DNA of 64,000 bases from Sediminibacterium sp. KACHI17 (GTDB lineage Bacteria > Bacteroidota > Bacteroidia > Chitinophagales > Chitinophagaceae), in contig NZ_AP029612.1 of the NCBI RefSeq assembly GCF_040362915.1, positions 124,001 through 188,000 on the forward strand. Reading direction: 5' to 3'. Position 1 is the first letter of the stretch, and the number at the start of each line of letters is the position of its first letter. The notes beneath the pieces are model-generated. The model worked only from the letters and a program-made list of their open reading frames with translations, did no database searches and had not been told where the DNA came from. Shown here piece after piece: positions 1-64,000 of this stretch. Made by a program: the position numbers and the translations under genes.

Positions 1-3000
1 ACGATCACTGGCGGAACGTTCAGTGGAACTTTAGAAGCGAGTGCACAGAATAGCATCACTAATCTGGCAAACGTAACTGGTCTGACAGCAACAAATGCAA
101 GCATCACGAATGCGAACATTAGTAACCTGACTGGTCTAACTAACTTAAGTGTAACTGGAACAGTAGATGCAGGAACGATCAGTGCTACTACAGCGAACAT
201 CAGCAACCTTGCTGGTTTGACTAACTTGAGCGTAACAAATACGATCCAGTCAGCAACGGTAAGTGCGACGACTGGTAACTTCACGAATATCAACACAACA
301 GGAACGATCACTGGTGGCAGCTTCAGTGGAACTTTAGAAGCAAGTGCACAGAACAGCATCACCAGTCTGGCAAACGTAACTGGTCTGACAGCAACGAATG
401 CAAGCATCACGAATGCGAACATTAGTAACCTGACTGGTCTGACTAACTTGAGTGTAACAGGAACTGTAGATGCAGGAACAATCAGTACTACTACAGCGAA
501 CATCAGCAACTTGGCTGGTTTGACTAACTTAAGTGTAACGAACACGATCCAGTCAGCAACCGTAAGTGCAACGACTGGTAATTTCACGAATATCAACACG
601 ACCGGTACAATTACTGGCGGCAGCTTCAGTGGAACTTTAGAAGCAAGTGCACAGAACAGCATCAATAATCTGGCAAACATCAATACGATCACTGCAACAG
701 GAACGATCAGTGCAGGCACATTGAGTGCAACCAATGCTAGTATCACAAACCTGACCGGCTTAAATAATTTAAGTGCAACAGGAACAGTAGATGCGGGTAC
801 GATCAGCGCAACAAATGCCAATATCAGCAACTTGGCTGGTCTTACTAATTTAAGTGTAACAAACACGATCCAGTCAGCAACCGTAAGTGCAACGACTGGT
901 AATTTCACGAATATCAACACGACCGGTACAATTACTGGCGGCAGCTTCAGCGGAACTTTAGAAGCGAGTGCACAGAACAGCATCAATAACCTGGCAAACA
1001 TCAATACGATCACTGCAACAGGAACGATCAGTGCAGGCACATTGAGTGCAACCAATGCTAGTATCACAAACCTGACCGGCTTAAATAATTTAAGTGCAAC
1101 AGGAACAGTAGATGCGGGTACGATCAGCGCAACAAATGCCAATATCAGCAACTTGGCTGGTCTTACTAATTTAAGTGTAACAAACACGATCCAGTCAGCA
1201 ACCGTAAGTGCAACGACTGGTAATTTCACGAATATCAACACGACCGGTACAATTACTGGAGGCAGCTTCAGCGGAACTTTAGAAGCGAGTGCACAGAACA
1301 GCATCACCAGTCTGGCAAACGTAACAGGTCTGACAGCAACAAATGCAAGCATCACGAATGCGAACATTACGAACTTGACAGGTCTGACTAATCTGAGTGT
1401 GACCGGTACAGTAGATGCAGGAACTATCAGTGCTACTACAGCGAACATCAGCAACCTTGCAGGTCTGACTAACTTAAGTGTAACGAATACGATTCAGTCA
1501 GCAACAGTAAGTGCAACGACTGGTAACTTCACGAATATCAATGCAACAGGTACGATCACTGGTGGAAGCTTCAGCGGAACTTTAGAAGCAAGTGCACAAA
1601 ACAGTATCAATAACCTTGCGAACATCAATACGATCACTGCAACTGGAACGATCAGTGCAGGTACATTGAGTGCAACGAATGCAAGCATCACGAATCTGAC
1701 CGGCTTAAATAACTTAAGTGCTACAGGCACAGTAGATGCAGCAACGATGAGTGCAACTACTGGTAACTTCACTACAGCGAACATCAGCAACTTGGCTGGT
1801 CTGACTAACCTAAGTGTAACGAACACGATTCAGTCAGCAACAGTAAGTGCGACCACTGGTAACTTTACAAATATCAATGCAACAGGCACGATCACTGGCG
1901 GAACGTTCAGTGGAACTTTAGAAGCGAGTGCACAGAATAGCATCACTAATCTGGCAAACGTAACTGGTCTGACAGCAACAAATGCAAGCATCACGAATGC
2001 GAACATTAGTAACCTGACTGGTCTAACTAACTTAAGTGTAACTGGAACTGTAGATGCAGGAACGATCAGTGCTACTACAGCGAACATCAGCAACCTTGCT
2101 GGTTTGACTAACTTGAGCGTAACAAATACGATCCAGTCAGCAACGGTAAGTGCGACGACTGGTAACTTCACGAATATCAACACAACAGGAACGATCACTG
2201 GTGGCAGCTTCAGCGGAACTTTAGAAGCAAGTGCACAGAACAGCATCACCAGTCTGGCAAACGTAACTGGTCTGACAGCAACAAATGCAAGCATCACGAA
2301 TGCGAACATTACGAACCTGACAGGTCTGACTAACCTGAGTGTGACCGGTACTGTAGATGCAGCAACAATGAGTGCAACTACCGGTAACTTCACTACAGCG
2401 AACATCAGCAACCTGGCTGGCTTAACAAATTTGAGCGTAACAAATACGATCCAGTCAGCAACAGTAAGTGCGACCACTGGTAACTTTACGAATATCAATT
2501 CAACCGGCACGATCACTGGCGGAACGTTCAGTGGAACTTTGAGTGAGAGTACTTTAAATAGTATCACTAGTCTAGCTAACTTAACAAGTTTAACTGCGAC
2601 AAGTGCAAATATTACAACGGCTAATATTAGTAATGCAACTGTAAGTGGTACATTGACTGCAACCAATGCGAACATTAGTAACCTGACTGGTCTGAATAAC
2701 TTAAGTGTAACCGGAACTGTAGATGCGGGAACAATCAGTGCTACTACAGCGAACATCAGCAACCTGGCAGGCTTAACAAACTTGAGTGTAACGAACACAA
2801 TCCAGTCAGCGACAGTAAGTGCGACCACTGGTAACTTTACAAATATCAATGCAACTGGCACGATCACTGGCGGTACGTTCAGTGGAACCTTGAGTGCAGG
2901 TGCGCAGAATAGCATCACTAATCTGGCAAACGTAACCGGCCTGACAGCAACAAATGCAAGCATCACGAATGCGAACATTACGAACCTAACTGGTCTTACG

Positions 3001-6000
3001 AACCTGAGTGTAACAGGAACTGTAGATGCGGCAACGATGAGTGCAACTACTGGCAACTTCACTACAGCGAACATCAGCAACCTTGCTGGACTGACTAACC
3101 TAAGTGTAACGAACACAATCCAGTCAGCGACAGTAAGTGCTACTACAGGTAACTTTACAAATATCAATGCAACAGGTACGATCACTGGAGGAAGCTTCAG
3201 CGGAACTTTAGAAGCAAGTGCCCAGAACAGCATCACCAGTCTGGCAAACGTAACTGGTCTGACAGCAACAAATGCAAGCATCACGAATGCGAACATTAGT
3301 AACCTGACTGGTCTGACTAACTTGAGTGTAACAGGAACTGTAGATGCAGGAACAATCAGTGCTACTACAGCGAACATCAGCAACCTTGCTGGTTTGACTA
3401 ACTTGAGCGTAACAAATACGATCCAGTCAGCAACTGTAAGTGCGACGACTGGTAACTTCACGAATATCAACACAACAGGAACGATCACTGGTGGCAGCTT
3501 CAGTGGAACTTTAGAAGCAAGTGCACAGAACAGCATCACCAGTCTGGCAAACGTAACTGGTCTGACAGCAACAAATGCAAGCATCACGAATGCGAACATT
3601 AGTAACCTGACTGGTCTGACTAACTTGAGTGTAACCGGAACAGTAGATGCAGGAACGATCAGTGCTACTACAGCGAACATCAGCAACCTTGCTGGACTGA
3701 CTAACCTAAGTGTAACGAACACAATCCAGTCAGCAACAGTAAGTGCGACCACAGGTAACTTTACAAATATCAATGCAACAGGTACAATCACTGGCGGAAC
3801 TTTCAGCGGAACTTTAGAAGCGAGTGCACAGAATAGCATCACGAGTCTGGCAAACGTAACCGGTCTGACAGCAACAAATGCAAGCATCACGAATGCGAAC
3901 ATTACGAACCTGACAGGTCTAACTAACTTGAGTGTGACCGGAACAGTAGATGCAGCAACGATGAGTGCAACTACTGGCAACTTCACTACAGCGAACATCA
4001 GCAACCTTGCTGGTTTGACTAACTTGAGCGTAACGAATACGATCCAGTCAGCAACGGTAAGTGCGACCACAGGTAACTTTACGAATATCAATGCAACTGG
4101 CACGATCACTGGTGGAACGTTCAGTGGAACCTTGAGTGAGAGTACTTTAAATAGTATCACTAGTCTAGCTAACTTAACAAGTTTAACTGCGACAAGTGCA
4201 AATATTACAACGGCTAATATTAGTAATGCAACTGTAAGTGGTACATTGACTGCAACCAATGCGAACATTAGTAATCTGACTGGTCTGACTAATTTAAGTG
4301 TAACTGGAACTGTAGATGCAGGAACGATCAGTGCTACTACAGCGAACATCAGCAACCTAGCAGGCTTAACAAACTTGAGCGTAACGAACACGATTCAGTC
4401 AGCAACAGTAAGTGCGACCACTGGTAACTTTACAAATATCAATGCAACTGGCACGATCACTGGCGGTACGTTCAGTGGAACCTTGAGTGCAGGTGCGCAG
4501 AATAGCATCACTAATCTGGCAAACGTAACCGGCCTGACAGCAACAAATGCAAGCATCACGAATGCGAACATTACGAACCTGACTGGTCTGACTAACTTGA
4601 GTGTGACCGGCACAGTAGATGCGTCAACAATGAGCGCAACTACTGGTAACTTCACTACAGCGAACATCAGCAACTTGGCTGGCCTGACTAACCTAAGTGT
4701 AACGAACACGATCCAGTCAGCAACTGTAAGTGCGACGACTGGTAACTTCACGAATATCAACACAACAGGAACGATCACTGGTGGCAGCTTCAGTGGAACT
4801 TTAGAAGCAAGTGCACAGAACAGCATCACCAGTCTGGCAAACGTAACTGGTCTGACAGCAACGAATGCAAGCATCACGAATGCGAACATTAGTAACCTGA
4901 CTGGTCTGACTAACTTGAGTGTAACAGGAACTGTAGATGCAGGAACAATCAGTACTACTACAGCGAACATCAGCAACTTGGCTGGTCTGACTAACCTAAG
5001 TGTAACGAACACAATCCAGTCAGCAACAGTAAGTGCAACGACTGGTAACTTTACGAATATCAATGCAACAGGTACGATCACTGGTGGAAGCTTCAGTGGA
5101 ACTTTAGAAGCAAGTGCACAAAACAGTATCAATAACCTTGCGAACATCAATACGATCACTGCAACTGGAACGATCAGTGCAGGTACATTGAGTGCAACGA
5201 ATGCAAGCATCACGAATCTGACCGGCTTAAATAACTTAAGTGCTACAGGCACAGTAGATGCAGCAACGATGAGTGCAACTACTGGTAACTTCACTACAGC
5301 GAACATCAGCAACTTGGCTGGTCTGACTAACCTAAGTGTAACGAACACGATTCAGTCAGCAACAGTAAGTGCGACCACTGGTAACTTTACAAATATCAAT
5401 GCAACAGGCACGATCACTGGCGGAACGTTCAGTGGAACTTTAGAAGCGAGTGCACAGAATAGCATCACTAATCTGGCAAACGTAACCGGTCTGACAGCAA
5501 CAAATGCAAGCATCACCAATGCGAACATTAGTAACCTGACTGGTCTGACTAACTTGAGTGTAACTGGAACAGTAGATGCAGGAACGATCAGCGCTACTAC
5601 AGCGAACATCAGCAACCTTGCTGGCTTGACTAACTTGAGCGTAACGAACACGATTCAGTCAGCAACAGTAAGTGCGACCACCGGTAACTTTACAAATATC
5701 AATGCAACAGGTACGATCACTGGAGGAACGTTCAGTGGAACCTTGAGTGCAGGTGCACAGAATAGCATTACAAATCTTGCAAACATCAGTGCTATCACAG
5801 CAACAAATGCAAGCATCACGAATGCGAACATTACGAACCTGACAGGTCTGACTAACCTGAGTGTGACCGGTACTGTAGATGCAGCAACAATGAGTGCAAC
5901 TACCGGTAACTTCACTACAGCGAACATCAGCAACCTGGCTGGCTTAACAAATTTGAGCGTAACAAATACGATCCAGTCAGCAACAGTAAGTGCGACCACT

Positions 6001-9000
6001 GGTAACTTTACAAATATCAATGCAACCGGCACGATCACTGGCGGAACGTTCAGTGGAACTTTGAGTGCAGGTGCACAGAATAGCATTACAAATCTTGCAA
6101 ACATCAGTGCTATCACAGCAACAAATGCAAGTATCACGAATGCGAACATTACGAACCTGACTGGTCTGACTAATCTGAGTGTGACCGGTACTGTAGATGC
6201 TGCAACAATGAGTGCCACTACCGGTAACTTCACTACAGCGAACATCAGCAACCTGGTTGGTCTTACGAACTTAAGTGTAACGAACACGATCCAGTCAGCA
6301 ACTGTAAGTGCGACGACTGGTAACTTCACGAATATCAACACAACAGGAACGATCACTGGTGGCAGCTTCAGTGGAACTTTAGAAGCAAGTGCACAGAACA
6401 GCATCACCAGTCTGGCAAACGTAACTGGTCTGACAGCAACAAATGCAAGCATCACAAATGCGAACATTACGAACCTGACTGGTCTAACTAACTTAAGTGT
6501 AACAGGAACAGTAGATGCAGCAACAATGAGTGCAACGACTGGTAACTTTACTACAGCGAACATCAGCAACTTGGCTGGTCTTACGAACTTGAGCGTAACG
6601 AACACGATCCAGTCAGCAACAGTAAGTGCGACCACTGGTAACTTTACAAATATCAATGCAACCGGCACAATCACAGGCGGAACGTTCAGTGGAACTTTAA
6701 GTGCAGGTGCGCAGAATAGCATTACAAATCTTGCAAACATCAGTGCTATCACGGCAACGAATGCAAGCATCACGAATGCGAACATTACGAACCTGACAGG
6801 TCTGACTAATTTGAGTGTGACCGGAACAGTAGATGCAGCAACAATGAGTGCCACTACCGGTAACTTCACTACAGCGAACATCAGCAACTTGGCTGGTCTG
6901 ACTAACCTAAGTGTAACGAACACAATCCAGTCAGCAACAGTAAGTGCGACCACTGGTAACTTCACGAATATCAATGCAACAGGTACGATCACTGGAGGAA
7001 GCTTCAGTGGAACTTTAGAAGCGAGTGCACAGAATAGCATTACAAATCTTGCAAACATCAGTGCTATCACGGCAACGAATGCAAGCATCACGAATGCGAA
7101 CATTACGAACCTGACAGGTCTGACTAATTTGAGTGTGACCGGAACAGTAGATGCAGCAACAATGAGTGCCACTACCGGTAACTTCACTACAGCGAACATC
7201 AGCAACTTGGCTGGTCTGACTAACCTAAGTGTAACGAACACAATCCAGTCAGCAACAGTAAGTGCGACCACTGGTAACTTTACGAATATCAATGCAACCG
7301 GCACGATCACTGGCGGAACCTTCAGTGGAACTTTGAGCGCAGGTGCACAAAATAGCATTACAAATCTTGCAAACATCAGTGCTATCACAGCAACAAATGC
7401 AAGTATCACGAATGCGAACATTACGAACCTGACTGGCTTGACTAACCTGAGTGTTACCGGAACAGTAGATGCAGCAACAATGAGTGCCACTACCGGTAAC
7501 TTCACTACAGCGAACATCAGCAACCTTGCTGGACTGACTAACCTAAGTGTAACGAACACAATCCAGTCAGCGACAGTAAGTGCTACCACTGGTAACTTTA
7601 CAAATATCAATGCAACCGGCACGATCACTGGTGGTACGTTCAGTGGAACTTTGAGTGCAGGTGCACAGAATAGCATTACAAATCTTGCAAACATCAGTGC
7701 TATCACAGCAACAAATGCAAGTATCACGAATGCGAACATTACGAACCTGACAGGTCTGACTAATCTGAGTGTGACCGGTACTGTAGATGCAGCAACAATG
7801 AGTGCAACTACCGGTAACTTCACTACAGCGAACATCAGCAACCTGGCTGGCTTAACAAATTTGAGCGTAACAAATACGATCCAGTCAGCGACAGTAAGTG
7901 CGACCACTGGTAACTTTACAAATATCAATGCAACAGGTACGATCACTGGAGGAAGCTTCAGTGGAACTTTAGAAGCGAGTGCACAGAACAGCATCACTAA
8001 TCTGGCAAACGTAACAGGTCTGACAGCAACAAATGCAAGCATCACGAATGCGAACATTACGAACCTGACAGGTCTGACTAATCTGAGTGTGACCGGTACT
8101 GTAGATGCAGCAACAATGAGTGCAACTACCGGTAACTTCACTACAGCGAACATCAGCAACTTGGCTGGTCTGACTAACCTAAGTGTAACGAACACAATCC
8201 AGTCAGCAACAGTAAGTGCGACCACTGGTAACTTTACAAATATCAATGCAACCGGCACGATCACTGGCGGAACCTTCAGTGGAACTTTGAGCGCAGGTGC
8301 ACAGAATAGCATTACAAATCTTGCAAACATCAGTGCTATCACAGCAACAAATGCAAGTATCACGAATGCGAACATTACGAACCTGACTGGCTTGACTAAT
8401 TTGAGTGTGACCGGAACAGTAGATGCTGCAACAATGAGTGCAACTACCGGTAACTTCACAACAGCGAACATCAGCAACTTGGCTGGTTTGACTAACTTAA
8501 GTGTAACGAACACAATCCAGTCAGCGACAGTAAGTGCTACTACAGGTAACTTTACAAATATCAATGCAACAGGTACGATCACTGGTGGAAGCTTCAGCGG
8601 AACTTTAGAAGCGAGTGCACAGAATAGCATCACCAGTCTGGCGAACGTAACCGGTCTGACAGCAACAAATGCAAGCATCACGAATGCGAACATTAGTAAT
8701 CTGACTGGTCTGACTAATTTAAGTGTAACAGGAACAGTAGATGCTGCAACAATGAGTGCCACTACCGGTAACTTCACTACAGCGAACATCAGCAACTTGG
8801 CTGGCTTGACTAACTTGAGCGTAACGAACACGATTCAGTCAGCAACTGTAAGTGCAACCACAGGTAACTTCACAAATATCAATGCAACCGGCACGATCAC
8901 TGGAGGAACGTTCAGTGGAACTTTAAGTGCAGGTGCGCAGAATAGCATTACAAATCTTGCAAACATCAGTGCTATCACGGCAACGAATGCAAGCATCACG

Positions 9001-12000
9001 AATGCGAACATTAGTAATCTGACTGGTCTGACTAACTTGAGTGTAACCGGTACAGTAGATGCAGGAACTATCAGTACTACTACAGCGAACATCAGCAACC
9101 TGGCTGGCTTAACAAATTTGAGTGTAACAAATACGATCCAGTCAGCAACAGTAAGTGCTACCACTGGTAACTTTACGAATATCAATGCAACCGGCACGAT
9201 CACTGGCGGAACCTTCAGTGGAACTTTGAGTGCAGGTGCACAGAATAGCATTACAAATCTTGCAAACATCAGTGCTATCACAGCAACAAATGCAAGTATC
9301 ACGAATGCGAACATTACGAACCTGACTGGCTTGACTAATTTGAGTGTGACCGGAACAGTAGATGCTGCAACAATGAGTGCAACTACCGGTAACTTCACAA
9401 CAGCGAACATCAGCAATCTAGCTGGCTTAACAAACTTGAGTGTAACGAACACGATCCAGTCAGCGACAGTAAGTGCGACCACTGGTAACTTTACAAATAT
9501 CAATGCAACCGGCACGATCACTGGCGGTACGTTCAGTGGAACTTTAAGTGCAGGAGCTCAGAATAGCATTACAAATCTTGCAAACATCAGTACTATCACA
9601 GCAACAAATGCAAGTATCACGAATGCGAACATTACGAACCTGACTGGCTTGACTAACCTGAGTGTTACCGGAACAGTAGATGCAGCAACAATGAGTGCAA
9701 CTACCGGTAACTTCACTACAGCGAACATCAGCAATCTAGCTGGCTTAACAAACTTGAGTGTAACGAACACAATTCAGTCAGCGACAGTAAGTGCGACCAC
9801 TGGTAACTTTACAAATATCAATGCGACTGGCACGATCACTGGCGGAACCTTCAGTGGAACTTTGAGTGCAGGTGCACAGAATAGCATTACAAATCTTGCA
9901 AACATCAGTGCTATCACAGCAACAAATGCAAGTATCACGAATGCGAACATTACGAACCTGACTGGCTTGACTAATTTGAGTGTGACCGGAACAGTAGATG
10001 CTGCAACAATGAGTGCAACTACCGGTAACTTCACAACAGCGAATATCAGCAACTTGGCTGGTCTGACTAACCTAAGTGTAACGAACACAATCCAGTCAGC
10101 GACAGTAAGTGCTACTACAGGTAACTTTACAAATATCAATGCAACAGGTACGATCACTGGTGGAAGCTTCAGCGGAACTTTAGAAGCGAGTGCACAGAAT
10201 AGCATCACCAGTCTGGCGAACGTAACCGGTCTGACAGCAACAAATGCAAGCATCACGAATGCGAACATTAGTAACCTGACTGGTCTGACTAACTTGAGTG
10301 TAACAGGAACTGTAGATGCAGGAACAATCAGTGCTACTACAGCGAACATCAGCAACTTGGCTGGCTTGACTAACTTGAGCGTAACGAACACGATCCAGTC
10401 AGCAACAGTAAGTGCTACCACTGGTAACTTTACGAATATCAATGCAACCGGCACGATCACTGGCGGAACGTTCAGTGGAACTTTGAGTGCAGGTGCACAG
10501 AATAGCATTACAAATCTTGCAAACATCAGTGCTATCACAGCAACAAATGCAAGCATCACGAATGCGAACATTACGAATCTGACTGGTCTGACTAACTTGA
10601 GTGTAACCGGAACAGTAGATGCAGGAACGATCAGTGCTACTACAGCGAACATCAGCAACCTGGCTGGCTTGACTAACTTGAGCGTAACGAACACGATTCA
10701 GTCAGCAACAGTAAGTGCGACCACAGGTAACTTTACAAATATCAATGCAACAGGTACGATCACTGGAGGAACGTTCAGTGGAACTTTAAGTGCAGGTGCG
10801 CAGAATAGCATTACAAATCTTGCAAACATCAGTGCTATCACGGCAACGAATGCAAGCATCACGAATGCGAACATTACGAACCTGACAGGTCTGACTAACC
10901 TGAGTGTGACCGGTACTGTAGATGCAGCAACAATGAGTGCAACTACCGGTAACTTCACTACAGCGAACATCAGCAACCTGGCTGGCTTAACAAATTTGAG
11001 CGTAACAAATACGATCCAGTCAGCAACAGTAAGTGCGACCACTGGTAACTTTACAAATATCAATGCAACCGGCACGATCACTGGCGGAACGTTCAGTGGA
11101 ACTTTGAGTGCAGGTGCACAGAATAGCATTACAAATCTTGCAAACATCAGTGCTATCACAGCAACAAATGCAAGTATCACGAATGCGAACATTACGAACC
11201 TGACAGGTCTGACTAACTTGAGTGTAACAGGAACTGTAGATGCGTCAACAATGAGCGCAACTACTGGTAACTTCACTACAGCGAATATCAGCAACTTGGC
11301 TGGTCTGACTAACCTAAGTGTAACGAACACGATCCAGTCAGCAACTGTAAGTGCGACGACTGGTAACTTCACGAATATCAACACAACAGGAACGATCACT
11401 GGTGGCAGCTTCAGTGGAACTTTAGAAGCAAGTGCACAGAACAGCATCACCAGTCTGGCAAACGTAACTGGTCTGACAGCAACAAATGCAAGCATCACAA
11501 ATGCGAACATTACGAACCTGACTGGTCTAACTAACTTAAGTGTAACAGGAACAGTAGATGCAGCAACAATGAGTGCAACGACTGGTAACTTTACTACAGC
11601 GAACATCAGCAACTTGGCTGGTCTTACGAACTTGAGCGTAACGAACACGATCCAGTCAGCAACAGTAAGTGCTACCACTGGTAACTTTACAAATATCAAT
11701 GCAACCGGCACGATCACTGGAGGAACGTTCAGTGGAGCTTTAAGTGCAGGTGCGCAGAATAGCATTACAAATCTTGCAAACATCAGTGCTATCACGGCAA
11801 CGAATGCAAGCATCACGAATGCGAACATTAGTAATCTGACTGGTCTGACTAACTTGAGTGTAACCGGAACAGTAGATGCAGGAACTATCAGTGCTACTAC
11901 AGCGAACATCAGCAACCTGGCTGGCTTAACAAATTTGAGTGTAACAAATACGATCCAGTCAGCAACAGTAAGTGCTACTACTGGTAACTTTACAAATATC

Positions 12001-13240
12001 AATGCAACAGGCACGATCACTGGAGGAACGTTCAGTGGAACTTTAAGTGCAGGTGCGCAGAATAGCATTACAAATCTTGCAAACATCAGTGCTATCACGG
12101 CAACGAATGCAAGCATCACGAATGCGAACATTACGAACCTGACAGGTCTGACTAATTTCAGTGTGACCGGAACAGTAGATGCTGCAACAATGAGTGCCAC
12201 TACCGGTAACTTCACTATAGCGAACATCAGCAACTTGGCTGGTCTGACTAACCTAAGTGTAACGAACACAATCCAGTCAGCAACAGTAAGTACGACCACT
12301 GGTAACTTTACGAATATCAATGCAACCGGCACGATCACTGGCGGAACCTTCAGTGGAACTTTGAGCGCAGGTGCACAAAATAGCATTACAAATCTTGCAA
12401 ACATCAGTGCTATCACAGCAACAAATGCAAGTATCACGAATGCGAACATTACGAACCTGACTGGCTTGACTAACCTGAGTGTTACCGGAACAGTAGATGC
12501 AGCAACAATGAGTGCCACTACCGGTAACTTCACTACAGCGAACATCAGCAACCTTGCTGGACTGACTAACCTAAGTGTAACGAACACAATCCAGTCAGCG
12601 ACAGTAAGTGCTACTACAGGTAACTTTACAAATATCAATGCGACAGGTACGATCACTGGTGGTACGTTCAGTGGAACTTTGAGCGCAGGTGCACAGAATA
12701 GCATTACAAATCTTGCAAACATCAGTGCTATCACAGCAACAAATGCAAGCATCACGAATGCGAACATTACGAACCTGACAGGTCTGACTAATTTGAGTGT
12801 GACCGGAACAGTAGATGCTGCAACAATGAGTGCCACTACCGGTAACTTCACTACAGCGAACATCAGCAACCTTGCTGGACTGACTAACCTAAGTGTAACG
12901 AACACAATCCAGTCAGCGACAGTAAGTGCTACCACTGGTAACTTTACAAATATCAATGCAACCGGCACGATCACTGGTGGAACGTTCAGTGGAACCTTGA
13001 GTGCAGGTGCACAGAACAGCATCACCAGTCTGGCGAATGTAACCGGTCTGACAGCAACAAATGCAAGCATCACGAATGCGAACATTACGAACCTGACAGG
13101 TCTGACTAACTTAAGTGTAACCGGCACAGTAGATGCAGCAACAATGAGTGCCACTACCGGTAACTTCACTACGGCGAACATTAGTAATCTGGCAGGTCTA
13201 ACAAACCTGAGCGTAACAAATGCGATCCAAGCAGCGACCG
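1..13240 (+). repeat. Coding tandem repeat array, units mostly 303 or 318 bp
   Basis: The conserved word encoding TIQSATVS recurs about 41 times, at for example 5652, 5970, 6288, 6606, 6924, 7242 and 7560 (318-bp steps) or 10089, 10392 and 10695 (303-bp steps). A degenerate last copy (NAIQAATGN) is near 13224. Units of 303 bp lack the five-residue segment present in 318-bp units; others reach 336-354 bp through extra words. Many copies are identical over long stretches, which points to recent duplication or gene conversion. The copy number could be wrong if the assembly used short reads. Confidence 0.95.
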
Positions 13241-16200
13241 GTAACTTTACCAACTTGAATGTAACTGGAACCATTACTGGTGGAACCTTCAGCGGTGTTT
13301 TATCTGCCAGCACATTAAATAGTATCACAAGTCTGGCTAATTTATCAACGATAACAGTAACGTCTGCGAGCATTACCAATGCCAATATTACAAACCTGAC
13401 AGGGTTGACTAACCTAAGTGTTACAGGTACTGTACAAGCTGGAACTTTAAGTGCAAGTACAATCAATACCAATGTTATTAATGGTTTAACAGCGCTAACA
13501 GTAAATGGTACTATTCAGGGTACTACTGTAAGTGCTACAACAGCGAACTTGACGAATGCAAATATCACAGGAACTGCTACTGCTAATACAGTAAGCGCAA
13601 CAACTGTGAACGGTAGTACAGGTAACTTTAATAGTATCAATACCACAGGTACCATTACCGCGAATACATTCAGTGGTTCATTGGCGAATCCTTTATCGGT
13701 AGGCTTTGGGTTATTAGCTAATAACCTTACATCAACTACATACAATGGTGGACAAGCGGTAACATTCAGAGCAGATACTATTGCAATGTCAACAAAAGCA
13801 TTTGCAAACTTCCTGTCTGATACTAAATTCAATATAGATGATACTTCTGCCTTTACATCGCGTATCAAAGTATCAGATACAGCGATGATGTTAGGAGGAT
13901 CTATTTATTATCCTGGATTCGCGGGACCTAGTCCGCCAAGAACCGGTTATGCCCGTTTTGATGATGTGGTGAAGTACTATGAACTGAACAGTCTGGTAGA
14001 CGATAACTTCTTGAGGTATGTAGATACAGCTGATATGTTAACAGCTTACAGGCTTAGACTGAATTACCATGAAAGGGATTCTTTCCCAAGTATTCGTAAT
14101 GTCTTGGCAACGCGACCGAGAGAGGGTAATACGGATCTGGTGACACTTGGTACCGTCACGACCGGTACATGGAATGCAACGATCATAGATCCTGTTTATG
14201 GTGGTACAGGTGTGGATAATGGTTTCAATACTATTACTTTGGGTGGTAATATTAATACTGCGGGAAGTTTAACAACAGTAGGTAATAATATCACCTTTAG
14301 GGCAACAGGACCTACTGATGTTACTTTACCGACATCGGGAACAGTGGCAACACTTTCGGGTACGGCAACACTTACAAATAAAACGATCAGTGGTGCATCC
14401 AACACACTTACGAATATTGCAGGTAGCTCATTGTTATCAAACACTGTAGCATTGGGTAATATCCAACAGATCAGTACGGCCAGATTGTTGGGTAGAAGTA
14501 CTGCCGGAACTGGTGATGTTGAACAGATCACCATCGGTACTGGTCTACAATTAGTAGGAGGAGAGTTAAGTGCTACTGGTACTGGAAACGGTACAGTCAC
14601 TTCCATTTCGGTGAGCGGTTCTAATGGAATCGGTGTATCTGGTTCTCCAATCACGACGAGTGGTACCATTACACTTTCATTAGGTGCGATAACACCAAGT
14701 TCTGTAGCTGCTAGCGGAACTGTTACAGGTTCAAACTTGAGTGGAACCAATACAGGTGATGTAACATTGACGGGACAGAATTATTTATCATTGTCTGGAC
14801 AGCAAATCACAGCGAATGCGATCGACCTAAGTGGTACAAATGCTACCGGTACATTAGCTGCGGGAAGATTCCCTGCACTGACTGGTGCGATTACTACTAC
14901 AGCTGGATCCTTAGCAACTACTTTAGCTGACGATGCTGTTACTACCAATAAGATCCTGAACTCAAATGTTACTTTTGGAAAGATTCAAAATATCGCTACC
15001 GCAACACTATTGGGTAGAAATACATCTGGTACTGGAGTGATCGAGGAATTAAGTCCGGCAGTAGCGAAAGCAATGCTTGCATTAAGCAAAACAGATGTTG
15101 GTTTAGGAAACGTAGAAAATACAGCATTATCTACATGGGCAGGTAGCACCAATCTTACTACATTGGGAACTATTGGAACTGGTACTTGGAATGGTGCGGT
15201 AATTAACCCAACCTATGGTGGTACGGGTGTGAACAATGGTTCAAGAACCATCACTTTAGGTGGTAACTTAACGACCAGTGGTGCATTCAATACGACCTTG
15301 ACTGTAACCGGTGCAACCAACGTTACTTTACCTACTACAGGTACTTTATCAACTTTGGCAGGTTCTGAAACACTCACCAATAAAACCATCAGCGGTTCTT
15401 TGAATACATTAACGAATATTGCCACTTCATCTTTAACAGGTACATTGGCGGCAGCTCAATTCCCAACATTGACAGGTGATGTGACTACAAGTGCAGGTAA
15501 CCTTGCCACTACCTTAGCAACGGTGAACAGTAACGTGGGTACATTTGGTAGTGGTTCATTGATTCCTGTAGTTACTGTGAACGGCAAAGGATTGGTGACA
15601 GGTGTAACAACGACAGCTGTAACTGCGGCGGCTGGATCACTGACAGGTTCAACACTTGCCTCTGGTGTAACAGGATCTTCTTTAACATCCGTTGGAACAT
15701 TAACAGGCTTAACTGTAAATGGTACCATCAATCTGAATAATAATAATAATGCCGTTACCAATATCAATACAGGAAGCAGTACCAGTGATGTAACAATCGG
15801 TGGAGGTTCAAATGAAGTAGGTATCGGTGGAGCTCCGGGTGGTTCTTATAAACTGGAAGTATTTGGTAAATTAAAGACCAATGCGATCAATGAAACTTCC
15901 GACATGCGTTATAAGAAAGATATTGTGACCGTTGAAAATGCATTGGATAAAGTAAATGCACTGCGTGGTGTGAATTATCTCTGGAGAACAGATGAATTCC
16001 CGAACCGAGGATTCGATACTTCTAAGCAGTTAGGGTTGATAGCACAAGAAGTAGAAAAGATCGTTCCGGAAGTTGTGAAGACAGATGATAAGGGGTATAA
16101 AACGGTTGAATATTCTAAACTGGTAGCTTTATTGTTGGAGGCAATTAAAGAGCAACAGAAAATCATTGAAAAGCAGAAGACAGATATTACCCTCTTGAAA

Positions 16201-16305
16201 TCTGATGCGGATAGAATTAAGAAGCTGGAAGAGGAGATCGCAGGAATCAAGAAACTGTTGGAAGCTATTAGCAAAGATCCAAAGCCTGCAAAAGGCTCTG
16301 AATAA
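1..16305 (+). CDS. Giant tandem-repeat protein with C-terminal S74 (endosialidase-type) chaperone domain, 5' partial
   Basis: The frame is open from base 1, in the middle of a repeat, so the true start and any signal peptide lie upstream; a TTG at 217 is only an internal codon. The visible part is 5434 residues. Residues 1 to about 4410 are roughly 42 repeats of 101-118 residues, rich in Thr, Ser, Asn, Ala and Gly, with core words such as NTIQSATVSATTGNFTNIN. Residues about 4565-4710 are a unique segment. Then come tail-fibre-like words (GTWNATIIDPVYGGTG, TLTNKTISG), each seen twice. The C-terminus carries a Peptidase_S74 domain with the hallmark SDMRYKKDI (Ser5300, Asp5301 in window numbering) and a terminal Lys/Glu-rich coiled coil. 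In phage fibres S74 domains assist trimerisation and then cut themselves off. A trimeric beta-rich surface fibre or adhesin is inferred; the ligand is unknown. The next gene starts 218 bases downstream on the same strand. Confidence 0.85.
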   Translation, partial: TITGGTFSGTLEASAQNSITNLANVTGLTATNASITNANISNLTGLTNLSVTGTVDAGTISATTANISNLAGLTNLSVTNTIQSATVSATTGNFTNINTTGTITGGSFSGTLEASAQNSITSLANVTGLTATNASITNANISNLTGLTNLSVTGTVDAGTISTTTANISNLAGLTNLSVTNTIQSATVSATTGNFTNINTTGTITGGSFSGTLEASAQNSINNLANINTITATGTISAGTLSATNASITNLTGLNNLSATGTVDAGTISATNANISNLAGLTNLSVTNTIQSATVSATTGNFTNINTTGTITGGSFSGTLEASAQNSINNLANINTITATGTISAGTLSATNASITNLTGLNNLSATGTVDAGTISATNANISNLAGLTNLSVTNTIQSATVSATTGNFTNINTTGTITGGSFSGTLEASAQNSITSLANVTGLTATNASITNANITNLTGLTNLSVTGTVDAGTISATTANISNLAGLTNLSVTNTIQSATVSATTGNFTNINATGTITGGSFSGTLEASAQNSINNLANINTITATGTISAGTLSATNASITNLTGLNNLSATGTVDAATMSATTGNFTTANISNLAGLTNLSVTNTIQSATVSATTGNFTNINATGTITGGTFSGTLEASAQNSITNLANVTGLTATNASITNANISNLTGLTNLSVTGTVDAGTISATTANISNLAGLTNLSVTNTIQSATVSATTGNFTNINTTGTITGGSFSGTLEASAQNSITSLANVTGLTATNASITNANITNLTGLTNLSVTGTVDAATMSATTGNFTTANISNLAGLTNLSVTNTIQSATVSATTGNFTNINSTGTITGGTFSGTLSESTLNSITSLANLTSLTATSANITTANISNATVSGTLTATNANISNLTGLNNLSVTGTVDAGTISATTANISNLAGLTNLSVTNTIQSATVSATTGNFTNINATGTITGGTFSGTLSAGAQNSITNLANVTGLTATNASITNANITNLTGLTNLSVTGTVDAATMSATTGNFTTANISNLAGLTNLSVTNTIQSATVSATTGNFTNINATGTITGGSFSGTLEASAQNSITSLANVTGLTATNASITNANISNLTGLTNLSVTGTVDAGTISATTANISNLAGLTNLSVTNTIQSATVSATTGNFTNINTTGTITGGSFSGTLEASAQNSITSLANVTGLTATNASITNANISNLTGLTNLSVTGTVDAGTISATTANISNLAGLTNLSVTNTIQSATVSATTGNFTNINATGTITGGTFSGTLEASAQNSITSLANVTGLTATNASITNANITNLTGLTNLSVTGTVDAATMSATTGNFTTANISNLAGLTNLSVTNTIQSATVSATTGNFTNINATGTITGGTFSGTLSESTLNSITSLANLTSLTATSANITTANISNATVSGTLTATNANISNLTGLTNLSVTGTVDAGTISATTANISNLAGLTNLSVTNTIQSATVSATTGNFTNINATGTITGGTFSGTLSAGAQNSITNLANVTGLTATNASITNANITNLTGLTNLSVTGTVDASTMSATTGNFTTANISNLAGLTNLSVTNTIQSATVSATTGNFTNINTTGTITGGSFSGTLEASAQNSITSLANVTGLTATNASITNANISNLTGLTNLSVTGTVDAGTISTTTANISNLAGLTNLSVTNTIQSATVSATTGNFTNINATGTITGGSFSGTLEASAQNSINNLANINTITATGTISAGTLSATNASITNLTGLNNLSATGTVDAATMSATTGNFTTANISNLAGLTNLSVTNTIQSATVSATTGNFTNINATGTITGGTFSGTLEASAQNSITNLANVTGLTATNASITNANISNLTGLTNLSVTGTVDAGTISATTANISNLAGLTNLSVTNTIQSATVSATTGNFTNINATGTITGGTFSGTLSAGAQNSITNLANISAITATNASITNANITNLTGLTNLSVTGTVDAATMSATTGNFTTANISNLAGLTNLSVTNTIQSATVSATTGNFTNINATGTITGGTFSGTLSAGAQNSITNLANISAITATNASITNANITNLTGLTNLSVTGTVDAATMSATTGNFTTANISNLVGLTNLSVTNTIQSATVSATTGNFTNINTTGTITGGSFSGTLEASAQNSITSLANVTGLTATNASITNANITNLTGLTNLSVTGTVDAATMSATTGNFTTANISNLAGLTNLSVTNTIQSATVSATTGNFTNINATGTITGGTFSGTLSAGAQNSITNLANISAITATNASITNANITNLTGLTNLSVTGTVDAATMSATTGNFTTANISNLAGLTNLSVTNTIQSATVSATTGNFTNINATGTITGGSFSGTLEASAQNSITNLANISAITATNASITNANITNLTGLTNLSVTGTVDAATMSATTGNFTTANISNLAGLTNLSVTNTIQSATVSATTGNFTNINATGTITGGTFSGTLSAGAQNSITNLANISAITATNASITNANITNLTGLTNLSVTGTVDAATMSATTGNFTTANISNLAGLTNLSVTNTIQSATVSATTGNFTNINATGTITGGTFSGTLSAGAQNSITNLANISAITATNASITNANITNLTGLTNLSVTGTVDAATMSATTGNFTTANISNLAGLTNLSVTNTIQSATVSATTGNFTNINATGTITGGSFSGTLEASAQNSITNLANVTGLTATNASITNANITNLTGLTNLSVTGTVDAATMSATTGNFTTANISNLAGLTNLSVTNTIQSATVSATTGNFTNINATGTITGGTFSGTLSAGAQNSITNLANISAITATNASITNANITNLTGLTNLSVTGTVDAATMSATTGNFTTANISNLAGLTNLSVTNTIQSATVSATTGNFTNINATGTITGGSFSGTLEASAQNSITSLANVTGLTATNASITNANISNLTGLTNLSVTGTVDAATMSATTGNFTTANISNLAGLTNLSVTNTIQSATVSATTGNFTNINATGTITGGTFSGTLSAGAQNSITNLANISAITATNASITNANISNLTGLTNLSVTGTVDAGTISTTTANISNLAGLTNLSVTNTIQSATVSATTGNFTNINATGTITGGTFSGTLSAGAQNSITNLANISAITATNASITNANITNLTGLTNLSVTGTVDAATMSATTGNFTTANISNLAGLTNLSVTNTIQSATVSATTGNFTNINATGTITGGTFSGTLSAGAQNSITNLANISTITATNASITNANITNLTGLTNLSVTGTVDAATMSATTGNFTTANISNLAGLTNLSVTNTIQSATVSATTGNFTNINATGTITGGTFSGTLSAGAQNSITNLANISAITATNASITNANITNLTGLTNLSVTGTVDAATMSATTGNFTTANISNLAGLTNLSVTNTIQSATVSATTGNFTNINATGTITGGSFSGTLEASAQNSITSLANVTGLTATNASITNANISNLTGLTNLSVTGTVDAGTISATTANISNLAGLTNLSVTNTIQSATVSATTGNFTNINATGTITGGTFSGTLSAGAQNSITNLANISAITATNASITNANITNLTGLTNLSVTGTVDAGTISATTANISNLAGLTNLSVTNTIQSATVSATTGNFTNINATGTITGGTFSGTLSAGAQNSITNLANISAITATNASITNANITNLTGLTNLSVTGTVDAATMSATTGNFTTANISNLAGLTNLSVTNTIQSATVSATTGNFTNINATGTITGGTFSGTLSAGAQNSITNLANISAITATNASITNANITNLTGLTNLSVTGTVDASTMSATTGNFTTANISNLAGLTNLSVTNTIQSATVSATTGNFTNINTTGTITGGSFSGTLEASAQNSITSLANVTGLTATNASITNANITNLTGLTNLSVTGTVDAATMSATTGNFTTANISNLAGLTNLSVTNTIQSATVSATTGNFTNINATGTITGGTFSGALSAGAQNSITNLANISAITATNASITNANISNLTGLTNLSVTGTVDAGTISATTANISNLAGLTNLSVTNTIQSATVSATTGNFTNINATGTITGGTFSGTLSAGAQNSITNLANISAITATNASITNANITNLTGLTNFSVTGTVDAATMSATTGNFTIANISNLAGLTNLSVTNTIQSATVSTTTGNFTNINATGTITGGTFSGTLSAGAQNSITNLANISAITATNASITNANITNLTGLTNLSVTGTVDAATMSATTGNFTTANISNLAGLTNLSVTNTIQSATVSATTGNFTNINATGTITGGTFSGTLSAGAQNSITNLANISAITATNASITNANITNLTGLTNLSVTGTVDAATMSATTGNFTTANISNLAGLTNLSVTNTIQSATVSATTGNFTNINATGTITGGTFSGTLSAGAQNSITSLANVTGLTATNASITNANITNLTGLTNLSVTGTVDAATMSATTGNFTTANISNLAGLTNLSVTNAIQAATGNFTNLNVTGTITGGTFSGVLSASTLNSITSLANLSTITVTSASITNANITNLTGLTNLSVTGTVQAGTLSASTINTNVINGLTALTVNGTIQGTTVSATTANLTNANITGTATANTVSATTVNGSTGNFNSINTTGTITANTFSGSLANPLSVGFGLLANNLTSTTYNGGQAVTFRADTIAMSTKAFANFLSDTKFNIDDTSAFTSRIKVSDTAMMLGGSIYYPGFAGPSPPRTGYARFDDVVKYYELNSLVDDNFLRYVDTADMLTAYRLRLNYHERDSFPSIRNVLATRPREGNTDLVTLGTVTTGTWNATIIDPVYGGTGVDNGFNTITLGGNINTAGSLTTVGNNITFRATGPTDVTLPTSGTVATLSGTATLTNKTISGASNTLTNIAGSSLLSNTVALGNIQQISTARLLGRSTAGTGDVEQITIGTGLQLVGGELSATGTGNGTVTSISVSGSNGIGVSGSPITTSGTITLSLGAITPSSVAASGTVTGSNLSGTNTGDVTLTGQNYLSLSGQQITANAIDLSGTNATGTLAAGRFPALTGAITTTAGSLATTLADDAVTTNKILNSNVTFGKIQNIATATLLGRNTSGTGVIEELSPAVAKAMLALSKTDVGLGNVENTALSTWAGSTNLTTLGTIGTGTWNGAVINPTYGGTGVNNGSRTITLGGNLTTSGAFNTTLTVTGATNVTLPTTGTLSTLAGSETLTNKTISGSLNTLTNIATSSLTGTLAAAQFPTLTGDVTTSAGNLATTLATVNSNVGTFGSGSLIPVVTVNGKGLVTGVTTTAVTAAAGSLTGSTLASGVTGSSLTSVGTLTGLTVNGTINLNNNNNAVTNINTGSSTSDVTIGGGSNEVGIGGAPGGSYKLEVFGKLKTNAINETSDMRYKKDIVTVENALDKVNALRGVNYLWRTDEFPNRGFDTSKQLGLIAQEVEKIVPEVVKTDDKGYKTVEYSKLVALLLEAIKEQQKIIEKQKTDITLLKSDADRIKKLEEEIAGIKKLLEAISKDPKPAKGSE

Positions 16306-16317
16306 AACTATCTCTGT

Positions 16318-16371
16318 ATTTGATCATGATGCGGTGTAACAAACTAAAAGTGAATTGCATCATGATCAAGT
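16318..16371. other. Perfect 13-bp inverted repeat after the giant gene
   Basis: The arms 16320-16332 and 16357-16369 are perfectly complementary (core TGATCATGATGC / GCATCATGATCA) around a 24-nt loop; one wobble and one A-T pair extend the stem to 16318 and 16371. It begins 13 bases after the stop codon. No T-run follows, so it is not a classical intrinsic terminator. It may protect a 3' end or bind a protein. Nothing else is recognisable up to the next start at 16524. Confidence 0.6.
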
Positions 16372-16523
16372 CAGGGGAATCCTGAAGCAAAGTATAGCTG
16401 TGTAAAACAGATTCGTCAAGCTATTGGCATTAGCTTGGCTATGTATGTTATTTATAAAGTTGATTTGTTTTCAGGGTGTACCTAGCTGAAACCAAGAAGT
16501 AAAGTGCTTCAAAACAACTTTAT

Positions 16524-19500
16524 ATGAAAAGCCTTTTAATTATTCTCAGTGGCAAAGCAAATTTTGCTGTAAGTCGCTTGGTGTTAGCAGTAGCTTTTCT
16601 TTTGGCATCTCAATATGAATCAAATGCCGCAGCCATTACCTCTACTGCAGCAGGGGGTAACTGGAATCTAACTACCACTTGGGTGGGTGGAGTCGTGCCA
16701 GTTGCCGGTGATGATGTAACTATCGCAGCAAATGCAGTTGTGACAGTAACAGCAAATGCTGCATGTGCTACGCTTCTATGGACGGGTACCCTTACAGCTT
16801 CCAGAACTTTAACAATCAATGCAGGATTTACATTAAATGTTTCAGGTGCTATTACTATAAATACTCCAGCAGCGAATTTTAATAGGACGGTCAATGTATT
16901 GGGTACATTGAATTGTGCTTCATATTCTATGGGTACGTCTGGTGCAAACGGAAATGACGTTGTATTGGCTATCGGTACCGCTGGTATCGTTAATATTACA
17001 GGTAACTTGGTTATGCCATCTGCTTTTGCGCGTCACCATATTGATATGACCGGGAACGCGGTGATCAATATTGGAGGGAATATAGGTAATGCAGCTACGC
17101 CCACAGCTGTAGGTGGAGGGTTCACGACACCGCCTTCAACCAGTACCATCAACTTAAATGGGTCAGCAGCTCAGAATGTTTTCCTATATGGTGGAGCATC
17201 TTCTTTAGGTATTCTAAAAATCAATAACGCAGCCGGAGTTGTTAATAGATCAACGTTAACGACGGCAACACTTACCATTGGGGATGTCACAGCTAACAGT
17301 ATTTTTGATGACAATGGTTTTCAAGTCACTAGTACGGGCACCCTTAATTTAAGTAATAATAGCACGTTTAAACTCGGTTCTGGAACTACGGCAACCACAT
17401 TCCCGGCTTTTGGTACAAGAAATATCAGTGCAGGAACAACTGTTGAATATGATGCGGCAGTTGCGCAAACTGTTTCAGTAACACCAGCATATTCAAATCT
17501 TACCATTACCAATGGTAATACCAAGACAATTGGAACAGGAGGAACATTGGATGTAAACGGTAACCTGACTATTAATGCCACTGCGACTTTAAGCGGTGCT
17601 ACAAATAATCCTGCTATAACACTAGCCGGTAATTATAGTAATAGCGGAACATTTACATCAGGTACAGGGTTGTTTACCATGAATGGTACCACGAATCAAT
17701 CTATAACAGGAACAGCTGTATTCTCAGGTGGATTGACGATCAATAATACAGGAGGTGGAGGTTCAAATACGGTTACACTGGCGAATAACATTACTACAAC
17801 CGGTAACCTCACCGTTACAGCCGGTGTTTTTGATCTGGGGGCATTTACTGCAAATAGAACTGCGGCAGGGGGTACTATGACAATATCAAATGGAGCTCGG
17901 CTCATAATAGGTGGTACCAATACCTTGCCTTCCAATTATTCCACACATGTTATTGGCGCTACAAGTACAATAGAATATGATGGTACAACGAATACTGTGA
18001 TTGCTCCCAACTCTTCTCAGGCATATGGAAATCTGGTCATTAGCGCTAGTGGTGCAACATCATCTGCTACTTTTTCTATAGCTGGTACATTGACAGTCAC
18101 CGGAAGTTTTGTTGTCAGTGCAGGAACTATTACGATGAGTACTGCAGCATCAGGCATTACCAACAGTGGAACACTATCTTTGCGAGCCGTAACCATAGCG
18201 GTAACACCAACTGCGCAGTCACAATACAATGCAAGCTATAATGTGGGTGGAACTTTTACAGTTGATGTAGGGGTTACTTTTGCACCAACAGGTGGCACTA
18301 TCACCATGAACACTGCTGCGTCAGGAATTGTAAATAATGGAAGCGCAACATTTAATAGTCTAACCATAGCCTCAACACCAGCTGCAGAAGCTCAGTACAG
18401 TGATGATTTTAGTGTGGCAGGATCATTGGTGATTAATGGAAGTGTGACATTTGCCCCTGCCGCAGGAACCATCACTATGAGTGCTGCATCATCTTCAATT
18501 GCCAATAGTGGTACTACTTCTTTTCGAAGTTTAACCATAGCAGCTACGCCAACTGCACAGACTCAATACAATACAAGTTTTAATGTTTTATCAGCCTTGA
18601 CAATTAATGGCGGTGTAACATTTGCTCCTACTGGCGGAACTATTACAATGAATGATGTGGGTGCTTCTATCGTCAATAGTGGTACTACTACTTTTCAAAA
18701 TTTAATCATAGCGGCAACGCCAACAGCCCAATCTCAGTATAATACGAGTTTCAGTGTAGCTGGCACTTTAACGATCAACGGAGGTGTAACCTTTGCGCCA
18801 ACTGCGGGTACTATAACGATGAGTGCTGCTGGATCCTCTATTGCCAATACAGGAACAAAAACATTCAATAATCTGACAATTGCTGCAACGCCAACTGCTC
18901 AGTCACAATACAATACTAGTTTTAGTATAATAGGCGTTTTGACGATCAATGGTGGTGTAACATTTGCGCCAACAGGCGGTACTATTACCATGAGCGATGC
19001 TGGATCAACCATTGTTAATAGCGGTACTACAACTTTTCAAAATTTAATAGTAGCCGCTACGCCAACTGCACAATCACAATACAATACTAGTTTTTCTGTT
19101 GCAGGAACTCTTACTATTAATGGTAGCGTCACATTTGCTCCAACCGGAGGAACCATCACTATGAGTGCTGCAAGTTCAGCAATAACAAATAGTGGTACAA
19201 CAACTTTTAGTGGGTTGACGATTGCCGCTACACCAACTGCACAATCACAATACAATACTAGTTTCTCTGTTGCAGCAGCTCTTACCATTAATGGTAGTGT
19301 CACTTTTGCCCCAACAGGAGGAACGATTACCATGAGTAATGTAGCTTCTTCTATCAGTAACAGTGGAACATCGACTTTTCAAAATTTAACGATTGCAGCA
19401 ACACCGACTTCGCAATCACAATACAATACTAGTTTCTCTGTTGCAGGAGCTTTTACCATTAATGGTAGTGTCACTTTTGCCCCAACGGGAGGAACGATTA

Positions 19501-20303
19501 CCATGAATGCGGTAGGCTCTTCGATCAACAATTCGGGTACTCTTACATTCAATAATCTTACTGTGAGTGCAACACCTACTTCTCAGGCTCAATATAATGT
19601 TAGTTTTACTGTGGCAGGAACATTAGCGACTAGTGGCGCCATTACTTTTGCACCTACCGGAGGAACCATTACCATGTCAGGAGGTTCAGGGGCTATTAAT
19701 AACGCGTCGGGTACATTAACGTTTCAAAATCTTACTATTAGTGGGAGCTCTGTTACTGCAACGGGAAATTTCAGTGTTGTATTGACAATGAACGTGACAG
19801 GAGAGTTCAATCCGGGAGCAACAAGTGTAATAAGCGGTGCAGGAACATTAACAGGTAATGGTAGAGTATATGTCACAAGAACTGCAGCAACCCCCTCGTT
19901 TGGGGCTCAGTATACCATTACCAATAAAACGCTTACTGATCTAACAGTAGATTTTAGTGGGGCCGGTGCACAAACAGTTGATGCACAGAATTACGGTAAC
20001 CTCGTAATCAGTACAAATGGTACCAGAACTGTTACACTCGTGAATGGTGGTACTATTAGAGTATCCGGTGTATTTAATGCAACCACCGTTACCACTACTT
20101 ATGTAGTAACAGGAAATACTTTTGAGTATAATGGAAGTGGGGCACAAACCATTCGGGCTTTTACTTACAATAATCTTATCATCAGTAATGCTGGTGCAAA
20201 AACTGTGTTGGCAGGCACAACAGTAAATTGTCAAACAATTGAAATTAACGACTCAGCAGTATTAACCTTACCTGATACCAGTGTGCTGAACGTTCAAGGA
20301 TGA
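16524..20303 (+). CDS. Secreted beta-repeat protein, G8-like N-terminus (paralogue 1 of 3)
   Basis: The 1259-residue product begins with a signal peptide (hydrophobic core about residues 19-29, likely cleavage near the Ala cluster at 35-37). A motif close to the start of G8-type beta-strand modules follows (GNWNLTTTWVGGVVPVAGDD, about residues 45-64). The rest is Thr/Ser/Asn/Gly-rich, with short strand words such as NLTINATATLSG, as in right-handed beta-helix or polymorphic surface proteins. Nine regular copies of a 57-residue unit (VTFAPTGGTITM core) lie at about residues 584-1060. The last ~150 residues closely match those of the next gene. No catalytic residues and no T9SS sorting domain are visible. 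Exported surface or matrix protein; function unknown. Confidence 0.85.
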   Translation: MKSLLIILSGKANFAVSRLVLAVAFLLASQYESNAAAITSTAAGGNWNLTTTWVGGVVPVAGDDVTIAANAVVTVTANAACATLLWTGTLTASRTLTINAGFTLNVSGAITINTPAANFNRTVNVLGTLNCASYSMGTSGANGNDVVLAIGTAGIVNITGNLVMPSAFARHHIDMTGNAVINIGGNIGNAATPTAVGGGFTTPPSTSTINLNGSAAQNVFLYGGASSLGILKINNAAGVVNRSTLTTATLTIGDVTANSIFDDNGFQVTSTGTLNLSNNSTFKLGSGTTATTFPAFGTRNISAGTTVEYDAAVAQTVSVTPAYSNLTITNGNTKTIGTGGTLDVNGNLTINATATLSGATNNPAITLAGNYSNSGTFTSGTGLFTMNGTTNQSITGTAVFSGGLTINNTGGGGSNTVTLANNITTTGNLTVTAGVFDLGAFTANRTAAGGTMTISNGARLIIGGTNTLPSNYSTHVIGATSTIEYDGTTNTVIAPNSSQAYGNLVISASGATSSATFSIAGTLTVTGSFVVSAGTITMSTAASGITNSGTLSLRAVTIAVTPTAQSQYNASYNVGGTFTVDVGVTFAPTGGTITMNTAASGIVNNGSATFNSLTIASTPAAEAQYSDDFSVAGSLVINGSVTFAPAAGTITMSAASSSIANSGTTSFRSLTIAATPTAQTQYNTSFNVLSALTINGGVTFAPTGGTITMNDVGASIVNSGTTTFQNLIIAATPTAQSQYNTSFSVAGTLTINGGVTFAPTAGTITMSAAGSSIANTGTKTFNNLTIAATPTAQSQYNTSFSIIGVLTINGGVTFAPTGGTITMSDAGSTIVNSGTTTFQNLIVAATPTAQSQYNTSFSVAGTLTINGSVTFAPTGGTITMSAASSAITNSGTTTFSGLTIAATPTAQSQYNTSFSVAAALTINGSVTFAPTGGTITMSNVASSISNSGTSTFQNLTIAATPTSQSQYNTSFSVAGAFTINGSVTFAPTGGTITMNAVGSSINNSGTLTFNNLTVSATPTSQAQYNVSFTVAGTLATSGAITFAPTGGTITMSGGSGAINNASGTLTFQNLTISGSSVTATGNFSVVLTMNVTGEFNPGATSVISGAGTLTGNGRVYVTRTAATPSFGAQYTITNKTLTDLTVDFSGAGAQTVDAQNYGNLVISTNGTRTVTLVNGGTIRVSGVFNATTVTTTYVVTGNTFEYNGSGAQTIRAFTYNNLIISNAGAKTVLAGTTVNCQTIEINDSAVLTLPDTSVLNVQG
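18272..19810 (+). repeat. Nine-copy 171-bp (57-residue) coding repeat
   Basis: Copies start at 18272, 18443, 18615, 18786, 18957, 19128, 19299, 19470 and 19641, almost exactly 171 bp apart. Each encodes VTFAPTGGTITM followed by a Ser/Asn stretch, a TFQNLTIAATP word and SQYNTSFSVAGTLTING. A more degenerate copy precedes the array near 18120. The next gene has two copies of the same unit, near 22468 and 22639. Confidence 0.85.
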
Positions 20304-20638
20304 TGAAAATATATCTTTTCAAGATAGATAATCATTCAAATAGAGTTTCCTAGAAAGGGGATAAGTACATTCTCTAATGAATTTCTAATGTGTAAAATGC
20401 CTTGTAAAACTTGTTTTATGTGGGAATGCCGTATTTTTACAAGGAGCAAATTCCTTCTGAAATACTTTCTCAATATCCACAGAAGGTACATAAACAAATC
20501 CTGAGCATAACTTAAAAGCATGATGACCCATTGTCTGTTTATGACAACGGACACATTCTTTATGTTATGTAGTAAACAATTATCTCCATAGTTGTAGCTA
20601 CAGTAATAACAGATCTATCAGACCCTGAACATCTTGTT
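20304..20638. other. 335-bp gap with a 10-bp perfect inverted repeat
   Basis: The arms CCTTGTAAAA (20400-20409) and TTTTACAAGG (20435-20444) form a perfect stem around a 25-nt loop. No T-run follows. I see no convincing promoter of the TAnnTTTG type and no credible small gene here. Confidence 0.5.
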
Positions 20639-23299
20639 ATGACTAAAGCTTTGAATGCGTTTTATAAACGCTTCTTTATTATTTATCTCTTCTTTAGAAA
20701 GGATCATATTGCGAAGTATAGCCAGCTTTTTCGTTTGATTATTTTCTCTCTATGCTTATTAATAAACACTGCCATCAAAGCGGCAACCATTACATCTAAT
20801 ACTGGGGTCACTGGTTTCTGGGATGTTGCAGGAACATGGGTGGGTGGGGTAGTGCCTGGCCCGGGTGATGATGTTATTATTGAAGCAAGCGCAACCATTA
20901 CGGTTAGAACAAATGTGAGTTGCCTAAGTTTATCATGGACTGGCAATCCTACCGCAACAAGAACTTTTACCATTAATGCAGGGTCTACACTCACAGTATC
21001 CGGTAATATTACATTGGGCACAACTACTACCAATGGCCGAAATAGAATATTCAATGTATTGGGTACTTTGGATTGTGATGGTAGCTTTACTATGCAAGCA
21101 AGTGGGGGTGATACAAGAGATATAGAATTAGATATTGGTACAAATGGTATTGTGAACATAACAGGTAATCTTATAATGGCTTCTGCGTTCTTAAGACACC
21201 ATGTTGATTTAATAGGAAATGCACAAATTAATATTGGAGGAAATATTGGGGCGAATGCTACCGGAACAACAACAGGAGGTGGATTTACTGATCCTCCAGC
21301 GGGAAGTATCATTAATCTCAATGGAACGCTCCCACAAAACTTCTTCACGCAAAATGCACCTGTTTACAGTGGTACATTTAAAATCAATAATGCGGCAGGA
21401 GTTATTTTACGAAGAACACTTGCATTAGGAACTTCTACCTTGACCATTGGAGACATCACTGCAAATAGTGTTTTAAAGGATAGTGGAAATAGCATTACAT
21501 CAACCGGTACATTCAACCTTCAAAATGGAAGTACTTTTATTTTGGGACGATATTCTGGAACTACTGGAACAGCCACAACCTATCCCGCTTTTAGTACTAA
21601 TAATATCGATTTAGGGACAACGGTGGAATATGCCCACATCAATGCCAATCAAAACGTTTCAACAACACCACAATATGCAAACCTTGTTTTCTCTTCCTCT
21701 GTAGCCAGATCGAGAGTTATCTTGGCAGGTACACTTACGATTAGGGGAGATTTAAATATTGGTGTCAATACGACGTTTCTTGGGAGTACCAACAATCCCA
21801 CAACGAATTTAGGAGGTGATTTTGTGAACAGTGGAACTTTTACATCAGGTACGGGATTATTTACAATGGATGGTACGAACAATCAATCTATTACCGGAAC
21901 AGCATTGTTTGTTGGAGGCTTAACTATAAATAATACTGGTGGAGGGGGCTCTAATATTGTAACCTTGAATAATAGTATTACGACTACCGGCAACTTAACA
22001 CTTACGAATGGAATTCTGGATTTAGGGGCCTTTACTGCAAATAGAACTGCTGCAGGTGGTACTATGACTATTTCAAATGGAACAAGACTCATCATCGGTG
22101 GTACCAACTCTCTACCTACAAACTACAATACACATATTATTGGAGCTACCAGCACAATTGAATATGACGGTACAACGAATGTAGTAACTGCTCCTAATGG
22201 TGGAGTAGCTTATGGAAATTTAGAAATTGATGCAACCGGAGCTACTACTTCTGCAAGTTTTTCGGTAGTGGGAGTGTTATCTGTTTTAACGGGCCGCAGT
22301 CTGATAGCATCTGCAGGAATCGTTACCATGAGTGCCGCTACATCATCTATTGTAAATGATGGTACATTAACATTCGATGGATTGACGATTGCGGCCACGC
22401 CTAACGGACAATCACAATACAATACAAGTTATAATGTTTCTGGGGTGCTTACAGTAGCATTTAGTGTGACTTTTGCACCGACAGGGGGTACTATAACTAT
22501 GAATGATCCGGCATCCTCTATTAGTAATGCAGGTACACTCACATTCAATAATCTGACCATCAGTGCCACCCCAACAGCGCAATCTCAATACAACACTAGT
22601 TTTGATGTGGCAGGAACCTTTGCTACCAATGGCGCTATCACATTCGCGCCAACGGGGGGTACTATAACAATGTCTGGAGTAAGTGGCATCATTAGTAATC
22701 CATCCGGCACACTAACTTTTAATAGTTTAATCATTGACGGCACCATTATTAGTAGTACGGGTAACTTTGGCGTAGCAAATACAATGACGGTTAACAGCAC
22801 ATTCGCACCTGCTGCAGCAAGTATTATCACTGGGGCAGGAACACTTGTAGGAACCGGTACAGTAAGGGTTACCAGAACGGCTGCTGTACCTAGTTTTGGA
22901 GCGCAGTATACTATTGCCAATAAAACATTGACTGATCTTACCGTCAACTATATCGGTGCAGGTGCACAAACGGTAGATGCCCAGAATTATGGTAACCTTA
23001 CCATCAGTACCAACGGAACAAGAACAGTCACTTTTGAGAATGGAGGTACCATACGAGTATCTGGCGTGTTTACGCCAACTGCTACTACTACTAGCTATGT
23101 AGTAACCGGTAATAACTTTGATTATAATGGAAGTGGTGCACAAACCATCGCCGCATTTACTTACAATAACCTTATCATTAGTAATGCAGGAGCCAAAACT
23201 GTTTTGGCAGGTACTATCGTTAACTGTCTGACCATTACATTGAATGATGCAGCTGTACTAACACTACCGGATACTGCTACATTCAATGTAACGCAGTAA
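20639..23299 (+). CDS. Secreted beta-repeat protein, G8-like N-terminus (paralogue 2 of 3)
   Basis: The product has 886 residues. The N-terminus is long and basic before the hydrophobic core (about residues 30-44), with likely cleavage after INTAIKA. No other Met lies in between, so ATG 20639 is taken as the start. The region after the signal (FWDVAGTWVGGVVPGPGDD) matches the G8-like motif of paralogue 1, and the middle (GTGLFTMDGTNNQSITGTA, GGTMTISNGTRLIIGGTN) is about 80% identical in DNA to its counterpart. Two 57-residue repeat copies and the shared C-terminal ~150 residues follow. It differs from paralogue 1 mainly by having fewer repeats. Exported, function unknown. Confidence 0.83.
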   Translation: MTKALNAFYKRFFIIYLFFRKDHIAKYSQLFRLIIFSLCLLINTAIKAATITSNTGVTGFWDVAGTWVGGVVPGPGDDVIIEASATITVRTNVSCLSLSWTGNPTATRTFTINAGSTLTVSGNITLGTTTTNGRNRIFNVLGTLDCDGSFTMQASGGDTRDIELDIGTNGIVNITGNLIMASAFLRHHVDLIGNAQINIGGNIGANATGTTTGGGFTDPPAGSIINLNGTLPQNFFTQNAPVYSGTFKINNAAGVILRRTLALGTSTLTIGDITANSVLKDSGNSITSTGTFNLQNGSTFILGRYSGTTGTATTYPAFSTNNIDLGTTVEYAHINANQNVSTTPQYANLVFSSSVARSRVILAGTLTIRGDLNIGVNTTFLGSTNNPTTNLGGDFVNSGTFTSGTGLFTMDGTNNQSITGTALFVGGLTINNTGGGGSNIVTLNNSITTTGNLTLTNGILDLGAFTANRTAAGGTMTISNGTRLIIGGTNSLPTNYNTHIIGATSTIEYDGTTNVVTAPNGGVAYGNLEIDATGATTSASFSVVGVLSVLTGRSLIASAGIVTMSAATSSIVNDGTLTFDGLTIAATPNGQSQYNTSYNVSGVLTVAFSVTFAPTGGTITMNDPASSISNAGTLTFNNLTISATPTAQSQYNTSFDVAGTFATNGAITFAPTGGTITMSGVSGIISNPSGTLTFNSLIIDGTIISSTGNFGVANTMTVNSTFAPAAASIITGAGTLVGTGTVRVTRTAAVPSFGAQYTIANKTLTDLTVNYIGAGAQTVDAQNYGNLTISTNGTRTVTFENGGTIRVSGVFTPTATTTSYVVTGNNFDYNGSGAQTIAAFTYNNLIISNAGAKTVLAGTIVNCLTITLNDAAVLTLPDTATFNVTQ

Positions 23300-23504
23300 A
23301 ATCTAACAGAAATCTAATCTATTATTTCTTGTGACTCAATCCTGCTAATTAAATTTGTACTCCTTAAAAGTAATGCCTTCATCGTTGATGATACCTAACC
23401 AAAGGCATTGAAAATCCTATACCGCGGTAAACACAATCATTACCGATCACTTTATCCTGAGCATATATTCCATTTACTAACTGTAAGCTATCATGCTTGC
23501 CTAG

Positions 23505-25874
23505 ATGTTGTATATGCCAATGTGTGAGATAAATAAATTATTGTTCAAATCGGCACTAAGGAAAAAAATAGGAGTGATAGTATGTTGCTGTTATCTCTTT
23601 TTCTTTCAAGTACAGTCCATAGATGCTGCCAATGTAACGAGTGCAGCAACTGGTAACTGGAGTGCAACAGCATGGCCGAATACAGGCAGAACCGGTACTA
23701 TCACCACTTCAACGGGATCATTAACAGTTACAGGAACCGGCACTTTATTTCTCACAGAATTAAGTGTCGGTAATATCATTAAGAATACAAGTAATGTAGT
23801 GATTGGTACTATTGCCGCTATTAATAGTAATACATCGCTTACCCTAACAAGTAATGCTGCTTCCAACAATACAAGTATTGCATATCGTTCACAAGGTGTT
23901 GGACCGGTAGATGTCATTACCATTAACTCAGGACATGATGTAACAGTAGATGGGATATTTACTTGTGCTTCTTTGACAATTGGCACAACAGTGGGGACTA
24001 CACTTTTATTCAATGATAATAGTGCTTTAAATTGTACTGGTAATCTTGTGATGAGTTTTCCATCAGCTAATGGTACTAATTCCATTAGTGTTGCCAATGG
24101 CTCGCTTGCAGTTGGAGGTACATGTACACTCAGTGCAAATACAAATACGACAGGAAGGGTTACTGCAATAACCTTAGGTAACGGTTCCATTACTTTTACA
24201 GGAGCAGTAGCGCTCAATGCAAGAAGCAATAGAACCACCAATGCAATACTAGATTTCAGCGGAGGTGCAGGCACGATAACATTTGGTGCAGCCGGCAATG
24301 TTTTTTCCAATACAAATGGTATAGTTACATTGGGATCTAGCACTACATATATTTATAGTAATGCAGGTGCTCAAACTGTTTTTGGAGGCAACTATTTTAA
24401 TCTAACATTACGAGGTGGTGGCGCTAAAACACTGACGGGAGTCACTGTAACTGGTACACTTACAAGATCTGGAACAGCCACTGTTACAGGAACACCCTCA
24501 TTAGGCGCTTCGTCTACATTGGTCTACCGAAGTAATGCTCCTCAAACAACCGGTAATGAATTCATAACACCGTTTCCAGGAACAGGAGGAGTGGTGATTG
24601 AAAATGCTGCTGGGGTTACTTTAGGATCTGCCAGAAGTTTAGGAGCAAACCCCTTGCGAATAGGTATGGATACTCTGAACAGTATTCTGAATGACGGAGG
24701 CTTTCAACTTACATCAACTGGGGCCTTTGAAATTAATTCAGGTGCTTTTAGATTAGGAAGTGCAGGTAATGCCACAACCTATCCTAATTTTTCTACCAAC
24801 CTATTATCTAGTGGCAGTAGTATTGAATATTTGTCTGGCGTTGCTCAATCAGTTTCAACAACACCCAACTATCAGCAACTCATATTTTCAGGGGTAGGCA
24901 CTAAAACAGTTACTTCTGGAATATTAACTGTAAATGGTAACTGGAATATCAATGGAGGAACTACTTTATTAAATAGCAATAATGCAGATGTAAATCTAAC
25001 TGGAGATCTTTCAGGTACAGGAAACATTACTTCAGGTAGTGGAACCATTCAGATCAATGGTAACTGGTTGAACAGCGGCAGCTTTACACCCGGTTCTGGA
25101 TCTGTAGTGTATGCTAACAATTCAGGAGGACAAACGGTAGGAGGAGTGACCTATAATATTCTTACTCTCAACAACAGCACTGGTACACAAACAGCAGCTA
25201 ATAATATTACAGCCTCGGTGCTTAATACAACAGCAGGAGGTACTTTTAATATGGGGAGCTTTCAACTATCGGCGTCAAATGTGAATCATAATGGAATTTT
25301 AGAAACTCAAAATACTTCAGCAACACCTATTTCTTCTGGGCTCACATGGGTTGGAAATGTATTCTATAATGCTGCATCAGAGCAAACGGTTGTAAGTGGT
25401 AATTATAACAATTTGAATCTCTCCGGTGGTAATCGTGTTTTGAGTAATACGGGTATCATCGGTATCTCGGGAGTCTTTACACCAGGGTCAGGTGTATACA
25501 CTGTTACCGGTAGTACTATTGATTTCAATGGAACAGGCGATCAATCAATACCCGATTTTAATTTTTCGAATCTTACTGTTTCCGGGAACAGATCGGGCAA
25601 TACGATTAGTTTTGTAAATGGTGGTACTATTGGGGTCTCCGGTATTTTTTCATTAACAGCAACCTCTGTTAGTTATATCGTAACCGGTAATACTTTTAAC
25701 TACAATGGAACTGATCCGCAGATCATCGTTCCCTTTGATTACAATATACTAATCATCAGTAGCAGTGGCACAAAAATCATTGAAACCGGCAGTATTGTTA
25801 ATTGCACTGGGTTAGATATACTCGATGATGCCAAGCTAAATATTGAAGGTACGGCTCAACTGAATTTCCTTTAA
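23505..25874 (+). CDS. Secreted beta-repeat protein (paralogue 3 of 3, most divergent)
   Basis: The product has 789 residues if ATG 23505 is used; ATG 23520 (residue 6) is an equally plausible start. The signal core is Cys/Phe-rich (about residues 23-36), with likely cleavage after SIDA. The mature protein starts like its two neighbours (ANVTSAATGNWSATAWP) but the G8-like motif is altered and carries an insertion. The C-terminus (FDYNILIISSSGTKIIETGS, then VNCTGLDILDDAKLNIEGTA) is clearly homologous to theirs although the 57-residue repeats are missing. No sorting domain or enzyme motif is visible. Tandem duplication followed by divergence explains the trio. Confidence 0.82.
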   Translation: MLYMPMCEINKLLFKSALRKKIGVIVCCCYLFFFQVQSIDAANVTSAATGNWSATAWPNTGRTGTITTSTGSLTVTGTGTLFLTELSVGNIIKNTSNVVIGTIAAINSNTSLTLTSNAASNNTSIAYRSQGVGPVDVITINSGHDVTVDGIFTCASLTIGTTVGTTLLFNDNSALNCTGNLVMSFPSANGTNSISVANGSLAVGGTCTLSANTNTTGRVTAITLGNGSITFTGAVALNARSNRTTNAILDFSGGAGTITFGAAGNVFSNTNGIVTLGSSTTYIYSNAGAQTVFGGNYFNLTLRGGGAKTLTGVTVTGTLTRSGTATVTGTPSLGASSTLVYRSNAPQTTGNEFITPFPGTGGVVIENAAGVTLGSARSLGANPLRIGMDTLNSILNDGGFQLTSTGAFEINSGAFRLGSAGNATTYPNFSTNLLSSGSSIEYLSGVAQSVSTTPNYQQLIFSGVGTKTVTSGILTVNGNWNINGGTTLLNSNNADVNLTGDLSGTGNITSGSGTIQINGNWLNSGSFTPGSGSVVYANNSGGQTVGGVTYNILTLNNSTGTQTAANNITASVLNTTAGGTFNMGSFQLSASNVNHNGILETQNTSATPISSGLTWVGNVFYNAASEQTVVSGNYNNLNLSGGNRVLSNTGIIGISGVFTPGSGVYTVTGSTIDFNGTGDQSIPDFNFSNLTVSGNRSGNTISFVNGGTIGVSGIFSLTATSVSYIVTGNTFNYNGTDPQIIVPFDYNILIISSSGTKIIETGSIVNCTGLDILDDAKLNIEGTAQLNFL

Positions 25875-25973
25875 TATCCTGAAATAACGTGAACTTAATG
25901 ATCCATTAATATTTATAAACGGATCAAAGAAAGATGCATTTATGTGTATCTTAGATTCACAGTCATTAAGTAT

Positions 25974-26672
25974 ATGAAATTATTTATGCTTTTAATTAGC
26001 GGAATGTTGTCTTTGGGTGTTATTGCCCAAAAAACAACATCTCCCAAATCTTCCCCCACATCAGCGCCCGTTAAACTGAGTAATATCAATGATTCCATAC
26101 AATATGCCATTGGCGCATTTGTTGCACAATGGATCAATAACAATGGGTTCATCATTAGTAATCCTGCACTCTATATCAAAGGCATGGATGATGTCTTTCA
26201 AAATAAACCCCGATTAATTCCGGATTCTGTAGTTCCGGTGATGATCACAGCTTATCAGCAGGTAACCCAAAAAGATCGTTCTTTGAAATTGGAACAGCAA
26301 CTGTTTACCAATATCAAACAAAGACCGGGTTTGGGAATCCTGCCAAATGGCGTTCACTATTTTATTTTGAAATCTGCACAGGGACAAAGACCATTGCCTA
26401 CTGACACGGTTACCATTCAGTTGAGAGGAACCTTGGCAGATGGTACCGTATTTGAAGACACGTATCGTAAATCACCGGTGAAGATCACACCTGCTGAAAT
26501 GGTGCCTGGCGTAAGTGAAGCTTTACAAATGATGCCAGTAGGATCTAAATGGCAAATCTATGTACCGGCCATGTTGGCTTATGCTGATAAAGGAACAGCC
26601 GTGATACCGCCAAATAGTGCATTGGTGCTGGAGATTGAATTATTAAACATCACGAGTCCTAAAAAAGAGTGA
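25974..26672 (+). CDS. Exported FKBP-type peptidyl-prolyl isomerase-like protein
   Basis: The start is set at ATG 25974 because it gives a normal signal peptide (KLFMLLISGMLSLGVIAQ); the frame extends 30 bases further upstream without one. The 232-residue product has an FKBP_N-like helical region (DSIQYAIGAFVAQWINNNGF) and a C-terminal FKBP fold (LADGTVFEDT, MVPGVSEALQMMPVGSKW, PPNSALVLEIELL). Several ligand-pocket positions differ from active FKBPs: the usual Tyr before the G-x-L strand is Leu, FDSS is FEDT, and VIxGW is MVPGV, while the Tyr of LAY is kept. Prolyl isomerase activity is therefore uncertain; a periplasmic chaperone role is possible. It is followed by a paralogue 68 bases downstream. 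Confidence 0.85.
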   Translation: MKLFMLLISGMLSLGVIAQKTTSPKSSPTSAPVKLSNINDSIQYAIGAFVAQWINNNGFIISNPALYIKGMDDVFQNKPRLIPDSVVPVMITAYQQVTQKDRSLKLEQQLFTNIKQRPGLGILPNGVHYFILKSAQGQRPLPTDTVTIQLRGTLADGTVFEDTYRKSPVKITPAEMVPGVSEALQMMPVGSKWQIYVPAMLAYADKGTAVIPPNSALVLEIELLNITSPKKE

Positions 26673-26740
26673 TCAAAATTGTTGTTATACTATACAGGTG
26701 GTATATTTAATATATCTCAACGCTTACTAAACTATAAAAC

Positions 26741-27430
26741 ATGAAAAAGTTATTATTTATTATTCTCTCCGCTGGGATGAGTGTAACCATGTATGCTCAA
26801 ACCAAAACACCTGCACAACTTGCGAAAGAAAAAGCAGATGCTGATACACTTCAATATGCATTGGGTGTTTATATGGTGAAATCACTGCAAAAAAATGGCG
26901 TGATTATTTCCAACCCTGCTATGTTCCAAAAAGCAGTGGATGATGTGTTGACCAAGAAGAAACTCATGATCAGTGAAGGAAGTGCTGAATCCAGAATCAA
27001 TAATTTTCAAAATGCGATTAATTCTGAAAAAGGATTGATGATGGAGCAAATGCTCTTTGCAGAATTGAATAAACAATCAGGAATTGTTCGTATGCCAAGC
27101 GGTGTTAACTATGCAGTAGTAACGAAAGGCACAGGAAGAAATCCTGAACCAGAAGATACCGTGCTCATCAATATCGTTGGTAAGTTACCGGATGGCACTG
27201 TATTTATTGATTCAGATAAGAACAAACAATCTTTTCTGATCCTGGTAAAAGACCTCGTTTTAGGTTTACAAGATGCTGTTCTAAGAATGAAAGAAGGTTC
27301 TGTATGGCGTGTATTCGTTCCGGCGGCATTGGGTTTTGGTGCATCGGGTAATGGTTCTACCGTTCCTCCCTATACTCCATTGGTATATGATATCGGATTG
27401 ATCTCGGTTCGTCCGGCCAAGGCTAAATAA
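26741..27430 (+). CDS. Exported FKBP-type peptidyl-prolyl isomerase-like protein, second copy
   Basis: The 229-residue product has a signal peptide (KKLLFIILSAGMSVTMYAQ), an FKBP_N-like part (ADTLQYALGVYMVKSLQKNG) and a C-terminal FKBP domain (LPDGTVFIDSD, LVLGLQDAVLRMKEGSVWRV, PPYTPLVYDIGLI). It is more degenerate than its neighbour: the tyrosine of the LAYG loop is Phe (LGFGASG) and the VIxGW hinge is LVLGL. Duplication of the upstream gene is likely. A good terminator follows at 27518. Periplasmic folding function is inferred from the family. Confidence 0.85.
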   Translation: MKKLLFIILSAGMSVTMYAQTKTPAQLAKEKADADTLQYALGVYMVKSLQKNGVIISNPAMFQKAVDDVLTKKKLMISEGSAESRINNFQNAINSEKGLMMEQMLFAELNKQSGIVRMPSGVNYAVVTKGTGRNPEPEDTVLINIVGKLPDGTVFIDSDKNKQSFLILVKDLVLGLQDAVLRMKEGSVWRVFVPAALGFGASGNGSTVPPYTPLVYDIGLISVRPAKAK

Positions 27431-27517
27431 TACCTGATAGGTCTTGACGATGGTGAAACTGAATTGCTACAATCCTTCGATATTTATCTAATCAATTGAT
27501 TATCAAATATTTGATTA

Positions 27518-27550
27518 AAGCCTCGGGTTTTTGCCCGGGGCTTTTTTTTC
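27518..27550 (+). terminator. Intrinsic terminator after the FKBP pair
   Basis: An 8-bp G+C-rich stem with one G-U pair (GCCTCGGG / CCCGGGGC), a TTTTTG loop and a run of eight T. Confidence 0.9.
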
Positions 27551-27598
27551 GGGGATAATTTAATCTGACGCCTGTTATTAGGGAATTGGTATTATTCC

Positions 27599-27606
27599 TA
27601 CCTTTG
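27599..27606 (+). promoter_or_regulatory. -7 element of the fusA promoter
   Basis: TACCTTTG matches the Bacteroidota TAnnTTTG element exactly. About 20 bases upstream there is only a weak -33 match (TTA at 27575). Transcription should start near 27613, giving a leader of about 50 nt. Confidence 0.65.
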
Positions 27607-27664
27607 CCGCCTCGAAAATGGAAGCGTATGCTTCCGGCAAAAAAATATTTAAACAAGCACTTTT

Positions 27665-29815
<2,151 letters not shown>

Positions 29816-29833
29816 GCTTCCTTGCTCCAATAG

Positions 29834-29866
29834 AAAAAGCCCCAGCAGTGATGTTGGGGCTTTTTT
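29834..29866 (+). terminator. Intrinsic terminator after fusA, probably bidirectional
   Basis: The stem AGCCCCAGCA / TGTTGGGGCT (one G-U) has a four-base loop, with five A before and six T after it. The A-run could also serve the convergent gene that ends at 30002. Confidence 0.9.
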
Positions 29867-29871
29867 GTGGT

Positions 29872-30007
29872 CATTAAGTGAGTAGTGAATAGTGAATGGT
29901 GAATTGTCAATAATTTATATTCCATCAGTCACGCACCATTGACCATTGCCCATTGACCATTCACCATTCACAAATCTATTGATCTACTGACTACTCACTA
30001 TTCACTT
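29872..30007. repeat. Inverted word-like repeat (TTCACTATTCAC family)
   Basis: The left side is built of GTGAGTAGTGAATAGTGAA-type words (29875-29908). The right side has the complementary words CCATTCACCATTCAC and CTACTCACTATTCACT (29956-30007). At least 13 bp (GTGAATGGTGAAT / ATTCACCATTCAC) pair perfectly. The right end reaches into the stop codon of the ligase gene. The same words recur at 58367-58460. Confidence 0.75.
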
Positions 30008-32497
30008 ATTACAATACTGCGCAATAATATTATTCGCGTCACTGTAATTTTTTGATTTAGCAATTTGTAATGTTTGACAACCGATCTCTTTTTCACCGAG
30101 ATTGATATGACTCACACCTTTGAAGAATTCAGATTTACCATCATTGGTGATTTTTAAGGCGATCACTTTATCGAAATAGTAGATCGCTCTTCGGTATTGT
30201 TTCATATTAAAAAAGCTGACACCGGCATTCTCGTAAATAGCATAGTTGAATGCATTGATCTCAGCAGCGCGAACAAATTTTGCAGCCGCAGTTTTGTAGT
30301 CTTGTTTGGCGAAAGCGGCCACCCCTTCATTATAGATCTGCGTTGCTCTTTGTAAAGTTGCGGCTGTTTCTTCCGGATTACTACCAACGGTGCCTGTGAA
30401 ATTCAAATTGTTTGTGATCTCTTGTTTTCTTTTGAGCAAATTCGCATAATCCGTTTCATTGGCAGGTTTGCTTCCTTTGGGATCAAAAAGTGTTAATGCA
30501 CTGTCAGCGAGTTTCACTAATTCAGGCGTAGCTCTTTGTTGTGCATTGAGAAGTCCCATCAAATACAAATTCCATGCAAAAGGCTCATTGCGATATTTTG
30601 TATAGGTTCTAAATGCTTTGGCTACTCCTGCAGTATCTCTGCGTTTGGCATGCACAGCTACCAGCGTTTGATAATAGGTATTGGCCCTGGGCTTATTATA
30701 GTAGGCAAGCTCTGCATAGTATTTGGCACTATCCATTTGGTTGGTCATGAAAAATACATTGGCCATCAAAAACTGACTGTAATAAATATGCGGATTATAG
30801 GGAATGGATTTTCTGAGTAAACGAAGTGCTTCATCATACTGTTTATTCTCTGAATGATATCTTCCTAAAATTGCTTCTATGGGTTGAGAAGAAGAAGTAA
30901 GATTCGGAATAGGAGGGAATAAGGTCTTTACTTCTGCAAGCGAAATGGTCATTGGCTCATTTTTCAGATCAGGAACTACTCGAAGTTGTCCTTTCAATGA
31001 AATGTAGGTGAGATAGGTGATGTAGGTCGCAGGTAATAACAGTAGTATTGTGATTATGCCATACAATGGATGTGCAAGGGTAATATCTTTTTTAGGTACT
31101 ACAGTATTCGGGTCTTTTGTTTCTTGTAAAGCTTGAATGTAGGAACCTAAATTGATGGCTGTTACACATGCAAAGAATACTTGCATGATGGCTCTTTCAA
31201 TAGGAAAATTCAAGGCAGCATCAACCGCATAAACGATCAATGCCATAAAGGAAAATAAAGCGATCTGTTTTGTGTTTTCGGAAGCCCTGGATCGTAAGGT
31301 CTTGATGGTAAAAAAGAATAAACATACATACAGCGACAGGTACAATAATCCTCCCAGTATACCCAGCTCAGCAGCATGTTCTAGAAAGTCGTTATGCGCA
31401 TGTGCCGGTACATTCAGGTCATCGATATATTCTTTTTCGTAGGGTATGGAGGCCAGTTTCCAGTTGCCATATCCACAACCCATCAATGGATGCTCAGCGA
31501 TATAGTCAAAAGCATGTTCCCATAGTTTAAAGCGATAGCTGGAAGCGTCATTGGTTAAAGCGATGGAACTGATATTGCCTATAACGCTACCATAGCGACC
31601 ACTATTTGCCTCTTGTAATGTTGATACTTGGGTATTGATAGCTTGCGTAATAAAAAAGGCAGATAAGAGTGGCAGTAACAAGTAGGCGCATTGAAGTAAT
31701 AGTTGATCGACCTTTTTGTATTTTCTGAATTCAAAAATTAAAAAGACAAGGAAAATGATCGATACCAAAAACAAACTCACATAAGAAGCGCGGGCACTGG
31801 CCATAAAAATGGTAGCAATGCCTAAAGTGAGAGCGAGAATATGAAAGATCCTTTCTGCTAGTTTGGCTCGGTAAAGCGCATAGAGCACAAAAGGAATTTT
31901 GATGACCAAGCTCGCTGCAAAAATGTTTTTGTTGCCGGTATTACCATTGAGTGAATTGATCAAAGCGCCAATGGAGGTTTCAGTTATGCCATCAAAAAAT
32001 TTATTGAAGTATTGTATTGACTCGATCAATAAAATAGTTGCCAGTGATCTGGATAAGAGTCTGAAGAGATCCTGGTCATTGAAAAATAAAACAGCAATAT
32101 TAAAAAAGGCAACAACCGTTACAATAAACCTCACATAACATACCCATGCTTCCACTTGATTCATTGCAAAGAAGATGGATAATCCTGCCAGAACAAAAAG
32201 CGATAGGTAGAGCTTGGTATAGCCTTGTTTGAAAATGGTGATCACCGCTTCTTGATAGAGATCTTTCCTCGCCCAGATATAAATGACCACAAGAATATCC
32301 AATAAGGATACATAAAGCCATTGTGGCCCCATAACATCTATGGCATTCACATTGGTGATAAAATGAACTGCCATATACAGCCCAAGAATCAGTAATGGAA
32401 TAAAGGAATTTTTATTAATATTTTTATTATTTGTATGTAACTTATTATCAACTATTTGCTTCTCAGGAGCAGTGTGGTTGTTTTTCTTCCTGGCCAT
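30002..32497 (-). CDS. O-antigen ligase / Wzy polymerase-like membrane protein with C-terminal TPRs
   Basis: The 831-residue product has a basic N-terminus and about 10-12 membrane segments between residues 31 and 490. Typical Wzy_C features are SARASY (234-239), YRFKLWEHA (321-329), GCGYGNW (340-346) and AHAHNDFLEHAAELGILGG (365-383), the long periplasmic loop. Residues about 540-831 hold tetratricopeptide repeats. Members polymerise or ligate undecaprenyl-linked glycans, or glycosylate proteins; which applies cannot be told from one gene, and no other glycan genes are nearby. It is encoded opposite to fusA and to the S10 operon and sits alone between them. Its last codons overlap an intergenic repeat. 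Confidence 0.85.
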   Translation of the reverse strand: MARKKNNHTAPEKQIVDNKLHTNNKNINKNSFIPLLILGLYMAVHFITNVNAIDVMGPQWLYVSLLDILVVIYIWARKDLYQEAVITIFKQGYTKLYLSLFVLAGLSIFFAMNQVEAWVCYVRFIVTVVAFFNIAVLFFNDQDLFRLLSRSLATILLIESIQYFNKFFDGITETSIGALINSLNGNTGNKNIFAASLVIKIPFVLYALYRAKLAERIFHILALTLGIATIFMASARASYVSLFLVSIIFLVFLIFEFRKYKKVDQLLLQCAYLLLPLLSAFFITQAINTQVSTLQEANSGRYGSVIGNISSIALTNDASSYRFKLWEHAFDYIAEHPLMGCGYGNWKLASIPYEKEYIDDLNVPAHAHNDFLEHAAELGILGGLLYLSLYVCLFFFTIKTLRSRASENTKQIALFSFMALIVYAVDAALNFPIERAIMQVFFACVTAINLGSYIQALQETKDPNTVVPKKDITLAHPLYGIITILLLLPATYITYLTYISLKGQLRVVPDLKNEPMTISLAEVKTLFPPIPNLTSSSQPIEAILGRYHSENKQYDEALRLLRKSIPYNPHIYYSQFLMANVFFMTNQMDSAKYYAELAYYNKPRANTYYQTLVAVHAKRRDTAGVAKAFRTYTKYRNEPFAWNLYLMGLLNAQQRATPELVKLADSALTLFDPKGSKPANETDYANLLKRKQEITNNLNFTGTVGSNPEETAATLQRATQIYNEGVAAFAKQDYKTAAAKFVRAAEINAFNYAIYENAGVSFFNMKQYRRAIYYFDKVIALKITNDGKSEFFKGVSHINLGEKEIGCQTLQIAKSKNYSDANNIIAQYCNK

Positions 32498-32610
32498 AAA
32501 TCGGTTATTGCTGTGAAATTAAGCAATTTACGCTTTGACTTTTAGCAGGAAGCACATTTACAAGTAAGCCATAATAGGCTATTCTATATATCCGCTTAAG
32601 CTCCTAGTAT

Positions 32611-32649
32611 GATACCTAGGGGATACCCAGGGGATACTCAGGGGATACC
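32611..32649. repeat. 3.5 tandem copies of an 11-bp unit
   Basis: Copies GATACCTAGGG, GATACCCAGGG, GATACTCAGGG and the half copy GATACC start at 32611, 32622, 32633 and 32644. The 11-bp step is close to one helical turn. A short hairpin starts within the last half copy. Confidence 0.85.
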
Positions 32650-32737
32650 GTATACATACGGTAGTCTAATCCTTATCTAAGCCCAAAAAAGGTTCGAAAA
32701 TGCATTTTATTGATGCAAACGGCTGATTATCATAATG

Positions 32738-32767
32738 GTTCACAATGTTCACGTGAATACTGTGAAC
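32738..32767. promoter_or_regulatory. 30-bp dyad, candidate operator
   Basis: Outer arms GTTCACA (32738-32744) and TGTGAAC (32761-32767) and the inner palindrome TTCACGTGAA (32748-32757) share one centre between 32752 and 32753. Thirteen of 15 base pairs match (12 Watson-Crick and two at imperfect positions between the arms). It lies about 200 bases upstream of the rpsJ promoter. The binding protein is unknown. Confidence 0.55.
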
Positions 32768-32948
32768 ACAAGGCGGAATGTCACTAGCTACTTTTGGTCC
32801 GGTATTGGGCAAGACACCTGCATCTTTCAGAAATTAAAGAATCGATATTGTTATCATAACTTAGCATCTGATTGAAGAACAAAGTAGGAGGCAGGGGATA
32901 AATATTTCATCTTTTTTTGCATTTTCCTTAAAAATGTTCCAAAATTTC

Positions 32949-32979
32949 TTGAACATTCAGATACAGTCCCTTACCTTTG
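32949..32979 (+). promoter_or_regulatory. S10 operon promoter
   Basis: TTG (32949-32951), a 20-bp spacer and TACCTTTG (32972-32979) match the Bacteroidota housekeeping sigma consensus fully. Predicted transcription start is about 32986, leaving a leader of about 25 nt to the rpsJ ATG. The TTG inside the -7 element is in frame with rpsJ and must not be taken as its start. Confidence 0.85.
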
Positions 32980-33009
32980 CAACCCCAATCAGAAAATTGG
33001 GTTTCGACT

Positions 33010-33315
33010 ATGTCTCAACGTATCAGAATCAAATTACAATCTTACGATCACAATCTGGTAGATAAATCTGCTGAGAAAATCGTAAAAACAGTGCGCAGCA
33101 CTGGTGCCGTAGTAACTGGTCCAATTCCCTTGCCTACACACAAGAGAATTTTCACTGTACTGCGTTCACCACACGTGAATAAGAAGAGTCGTGAGCAGTT
33201 TCAACTGGCTACTCACAAGCGTTTGTTGGATATCTACACTTCTTCTTCAAGAACTGTAGATGCACTGAGCAAACTGGATCTGCCTTCTGGTGTTGAGGTT
33301 GAGATCAAGGCGTAA
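33010..33315 (+). CDS. rpsJ: 30S ribosomal protein S10
   Basis: The 101-residue product ([20 protein letters not shown]...) has the family length and the conserved [20 protein letters not shown] segment. ATG 33010 is chosen because the in-frame TTG at 32977 lies in the promoter. S10 is part of the 30S head and of the NusB antitermination complex. It is the first gene of the ribosomal cluster. Confidence 0.97.
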
Positions 33316-33642
33316 GAAAGTCGCAAGTTTCAAGCCACAAGCTGCAAGCATGGTTTGAAACCAATAGTTCTTATCAAATACATTAATCATCTGCCAACTC
33401 CATTTCGATGGAAGAAAGCAGCTCTGAATAAATAAACGGTCAAAGGTGAAAGATATCAAATCTGACATCTGTCATCTGAGATCATACATATAAACAGGCC
33501 CTTCGAGGTTTGTTTACTTCCGGTACTTCCTCTCTCGATTACATCGGGAAACAACGGAAAAGGTCGGCAGCGAACAAGGATTGAATCCCGCTTCATCGGT
33601 GGGATGTCCTCTTTAACCTTGCGGGGCATAAACCGCAAAACG
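33316..33642. other. 327-bp rpsJ-rplC gap
   Basis: No gene is visible. It begins with a CAAGC-word repeat (33320-33349). Near 33614 TAACCTTG matches the -7 element in seven of eight positions but lacks a well-spaced -33 TTG. Just before rplC the arms TTGCGG and CCGCAA can form a short stem. A second promoter or leader structure for rplC is possible. Confidence 0.4.
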
Positions 33643-34260
33643 ATGAAAGGTATTATTGGTAAAAAAATCGGGATGACCAGCATCTTCTCGGCAGATGGTA
33701 AGCAAACAGCTTGCACCATCATCGAAGCTGGTCCATGTACCGTAACACAGGTGAAGACCCAGGAGACTGATGGTTACACCGCACTTCAATTGGCATTTGG
33801 CGACAAAAAAGAAAAGCACTCCACTAAAGCCGAGCTGAATCACTTCGCAAAAGCTCAAACAGCCGCCAAAAAATTCGTAAAAGAATTCCGCAACTATTCC
33901 ATAGAGAAAGCATTGGGAGAAACTGTTACTGTAGACATTTTCGCTGAAGGCGAAAGCGTTGAAGTAGTTGGTACTACCAAGGGTAAGGGTTTCCAGGGTG
34001 TTGTAAAACGTCATGGTTTCTCTGGTGTGGGTGAACAGTCTCACGGTCAGCACGATCGTCAGCGTGCACCAGGTTCTATTGGTGGTTCTTCTTATCCTTC
34101 ACGTGTATTCAAGGGCATGAGAATGGCCGGACGTATGGGTGGTGACAGAGTAAAAATGAAGGGATTGAAAGTAGTGAAGATCTTCCCTGAAAAGAACTAT
34201 ATCCTGATCAGCGGTTCTGTTCCTGGTCATAACGGTTCAATCGTTTTAATCCAGAAGTAA
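33643..34260 (+). CDS. rplC: 50S ribosomal protein L3
   Basis: The 205-residue product starts [18 protein letters not shown] 33643 is chosen over the upstream in-frame ATG at 33604 because the family begins here. The conserved loop near the peptidyl transferase centre is present ([20 protein letters not shown], then [19 protein letters not shown]). L3 is an early assembly protein of the 50S subunit. Confidence 0.97.
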
Positions 34261-34275
34261 TCACAACTTAATTGA

Positions 34276-34914
34276 ATGACCATGCAAGTAGATGTATTAA
34301 ATATAAAAGGACAGAAGACCGGCAGAACGGTTGAATTACCGGCTGAGGTTTTCGGTATCGAGCCAAATGATCATGTGATCTATCTGGCTGTAAAACAGTA
34401 CCTGGCTGCAGGACGTCAGGGTACACACAAAGTAAAAACCCGTGCGGAAGTAAAAGGTGCTAGCCGTAAGCTGCATAAGCAAAAAGGAACCGGTGGTTCT
34501 CGTAAAGGTAATATCCGTAACCCTTTGTATAAGGGTGGTGGTACCATCTTCGGACCAAAGCCTCACGCTTACGATTTCAAATTGAACCGTAAGGTGAAAG
34601 ATCTCGCTAAAATCTCTGCACTGAGCTATAAAGCAAAAGAAAGCGCGATCGTAGTAGTAGAAGATATTCAGATGGATGCACCTAAAACCAAGCAATTGGT
34701 TGAAGTGATGAAGAACCTGAACATCGCAGATAAAAAGACACTGGTTGTATTACCTGAGTACAATGATAATCTGTACCTGAGTACTCGTAACGTGCCAAAT
34801 GTTGCCAGCACTTTATTGGCAGACATCAACACTTATGAGATCATGAATGCAGATGTACTCGTAATCACAGAAAACACCGCCAAGATCTTCGCAGAAGAGG
34901 AGGCAGTAGCTTAA
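34276..34914 (+). CDS. rplD: 50S ribosomal protein L4
   Basis: The 212-residue product has the L4 pattern: GTHKVKTRAEVKGASRKLHK followed by the extended loop KGTGGSRKGNIRNPLYKGGG, which lines the exit tunnel. A second ATG at 34282 gives MQVDVLNI, the usual Bacteroidota N-terminus, and may be the real start. It lies 15 bases after rplC. Confidence 0.95.
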   Translation: MTMQVDVLNIKGQKTGRTVELPAEVFGIEPNDHVIYLAVKQYLAAGRQGTHKVKTRAEVKGASRKLHKQKGTGGSRKGNIRNPLYKGGGTIFGPKPHAYDFKLNRKVKDLAKISALSYKAKESAIVVVEDIQMDAPKTKQLVEVMKNLNIADKKTLVVLPEYNDNLYLSTRNVPNVASTLLADINTYEIMNADVLVITENTAKIFAEEEAVA

Positions 34915-34943
34915 CCAATTAGAAACGTTTCAACCGAAATACA

Positions 34944-35243
34944 ATGAAACTGAGTGAAGTATTAGTAAAGCCTATTTTAACTGAGAAAGCAAATGCTCAA
35001 CAAGAAAAGTTGAGAAGATACGCTTTCAAAGTAAATCGTAAGGCGAACAAACTCGAGATCAAAAAAGCAGTAGAAGAATTTTATGGTGTGAATGTGATCG
35101 ATGTGAACACTGCTGTTGCTCCTGGTAAAAACAAAACCCGCTACACAAAAGCTGGTTTTATTCAAGGTGCGAAACCTGCTTATAAAAAAGCATTCGTAAC
35201 CGTAGCTGAAGGAGAAACGATTGATCTGTACGCTAACATTTAA
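34944..35243 (+). CDS. rplW: 50S ribosomal protein L23
   Basis: The 99-residue product begins MKLSEVLVKPILTEKANAQQ and contains YAFKVNRKANKLEIKKAVEEFYGV, the family signature. L23 sits at the exit tunnel and docks trigger factor and SRP. Confidence 0.96.
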   Translation: MKLSEVLVKPILTEKANAQQEKLRRYAFKVNRKANKLEIKKAVEEFYGVNVIDVNTAVAPGKNKTRYTKAGFIQGAKPAYKKAFVTVAEGETIDLYANI

Positions 35244-35365
35244 TTCCCCCGCCCCTAAAGGGACTTGGAGGAAAAATGATAAAGTATGGTAGTTCAACTA
35301 CCGCAAAAGTTGATTAAAAAACAAAGCCTGGTTTCCCTAAAAGAGCTAGGAGTAAAACAAAGAAA

Positions 35366-36205
<840 letters not shown>

Positions 36206-36247
36206 TCATTCCGACTTAGTCGGAACAAATTTTCAAAATAACTCAAT

Positions 36248-36517
36248 ATGGGTCGTTCGATTAAAAAAGGTCCTTACGTTGATGCCAACTTAGAAGGTAA
36301 AGTTGAAGGTATGAATGAGGGTAAAACCAAGAAAGGTGTTATCAAAACTTGGAGCCGTCGCAGTACCATCACTCCTGATTTTGTTGGACACACTTTTGCA
36401 GTGCACAACGGAAATAAGTTCATCCCTGTTTATGTAACCGAATTCATGGTAGGTCACAAACTTGGTGAATTTGCTCCAACCCGCAACTTCAGAGGACACG
36501 CAGGAACTAAAAAGTAA
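36248..36517 (+). CDS. rpsS: 30S ribosomal protein S19
   Basis: The 89-residue product has [11 protein letters not shown] at the N-terminus and the signature [20 protein letters not shown], plus [16 protein letters not shown] near the end. It binds the 30S head next to S13. Confidence 0.97.
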
Positions 36518-36588
36518 TCACTTGGTGTAAAGCTGATGGTTGATAGCGAATAGCAAAACCGGAAGTGATACCCTAAACAAATAAAGAA

Positions 36589-36933
36589 ATGGAAGCAGTA
36601 GCTAAACTGAACAATTATCCTACAGGGCCACGCAAAATGCGTTTGCTGGCTGATGTGATCCGTGGTATGGAGGTAGAGAAGGCATTGGCTATTCTCGAGC
36701 ACCACCCACAGCACAATGCAGTGCCTTTGGCAAAATTGCTGAAGAGTGCCATCAGCAACTGGGAGCAAAAAAATAATGGCGCCAGTGCTGCAGACAGCAG
36801 TCTGGTGGTAAAAACTGTATTCGTTGACGGAGGTCGTGTACTGAAGCGTATGCGCCCTGCACCTCAAGGCCGTGGCTACAGGGTACGTAAGCGCAGTAAC
36901 CATGTAACATTAATCGTAGATTCTAAAAACTAA
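36589..36933 (+). CDS. rplV: 50S ribosomal protein L22
   Basis: The 114-residue product shows [20 protein letters not shown] and the C-terminal hairpin region [20 protein letters not shown], which reaches into the exit tunnel. Some macrolide resistance changes map to this hairpin in other species; the sequence here looks ordinary. Confidence 0.96.
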
Positions 36934-36948
36934 TTGTAAAACCACTAT

Positions 36949-37743
36949 ATGGGTCAGAAAGCAAATCCAATTGGTAACAGGTTAGGTATCATCCGCGGAT
37001 GGGAAAGTAACTGGTATGGTAGTAAGAAAGACTATGCTACCAAGTTAATCGAGGATCATAAGATCCGTACTTACCTGAACGCCCGTATCAACAAGGGCGG
37101 TATTGCCAAAATTGTAATAGAGCGTACCCTGGGTAAGCTGATCGTTACAATCCACACCTCTAAACCAGGTATCATCATCGGTAAAGGTGGTGGAGAAGTA
37201 GACCGTATCAAAGAAGAGTTGAAAAAATTAACCGGTAAGGAAGATGTACAGATCAACATTCTGGAGATCCGTCGTCCTGAACTGGATGCAAATATTGTAG
37301 GAGATACCATCGCTCGTCAGATCGAGAACCGTATCAACTTCAAGCGTGCTACTAAGATGGCGATCGCTTCTACACTCAGAATGGGTGCTGAAGGTATCAA
37401 GATCAAATTGAGTGGTCGTTTGGGTGGTGCTGAGATCGCTCGTAGCGAAGAGTTCAAACAGGGTCGTGTGCCTTTGCATACTTTCCGTATGGACATCGAC
37501 TATGCGAATGTGTATGCTCAAACCGTTTACGGTAAGATCGGTATCAAAGTATGGATCTGTAAAGGTGAAGTACTTGGAAAGCGCGAACTGAATCCAAACT
37601 TCGTAGGTGGTAAGAATGATATGAGTGAGAGAAGAGGTGGTGAAGAAAGAAGCGGCGGACGCGGAGACAGAAGAGATGATCGCGGCGGTCGTGGTGGAGA
37701 TAGAAGAGATAACCGCGGCGGAGGCGGAAGAGACAGAAGATAA
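36949..37743 (+). CDS. rpsC: 30S ribosomal protein S3 with Arg/Gly-rich tail
   Basis: The 264-residue product has an N-terminal KH domain with the [10 protein letters not shown] loop (about 75-84) and the C-terminal S3 domain (to about residue 222). Residues 225-264 form an added tail of Arg, Gly and Asp ([19 protein letters not shown]), absent from E. coli S3. Such RG-rich tails can bind RNA; a role at the mRNA entry channel is a guess. Confidence 0.97.
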
Positions 37744-37798
37744 TTTGAAAATCAATCCATTTTCAAATTCAATTATTCAAATTTTCAAATTGTAATAA

Positions 37799-38218
37799 AT
37801 GTTACAGCCTAAAAGAAGTAAACACAGGAAACAGCAGAAAGGCCGCATTCGTGAAGTGGCTAAGCGTGGTACTTCCATTTCATTCGGTTCATTTGCTTTG
37901 AAAGCGATGGAACCTATCTGGTTAACCAACCGCCAGATCGAGTCTGCCCGTCAGGCAATGACCCGTGCCATGAAGCGTGAAGGTAATGTGTGGATTCGTG
38001 TATTTCCTGATAAGATCATTACCCGTAAGCCTCTTGAGGTAAGGATGGGTAAAGGTAAAGGTAACCCTGAATTCTGGGCTGCTGTAGTAGAACCAGGACG
38101 TATCATCTTCGAATGCGATGGTGTATCTCAGCAGGTAGCTCAGGAAGCGATGGAACTCGCTGCTCAGAAATTACCGATCAAAACCAAATTCATCGTAAGA
38201 AGAGACTTACAAGCTTAA
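37799..38218 (+). CDS. rplP: 50S ribosomal protein L16
   Basis: The 139-residue product starts [16 protein letters not shown] and has [20 protein letters not shown] and [20 protein letters not shown], the family signatures. L16 helps accommodate aminoacyl-tRNA in the 50S A site. Confidence 0.97.
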
Positions 38219-38235
38219 TTTTCAAATTGACCAAA

Positions 38236-38448
38236 ATGGCAAATAAAAAAGTTGAATTCAATAAAGGTCTGAAAGACATGAATGTTTCAGATCTGCAGGC
38301 AAGAATTCAGGAAGATCAGTTAAGACTGAAAAAATTAGAATTCGCTCATGCGATCTCTCCATTGGAGAACCCGATGAATATTCGCGGTCTTCGTAGAGAT
38401 ATTGCTCGTCTGAAGACTGAGTTGAAGAAAAAACAATTAGGAATTTAA
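38236..38448 (+). CDS. rpmC: 50S ribosomal protein L29
   Basis: The 70-residue product (MANKKVEFNKGLKDMNVSDL...) ends with the two-helix signature NPMNIRGLRRDIARLKTEL. ATG 38236 is chosen; the frame extends upstream into rplP only as an overlap artefact. Confidence 0.95.
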   Translation: MANKKVEFNKGLKDMNVSDLQARIQEDQLRLKKLEFAHAISPLENPMNIRGLRRDIARLKTELKKKQLGI

Positions 38449-38485
38449 AGCTACAAGCTTCAAGCTCCAAGCAACAAGCTTATCA
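38448..38485. repeat. CAAGCTT-word repeat in the rpmC-rpsQ gap
   Basis: Starting at the rpmC stop codon, words CTACAAGCTT, CAAGCTCCAAGC and AACAAGCTT follow each other. Related words stand at 33320-33349, 38812-38852 and 38910-38929, all in gaps of the ribosomal cluster. Confidence 0.7.
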
Positions 38486-38545
38486 AAAAAAACTTTGCTC
38501 GAATTAGCCTAGGCTGACCAGAGCTCATAGCTTAAAAAATAAACA

Positions 38546-38806
38546 ATGGCTGAAGTAAGAAATTTACGCAAAACAAGGATCGGGGTTGTTACCAGCGATA
38601 AGATGGACAAGACCATCACTGTTGCGGTTGAAAGAAAAGTAAAACACCCTATCTACGGAAAGTTCGTAAAGAAAACCACGAAGTTCCATGCTCATGATGA
38701 AAAAAGTGAGTGCGGTATCGGTGATGTGGTAAAGATCATGGAAACTCGTCCTCTGAGCAAAACAAAGCGTTGGAGACTGGTTGAGATCGTAGAAAAAGCA
38801 AAATAA
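38546..38806 (+). CDS. rpsQ: 30S ribosomal protein S17
   Basis: The 86-residue product has the OB-fold signature [20 protein letters not shown] and [16 protein letters not shown]. It binds the 5' domain of 16S rRNA. Confidence 0.97.
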
Positions 38807-38811
38807 TAATA

Positions 38812-38852
38812 AGCAAGCGGAAAGCCGCAAGCTTCAAGCTGCAAGCTGCAAG
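38812..38852. repeat. CAAGCTGCAAGC-word repeat in the rpsQ-rplN gap
   Basis: Words CAAGCGGAAAGCCG, CAAGCTTCAAG and CTGCAAGCTGCAAG are strung together; a shorter GAAGCTAAAAGCTAAAA stretch follows just before rplN. Confidence 0.7.
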
Positions 38853-38931
38853 AATTTGAGCTGTAGCCTCTGATAAATTGATAAAAAATCTGGCGAGGAA
38901 ATTTCTAAGTCGGAAGCTAAAAGCTAAAACA

Positions 38932-39300
38932 ATGATTCAGCAAGAAAGTAGATTGAATGTAGCTGATAACAGTGGTGCTAAGGAAGTACTTTGTATCAAA
39001 GTATTAGGTAACAGCGGTCAGGATTACGCCAAGATCGGTGATAAGATCGTTGTAACTGTTAAAGATGCGATTCCTGCAGGCGGTATCAAAAAAGGTACTG
39101 TATCTAAAGCGGTTATCGTTCGTACCAAAAACAAATTGCGTCGTAAGGATGGTTCTTATATCCGCTTCGATGACAATGCAGTGGTATTATTGAACAACTC
39201 TGATGAGCCTCGTGGTACCCGTATCTTCGGACCAGTAGCGAGAGAGCTTCGTGATAAAGGTTACATGAAGATCATCTCTTTGGCTCCGGAAGTATTATAA
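38932..39300 (+). CDS. rplN: 50S ribosomal protein L14
   Basis: The 122-residue product starts [19 protein letters not shown], the invariant family N-terminus, so ATG 38932 is used and not the longer upstream frame. The C-terminal [20 protein letters not shown] is intact. L14 forms an intersubunit bridge. Confidence 0.97.
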
Positions 39301-39413
39301 GAAGACACAAGAAGGAAGAAACAAGATACAATTCTTGTTATCGTCCCTAAAACATAAAACAAATAGTTGCTAAGCGATAAAAGTGTTTAGCATTCAGCTT
39401 TAAGCCTAAAAAA

Positions 39414-39752
39414 ATGAGTACAAGATTTAAACCCAAATTCAACATCAAAAAAGGAGACACCGTAGTGGTGATCGCCGGTGATGACAAGGACTTGAAAAAG
39501 CCCCGCAAGGTGTTGGAAGTTATCGTGGATAAAGGTCGTGTGGTAGTAGAAGGTGTTAATATCGTTACAAAACATACCAAGCCTTCTGCGCAGAATACAA
39601 AGGGTGGTATCGTTAAGATCGAAGCACCGATCAATATCAGCAATGTGATGTTGTGGGATGCTAAAACGAGCAGCGCTACCAAAGTAAAGCGTAATCGTGA
39701 AGAAGGTAAATTAGTTCGTATATCTAAAAAATCAGGGGAGGTAATCAAGTAA
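39414..39752 (+). CDS. rplX: 50S ribosomal protein L24
   Basis: The 112-residue product has a KOW motif ([20 protein letters not shown]) and [20 protein letters not shown]. Its stop overlaps the rplE start by one base (TAATG), which implies translational coupling. Confidence 0.97.
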
Positions 39753-40327
39753 TGAGTACTGCAAAATACACTCCGAGATTAGCAGACAAGTACACCAAAG
39801 AGGTAGTACCTGCTTTAATGAAAAAGTTTGCTTACAAAACTGTAATGCAAGCTCCTAAGTTGGAAAAAATCTGTATCAACCGTGGCGTAAATGGTGCGGT
39901 GAACGATAAGAAATTGGTTGACATCGCTGTAGAAGAGCTGAACATGATCACTGGGCAGAAAGCAGTTCCTACCATGTCTAAAAAGGATATCTCCAACTTC
40001 AAACTCCGTAAAGGAATGCCAATCGGTGCTCGCGTAACACTGAGAGGAGAGAAGATGTATGAATTCCTGGACAGATTGGTATCTGTTGCGTTACCTCGTG
40101 TACGTGACTTCAAAGGTATCAGCGATAAGGCGTTTGATGGTCGTGGTAACTACACATTAGGTGTTACTGAGCAGATCATCTTCCCTGAGATCGATATCGA
40201 TAAAGTGAACAGAATCACCGGTATGGATATCACTTTCGTAACTACTGCTCAAACCAATGAAGAAGCATATGAGTTACTGAAAGAACTGGGGATGCCTTTC
40301 AAAGGAGCAAAAAAAGACAATAACTAA
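39752..40327 (+). CDS. rplE: 50S ribosomal protein L5
   Basis: The 191-residue product has [40 protein letters not shown] and [21 protein letters not shown]5 binds 5S rRNA and contacts the P-site tRNA. Confidence 0.97.
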
Positions 40328-40395
40328 AAAGTAACTGGTAGCAGCCGGTTTGTAATCATCAAATCCGGAACCTACTCAAATCTAAACATAAAACA

Positions 40396-40665
40396 ATGGC
40401 AAAAGAATCAGTAAAAGCCAGACAAAGAAAGCGTGAAGCCTTGGTTGCCCAGTATGCAGAGAAGCGTGCAGCTTTAAAAGCAGCAGGTGATTATGCAGCA
40501 TTGGATAAACTGCCTAAGAATGCGTCACCTGTTCGTTTAAAGAACCGTTGTCAGCTTACCGGACGTCCGAAAGGTTATATGAGATACTTCGGTCTCTCAA
40601 GGGTAATCTTCCGTGATATGGCCCTGAATGGTAAAATTCCAGGTGTTAAAAAAGCAAGCTGGTAA
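40396..40665 (+). CDS. rpsN: 30S ribosomal protein S14, zinc-independent form
   Basis: The 89-residue product has the signature [20 protein letters not shown]. Only one Cys is present, so this is the long C-minus form without a zinc ribbon, as expected in many Gram-negatives. Confidence 0.97.
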
Positions 40666-40733
40666 AAACCCGAATCTCGATACATATCGGGAAATGGACA
40701 CAAAATTTTGAACACGAATTAATTCTAATAAAA

Positions 40734-41132
40734 ATGGTAACTGATCCTATAGCAGACTTCTTAACCAGAATCCGTAACGCACAGATGGCTGGTCACAGAC
40801 TGGTTGAAATTCCTGCTTCTAATCTGAAAAAGCGTATGACAGAGATCCTGTACGAACAGGGTTATATCCTGAAATACAAATTCGAAGATGATAACAAACA
40901 AGGTCTGATCAAGATCGCGTTGAAATATGATCCTTCTACTAAACAACCTGCGATCCGCTCTCTGGAAAGAGTAAGCCGTCCGGGTCTGCGTCAATATGCT
41001 AAACCAGCTGAGATCAAAAGAGTGATCAATGGTTTGGGTGTTGCTATCCTGAGTACTTCTAAAGGTGTACTGACTGATAAGCAAGCAAAAGCGCAGAATG
41101 TAGGTGGTGAAGTTCTTTGCTACATCTCTTAA
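40734..41132 (+). CDS. rpsH: 30S ribosomal protein S8
   Basis: The 132-residue product begins MVTDPIADFLTRIRNAQMAG and ends with GVLTDKQAKAQNVGGEVLCY, both family signatures. S8 binds helix 21 of 16S rRNA and in E. coli represses the spc operon; such control is not shown here. Confidence 0.97.
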   Translation: MVTDPIADFLTRIRNAQMAGHRLVEIPASNLKKRMTEILYEQGYILKYKFEDDNKQGLIKIALKYDPSTKQPAIRSLERVSRPGLRQYAKPAEIKRVINGLGVAILSTSKGVLTDKQAKAQNVGGEVLCYIS

Positions 41133-41221
41133 TTAAGTTATTGTCCTGTCTGACAATTAAGCTTTTAGTCGGAGCTGAACACGGTCAGGATTTTAGTTGA
41201 ACAATAAAAAAAGAAACGACT

Positions 41222-41776
41222 ATGTCTCGTATTGGAAAAAAACCGGTAACCATCCCAGCAGGTGTAACCATCACTGTTAGCAAAGAGAATGAAGTTACTG
41301 TTAAAGGCCCTAAGGGTGAATTGAAGCAGCAGATCGATCGTGATATCACTGTTGTGATCAAAGACAATGAAGTAGTATTTGAACGTCCTACTGATCAGAT
41401 CCGTCACCGCGCTATGCATGGCTTATACCGTGCACTGGTAAGTAACATGGTAAAAGGTGTTACAGAAGGTATCAAGAGAGAACTGGAACTGGTGGGTGTG
41501 GGTTTCAAAGCCGCTAATACCGGAAATATCCTGGACTTGGCTTTGGGTTATTCTCACAATATCATTTTCGAAGTACCTAAAGAATTGAAAGTTGCTACAG
41601 TAACTGAAAAAGGTCAGAATCCTAAGATCCTGTTAGAAGGTATCGATAAGCAACTGATCGGTCAGGTAGCTGCTAAATTGAGAAGCTTACGTAAGCCTGA
41701 ACCATACAAAGGTAAGGGTGTGAAATACGCTGGTGAGATCCTGAGAAGAAAAGCAGGTAAGGCAGCAGGTAAATAA
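41222..41776 (+). CDS. rplF: 50S ribosomal protein L6
   Basis: The 184-residue product has MSRIGKKPVTIPAGVTI at the start and the C-terminal signature PEPYKGKGVKYAGEILRRKA. It lies near the factor-binding centre of the 50S subunit. Confidence 0.97.
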   Translation: MSRIGKKPVTIPAGVTITVSKENEVTVKGPKGELKQQIDRDITVVIKDNEVVFERPTDQIRHRAMHGLYRALVSNMVKGVTEGIKRELELVGVGFKAANTGNILDLALGYSHNIIFEVPKELKVATVTEKGQNPKILLEGIDKQLIGQVAAKLRSLRKPEPYKGKGVKYAGEILRRKAGKAAGK

Positions 41777-41785
41777 TAATTAGTC

Positions 41786-41813
41786 GATGGTCCATGGACC
41801 ATGGTCTATGGAC
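41786..41813. repeat. GGTCCATGGACC palindrome repeat in the rplF-rplR gap
   Basis: A perfect 12-bp palindrome (41789-41800) is followed by the related words ATGGTCTATGGAC. The identical palindrome recurs at 61661-61672, and a one-mismatch version at 45091-45102. Confidence 0.75.
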
Positions 41814-41869
41814 TGAAACAAGATGTTAAACATGCTTCCGGCCGAATCGGGAGTAACAAATAAAACAAA

Positions 41870-42220
41870 ATGGGTAAATTAATTCAAAGGCAAAAAATCA
41901 GATACCGCATTCGTAAGAAAGTGGCTGGTACAGCTGTTAAGCCACGCTTATCTGTATTCAGAAGCAATGCTGATATTTATGCACAGTTGATCGATGATGA
42001 TAATGGTCAAACACTTGCTGCAGCTTCATCTCGTGATAAAGATATCGCTGCTCAGAAAGTAACCAAGATCGAAAAAGCGAAACTGGTAGGTGCGGCAATC
42101 GCACGTAAAGCCACTGAACTGGGATTGAATACTGTTGTATTCGATCGTGGTGGTAACCTGTACCATGGCCGTGTTAAATCAGTAGCCGACGGTGCAAGAG
42201 AAGGTGGTCTGCAATTCTAA
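41870..42220 (+). CDS. rplR: 50S ribosomal protein L18
   Basis: The 116-residue product shows [20 protein letters not shown] and the C-terminal [21 protein letters not shown]18 joins 5S rRNA to the 50S subunit. Confidence 0.97.
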
Positions 42221-42249
42221 TCTGCTAACAACAATTAATCGTTAGATAA

Positions 42250-42771
42250 ATGTCTAAAGTAAACGTAAATAAGGTAAAAGCCGGTGGCGACATGGAACTG
42301 AAAGAGAAAGTAGTTGCCATTAACCGTGTGGTGAAAACCACTAAAGGTGGACGTACCTTCAGCTTCTCAGCACTGGTAGTAGTGGGTAATGAAAGTGGTG
42401 TAGTTGGACAAGGTCTGGGTAAAGCAAAAGAAGTTCAGGAAGCTATCACAAAGGGTATCGAAGATGCCAAGAAGAACCTGGTAAAAGTACCTGTAATGCA
42501 TGGAACCGTTCCTCACGAACAGTGGGCGAAAGACGGTGCTGCGAAAGTCCTCATCAAGCCTGCAGCTCATGGTGCGGGTGTGATCGCGGGTGGTAGCATG
42601 CGTGCCGTTCTGGAAAGTGCAGGTGTAACAGACGTACTGGCGAAAAGCCTGGGTTCTGCTAACCCTCACAACGTGGTAAAAGCTACCATCAAGGCGTTGA
42701 GCCTGTTGCGTGAACCCGTTCAGGTTGCCAAAACCCGTACGATCAAGCTGAGCAAAGTATTTAATGGATAA
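42250..42771 (+). CDS. rpsE: 30S ribosomal protein S5
   Basis: The 173-residue product contains the dsRNA-binding-like signature [20 protein letters not shown] and [21 protein letters not shown]5 acts in mRNA entry and decoding fidelity. Confidence 0.97.
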
Positions 42772-42786
42772 TAATAGCAAATGGCC

Positions 42787-42824
42787 TATAGTTCATGGCT
42801 TATAGCTATATGCCATGAACTATA
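42787..42824. repeat. Perfect 13-bp hairpin in the rpsE-rpmD gap
   Basis: Arms TATAGTTCATGGC (42787-42799) and GCCATGAACTATA (42812-42824) are perfectly complementary around a 12-nt loop that itself is built of TATAGC words. There is no T-run, so RNA processing or stability is more likely than termination. Confidence 0.8.
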
Positions 42825-42852
42825 AGCTACTAGCTATGTCAATAAAGTAGTT

Positions 42853-43035
42853 ATGAAAAAGATCAAGATCACACAGATTAAAAGCGGTATCGACAGATCT
42901 GAGCGTCAAAAACAAACTTTGATCGCTTTAGGTTTGAAGAAACTGAATGCTTCAAGAGAAGTAGAAGCTACTCCTCAGATCCTGGGTATGGTGAATAAAG
43001 TAAGCCACCTGGTGAAGGTTGAGGAAATCGCTTAA
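42853..43035 (+). CDS. rpmD: 50S ribosomal protein L30
   Basis: The 60-residue product (MKKIKITQIKSGIDRSERQK...) has the short ferredoxin-like L30 pattern with TLIALGLKKLNASREV. It stands in its usual place between rpsE and rplO. Confidence 0.95.
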   Translation: MKKIKITQIKSGIDRSERQKQTLIALGLKKLNASREVEATPQILGMVNKVSHLVKVEEIA

Positions 43036-43077
43036 CCAATCAGATAATGATAGAATTTGTTCCGTTCAATGCGGGAT

Positions 43078-43108
43078 GAAAATGAGTCAATTTACTTGAT
43101 TCATTTTC
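43078..43108 (+). other. 13-bp hairpin in the rpmD-rplO gap
   Basis: Arms GAAAATGAGTCAA (43078-43090) and TTGATTCATTTTC (43096-43108) pair with one G-U around a TTTAC loop. The 167-bp gap is long for this operon. A second G+C stem (GGGG TGATT CCCC) stands close to rplO. Confidence 0.6.
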
Positions 43109-43202
43109 TGTTTATAAAAATCAGAATTCTTTCAATAGCTGACATCACATTTTCAAATCATTTGCGAGGGGTGATTCCCCGAAAGTTCAAAATCAATACA
43201 AC

Positions 43203-43652
43203 ATGAAACTACACAATCTGAAACCTGCAGAAGGTTCTACACACAAGCAAAAACGTTTAGGTCGTGGTGAAGCATCCGGTAAGGGTGGTACATCTACAAA
43301 AGGTAACAAAGGTGGACAAAGCCGCGCCGGTTATAAGAGCAAAATGGCTCACGAAGGTGGTCAGATGCCTATCCAGCGTCGTATCCCTAAGCGTGGATTC
43401 AAGAATAACAATCGCGTTGAATTCGTAGTATTCAACTTGGGTCAAATCGACCAACTGGTTGAAAAATATGGCTTCACCGAATTCAGCCTGGAAAATCTCT
43501 ATATCAATGGTCTGATCAGCCGTACCGATAAAGTAAAAGTATTGGCCAACGGAGAACTGAAAGCCAAAGTAACTTTCAAAGTGAATGCAGCCAGCGAAAA
43601 AGCAAAAACTGCTATCGAAGCTGCAGGTGGTAGCGTTGAAATTATCAAGTAA
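43203..43652 (+). CDS. rplO: 50S ribosomal protein L15
   Basis: The 149-residue product starts MKLHNLKPAEGSTHKQKRLG and has the Gly-rich extension GRGEASGKGGTSTKGNKGGQ. The C-terminal L15 core (KVLANGELKAKVTFKVNAAS) is complete. A strong terminator follows. Confidence 0.97.
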   Translation: MKLHNLKPAEGSTHKQKRLGRGEASGKGGTSTKGNKGGQSRAGYKSKMAHEGGQMPIQRRIPKRGFKNNNRVEFVVFNLGQIDQLVEKYGFTEFSLENLYINGLISRTDKVKVLANGELKAKVTFKVNAASEKAKTAIEAAGGSVEIIK

Positions 43653-43669
43653 TTTTATCGTAACTTGCC

Positions 43670-43694
43670 AGACGCACAAAGTGCGTCTTTTTTT
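43670..43694 (+). terminator. Intrinsic terminator between rplO and secY
   Basis: A perfect 8-bp stem (AGACGCAC / GTGCGTCT), AAA loop and seven or more T. It stands inside the usual spc operon, so secY may need readthrough or its own promoter (TACAATTG near 43715 matches seven of eight positions of the -7 element). Confidence 0.85.
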
Positions 43695-43729
43695 GGTTTA
43701 AGACTATTAACGCTTACAATTGCATTCAA

Positions 43730-45079
43730 GTGAAAAAACTAGTTCAGACATTAAGGAATATTTGGACGATAGAGGAGCTTCGTAACAAGATCATTATCAC
43801 ACTTGCACTGGTTCTTACGTATCGTTTTGGTACCCACATCGTATTGCCGGGTATCGATCCTAATAAAATTGAAGAAGCACAAAAATCTGCCCAAAGCGGT
43901 GGAGGTCTGTTAGGCATCTTCGATATGTTCGCAGGTGGAGCCTTTTCGCAAGCCTCTATTCTCGCACTCGGTATCATGCCTTATATCTCTGCTTCTATCT
44001 TCATGCAACTGATGACCATCTTGGTTCCCCAGTTACAGAAAGTTCAGAAGGAAGGAGATAGCGGACGTAAAAAAATCAATCAGTGGACACGTTACCTCAC
44101 CGTGATCGTTACCGCTTTTCAGGCAGGCGCATATGTTGCTTACCTCAATAGCCCAGGATACGCGGAAGCTATCATGCCCGCTTATGCCCCTTACTTCTGG
44201 TTCTCTACTGTGATCACTTTAACAGCAGGTACCATGTTTGTAATGTGGTTGGGTGAAAAGATCCAGGACAAAGGATTGGGTAATGGTACATCCATCATCA
44301 TCATGGTGGGTATCCTTGCTCGTCTTCCTCAGTCTTTGATCCAGGAATTCAGTGCCAAAGGAGAAAGAGCTGGTGGTGGTTTGTTGATCTTCTTGATCGA
44401 GATCGCTATTCTGATCGCTATCATCCTTGGATTGATTGTGTTGGTTCAGGGTGTTCGTAAAATACCTGTAAACTATGCTAAGCAGATCATCGGTAACCGC
44501 CAGTTCGGTGGTGCCCGTCAGTTCCTGCCTATCAAAGTAAACAGTGCCGGTGTTATGCCGATCATCTTCGCTCAGGCGATCATGTTCTTGCCTACACTGG
44601 TATCATTTACCAATCTTGATTCTGCACAAGGTATCGTGAAGATCTTCAATGATCACAGCAATACCTGGTATATGGTGATCTATTCAGTGATGGTGATCGG
44701 ATTTACTTTCCTTTACACTGCCCTGATATTTAACCCTAAACAAATTGCAGAAGACCTGAAACGTAACAACGGGTTTATTCCAGGCGTGAAGCCCGGACAA
44801 CCTACTGCTGATTATATCGGATCTGTAATGGATAGAATCACTTTGCCGGGTGCTATCTTCTTGGCACTGGTAGGTATCATGCCAGGATTCGCTCAGCGCT
44901 TAGGTGTTACTCAAGGATTCAGCACTTTCTTTGGTGGTACATCATTACTTATCATGGTGGGTGTGGTATTGGATACACTACAGCAAATTGAAACTTACCT
45001 GTTGATGCGTCAATACGATGGACTGATGAAAGGCGGTCGCGTACAAGGCAGACAGACTGTTTCGACAACAACGATCTAG
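43730..45079 (+). CDS. secY: Protein translocase subunit SecY
   Basis: The 449-residue protein is the channel of the Sec translocon in the inner membrane, with SecE and SecG. It starts with GTG (43730), giving MKKLVQTLRNIWTIEELRNK. About ten membrane segments are visible. Family marks include the early plug region (GGLLGIFDMFAGGAFSQASI), GIMPYISASI and the conserved C-terminal LMRQYDGLMKGGR. The start is the only GTG start I assign in the ribosomal cluster. Confidence 0.97.
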   Translation: MKKLVQTLRNIWTIEELRNKIIITLALVLTYRFGTHIVLPGIDPNKIEEAQKSAQSGGGLLGIFDMFAGGAFSQASILALGIMPYISASIFMQLMTILVPQLQKVQKEGDSGRKKINQWTRYLTVIVTAFQAGAYVAYLNSPGYAEAIMPAYAPYFWFSTVITLTAGTMFVMWLGEKIQDKGLGNGTSIIIMVGILARLPQSLIQEFSAKGERAGGGLLIFLIEIAILIAIILGLIVLVQGVRKIPVNYAKQIIGNRQFGGARQFLPIKVNSAGVMPIIFAQAIMFLPTLVSFTNLDSAQGIVKIFNDHSNTWYMVIYSVMVIGFTFLYTALIFNPKQIAEDLKRNNGFIPGVKPGQPTADYIGSVMDRITLPGAIFLALVGIMPGFAQRLGVTQGFSTFFGGTSLLIMVGVVLDTLQQIETYLLMRQYDGLMKGGRVQGRQTVSTTTI

Positions 45080-45086
45080 TTTTATA

Positions 45087-45115
45087 CCATGGTCTATGGA
45101 CCATCGACCATGGAC
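45087..45115. repeat. CCATGGTC-word inverted repeat in the secY-map gap
   Basis: Arms CCATGGTC (45087-45094) and GACCATGG (45105-45112) frame further TATGGACC words. Same family as 41786-41813 and 61648-61674. Confidence 0.7.
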
Positions 45116-45131
45116 AAAAAGTACGATATTT

Positions 45132-45177
45132 GCAAACCTGTCGTCTCGCTGATTGCGACGACAGGTTTGTTTTTTTA
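45132..45177 (+). terminator. Intrinsic terminator between secY and map
   Basis: A perfect 13-bp stem (CAAACCTGTCGTC / GACGACAGGTTTG) with an 11-nt loop is followed by seven T. It ends only about 20 bases before the map start, so map may be controlled by attenuation or have its start within a short leader. Confidence 0.9.
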
Positions 45178-45197
45178 TCATGTCGAGGAGAATAAAT

Positions 45198-46004
45198 ATG
45201 ATCATCTATAAAACAGAAGCAGAAATAGCGCTGATGAAAGAAGCTGCACTACTGGTAAGTAAAACACTTACAGAAGTTGCAAAAGTGTTGAAGCCGGGAA
45301 TGACCACGATGCAGATCGATAAGCTCTGTGGAGACTTCGTAAAAGATCATAAAGCAGTTCCATCATTCTATAATTATCGCGGCTATCCTTACAATGTTTG
45401 TGCATCTGTCAATGATGTGGTAGTACACGGTTTTCCCAATGACGTACCTCTGAAAGACGGTGACATCGTTTCTGTTGATATGGGTGTGATCTTAAATGGT
45501 TGGCATGGAGATCATGCATACACTTTTATTCTGGGAGAAACCGATGCTGAAATTATTCAGCTGGTGAAAGTGACCAAGGAATCATTGTATAAAGGCATTG
45601 AAAAAGCCATCGTTAACAATAGAGTAGGTGATATCTCTTTTGCAATTCAAGAACACGCAGAGAAGAAACATGGATATGGTGTGGTAAGAGAGTTGGTCGG
45701 ACACGGCTTAGGTCGAAACTTACACGAAGATCCACAGGTCCCCAATTATGGTAAACGTGGAAATGGTCCGAAGATGAAAGAGAATCTTGTATTGGCCATT
45801 GAACCCATGATCAATCTCGGTACCAGAGAAGTATATACAGAAGATGATGGTTGGACCGTTCGTACACAAGATGGAAAAGCAGCTTGTCACTTTGAACACG
45901 ATGTATGTGTGAAACGTGGACAAGCACTGATACTTTCTGATTATAGCATTATAGAGGCTGCTGAAAAAGCCAACCCTAATCTGAATACCTCTTATTACAA
46001 CTAA
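45198..46004 (+). CDS. map: Methionine aminopeptidase, type I
   Basis: The 268-residue cytoplasmic enzyme removes the initiator Met from new proteins. All five metal ligands are present: Asp94, Asp105, His169, Glu202 and Glu233, plus the substrate His77 (VHGFP). ATG 45198 is chosen because the family begins MIIYKTEAEI; a GAGGAG at 45185-45190 stands 7 bases upstream, a rare Shine-Dalgarno-like site in this window. An in-frame TTG at 45153 lies in the terminator stem and is rejected. infA and rpmJ, its usual followers, are missing. Confidence 0.95.
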   Translation: MIIYKTEAEIALMKEAALLVSKTLTEVAKVLKPGMTTMQIDKLCGDFVKDHKAVPSFYNYRGYPYNVCASVNDVVVHGFPNDVPLKDGDIVSVDMGVILNGWHGDHAYTFILGETDAEIIQLVKVTKESLYKGIEKAIVNNRVGDISFAIQEHAEKKHGYGVVRELVGHGLGRNLHEDPQVPNYGKRGNGPKMKENLVLAIEPMINLGTREVYTEDDGWTVRTQDGKAACHFEHDVCVKRGQALILSDYSIIEAAEKANPNLNTSYYN

Positions 46005-46029
46005 TTCAACATCGAATTAATATTTTTAC

Positions 46030-46056
46030 AAAGACCTTTATCAGAAGGTCTTTTTC
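46030..46056 (+). terminator. Intrinsic terminator after map
   Basis: A perfect 9-bp stem (AAAGACCTT / AAGGTCTTT), six-base loop and T-rich tail. It ends 12 bases before the next start. Confidence 0.85.
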
Positions 46057-46067
46057 TTTATCTGATT

Positions 46068-47294
46068 ATGCAACAACAACTCATTGTCATTGGTGGAGGA
46101 GCAGCAGGCTTCTTTTGTGCGGTCAATGCTGCACGTATGAATCCTTCAGTGAAAGTGTTGTTATTGGAAAAATCCAATAAGTTGTTATCAAAAGTAAAGG
46201 TCAGTGGAGGCGGAAGATGTAATACCACACATGCTTGTTTCGAGATACCGGAGTTGGTAAAGAAATATCCGCGTGGACAAAACTTTTTAAAAAAATCATT
46301 TCATCAGTTTTATACCAAGGATACCATTCAATGGTTTGAAGAAAGAGGAGTTGAGTTAAAGGTAGAAGAGGACGGCAGAATGTTTCCGGTTACAGATAAT
46401 TCTCAAACCATTATTGATTGTTTATTAAAAGAAGCAGACAAGTATAAAGTAGCGGTACAATTACAAACAGGTGTTACTGCTATTCAGAAACAAGAAAACA
46501 AATTTGAACTGCAGTTAACGAATGGGAATCGTATCTTTGCAGACTTTGTATGCATTGCAACAGGAGGTTTTCCTAAAGCTACCATGTTTGATTGGTTGAC
46601 ATCAACCGGACATACAATCGCAACACCGGTTCCATCACTCTTTACATTCAACATGCCGGGTAACCCCATCACTGCTTTAATGGGTGTGAGCGTTGAACGT
46701 GCTATCGTAAAAGTGGCAGGTACTAAACTACAAGAAGAAGGTCCTTTATTGATCACACATTGGGGAATGAGTGGTCCTGCAATCTTAAGAACTTCCGCCT
46801 GGGGTGCAAGAGAGCTGGCAGATAAGAATTATCATTTTACCATCTTAGTGAACTGGATACCCACTTATACTGAACAAATACTGCGCGATGAGTGGCAAGA
46901 GATCAGAGAAAGAGCAGGGGCTCAAAAACTAGGCAGTAAAAATCCGTTTGCATTACCCAATCGTTTGTGGTTACATATTCTTCAAGAATCTGAGATCGAT
47001 GCAGAGTGTAGGTGGTCTGATCTTCCTTCAAAACAACAGAACAGGCTGATCAAAAATCTGACTGCACATGAGTTTAGTGTAAAAGGTAAAACAACATTCA
47101 AGGATGAATTTGTAACTGCCGGAGGTATTGTGCTCAGTGAGATCGACCCACAGACCATGCAGAGCCGTAAACAGCCCGGATTATTCTTTGCAGGTGAGGT
47201 CATGGATGTAGACGGAATCACTGGCGGATTTAATTTCCAACATGCATGGACCAGTGGGTTTATTGCTGCCAAGGCCATTGCATCAGCCTCATAA
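46068..47294 (+). CDS. BaiN/HI0933-family NAD(P)/FAD-dependent oxidoreductase
   Basis: The 408-residue product has an N-terminal Rossmann motif (VIGGGAAGFFCA, Gly9-Gly14), the family motif VSGGGRCNTTH (about 48-58) and the C-terminal FAD motif FAGEVMDVDGITGGFNFQHA (about 372-391). The family (YhiN, HI0933, BaiN) contains flavoproteins with mostly unknown substrates; BaiN reduces bile acids in gut Clostridia, which is not implied here. The gene stands alone between a terminator and a 130-bp gap. Confidence 0.93.
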   Translation: MQQQLIVIGGGAAGFFCAVNAARMNPSVKVLLLEKSNKLLSKVKVSGGGRCNTTHACFEIPELVKKYPRGQNFLKKSFHQFYTKDTIQWFEERGVELKVEEDGRMFPVTDNSQTIIDCLLKEADKYKVAVQLQTGVTAIQKQENKFELQLTNGNRIFADFVCIATGGFPKATMFDWLTSTGHTIATPVPSLFTFNMPGNPITALMGVSVERAIVKVAGTKLQEEGPLLITHWGMSGPAILRTSAWGARELADKNYHFTILVNWIPTYTEQILRDEWQEIRERAGAQKLGSKNPFALPNRLWLHILQESEIDAECRWSDLPSKQQNRLIKNLTAHEFSVKGKTTFKDEFVTAGGIVLSEIDPQTMQSRKQPGLFFAGEVMDVDGITGGFNFQHAWTSGFIAAKAIASAS

Positions 47295-47424
47295 AATATG
47301 TTTATCTAAGATCGATAATAGTGGTAGGCCTTAAAGCTGTTTGTTAAAAAATTGCCACTTATCCATTCCGCTGTAAATTCCTGACAGGGATTCACTATTT
47401 TAATAGTCAACTAAATGAAACGCT

Positions 47425-50016
47425 ATGAGAAGACTCTTGCTCGCCGCATCTGCATGTGCGGTATTTGTGGGCACAACCCTATATGCCCAACAACCGCCTA
47501 CCGGAATGCCTGCCGGTGCCCGTCCGCCGGGTGATACCACAAAAACCCCTGCAGCACCTAAGAAACCAACTGTTGCCGAAAAAACAAAAGGCAATAAAAA
47601 GATTGAAGGAATGTTCACCCTGTACCAGGATACAGTTACTGGAAGCCTTCAGATGTATGTCCGAAAAGACCAGCTAGATAAAGAATTTATCTATCAAAGC
47701 TTTTCTATCAATGGACCGACTGCTTTATTTCTTCACCAAAGTATGCACCGTTCAACAGCAGTATTCAAAATGAAAAGAGCATTTGATAAGATCGAATTCT
47801 CGCAAGTGAATACCGGTTTTTTCTATGATAAAAATAATCCCGTAAGTAAGACCGCAGATGTAGACAAACCTGAGGCGGTTTTTTACAACGATAAATTCAG
47901 TATTGAAGATTCATTGGGTTATCTGATCAGTGTTGATCAGCTATTCCTGAGTGAAAAACTAGATCCTGTAAAGCCGGTGATCCCTCCTAGTCCATTAGCG
48001 ATGTTCACTTTTAATTTAGGTGGATTGAATCCTACCAAATCCAAGTATGCCAACATCCGTTCTTTCCCGAATAACACAGATGTTGTAGTAGACTTATCTT
48101 ACGATAATCCAAGTACACTCGCCAACGGAGGACCTGATGTTACAGATCCTCGTTATGTGCGTGTTCGTATGCAGCATAGTTTCATTGAAATGCCAAAGAA
48201 TGATTTTCGCTCACGCAGAGATGATCAGCGTGTAGGATATTTCTTAGATCAGCGAAACAACCAAACCAGTACCAGTCCTGTTCCGTACAAGGATATGATC
48301 AACCGCTGGAACCTGGTGAAAAAAGATCCTTCAGCAGTCATCAGCGAACCGGTGGAACCGATCGTTTTTTGGATCGAAAACACCACACCACATGAGTATC
48401 GTCAGACCATCATGGAAGCTGGATTGAAATGGAATGAAGCATTTGAAAAAGCAGGATTCAAAAATGCTGTTCAAATGAAGATCATGCCGGATGATGCTAC
48501 CTGGGATCCTGCAGATATCCGTTACAATGTGATCCGTTGGGTGTCTTCTGCCAATCCTCCTTACGGCGCCATTGGACCCAGCTTTACCAATCCGCGTACC
48601 GGACAAATACTGGGTGCTGACATCACCGTAGAGTGGTTCTCCGGAAGTGCCACACCAATTTTCGACGAATTGTACAATGGCCCATCAATGCAAAATGCAA
48701 CAGACCTCCAGTTTCCGGGTATGCAGATGAAAAATCATACTGCTTGCACATTGGCCGGTGAACTGAAAGCGCAATTTATGACCGGACATACAACACTTGA
48801 AGCCATGGATGCACCGGAAGGAGAGATCAAAGAAATGCACAAGCAATTCCTGATCTATTTGATCATGCATGAAATGGGACATACACTCGGACTGAATCAC
48901 AATATGAAAGCCAGTCAGATGTTATCACCTGCAGAGATCAATAATACTGCTATCACTCGTTCTATCGGATTGATTGGCTCTGTAATGGATTATCCTGCGA
49001 TCAATGTTTCATCAGACAGAAGTAAGCAAGGTGATTATTATACAACGAAAGCGGGTCCTTATGATCTCTGGGCAATTGAATATGGTTACACACCATTCTC
49101 AGAAGCACAGGAAGAAGCAGGGCTTACCAAAATATTATCCCGCAGCACCGATCCTAAATTGGCCTTCGGTAATGATGGTGATGATATGCGCGCTCCCGGC
49201 AAAGCGATCGATCCTCGTGTGAATGTGAATGATCTTACCAATGATGCAGTAGCTTATGCCGAAGATCGTTTCAAACTAGTGAATAACCTGATGGGTAAAC
49301 TGGTACAGAAATATACCAAGCCCGGACAATCATATGTAGAAGTACGTGCGCGTTATGGTGTGCTGAACGGACAACGTAACAGTATGATCAATGCTGTGAG
49401 CCGTTATGTAGGTGGTGTGTATATTGACAGAAGTAATCCGGAACAAAATTCAGGAAACAAGCCCTATACACCTGTACCACTGGCTACACAAAAGAAAGCA
49501 ATGGAGGTATTGAATAAATACGTGTTTGCACCCAACGCTTTTGATGCAGATGCACAAGTATATCCATACCTCGCATTCCAGCGTAGAGGATTTAATCAGC
49601 CTGGTAATGGAGAAGATTTCAAAATCACCAATAATGTATTGGGCTTACAGGCAGGTGGTGCATTGGCACATATCCTGAGTCCTATCACTTTGCAGCGTAT
49701 TACCAATACTCGTTTGTACGGTAATCAATACAGTGTTGCTGATGTAATGGGTGATCTGGTAAAAGGAATTTTTGATGCGGATATCAATGGTAATGTGAAT
49801 GTTCACAGACAATACCTGCAAACTACCTTTGTAAAAGGAGCAGCCAGTTTGTTAAATCCACAAGCACCGATCGATGATGTATCAAAAGCTGCGGCTTTAT
49901 ATACCATCAGAAAGTTAAGAACCAAATTGGCAGCTGCTGTTTCAACCAACGAAGAAACCAAGGCACACAGGTCCAATCTGATCTTCCTGATCGATAAAGC
50001 ACTGAAGACAGACTAG
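47425..50016 (+). CDS. Secreted zinc-dependent metalloprotease (DUF5117/DUF5118 type)
   Basis: The 863-residue product has a signal peptide (RRLLLAASACAVFVGTTLYA) and a Pro-rich linker. The N-terminal domain contains KIEGMFTLYQDTVTG and DQLDKEFIYQSF, as in DUF5118/5117 proteins. The zinc site is HEMGHTLGLNH (His482, Glu483, His486, His492), an HExxHxxGxxH metzincin-type motif. VMDYPAINV after it is likely the Met turn. Such proteins are widespread in Bacteroidota and Gammaproteobacteria; natural substrates are unknown. Periplasmic or surface location is inferred. No T9SS sorting domain is seen. Confidence 0.93.
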   Translation: MRRLLLAASACAVFVGTTLYAQQPPTGMPAGARPPGDTTKTPAAPKKPTVAEKTKGNKKIEGMFTLYQDTVTGSLQMYVRKDQLDKEFIYQSFSINGPTALFLHQSMHRSTAVFKMKRAFDKIEFSQVNTGFFYDKNNPVSKTADVDKPEAVFYNDKFSIEDSLGYLISVDQLFLSEKLDPVKPVIPPSPLAMFTFNLGGLNPTKSKYANIRSFPNNTDVVVDLSYDNPSTLANGGPDVTDPRYVRVRMQHSFIEMPKNDFRSRRDDQRVGYFLDQRNNQTSTSPVPYKDMINRWNLVKKDPSAVISEPVEPIVFWIENTTPHEYRQTIMEAGLKWNEAFEKAGFKNAVQMKIMPDDATWDPADIRYNVIRWVSSANPPYGAIGPSFTNPRTGQILGADITVEWFSGSATPIFDELYNGPSMQNATDLQFPGMQMKNHTACTLAGELKAQFMTGHTTLEAMDAPEGEIKEMHKQFLIYLIMHEMGHTLGLNHNMKASQMLSPAEINNTAITRSIGLIGSVMDYPAINVSSDRSKQGDYYTTKAGPYDLWAIEYGYTPFSEAQEEAGLTKILSRSTDPKLAFGNDGDDMRAPGKAIDPRVNVNDLTNDAVAYAEDRFKLVNNLMGKLVQKYTKPGQSYVEVRARYGVLNGQRNSMINAVSRYVGGVYIDRSNPEQNSGNKPYTPVPLATQKKAMEVLNKYVFAPNAFDADAQVYPYLAFQRRGFNQPGNGEDFKITNNVLGLQAGGALAHILSPITLQRITNTRLYGNQYSVADVMGDLVKGIFDADINGNVNVHRQYLQTTFVKGAASLLNPQAPIDDVSKAAALYTIRKLRTKLAAAVSTNEETKAHRSNLIFLIDKALKTD

Positions 50017-50028
50017 GGAAGGGAAACA

Positions 50029-50135
50029 GAGAAATAAGAAACAGAGGAATAAGGAATAAGAAAGTAATTGTGAAAATCAACTACTTTCTTATTCCTTATT
50101 TTTTATTCCATATTTCTTATTCTCCTCCTCTTGCA
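50029..50135. repeat. AATAAGAAA-word inverted repeat with perfect 19-bp arms
   Basis: Arms 50048-50066 and 50082-50100 (AATAAGGAATAAGAAAGTA and its complement) pair perfectly around a 15-nt loop; outer words continue the pattern on both sides. A short T-run follows, so it could also act as an A+T-rich terminator for the protease gene. Confidence 0.85.
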
Positions 50136-50179
50136 TAATTCAAATCCGTTTACTATATTAAGGAACTAAAACGCCTGCC

Positions 50180-50608
50180 ATGAGAAAAGTAAGTAACGTA
50201 TTACAACGTAAAGGAAACAGAGTAACCACAGTTCCTCCCGAAATGACAGTGATCGATGCATTGAAACTAATGGCTGAACAGAATATAGGATCAGTAGTGG
50301 TGATGAAGGAGGGAAAATTTGCCGGTATCATGACGGAACGTGACTATTCCCGTAAAGTAATATTGAAAGGGCGTCATTCCAGTGAAACAAAAGTAGGAGA
50401 GATCATGACCACAGATTTTCCGTATGTGGCGATGAATGATACGGTGGAATCTTGCATGCAGTTAATGACTTCTCACCGATTGAGATACTTACCCGTGATT
50501 GAAGATGAACAATTGGTAGGTATTATTTCTATCAATGATCTGGTCACAGAAACGATCTTAACGCAGGCTGAAACGATTAATCAGTTGCAGAGTTATATAC
50601 AGTCCTAG
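50180..50608 (+). CDS. CBS-domain pair protein
   Basis: The 142-residue product is two CBS domains (about 10-65 and 75-135) and nothing else: PEMTVIDALKLMAEQNIGSV and TVESCMQLMTSHRLRYLPVI are the typical strand-helix units. MTERDYSRKVILKGRHSSET follows the first. CBS pairs bind adenosine nucleotides and usually regulate a partner; none is obvious here. Cytoplasmic. Confidence 0.93.
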   Translation: MRKVSNVLQRKGNRVTTVPPEMTVIDALKLMAEQNIGSVVVMKEGKFAGIMTERDYSRKVILKGRHSSETKVGEIMTTDFPYVAMNDTVESCMQLMTSHRLRYLPVIEDEQLVGIISINDLVTETILTQAETINQLQSYIQS

Positions 50609-50646
50609 AGTCATTTTTTTTTAGACCTATTAAACTAAGCCCAATT

Positions 50647-51168
50647 ATGAAAACACTACTTCTATCAATGATAAGTTTATGCTTATTCGCTAGCGCTTAT
50701 TCGCAACAAGGAGTCAATCGTCAAGCTTCAAGCCCTAAGAAAGTTGCACCACGACCTCAACTGAAAACACAAAAACAATACCTAGCTGATGCAAAGGCTT
50801 TCTATTCACTAAGTTTATGTAATGCTGCAAAAGCCTCTTATTCTTTCCTTGGTGTTGATTACCAAGATCAAGATTTAATAAAAAATATTAATGAATGTTT
50901 ATCTAGTAAAGCAAGTCTTGACGAAGCGGAAGATTTTAATCCTGCTGAAGATGAACTTTACACATTATCTATCCCTGCGAATCAGCAGGTCGGGTATGAA
51001 AATGTCGAATTCGGAAATATAGAATTTGCAGCTCAACGTTATCGGAATGCGTTACATTTTTATTTATTATATCTAGTTGATAATTATACAATGCTGCGTA
51101 AGGATAGAGATCTATTAAATAAATTTGAAGAAAAAATTGAATACTGCCTTAGAAAATCGGGTTACTAA
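50647..51168 (+). CDS. Exported protein of unknown function
   Basis: Not recognised. The 173-residue product has a signal peptide (KTLLLSMISLCLFASAYSQ) and a Gln/Pro/Lys-rich linker to about residue 45. The rest is helical, with three Cys and many Tyr, and pattern hints of degenerate TPR (NIEFAAQRYRNALHFYLLYL). It is A+T-rich compared with the upstream housekeeping genes. The next gene, 80 bases downstream on the same strand, also has TPR-like parts, so the two may work together. Confidence 0.7.
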   Translation: MKTLLLSMISLCLFASAYSQQGVNRQASSPKKVAPRPQLKTQKQYLADAKAFYSLSLCNAAKASYSFLGVDYQDQDLIKNINECLSSKASLDEAEDFNPAEDELYTLSIPANQQVGYENVEFGNIEFAAQRYRNALHFYLLYLVDNYTMLRKDRDLLNKFEEKIEYCLRKSGY

Positions 51169-51248
51169 TTTTATGAAAATATGTCTAGTAGCTCATTAAT
51201 GCGTATATGATTTTTAGCAATAAATGAATATAATAAAAGAAATATAGT

Positions 51249-52556
51249 ATGGAGGATTCAATGCAAAAGCAGGCAGGAAATTTAAATAAGTCATTGGTCA
51301 CTCGAATAGAAATTTTTTCAGATAAGGTTGCGGCATACAGAAAAATACTATTGAATTTTTTTGTAATGGTATTGGTACTATACCTGATTGTATTTTTAAT
51401 AGCAACCTCTTTTCAGAAAAAGTTATTGGTATTGCCGGTAGATATTCCGGATAAGCTAAAGAAAGAGGGTTATTCCCCTGAATTCTTTACGCAGAAGATT
51501 GTAGAAAGAATTGAGTTCATTAAAAATAGTGCATCCGATTATTATAGTAACAATGATGTGGAACTAATGATGGAAGATGATAAAATTGAAATAGTTAATA
51601 CATTACTTGATAATACCCCATTAGAAGGATTTAAAAGTATGTTTATCGATTTTGTCAATCGGAATCAGGAAAAAGTGACAGGTAAAGTAAGAGATCTCAA
51701 TGACAGAGTGCAAATTACGTATCGCATTGGAAACAAAACTCCTATTGTTGTTGAAAAGGGCACTACAGATAGTCTTATTTATGCCGCTGCTGAATATATA
51801 ATGGAAGAAATGAATCCTTATTATTTAAGTGCTTATTATTTTAAGACGAAGGAGTTTGATAAGTGCTTAAGTCTAGTACAGAAGCTACTCAATAGCAGCA
51901 ATACTAGGTATAAGTATCTTGCTTTTCATATACGCGGAAATGTTTACATAAGTATGGGAGACCAGTTTTTACACAATAAGGATTCAGTAAATCACTGGTT
52001 AGGCGATGAATACCTGAATTATGCAAAAAATATTTTTGATAGCGCAATTGCCACCAATACTTTTAAATCACCTTGGCTTAGTTATAATAGTATGGGGGCT
52101 GTTTATCACAACAAAAAAGTGTATGACTCAGCAAAAATTTGGTATAAGCGATCTATGTTATCCAATCATGCTGGGGCTAATGCTTTCTATAATTATGGAA
52201 ACATCTTATTGGATGAATATAATGGTAATGAAAAAAAAATGAAATCAAATCCAGATACTGCTGTATTTTACTTCAAAGAAGCCATTAAGCGAAATTCATT
52301 TAATGTAGACTATTATATTGGATTACTGAAAGCGTATGCTTATGCTAAGAATGTAGAACAAGCCAAGGCTTTGTTCTTTAAGTGTAAGGATATGGATCCT
52401 AAGAATTTGAATATTTATTCTTATATGGTTCTTGTGCATCAACCAAAGGACCCATTAATGGCTAATCAATATCAAAATCTTTATTTGCAAAAACTCAAGG
52501 AGATTAGAAACATTGATATATCCACTGATAGTATGGCGCCTAACGCTAAAAACTAA
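51249..52556 (+). CDS. Membrane-anchored TPR protein of unknown function
   Basis: Not recognised as a named family. The 435-residue product has a short cytoplasmic N-terminus and one membrane segment (about residues 33-55). A periplasmic or extracytoplasmic region follows with an alpha/beta part (60-195) and TPR-like helices (about 195-415; for example YLAFHIRGNVYISMGDQFLH and NAFYNYGNILLDEYNGNEKK). A single-pass protein with TPRs suggests a scaffold. The gene is markedly A+T-rich and starts an accessory segment that continues into the repeat-flanked island. Confidence 0.72.
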   Translation: MEDSMQKQAGNLNKSLVTRIEIFSDKVAAYRKILLNFFVMVLVLYLIVFLIATSFQKKLLVLPVDIPDKLKKEGYSPEFFTQKIVERIEFIKNSASDYYSNNDVELMMEDDKIEIVNTLLDNTPLEGFKSMFIDFVNRNQEKVTGKVRDLNDRVQITYRIGNKTPIVVEKGTTDSLIYAAAEYIMEEMNPYYLSAYYFKTKEFDKCLSLVQKLLNSSNTRYKYLAFHIRGNVYISMGDQFLHNKDSVNHWLGDEYLNYAKNIFDSAIATNTFKSPWLSYNSMGAVYHNKKVYDSAKIWYKRSMLSNHAGANAFYNYGNILLDEYNGNEKKMKSNPDTAVFYFKEAIKRNSFNVDYYIGLLKAYAYAKNVEQAKALFFKCKDMDPKNLNIYSYMVLVHQPKDPLMANQYQNLYLQKLKEIRNIDISTDSMAPNAKN

Positions 52557-52924
52557 TCACAGTCTTCATTTAGATAATTTGATATTTTGTAAATAGTATT
52601 AAAAACTTTTGCTTTTATCCCTTTTATTATATCATCAATTGATCAAAGTACAAACCAATGCACAGCGTTAACACGCAACACTGAACCGTCATCCTGAGGA
52701 GCATTGATCACGCAAGTGATCATCTGCGACGAAGGATCTGATCATTATGAGGATTTTGATGGTTGTAGGAGCGATGTAAAATGAAATGTTACACCTTAGC
52801 TGTGTAACACGAAGAGTCCCCTCGTACCTCTGGAGACATCTGTGTGGAACTTTTTATTTATCAGACTCTACGGAGAAGGAAAGAGTGTCTCTATATCATT
52901 TGCACTAATCAGCTTCTTAAATAT
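52557..52924. other. 368-bp gap holding direct repeat copy A
   Basis: Apart from the ~215-bp repeat at 52664-52879 nothing recognisable is present. The small membrane-protein gene on the other strand ends at 52925. Confidence 0.6.
52664..52879. repeat. Direct repeat copy A (~215 bp, structured)
   Basis: It is about 85% identical to 54034-54248, in the same orientation, 1370 bp away. It contains the common word pair GTCATCCTGAGG ... CGAAGGATCT, the stem TGATCAC-GCAA-GTGATCA, the stem GTTACAC/GTGTAAC and the far-apart arms AGAGTC/GACTCT. Three hairpins in fixed order suggest a structured RNA or a non-autonomous element. No coding potential is visible. Confidence 0.85.
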
Positions 52925-53206
52925 TTAGATAAGCCATAAGAAGCTTACCAACAATGGACAAATACATAGAAAAATAAAAAGTAGATAATCTTGTTGATAA
53001 GCGGGCTGAGTTGTTAAATATTTACCCAGCCATACACAAGTATAAATGAAAGCCCAAATGGGGGTGATGATGATAAATGCCACCGGTGAAAGATCACAGA
53101 CAGGTTCCCCGGCCGTTTTAAACATATAATAGATCATATAGATCCACCACAGCAGATAGGGTAAAAGAAAAAAGCTGGAAACTTTATGTCGATAAAAAAG
53201 CGACAT
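52925..53206 (-). CDS. Small membrane protein, unknown function
   Basis: The 93-residue product has three likely membrane segments (SSFFLLPYLLWWIYMIYYMF, VAFIIITPIWAFIYTCVWLG and LLFIFLCICPLLVSFLWL). I do not recognise a family. It lies between the two direct repeats, on the same strand as the toxin-antitoxin pair, 59 bases after the toxin stop. It could be a third gene of that module or an unrelated passenger. Confidence 0.6.
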   Translation of the reverse strand: MSLFYRHKVSSFFLLPYLLWWIYMIYYMFKTAGEPVCDLSPVAFIIITPIWAFIYTCVWLGKYLTTQPAYQQDYLLFIFLCICPLLVSFLWLI

Positions 53207-53265
53207 GGTTCTTTTTCTATTGATGCTGAAAACTTGAAAAAGTAACCTTGTTGCTTTATAGAATT

Positions 53266-53601
53266 TTACAGATCTAGTACGATCAGTAAATTCTTTTTTA
53301 GTTGTTGGATTTGATCTTGGTTGAGTTTACCGATTCTTTGTATCAATCTTTTATTATCAATAGCCCTAATTTGATCAATAAGCACATCACTCAGTTGATC
53401 CAGTTGCGATTTTTTTAAATGCACACGAAGAATATGTATATCAGGTTGAATATTGGTGGTAATAGGACAAACGATTGTTGATAGATGAGTATCATTCAAT
53501 AGATCTGTTTGTATAATTACAACAGGTCTGGTTTTACCTGGTTCTGTTCCTTTACCCGGATTTAGATTGGCTAGCCATATATCATATTGCTTAATCTTCA
53601 T
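53266..53601 (-). CDS. PemK/MazF-family toxin (endoribonuclease)
   Basis: The 111-residue product starts at ATG 53601 (MKIKQYDIWLANLNPG); the frame extends upstream but the family begins here. GTEPGKTRPVVII carries the catalytic Arg (Arg25), and PITT gives the second active residue (Thr48). DQIRAIDNKRL near residues 76-86 is typical. MazF toxins cut mRNA or rRNA at short sequences and so stop growth. The start overlaps the end of the antitoxin gene by 11 bases, which implies coupled translation. Confidence 0.93.
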   Translation of the reverse strand: MKIKQYDIWLANLNPGKGTEPGKTRPVVIIQTDLLNDTHLSTIVCPITTNIQPDIHILRVHLKKSQLDQLSDVLIDQIRAIDNKRLIQRIGKLNQDQIQQLKKNLLIVLDL

Positions 53602-53821
53602 CAGCCAGTTTTTCAAACTCACGTAAGATGTTCATAGACTCTTTTCTGCCAAGCGCAGATTCTTTTGCCAATGTATGCTTCAATAACTTTCTGTGATGAT
53701 AACGATTGTAGAGATCTACCGCTTCGTTGATATAGCGATTACGAGCTATATTCAATTTTGCAGTGATAGCTTCTGCTTCTTCGAATGTTTGATCATCCAG
53801 TTTGAGTGATAAAGTTTTCAT
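53591..53821 (-). CDS. Ribbon-helix-helix antitoxin partner of MazF
   Basis: The 76-residue product (start ATG 53821; an upstream extension to 53908 is not family-like) begins KTLSLKLDDQTFEEAEAITA, a beta strand followed by a helix, then NIARNRYINEAVDLYNRYH, as in MetJ/Arc/CopG DNA-binding proteins. The acidic C-terminus (EFEKLADED) would block the toxin. It therefore is an RHH antitoxin and not an AbrB-type MazE. It should repress its own operon; repeated motifs stand directly upstream. Confidence 0.88.
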   Translation of the reverse strand: MKTLSLKLDDQTFEEAEAITAKLNIARNRYINEAVDLYNRYHHRKLLKHTLAKESALGRKESMNILREFEKLADED

Positions 53822-53835
53822 ACCCTTACTTTTTA

Positions 53836-53864
53836 TAAAGGTATATACTTTTGGTGTATACTTT
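53836..53864 (-). promoter_or_regulatory. Candidate promoter and operator of the toxin-antitoxin pair
   Basis: On the + strand GGTATATACTTT (53840-53851) and GGTGTATACTTT (53853-53864) are direct repeats 13 bp apart. On the gene strand TACCTTTA (53843-53836) matches seven of eight positions of the -7 element. Operator repeats overlapping the promoter fit autoregulation by an RHH dimer. Confidence 0.55.
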
Positions 53865-54033
53865 GAAAAAGGTATGTGTTGCATAGTATTGATTGTAACT
53901 CGAAACAATCAGTAGAGCCGAAAATAGTGATACACCCCATCGTATTTCCCGCAAATTTGATGATTAGTTGGTTGAATATGTTTCAAGTGAAGTGATAAGA
54001 AAGATCACCCGGCTGTGCTGGCGAAGCCAACGC

Positions 54034-54248
54034 AGCATTAACACACAACACTGAACCGTCATCCTGAGGAGCATTGATCACGCAAGTGATCATCTGCGAC
54101 GAAGGATCTGATCATTATGGTTGTTTTATGGCAATAGGAGAGAAGCAAAACTAAATGTTACACCTTAGCTGTGTAAAACGCAGAGTCCTCTCGTACCTCT
54201 GGAGACATCCGCGAAGAACTTTTTATTTGTAAGACTCTGCGGGGAAGA
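54034..54248. repeat. Direct repeat copy B (~215 bp, structured)
   Basis: Second copy of the element at 52664. The central part from AACACTGAACCGTC to GGATCTGATCATTATG is identical to copy A; the flanks differ by substitutions and a small indel. The outer arms CGCAGAGTC / GACTCTGCG pair over nine bases here, better than in copy A. Confidence 0.85.
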
Positions 54249-54457
54249 AAAGGTGAAGTCCTTTTGCGTCTTGGGAAGATTCAAAAAGTTTTTTTATCGA
54301 TTAAACCTGCTGATACAGGGTTGTAAAAGCGCTTGGATTAATAGATATAATAAAATATGTACATGTATCTAGGATTAATTCCTCTAAAAGCGGCTTTTTT
54401 CTGTTCGTAGCCTCAATTTTCCACCCCTAAAACCACCGATCTACCGTACTTTTTCCC

Positions 54458-54465
54458 TACTTTTG
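54458..54465 (+). promoter_or_regulatory. -7 element of the rpsA promoter
   Basis: TACTTTTG is an exact TAnnTTTG match 34 bases before the rpsA ATG; no clear -33 TTG is found at 19-21 bases upstream. Confidence 0.6.
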
Positions 54466-54499
54466 CACCCCCGATTTATTAAACCATCGGGATCATTTT

Positions 54500-56389
54500 A
54501 TGAACATTTTTCGTAAACAATTAAACGCAGATGCTCAGGACAACGCGGGTACACCCGAAGTTGCTACTGCGACAACAAAAGCACCTGAAGCAGCGCCGGT
54601 TGTAGAAACTGCGCATGATGATTTTGACTGGAGCATTGACAAGCGTAATGTGAGTCACTATGCTGAAGCTGAAAGAGTGAAGTATGACAAAGTGTATGAT
54701 AACACTTTCGTACAGATCGAAGACGGCGAGATCGTTCGTGGTGGTGTGGTTGCCCTCACCAAAACAGATGTAGTAGTTAACATCGGTTTCAAAAGCGATG
54801 GTCTGGTTTCACTGAACGAATTCCGTGATGTACAGGGATTGAAAGTAGGTGACGAAGTAGAAGTAATGGTTGTTGAGAAAGAAGACCGCAATGGTAATCT
54901 GCACCTCAGCCGTAAGTCTGCCCGCATCTTCCGTGCATGGGAGCGTATCGTGGAAGTACACAAGACTGGTGAAGTAATCACCGGTACTGTTACCAGCAAA
55001 ACAAAAGGTGGTTTGATCGTTGATGTATTCGGTATGGAAACTTTCTTACCGGGTTCTCAAATCGACGTGAAGCCTGTAACTGATTACGATCAGTTCGTAG
55101 GTAAGACCATGGAATTTAAAGTTGTGAAGATCAACGAAGCAATTAAGAATGCTGTAGTATCTCACAAAGCACTGATCGAAAGCGATATCGAAGCACAGCG
55201 TGCAGAGATCATGAGCAAACTCGAAAAAGGTCAGGTATTGGAAGGTGTGGTGAAAAACATCACAGATTTCGGTGCTTTCATGGACCTTGGTGGTTTGGAT
55301 GGCCTGTTGTACATCACCGATATTTCATGGGGTCGCATCTCTCACCCAAGCGAAGTGGTGAAGATGGATCAGAAATTACAAGTGGTGGTATTGGATTTCG
55401 ACGACGACAAGAAGCGTATCAGCTTAGGTCTGAAGCAACTGACGCCACATCCATGGGATGTGCTGCCTGAAGGTTTATCTGAAGGTTCAGTTGTGAAAGG
55501 TAAAGTAGTAAATATTGAAGATTACGGTGCATTCCTGGAAATTCAGCCGGGTGTTGAAGGACTGGTACACGTATCTGAGATCACTTGGGCAAATACTCCG
55601 ATCAACGCGAAGGAATTCTTCAAGTTGGGCGATGAGTACGAAGCAAAAGTGGTAACCTTAGATAAAGATGCTCGTAAGATGAGTCTGAGCATCAAACAAA
55701 TGAGCGAAGACCCATGGAGCACAATCGAGAACAAGTTCCCTGAAAACAGTAAGCACAAAGGATTGGTGAAAAACATCACTCCATATGGCGTATTCGTTGA
55801 ATTGGAGCCAGGTATCGGTGGTATGATCCACATCAGCGATCTGAGCTGGTTGAAGCGTTTCAATCACCCAACTGATTATACCAAAGTTGGTGAGCACATC
55901 GATATCATCATCCTCAGCATCGATAAAGAAAACCGCAAACTGCAATTAGGACACAAACAGTTGGAAGAAGATCCTTGGAATGCCCTGGAAGAAACTTTCG
56001 CTGTGGGTAGTCAGCACGAAGGAACTGTTACCCGTAAGGATGACAAAGGTGCCCTCGTACAATTGCCTTATGGTTTAGAAGGTTTTGCACCTAACCGTCA
56101 CCTGAACAAGGAAGATGGCACACAGGTGAAAGCTGATGAAACTGCACAATTCATCGTGATCGAATTCGATCGTAATGAAAAACGCATCGTTCTGAGCCAT
56201 GCCCGTATCTGGGAGAAAGTAGTAGCTGAAGAAAAGGAAATTGCCAAGAAAGAAGCGAAAGCGGAAGCTGACAGTACCAAGAAAGCAGTGAAGAATATCC
56301 AGAGCAAGGTAGAAAAAGCAACCCTGGGTGACCTGGGAGCTTTAGCTGAGATCAAAGCTAAACTGAAGGAAGGAGAAGGCGAGAACTAA
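54500..56389 (+). CDS. rpsA: 30S ribosomal protein S1
   Basis: The 629-residue product contains six S1 (OB-fold) domains at about 70-135, 158-220, 245-312, 330-397, 415-482 and 500-565; the third to fifth have the clearest GxVxxITDFGAFxxL pattern. The N-terminal 40 residues are Ala/Glu/Pro-rich, and a charged Lys/Glu tail follows residue 580. S1 unfolds and recruits mRNA to the 30S subunit, which matters in a phylum that uses few Shine-Dalgarno sites. Confidence 0.97.
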   Translation: MNIFRKQLNADAQDNAGTPEVATATTKAPEAAPVVETAHDDFDWSIDKRNVSHYAEAERVKYDKVYDNTFVQIEDGEIVRGGVVALTKTDVVVNIGFKSDGLVSLNEFRDVQGLKVGDEVEVMVVEKEDRNGNLHLSRKSARIFRAWERIVEVHKTGEVITGTVTSKTKGGLIVDVFGMETFLPGSQIDVKPVTDYDQFVGKTMEFKVVKINEAIKNAVVSHKALIESDIEAQRAEIMSKLEKGQVLEGVVKNITDFGAFMDLGGLDGLLYITDISWGRISHPSEVVKMDQKLQVVVLDFDDDKKRISLGLKQLTPHPWDVLPEGLSEGSVVKGKVVNIEDYGAFLEIQPGVEGLVHVSEITWANTPINAKEFFKLGDEYEAKVVTLDKDARKMSLSIKQMSEDPWSTIENKFPENSKHKGLVKNITPYGVFVELEPGIGGMIHISDLSWLKRFNHPTDYTKVGEHIDIIILSIDKENRKLQLGHKQLEEDPWNALEETFAVGSQHEGTVTRKDDKGALVQLPYGLEGFAPNRHLNKEDGTQVKADETAQFIVIEFDRNEKRIVLSHARIWEKVVAEEKEIAKKEAKAEADSTKKAVKNIQSKVEKATLGDLGALAEIKAKLKEGEGEN

Positions 56390-56415
56390 TAACGCCTTCG
56401 TTTGAATAGGTAAAG

Positions 56416-56450
56416 AAAAAAGCTGTTCTGCTAAGCAGAGCAGCTTTTTC
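56416..56450 (+). terminator. Intrinsic terminator after rpsA
   Basis: A 15-bp stem with one G-U pair (AAAAAGCTGTTCTGC / GCAGAGCAGCTTTTT), TAA loop and T-rich tail. Confidence 0.9.
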
Positions 56451-56455
56451 TTTTA

Positions 56456-56516
56456 ACAGAGGAATAAGAAATAGGAAATAAGAAATAAGAAATAAAAAAT
56501 GAGAAATAAGAAATGA
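56456..56516. repeat. AATAAGAAAT-word repeat, left arm
   Basis: A purine-rich run of GAATAAGAAATAGGAAAT-type words. Its complement, in reversed order, stands at 57031-57070 (ATTTCCTATTTCC, CTTATTCCTTATTTC), so the two arms flank the pseudogene between them. The same words make the hairpin at 50029-50135. Confidence 0.8.
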
Positions 56517-56540
56517 GGGGGGAGTAGTGGTTAGGATGGA

Positions 56541-56924
56541 TTAGTTAGAGGATGAGGGGCGATTATTGTTTTTTCTGGCAGTATCGATGCTTTTGAGGAA
56601 AATATAAATAAGCTCTGTACACTCTTTTCTAATTTCTGATAGGTTGATAGAAATATCCCAATTCAATTTTTCAATAATAGCTAGACAATTCCTTGTTTCA
56701 CGTAACTCTTTAAGTGCTATTTTCATTTTATGGATAAAATCTGTTCTGGATTCTGCTGATTGAGCTTCACCATATTATAAAGCTGGTGAAGACCCGCTTC
56801 TTGTTAATTGACCTCCTAAATGGGTTCCGGCAAATGTTCTGGGAAGTTTCTCAGCTATCTGAATACAGTTCACTGCAAATAGTATCAGTCTTTCTTCTAG
56901 ATAAAATTTTTGTTTAGGCTCCAT
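56541..56924 (-). pseudogene. Four-helix-bundle (S23/IVP-like) protein gene with premature stop
   Basis: Reading from ATG 56924, 127 codons stay in frame to the stop at 56541, broken only by TAA at codon 50 (56775-56777). The first part reads MEPKQKFYLEERLILFAVNC and HLGGQLTRSGSSPAL; the second part reads YGEAQSAESRTDFIHKMKIA and LKELRETRNCLAIIEKLNW. This is the pattern of the short four-helix-bundle proteins related to 23S rRNA intervening-sequence proteins, where the stop usually corresponds to Asn (PALNYGEAQ). A sequencing error or read-through cannot be excluded. A shorter product from an internal ATG (56726) would lack the first two helices. Confidence 0.8.
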
Positions 56925-57030
56925 GTCATTTCTTTATGCTACAAATTAAAACCTTGCAATCACCTAACAATCAGGTATTTATACCGGCTATTTATACGTA
57001 TTCTTGAAACTTTTTATAGTTTCAATTCTC

Positions 57031-57070
57031 TTCATTTCCTATTTCCTGTTTCTTATTCCTTATTTCTCTG
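57031..57070. repeat. ATTTCTTATTCC-word repeat, right arm
   Basis: Pyrimidine-rich complement of the words at 56456-56516, about 515 bases away. Between the arms lie only the pseudogene and short flanks. Confidence 0.75.
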
Positions 57071-57139
57071 TTTTATGCTTTTCTTAACTCCCTGATAATC
57101 AATTCTCCAATTCAAGTTTCTAAATTGCTTATAATTAAC

Positions 57140-57147
57140 TAATTTTG
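57140..57147 (+). promoter_or_regulatory. -7 element of the bamD promoter
   Basis: TAATTTTG is an exact TAnnTTTG match ending only 9 bases before the bamD ATG (57157). The mRNA would start within about five bases of the ATG, so the transcript should be leaderless or nearly so. Confidence 0.6.
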
Positions 57148-57156
57148 CCAACTTGT

Positions 57157-57981
57157 ATGAATAGGATCGGAATCTTTTTATTGGCGTCTGTTTTACTGGT
57201 ATCGTGTTCTAATAAGTTCTCCAAAGTTTTGAAGAGCAAGGACTACGAGTACAAATACAAAATGGCAGAACAGTATTATGCCAAGAAAGATTACACGAAA
57301 GCACAAGTGCTCTTTGAAGACATTTTTCCTTACGTAAAAGGTACTGCTCGTTATGAGGATATGTACTATAAGTTCGCATACTCTTATTATTACCAGAACG
57401 ATTTCATGAATGCTGAAAATCTGTTCAAGAGTTTTGTAGAGAATTTCCCGAACAGTACAAAAGGTGAGGAGTGTGATTACATGCGTGCGTATTGTTATTT
57501 CAGACAATCGCCAAAGATCGATTTGGATCAGACCAGTACGAATAAGACCATGCAGTTGATGCAGGCGTTTATTAATACACATCCTACTTCCAGTCGCGTA
57601 CAGGAAGCAACCGATATCATTGATAAGTGCAGAGAGAAACTGGAAGCAAAAGAATTCAAAAGCGCACAGTTATATTATAACCTTGGTTTTTATAAAGCTG
57701 CCGCTATCGCTTTTGGAAATGTATCCGATAATTTTCCGGATTCTAAAAAAGCAGATGAATACAAACTCCAGGTGATCAAGTCTTATTTCCGTTATGCTGA
57801 AATGAGTTATGAAGAAAAGCAGATAGAGCGTTTTCAGAAAGTGATCGAAGAATGTCAGGATTTTTCAGACCGTTATGCAGATAGTAAGTATCTGGAAGAG
57901 GTCAACAAGTATAAATTACAATCAACAAACTATATTAAAAACCAGAAAAATGAGCAAGCTAAGAAGGCAAATGAGCGCTAA
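57157..57981 (+). CDS. bamD: Outer membrane protein assembly factor BamD
   Basis: The 274-residue lipoprotein has a lipobox signal (LLASVLLVSCSNK, Cys at about residue 17) and five TPR-like units, for example YKMAEQYYAKKDYTKAQVLF and YKFAYSYYYQNDFMNAENLF. BamD works with BamA to insert beta-barrel proteins into the outer membrane. ATG 57157 is chosen; the in-frame TTG at 57145 is part of the -7 element. The end overlaps rpoZ. Confidence 0.95.
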   Translation: MNRIGIFLLASVLLVSCSNKFSKVLKSKDYEYKYKMAEQYYAKKDYTKAQVLFEDIFPYVKGTARYEDMYYKFAYSYYYQNDFMNAENLFKSFVENFPNSTKGEECDYMRAYCYFRQSPKIDLDQTSTNKTMQLMQAFINTHPTSSRVQEATDIIDKCREKLEAKEFKSAQLYYNLGFYKAAAIAFGNVSDNFPDSKKADEYKLQVIKSYFRYAEMSYEEKQIERFQKVIEECQDFSDRYADSKYLEEVNKYKLQSTNYIKNQKNEQAKKANER

Positions 57982-58294
57982 TACCGCTAGTGTGGTTGAA
58001 ACCAAAAGCCTGATTTCTATCAAAGGAAAAACAGGTAATCTGTATGAATCAATCGCCATTATTGCGCGCAGAGCTAATCAGATCAATGTTTCATTGAGAG
58101 AAGAGTTGCACAATAAACTGGAAGAGTTTGCTAGTCATACAGACAGTCTGGAAGAGATCCATGAGAACAAGGAGCAGATCGAGATCTCTAGAGCCTATGA
58201 GAAAATGCCAAACCCGGCTATTCTTGCAACGCAGGAATTCATGGAAGACAAAATCTACCACAGAAAGAACAACGATAACGATCTGTTTAGATAA
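57950..58294 (+). CDS. rpoZ: DNA-directed RNA polymerase omega subunit
   Basis: The 114-residue product has the Bacteroidota omega pattern: GNLYESIAIIARRANQINVS, then HNKLEEFASHTDSLEEIHEN and KEQIEISRAYEKMPNPAI. Omega helps fold and assemble beta-prime. The start may be ATG 57950 (32-base overlap with bamD) or ATG 57971 (11-base overlap); both are in frame. Order bamD-rpoZ-coaBC is common in the phylum. A terminator follows at 58322. Confidence 0.9.
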   Translation: MSKLRRQMSANTASVVETKSLISIKGKTGNLYESIAIIARRANQINVSLREELHNKLEEFASHTDSLEEIHENKEQIEISRAYEKMPNPAILATQEFMEDKIYHRKNNDNDLFR

Positions 58295-58321
58295 GATCGT
58301 ATCCGACTATAATTTTATGAA

Positions 58322-58350
58322 AAGCGACAGTTATTTAACTGTCGTTTTTT
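58322..58350 (+). terminator. Intrinsic terminator after rpoZ
   Basis: A perfect 8-bp stem (CGACAGTT / AACTGTCG), ATTT loop and six T. Confidence 0.9.
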
Positions 58351-58366
58351 GTTACTTTGAGGAAGA

Positions 58367-58460
58367 GTAGTGAGTGGGACTGACTTTATGAATGTAAGGA
58401 TGACAAATAAATGCCGTCAACTTTCATATTACTCACTACCGACTACTCACTATTCACTAT
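58367..58460. repeat. Inverted word-like repeat (TTCACTATTCAC family)
   Basis: Arms GTAGTGAGT (58367-58375) and ACTCACTAC (58431-58439) pair perfectly; the right side continues with CGACTACTCACTATTCACT up to the coaBC start. Same words as 29872-30007. Confidence 0.75.
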
Positions 58461-58466
58461 CACCCC

Positions 58467-59663
58467 ATGCTTAAAGGAAAAAAAATACTCGTTGGCATTA
58501 CAGGCAGTATCGCTGCATATAAAACCATAACACTGGTGCGTTTGCTTATCAAGGCAGGTGCAGAAGTCAAAGTGGTGATGACGAATGCCGCTAAAGAATT
58601 TGCTTCACCGGTTGTGCTCTCAACCCTATCCAAAAATAAAGTCACTTATGATCTTGTAGAAGGCGACGATTGGTCTAACCATGTCATGCTCGGACGCTGG
58701 GCAGATGTATTCGTCATTGCTCCACTTAGCTGCAATACCATGGCTAAAATGGCAAATGGATTATGTGATAATGTTTTATTAGCGGTGTATTTATCTGCTA
58801 CTTGTCCGGTTGTGATCGCTCCTGCCATGGATGAAGACATGTGGCATCACCCATCTACACAACGAAACTTAGAACAATTAGTAAAAGATGGGAATCATTT
58901 GATCAAAGTTGGGAATGGAGAATTAGCAAGTGGTTTGTTTGGCGAAGGAAGAATGGCAGAGCCTGAAGAAATTTGCCAATACCTCATCGAACATTTTTTT
59001 CGCTCAAGTGAGTTGAAAGGAAAAAAAGCAATTGTAACTGCCGGGCCCACTTATGAAGCCATTGATCCGGTTCGTTTTATTGGTAACCACTCTTCCGGGA
59101 AAATGGGTTTTGCCATTGCAGAAGAACTGTATTTGCGTGGTGCAGATGTGGTATTGATCACTGGACCTACTCATCAAAAGACAAATTATAATGGCATACA
59201 GGTAAGAGCTGTTGTTTCCGGCGATCAGATGTATGATATCGCTACCCGCGAATTCAATGATGCGGATATTGCAGTTATGTCTGCCGCAGTGGCTGATTAT
59301 AAACCGATCAGCGCTGCAACCGATAAGATCAAAAAGAAACTAGATGAATGGGAGATTACATTGATCAAGAACAAAGACATTTTATTACAATTAGGAAAAG
59401 ATAAAAAGAAAGGACAGTTTTTGGTAGGCTTTGCATTGGAGACAAATAATGAAAAGGAAAATGCACTGATCAAGCTTCAATCGAAAAATGCAGATGCGAT
59501 CGTTCTGAATTCTTTAAATGATAAGGATGCTGGATTTAGTATCGATACCAATGCCGTAACTATTTTTCATAGCAATGGAGCAGAAGTAACGACCGGTGTG
59601 AAATCTAAAAAGGAAGTAGCGACAGATATAGTTTCATTCATCATAAAACATTTGCATGCTTAA
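58467..59663 (+). CDS. coaBC: Bifunctional phosphopantothenoylcysteine decarboxylase/synthetase
   Basis: The 398-residue cytoplasmic enzyme makes 4'-phosphopantetheine from phosphopantothenate and Cys in CoA synthesis. CoaC (about 1-180) has the FMN-binding GITGSIAAYK and the catalytic His72 (SNHV). CoaB (about 185-398) has TAGPTYEAIDPVRFIGNHSS and AAVADYKP. Two positions differ from E. coli: PAMN is PAMD (Asp122), and the Cys loop reads GELASGLFGEGRM without Cys. Similar changes occur in relatives, so the enzyme is probably active. Its stop overlaps the next start by 8 bases. Confidence 0.96.
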   Translation: MLKGKKILVGITGSIAAYKTITLVRLLIKAGAEVKVVMTNAAKEFASPVVLSTLSKNKVTYDLVEGDDWSNHVMLGRWADVFVIAPLSCNTMAKMANGLCDNVLLAVYLSATCPVVIAPAMDEDMWHHPSTQRNLEQLVKDGNHLIKVGNGELASGLFGEGRMAEPEEICQYLIEHFFRSSELKGKKAIVTAGPTYEAIDPVRFIGNHSSGKMGFAIAEELYLRGADVVLITGPTHQKTNYNGIQVRAVVSGDQMYDIATREFNDADIAVMSAAVADYKPISAATDKIKKKLDEWEITLIKNKDILLQLGKDKKKGQFLVGFALETNNEKENALIKLQSKNADAIVLNSLNDKDAGFSIDTNAVTIFHSNGAEVTTGVKSKKEVATDIVSFIIKHLHA

Positions 59664-60576
59664 AAATTGGATGATAGCGGTCTTGTTTTCCTGTATTGGT
59701 CTGGGTGTTAAAGCACAGGAGTTACAGGCGAGGGTTACGGTGTTATCAAACAGGGTAACAACAAATATCGATCGTAAAATATTCACAACACTTCAAAATC
59801 AATTGACCAATCTGCTGAATAATCGCAAGTGGACAAATGATGCCTATAAACAAAATGAAAAGATAGAATGTAGTTTTATCCTGAATATTGAAAGTGTGGT
59901 AGAGCCTAACATTTATAAAGCGGCTTTGAACATTCAGGCGGCTCGTCCGGTGTATCATTCTTCTTATCAGGCTGCATTGGTAAATTTTCAGGACCCTGAC
60001 GTAACATTCAAGTATCTCGAATTTCAGCCCGTAGAATTCAATGAGAATCGTGTTCAGGGTACAGATGCAACAGTGGCTAATTTAACGGCTGTCTTTGCTT
60101 TTTATGTATATACAATACTAGGGTTGGATTATGATTCATTTGCTCCTAAAGCCGGTGATCCTTATTTCAGGAAAGCACAAAATATTGTAGTGAATTCACC
60201 GGAAGGAAGAGGCATTTCAGGATGGAGAATCTTTGATGGATTGCGTAATCGTTATTGGTTGAATGAAAACCTGATCAATACCCGCTATAACAGGATACAC
60301 GATGTGATCTATAGTTATTACAGAAATGGACTAGATAATTTGTACGATAAAGAAGCAGAAGCCAGAGCCGGAATTTTAGATGCGTTGGTTCAATTACAGG
60401 CTTTCGGAAAAGAGAATCCCAATACCATGATCCAGCAGTTTTTCATGCAGGGAAAATACCAGGAGTTGGTAGGGATCTTCAAGAAAGCGCCGCCTGCAGA
60501 AAAGGCAAAAGCAGCGGAGTTACTGAGTGAGTTGGATGTGATCAATGCAGCAAAATATAAAGAGGAATTGAGATGA
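59656..60576 (+). CDS. DUF4835 family exported protein
   Basis: The 306-residue product has a signal peptide (MIAVLFSCIGLGVKAQ) and the DUF4835 pattern: LQARVTVLSNRV, then a CSFILNIES strand and YAFYVYTILGLDYDSFAPKA-like segment (FAFYVYTILGLDYDSFAPKA, about 149-168), with a helical C-terminus. The family is specific to Bacteroidota and is placed next to coaBC. It has been linked to type IX secretion (PorD); I give this as likely and not shown here. It overlaps coaBC by 8 bases and the next gene by 4 (ATGA), so the three are coupled. Confidence 0.9.
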   Translation: MLKNWMIAVLFSCIGLGVKAQELQARVTVLSNRVTTNIDRKIFTTLQNQLTNLLNNRKWTNDAYKQNEKIECSFILNIESVVEPNIYKAALNIQAARPVYHSSYQAALVNFQDPDVTFKYLEFQPVEFNENRVQGTDATVANLTAVFAFYVYTILGLDYDSFAPKAGDPYFRKAQNIVVNSPEGRGISGWRIFDGLRNRYWLNENLINTRYNRIHDVIYSYYRNGLDNLYDKEAEARAGILDALVQLQAFGKENPNTMIQQFFMQGKYQELVGIFKKAPPAEKAKAAELLSELDVINAAKYKEELR

Positions 60577-60932
60577 TGAAGAAATTATTGCTTTGTTATT
60601 TTATTGGTATGATAGCAGCTTGTTCGAATGATACAGATGCTCATATCATTCCAAAAGATAGTATGCAGGCGATCATGTGGGATATGATGAAAGCAGATGA
60701 GGTCTTCATCAGAAAATTGGTAGCGGATTCGAATGCAGCCAAGAATAAAGAAGATGTGAAACTGTATGAAACAGTTTTTAGGATCCATAAAATAAATAAG
60801 GATCGTTTTTTTGAAAGTTACCGTTATTATGAAGCGCATCCGATCTTACTCAAAGAGATCATTGATTCGATCGATTCCAAATCAAATCGTGAACGTATTG
60901 AGCGTTATAGTGGTAAAAGAAACAAACCTTAA
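60573..60932 (+). CDS. DUF4296 lipoprotein
   Basis: The 119-residue product has a lipobox (YFIGMIAACSND, Cys at about 17) and the DUF4296 pattern: IPKDSMQAIMWDMMKADEVF with later FRIHKINKDRFFESYRYYEA and HPILLKEIIDSI. Such small outer membrane lipoproteins are common in Bacteroidota; the role is unknown. The start overlaps the DUF4835 stop by four bases. Confidence 0.9.
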   Translation: MMKKLLLCYFIGMIAACSNDTDAHIIPKDSMQAIMWDMMKADEVFIRKLVADSNAAKNKEDVKLYETVFRIHKINKDRFFESYRYYEAHPILLKEIIDSIDSKSNRERIERYSGKRNKP

Positions 60933-60943
60933 TATTGCAGGCT

Positions 60944-61639
60944 ATGAATAAAGTATTTGCAAGTGCAGAAGCAGCTATACAAGATATACAAGATGGTGCA
61001 ACGTTGATGCTGGGTGGTTTTGGTTTAAATGGTATTCCGGAGAACACCATTGCTGCATTAGTAAAAAAAGGGGTGAAGAATCTTACCTGCATTTCTAATA
61101 ATGCGGGTGTAGATGATTTTGGTCTGGGTTTATTATTAAAAACTAGGCAGATCAAAAAAATGATGAGCAGTTATGTAGGAGAGAATGCAGAGTTTGAAAG
61201 ACAATTGTTAAGTGGAGAACTTGAGGTGGATCTGATACCACAAGGAACACTGGCTACACGTATTCAAATGGCAGGAATGGGTATTCCCGCATTTTTTACA
61301 CCGGCAGGATATGGAACCGAGATCGCGGAAGGAAAAGAAATAAGGGTCTTCAATGGTAAACCGCATCTGATGGAAATGGCATTGCACGCAGATTTTGCAA
61401 TTGTAAAAGCATGGAAAGGAGATGCTTTAGGGAATCTCGTATTCAGGAAAACGACACGTAATTTTTCTACCTCTATGGCTAAAGCCGGAAATATCACGAT
61501 CGCAGAAGTAGAACACCTGGTTCAACCCGGCGAATTGGATCCTGATGAAATTCATGTAGCAGGTGTATATGTACATCGAATATTCGAAGGGAATGGCTAT
61601 GAAAAAAGAGTGGAAAGAAAAACAGTGAAGTTGTTGTAG
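60944..61639 (+). CDS. scoA: 3-oxoacid CoA-transferase subunit A
   Basis: The 231-residue product has the class I CoA-transferase pattern: GATLMLGGFGLNGIPENTIA, then LTCISNNAGVDDFGLGLLL and GTEIAEGKEIRVFNGKPHLM. With subunit B it moves CoA from succinyl-CoA to acetoacetate or a similar acid. ATG 60944 is chosen over an in-frame TTG at 60935. TAATATTG, near-match to a -7 element, overlaps the stop of the preceding gene, so an own promoter is possible. Confidence 0.94.
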   Translation: MNKVFASAEAAIQDIQDGATLMLGGFGLNGIPENTIAALVKKGVKNLTCISNNAGVDDFGLGLLLKTRQIKKMMSSYVGENAEFERQLLSGELEVDLIPQGTLATRIQMAGMGIPAFFTPAGYGTEIAEGKEIRVFNGKPHLMEMALHADFAIVKAWKGDALGNLVFRKTTRNFSTSMAKAGNITIAEVEHLVQPGELDPDEIHVAGVYVHRIFEGNGYEKRVERKTVKLL

Positions 61640-61647
61640 GGATTATA

Positions 61648-61674
61648 GTTCATAGACCATGGTCCATGGACCAA
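61648..61674. repeat. GGTCCATGGACC palindrome repeat in the scoA-scoB gap
   Basis: Perfect 12-bp palindrome at 61661-61672, preceded by CATAGACCAT; identical to the one at 41789-41800, 20 kb away. Confidence 0.75.
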
Positions 61675-61699
61675 AAAACGTAATCATAAAAAATCTCTT

Positions 61700-62356
61700 A
61701 TGGCTCTAGATAAATTCGGAATTGCAAAAAGGATCGCGCAGGAATTGCGGGATGGTATGTATGTAAATCTGGGGATCGGTATTCCTACCTTGGTATCTAA
61801 TTTCATACCCGAAGGGATGACCGTTATTTTTCAGAGTGAAAATGGTATTCTGGGGATGGGACCTTATCCTACAGAAGAACAGGTAGATGCAGATCTGATC
61901 AATGCTGGTAAAGAAACAGTAACCGTGATACCCGGCGGGGCATTTTTTGATAGTGCAGAAAGTTTTGGAATGATCCGTGCCGGAAAAATAGATTTGACGG
62001 TATTAGGTGCTATGGAGGTAAGTGAGAAAGGAGATATCGCCAACTGGAAAATACCTGGTAAGATGGTGAAAGGAATGGGTGGAGCGATGGATCTTGTAGC
62101 AAGTGCCAGAAATATCATTGTAGCCATGATGCATACCAACCCTAAAGGAGAAAGTAAGTTGTTACCGGCTTGCACACTTCCTTTGACAGGTGTTGGATGC
62201 GTTAAAAAAGTTGTTACAGAACTCGCAGTATTGGACATCACGGATCAAGGTTTTGTATTGCTCGAAAGAGCACCCGGTGTTTCGGTAGAAGAGATCATTG
62301 CAAAAACTGCAGGAAAACTCATCGTTCCGAATCATGTACCGGAAATGCAATTATAA
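61700..62356 (+). CDS. scoB: 3-oxoacid CoA-transferase subunit B
   Basis: The 218-residue product has the catalytic motif [10 protein letters not shown] with Glu47, which forms the thioester with CoA, and [20 protein letters not shown]. Together with subunit A it forms the complete cytoplasmic enzyme for ketone body or acetoacetate use. The 60-base gap to scoA contains the palindrome repeat. Confidence 0.95.
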
Positions 62357-62433
62357 ATAAAGCATCACTGCAACTTTTTTCAAAGAATCTTGTTTAGTTA
62401 ACTATCTAATCATCATCAATAAAAATTCAACGT

Positions 62434-62907
62434 ATGAGTATTCAGGCTGGTGCAGTAGCACCTCAGTTCTCTCTTTTTGATACCGATAAAAACAAAGTAT
62501 CACTAGCTGATCAAAAAGGAAAAAATGTAGTAGTACTGTTTTTCCCATTGGCATTTACCGGTGTGTGTACAACCGAACTTTGTAATGTAAGGGATAATAT
62601 CTCTTTGTATAATAATGCCAATGCTGTTGTATTTGGCGTATCTGTTGATTCATTATTCTCTCTGGGTAAATTCCGTGAAGAGCAAAAATTGAATTTTCAA
62701 TTGTTGAGTGATTTCAATAAAGAAGCAGCTAGTGCTTATGGCGTTCTGTACGAAACTTTCCCTGCTTTTGAAATGCAAGGTGTAAGCAAGCGCGCAGCAT
62801 TTGTGATCGATAAAGAAGGTGTGGTTCGTTATGCAGAAGTATGTCCGACTCCGGGTGACCTCCCTAACTTTGAAGCCATCCAACAAACGCTCAATAGTCT
62901 GAATTAA
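62434..62907 (+). CDS. Thiol peroxiredoxin (PrxQ/AhpE-like)
   Basis: The 157-residue cytoplasmic enzyme reduces peroxides. The active-site pattern PxxxTxxC is present as PLAFTGVC (Pro38, Thr42, Cys45). Cys50, five residues on (CTTELC), is placed like the resolving Cys of BCP/PrxQ. The overall length and the ending VCPTPGDLPNFEAIQQTL fit the AhpE-like group as well. Confidence 0.93.
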   Translation: MSIQAGAVAPQFSLFDTDKNKVSLADQKGKNVVVLFFPLAFTGVCTTELCNVRDNISLYNNANAVVFGVSVDSLFSLGKFREEQKLNFQLLSDFNKEAASAYGVLYETFPAFEMQGVSKRAAFVIDKEGVVRYAEVCPTPGDLPNFEAIQQTLNSLN

Positions 62908-62929
62908 GATATTCTGACCCTAAGATGAG

Positions 62930-62978
62930 TCCGCTGTCGATGCAGTTTAGCTTAAAAAAGCTGCTTCCAGACAGCGGA
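62930..62978 (+). terminator. Likely terminator or structured 3' end
   Basis: Outer arms TCCGCTGTC (62930-62938) and GACAGCGGA (62970-62978) are perfect; an inner stem AGCTT/AAGCT (62949-62962) sits in the loop. Only a weak T-rich stretch follows. Confidence 0.55.
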
Positions 62979-63012
62979 TTTGTCATTTATGGGGTCATTT
63001 TAACAGTGCTTT

Positions 63013-63043
63013 TTGTAAAAATGAGCTTCATTGACTAATTTAG
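63013..63043 (+). promoter_or_regulatory. Promoter of the orphan sorting-domain gene
   Basis: TTG (63013-63015), 20-bp spacer and TAATTTAG (63036-63043; seven of eight matches). Leader of about 8 nt to ATG 63058. Confidence 0.6.
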
Positions 63044-63057
63044 AGTAATATTAACCT

Positions 63058-63423
63058 ATGGGAAATCGTTACACAATCATCTTACTGATTTGTATGATTC
63101 TCGGAAGCAGCTTTGCTCCCGACCCAATTCCCTTTACAAAAAATACAGAAATAACGTTTGGTGAGACCTCCTCAAAAGTCACCCGTTATTATCCCAACCC
63201 GGCTACTACAGTCATTAATTTTGAGTTTGATAAAACTGTTGATAAGACCTATACACTACTGATCACGAATTTTTTGGGTAAGCGCATGACAGAAGTAAGG
63301 ATCAATGAGTCAAAGATCACCATATCACTTGACGATCAGTATTATCGTGGCTTATACATCTATCAATTAAGAGATCAAAGCAATCGCATCGTGGAATCCG
63401 GAAGGTTTCAGGTAGTCAAATAA
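63058..63423 (+). CDS. Small exported protein consisting mainly of a T9SS sorting domain
   Basis: The 121-residue product has a signal peptide (YTIILLICMILGSSFA, cleavage near residue 20), about 20 linker residues and a type A T9SS C-terminal domain: YPNPATTVINFEF (45-57), GLYIYQL (98-104) and the final GRFQVVK. Normally this domain is attached to a large cargo; here there is none. It may be a remnant, or a small secreted protein in its own right. The propeller protein downstream is read separately, 84 bases on. Confidence 0.85.
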   Translation: MGNRYTIILLICMILGSSFAPDPIPFTKNTEITFGETSSKVTRYYPNPATTVINFEFDKTVDKTYTLLITNFLGKRMTEVRINESKITISLDDQYYRGLYIYQLRDQSNRIVESGRFQVVK

Positions 63424-63468
63424 GCTGTTGTTGGGGCATTCCTCTTTTTATTTTTCTTATATTTAATC

Positions 63469-63490
63469 TAACCTTCGGGTTATTTTTTTT
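63469..63490 (+). terminator. Intrinsic terminator with UUCG loop
   Basis: Stem TAACC / GGTTA around the stable TTCG tetraloop, then eight T; ends 18 bases before the next ATG. Confidence 0.8.
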
Positions 63491-63507
63491 ATCAATACCA
63501 AAGCCAT

Positions 63508-64000
63508 ATGAAACTGCTTATCCGTAGCTTATCGCTATTGTTTATTTCTTTTCTTTTCACGACAGTCTCTGCTCAAAACAAGACTGCAGGAGTTGAGTGG
63601 AATGCAGGAACATTTTCCAGTCTGAAATTCAGATCGATCGGTCCTGCAGTAACTTCTGGTCGTATCGCAGATTTTGCGGTTAACCCTGCTAATACTAGTG
63701 AGTACTATGTAGCCACCGCGGCAGGAGGTGTTTGGAAAACAACCAATCATGGTGTTACATTCCAACCAGTATTTGATGCGCAGGGCTCTTATTCGATAGG
63801 TTGCGTCACCATCGATCCTAATAATAGTAATGTTGTGTGGGTTGGTTCAGGAGAGAACAATAACCAACGATCTGTTTCTTATGGTGATGGTGTCTATAAG
63901 TCGGAAGATGGTGGTAAGACTTGGAAGAATATGGGTTTAAAAAACTCCGAGCATATTGCTGAGATCATTGTAGATCCTACCAACTCTAATATAATTTATG
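63508..64000 (+). CDS. VPS10/sortilin-type beta-propeller protein, 3' partial
   Basis: Only the first 164 codons are in the window. A signal peptide (SLSLLFISFLFTTVSAQ) is followed by FRSIGPAVTSGRIADFAVNP, then TAAGGVWKTTNHGVTFQPVF, VWVGSGENNNQRSVSYGDG and VYKSEDGGKTWKNMGL. These Asp-box-like blades (S-x-D-x-G-x-T-W) are typical of the ~1000-residue exported proteins called VPS10-domain or glycosyl-hydrolase-like in Bacteroidota. The enzymatic role is unproven. The end lies beyond base 64000. Confidence 0.92.
   Translation, partial: MKLLIRSLSLLFISFLFTTVSAQNKTAGVEWNAGTFSSLKFRSIGPAVTSGRIADFAVNPANTSEYYVATAAGGVWKTTNHGVTFQPVFDAQGSYSIGCVTIDPNNSNVVWVGSGENNNQRSVSYGDGVYKSEDGGKTWKNMGLKNSEHIAEIIVDPTNSNIIY

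Follow-up and report, generated by a model that had tools for sequence, protein, structure and literature searches.

The two direct repeats that enclose a toxin-antitoxin module just upstream of rpsA are REP-derived repeats at a gene-turnover hotspot. Neither of them is a single element or a single RNA: in both, members of two dispersed families of palindromes, here called R and S, are joined. The explanation that we put forward, and that we consider probable, is that these composite intergenic repeats derive from two REP-type palindrome families, that S was spread by a RAYT, and that gene modules may be shuffled at the repeats.

The window, that is, the whole stretch of 64,000 nucleotides that was analysed, is G000:C1:124001-188000, where G000 is the genome of Sediminibacterium sp. 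KACHI17, a single contig of 3,136,465 bases. The relevant features are given below by position in the window; "the three other islands" are the corresponding stretches, downstream of the same CBS-domain gene, in three other species.

50180..50608, plus strand: CBS-domain gene, left border of the variable interval.
50647..52556, plus strand: accessory genes p173 and a TPR-like 435-aa protein, found among the three other islands only in G102.
52661..52882, plus strand: repeat A, a composite of R, linker, Q and S, lying where the TPR gene and the membrane ORF converge.
52687..52739, plus strand: R palindrome in A, CGTC-tagged and REP-like, CGTCATCC...GAAGGATCT.
52787..52809, no strand assigned: Q hairpin in A, GTTACAC/GTGTAAC.
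52798..52881, minus strand: S element in A, a RAYT-associated REP-like hairpin (89.2 bits) whose 3' end overlaps Q.
52925..53206, minus strand: small membrane-like ORF of 93 aa, with a homologue among the three other islands only in Gen4.
53266..53622, minus strand: MazF/PemK-family toxin of 118 aa (PF02452, E 2e-29, 102.4 bits).
53591..53821, minus strand: antitoxin, probably ribbon-helix-helix, 76 codons, overlapping mazF.
53941..54250, plus strand: repeat B, made of a left part, the P palindrome, R, linker, Q and S.
53941..54003, plus strand: left part of B, about 60 nt, common to copies in three other species.
54012..54036, no strand assigned: P palindrome in the left part of B, GCTGTGCTGGC-GAA-GCCAACGCAGC, absent from A.
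54057..54109, plus strand: R palindrome in B, identical to R of A.
54158..54176, no strand assigned: Q hairpin in B, weaker.
54167..54250, minus strand: S element in B (89.5 bits), whose 3' end overlaps Q.
54500..56389, plus strand: rpsA (30S ribosomal protein S1), right border of the variable interval.

The initial annotation described two copies of a repeat, at 52664-52879 and 54034-54248, about 85% identical. Both are confirmed: they point the same way and share 88% identity across about 215 nt, a similarity far above chance (E 1.4e-72 when A is compared by BLAST with its own genome). Copy B, which sits between the divergent antitoxin and rpsA genes, is longer than first stated: it runs over about 310 nt, 53941-54250, including a left part that A lacks. 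The three hairpins announced for each copy do fold in A and in B, Q more weakly in B; beyond hairpin formation, the idea that the repeat is an RNA receives no support. Folding of the whole length is unremarkable, with z-scores of -1.52 and -1.69 on the plus strand and of -0.96 and -0.92 on the minus strand, and a scan of the window against Rfam gives nothing at the gathering scores.

The annotation also called for a search for further copies, and the genome holds six other partial ones. The matches to A fall in eight places: A and B themselves, four that cover the right part or S only, and two that cover R only, about 50 nt in the left half of A. Since the matches split into R-only and S-only places, the repeat is pieced together from dispersed families. 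Two earlier statements must be divided accordingly. The proposal of a non-autonomous element fits the parts, R and S being REP-type palindromes and S going with a RAYT undetected in this genome. The finding that was to count against a link with gene gain or loss, a repeat widespread in unrelated places, holds for the parts; the long composite, in the searches made, is found only at the gene-turnover locus.

A and B look unlike a recent duplication, since they do not form a supported pair in a tree of 12 repeat copies, none of whose nine forks is well supported. The left part contains a recurring open stretch of about 19 codons (HRISRKFDEQLVDFVSSEV-like), at 53938-53994 in the window and in the copies of L111, L112 and L148. 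We considered this left part as a possible 3' end of a lost gene, but the copy in the window and one of those in G102 contain stops, and no parent gene for the stretch appears in the loci examined. Named records with the same repeats belong to Sediminibacterium and to one Chitinophagaceae MAG.

Elsewhere in the window, an open frame of at least 5434 aa occupies 1-16305 on the plus strand and runs off the window start; its repeats of about 100 aa are adhesin-like by eye, and it comprises 42 DNA units that, among the rows shown, are spaced by 303-351 nt and at least 66% alike. An inverted repeat at 42774-42837 consists of two adjoining 32-nt arms, 84% complementary.

The family R is a palindrome of about 52 nt with the layout (C/T)GTC-ATCCTGAGGAGC, a variable stem, and TGCGACGAAGGAT. 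The loci of this and related genomes provide 43 distinct copies, of which 25 are aligned (alignment A9): the tag is CGTC or TGTC in 23 of the 25 rows, and the other two rows are clipped. Covariance analysis of the stems, as the annotation had suggested, favours the pairing: 95.8% of the named pairs form, and there are 38 double-change cells versus 11.1 in shuffled alignments. One of the five measures goes the other way, further pair types numbering 9 against a shuffled mean of 11.4, which is lower than or equal to all 500 shuffles. In the own genome, the exact R pattern occurs only in A and B. R has no match in 23 RAYT or ordinary Y1 loci, and none of the 43 distinct copies listed comes from loci L152-L203. 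According to the available part of Di Nocera et al. (2013, PMC3733652), CGTC-tagged REPs have terminal CGTC, TGTC or CCTC, a stem of 8-9 bp and a loop of 4-5 nt, are reported in Bacteroidetes, and do not flank transposase genes. The stem of R is longer than 8-9 bp and has interior loops, and we therefore call R REP-like rather than a member of that class.

The family S is about 85 nt long, with a core CGCA-NNN-GTCTCC around a conserved loop and a conserved U-G pair in the stem; the minus strand folds better, slightly or strongly, in six of seven own-genome copies. A covariance model finds S in 19 of 147 genomes, with six copies in the own genome, counts that are lower bounds because 30 candidates per genome were scored under strict filters. 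The copies are dispersed, and occur singly, in inverted pairs and in tandem arrays. Here too the stems covary: over 59 distinct rows, 93.9% of the cells are paired and 22 are double-change cells, versus 6.4 when shuffled, and slid versions of the structure pair 36-60% of the cells, all figures that lean towards the structure because the alignment was fitted to it. No GT[AG]G tetranucleotide, the mark of canonical REPs, is seen by eye at the hairpin foot in alignment A5, so that we do not file S as a canonical REP. Three pattern-scan matches, L077-L079, were discarded as chance: two of the three are from Bifidobacterium, and the surroundings of the two inspected are not S-like. In S. goheungense, a tandem array of S units (L117:7551-8756), spaced by 223-239 nt and alternating in orientation, lies beside a RAYT gene.

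In S. goheungense, 86 nt separate an S array from a gene of 234 aa, whose product has the motifs MPNHVH and YIHNNP. All nine members of the family of this gene match NF047646 at E <= 0.001 (best 1.4e-22; member 1 scores 68.6 bits, below the curated 80), and six of the nine match PF01797 at E <= 0.01 (member 1 scores 21.3 bits, below 23). The family matches the RAYT structure PDB 4er8 by sequence, with E 3.4e-4, and a fold search from a low-confidence model (mean pLDDT 51) returns IS200/IS605 transposases, the best with E 1.1e-3 and 4er8 with 0.039. The alignment contains YIH-NP and the HUH motif, whose first H is preceded by N or S; the motif WQ is not seen in it.

Close homologues of this RAYT (above 150 bits) are found in 13 of the 147 genomes. 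We fetched 30 loci: 19 close, 8 remote (25-31% identical) and 3 C-terminal fragments. S is present (E <= 0.01) in the flanks, up to 1.5 kb per side, of 17 of the 19 close loci, both misses being in G118; two pairs of close loci overlap, so the distinct places with S are 16 out of 17. The corresponding counts are 0/8 for remote homologues, 1/3 for C-terminal fragments, and 0/70 for control flanks, composed of ordinary Y1 genes (PF01797, 0/12), rpsA (0/29) and other mazF genes (0/29). The S model predates the retrieval of the RAYT loci, although its training set included the places of L174 and L175. At 9 of the 17 loci, as read from the table, S is inverted on both sides of the RAYT gene.

Counting by genome, close RAYTs are present in 8 of the 19 S genomes versus 13 of 147 overall (P 1.5e-5), and ordinary Y1 genes in 16 of 19 versus 35 of 147 (P 2.6e-9), relatedness and genome size being ignored in both cases. 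Since S co-occurs by genome even more with ordinary Y1, only the adjacency of S and RAYT is specific. Judged by this adjacency, S looks like the REP of a diverged RAYT in Sediminibacterium, and is its putative substrate. No RAYT is detected in the own genome at E <= 0.001, and PF01797 likewise has no match, so its six S copies look like orphans; REP sequences that lack a transposase gene are also reported in the accessible part of Quentin et al. (2018, PMC6006769). G047, G082, G114 and G118 have short matches to the last 23-35 RAYT residues, as if the 3' end were repeated with the hairpins. In Gen4, L175 (G101:C57:100610-101239) is a RAYT-matching stretch with inverted S on both sides; it contains a single in-frame stop, which may precede the start codon.

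We now turn to the locus. The joined R+S composite is found in 4 of the 147 genomes: G000, G101 (Gen4), G102 (Desfum bin 7) and G097. G101, G102 and G084 coincide, in contigs and positions, with the records Gen4, Desfum bin 7 and S. goheungense, which were also retrieved as G079, G080 and G081. This search scored only four candidates per genome. In another search, which scored every candidate, matches of at least 150 nt in Gen4 and Desfum bin 7 lie only on the island contigs; the evidence that the composite is restricted to one locus is thinner for G097 and for genomes without a match. BLAST with repeat A has no match in 60 sampled congeners, and has matches in 8 genomes of the full set of 147, the own genome included. 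In all four genomes with the composite, it lies downstream of the same CBS gene, and the interval is closed by rpsA in three of them, the Gen4 contig ending inside or just after a repeat.

The content of the interval differs from one species to the next, the island gene names without a Pfam result being our reading of the translations. From CBS to rpsA, G000 has p173, TPR, A, membrane ORF, mazF, antitoxin and B. G102 has p173, TPR, an alpha/beta-hydrolase gene, mazF, antitoxin, a repeat, DUF6934 and two repeats, after which come NmrA-like and HxlR-like genes, a KilA-N remnant, a repeat and further genes. Gen4 has an Abi_2-like gene, a repeat, a group of several genes that includes a partial repeat, and another partial repeat, followed by a membrane ORF, KilA-N, two repeats, mazF, antitoxin and a repeat. 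G097 has an Abi_2-like gene, a repeat, mazF, antitoxin, a 28-nt scrap of repeat, KilA-N, a repeat and two ORFs. The Abi_2-like genes directly after the CBS gene are at L111:10280-10912 and L148:13079-13714, with a Pfam result for the Gen4 copy only.

Among the 29 congeners with a fetched rpsA locus, the CBS gene is at most 1.5 kb upstream of rpsA in four, and directly beside it, at 224-250 nt, in G041, G046 and G027. These three are more distant, their CBS genes being 65-68% identical, so they exhibit an unoccupied interval rather than a precise excision. The TPR protein, tried as a marker of the empty site, was abandoned: a sample of 60 congeners yields just two matches to it, both partial and weak (E 1e-4).

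The same MazF block has different neighbours in the four species. Gen4 and G097 have the mazF pair and KilA-N in different orders, and the genes that follow one matching repeat are not the same in these two genomes. In all four species, some block ends fall in the composite; in Gen4, the first 14-19 codons of the membrane ORF occur a second time, next to an S end. Overall, 13 of 28 block ends are no more than 30 bp away from a repeat in one genome or the other, compared with 8.3 expected (P 0.044), the ends not being independent. Other junctions are away from repeats, on the mazF-stop side between G000 and G102 and on the rpsA side. Some junctions seem to share short A or T runs, which suggests illegitimate joining and not a fixed site. 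Recombination between the repeats is plausible from these comparisons, because module order and neighbours differ between species, and it may include deletion of the module, as the annotation envisaged.

That the repeats enclose exactly a membrane protein, a toxin and an antitoxin is true of the own genome, and does not extend to its three relatives with the composite. The mazF side in G102 is an alpha/beta-hydrolase gene with no repeat; a KilA-N gene separates the antitoxin from the next full repeat in G097; and repeats and a KilA-N gene stand between mazF and the full membrane ORF in Gen4. The annotation rightly saw no transposase: the three enclosed ORFs have no transposase match in Pfam, NCBIfam or PADLOC at E <= 0.001, and plasmid and phage collections have no match. 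The antitoxin, with its conserved start MKTLSLKL at 53821, has no Pfam match at threshold. It is a probable ribbon-helix-helix (RHH) protein, as predicted from a monomer model of two helices (mean pLDDT 84) whose best fold matches are almost all RHH proteins, at a weak E of 0.69 or worse.

Compared with the window, the MazF product is 91-95% identical and the antitoxin 84-87% identical in the three other islands. MazF homologues are present in 28 of the 61 genomes searched, own included, and an antitoxin homologue is beside many of the fetched loci. At 29 other mazF loci outside the own genome, a sample that excludes the three other islands, S is never found, and blastn of the repeats yields one marginal match, in L020, with E 0.02. 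Since the sampled MazF homologues elsewhere lack S, the repeats are probably not the vehicle of the toxin-antitoxin pair, which seems, from this distribution, to move or be inherited independently of them. We also set aside the repeat as a promoter of the pair, the sampled homologous pairs elsewhere being without it.

The ancestry of the composite and the role of its copies in recombination are what we infer from here on. A diverged RAYT, a single-strand HUH transposase, would have spread S; it persists in relatives, and would have been lost from the own genome or never held there. R would be a CGTC-tagged REP-like palindrome without a known transposase. The composite of R and S with its left part, about 310 nt, would have formed at the CBS-rpsA interval in an ancestor of a small group of Sediminibacterium, and would then have been copied several times within that interval, so as to be found now often at module edges. 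Homologous or microhomology recombination at the repeats may contribute to the gain, loss and reordering of modules, the MazF pair among them. The pair itself would be a passenger, not mobilised by the repeats, and its selfish stability may keep the stretch in place.

It would be natural to see A and B as the ends of a composite, transposon-like unit that brought in the toxin-antitoxin module in one piece, since direct repeats enclose the module in the window. This conjecture is largely refuted, and we regard it as highly unlikely: the enclosed ORFs show no transposase, A lacks the left part of B and does not pair with it in the tree, G102 has a repeat on only one side of the pair, the 29 sampled congener mazF loci are all without S and offer only the marginal match in L020, and plasmids and phages give nothing. 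A transcribed structured RNA, or a regulatory leader or terminator for the flanking genes, would account for covarying hairpins and for the position of A between convergent gene ends. REPs can act as terminators or stabilisers between convergent gene ends. We nevertheless hold this reading to be very unlikely, because no Rfam family matches, folding z-scores remain between -0.92 and -1.69 on either strand, and the same modules also turn up scattered, tandemly arrayed and as inverted pairs; hairpins that a single-strand DNA transposase reads should covary just as much. Scarcely credible, finally, is an integron-like array whose repeats are attC-like sites of a site-specific recombinase: an array of small modules with structured repeats in between evokes it, but the junctions are at different points of S, seemingly at short homologies and at no one fixed point, and the parts are dispersed REP-like families.

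The other alternative keeps the REP-type origin and denies the repeats any role in turnover: selfish repeats and genes would merely gather where the DNA upstream of rpsA tolerates insertions. The enrichment of breakpoints at repeats is marginal, and the DNA before rpsA also varies in the sample of 29 congeners, which has no S there; both observations favour this alternative. It explains less well why the long composite is found only at the CBS-rpsA interval, and why block ends fall in the composite in each of four species, as at the matching repeat of Gen4 and G097; we judge it doubtful, if far from negligible. In the opposite direction, one may wonder whether the composite repeats are docking sites for homologous exchange, making a recombinase-free, integron-like cassette locus beside rpsA. 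This is a speculative extension with rather poor chances; if it is true, strains of Sediminibacterium exchange modules there, toxin-antitoxin and KilA-N ones among others.

The consulted parts of two papers (PMC6006769, PMC3733652) show that REPs, RAYTs and atypical hairpins next to the RAYTs of Bacteroidetes are already known, and the literature searched yields no paper on REPs or RAYTs in Sediminibacterium. As far as these searches show, two things are new: the Sediminibacterium S family together with its RAYT, and the composite repeat at a single gene-turnover locus. S provides a concrete, alignable example of the "atypical structures" reported for Bacteroidetes RAYTs, tied to a diverged RAYT and to one genus, and the CBS-rpsA locus is a place where the idea that REPs shape gene turnover is testable.

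Several known systems can be compared with this one. The toxin-antitoxin pair resembles MazEF-type pairs in its PemK/MazF toxin and small overlapping antitoxin gene upstream, and differs from them in an antitoxin without a Pfam match at threshold, read as RHH from a monomer model. In E. coli, a REPtron locus was replaced by a toxin-antitoxin operon, according to the portion of PMC6006769 available: unlike there, we know of no RAYT gene that ever lay between CBS and rpsA; as there, toxin-antitoxin genes are found where REP sequences lie. Compared with the CGTC-tagged REPs as the available text of PMC3733652 presents them, R is distinguished by its length of about 52 nt, its conserved middle part and its variable inner stem, and shares the CGTC/TGTC tag, the AT at the stem foot in many copies, and the inverted pairs. 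A close parallel to S and its RAYT is TnpA-REP subclass 2.6 of Bacteroidetes, for which the accessible part of Quentin et al. (PMC6006769) reports the motifs NH[LIV]H, WQ and YIH[QN]NP and "atypical secondary structures" that lack GT[AG]G. That part of the text does not describe the S hairpin family, and our RAYT alignment has F-E at the presumed place of WQ; the NHVH HUH motif, YIH-NP, and GTAG-less hairpins that both flank the gene and are repeated in the genome are common to the two systems.
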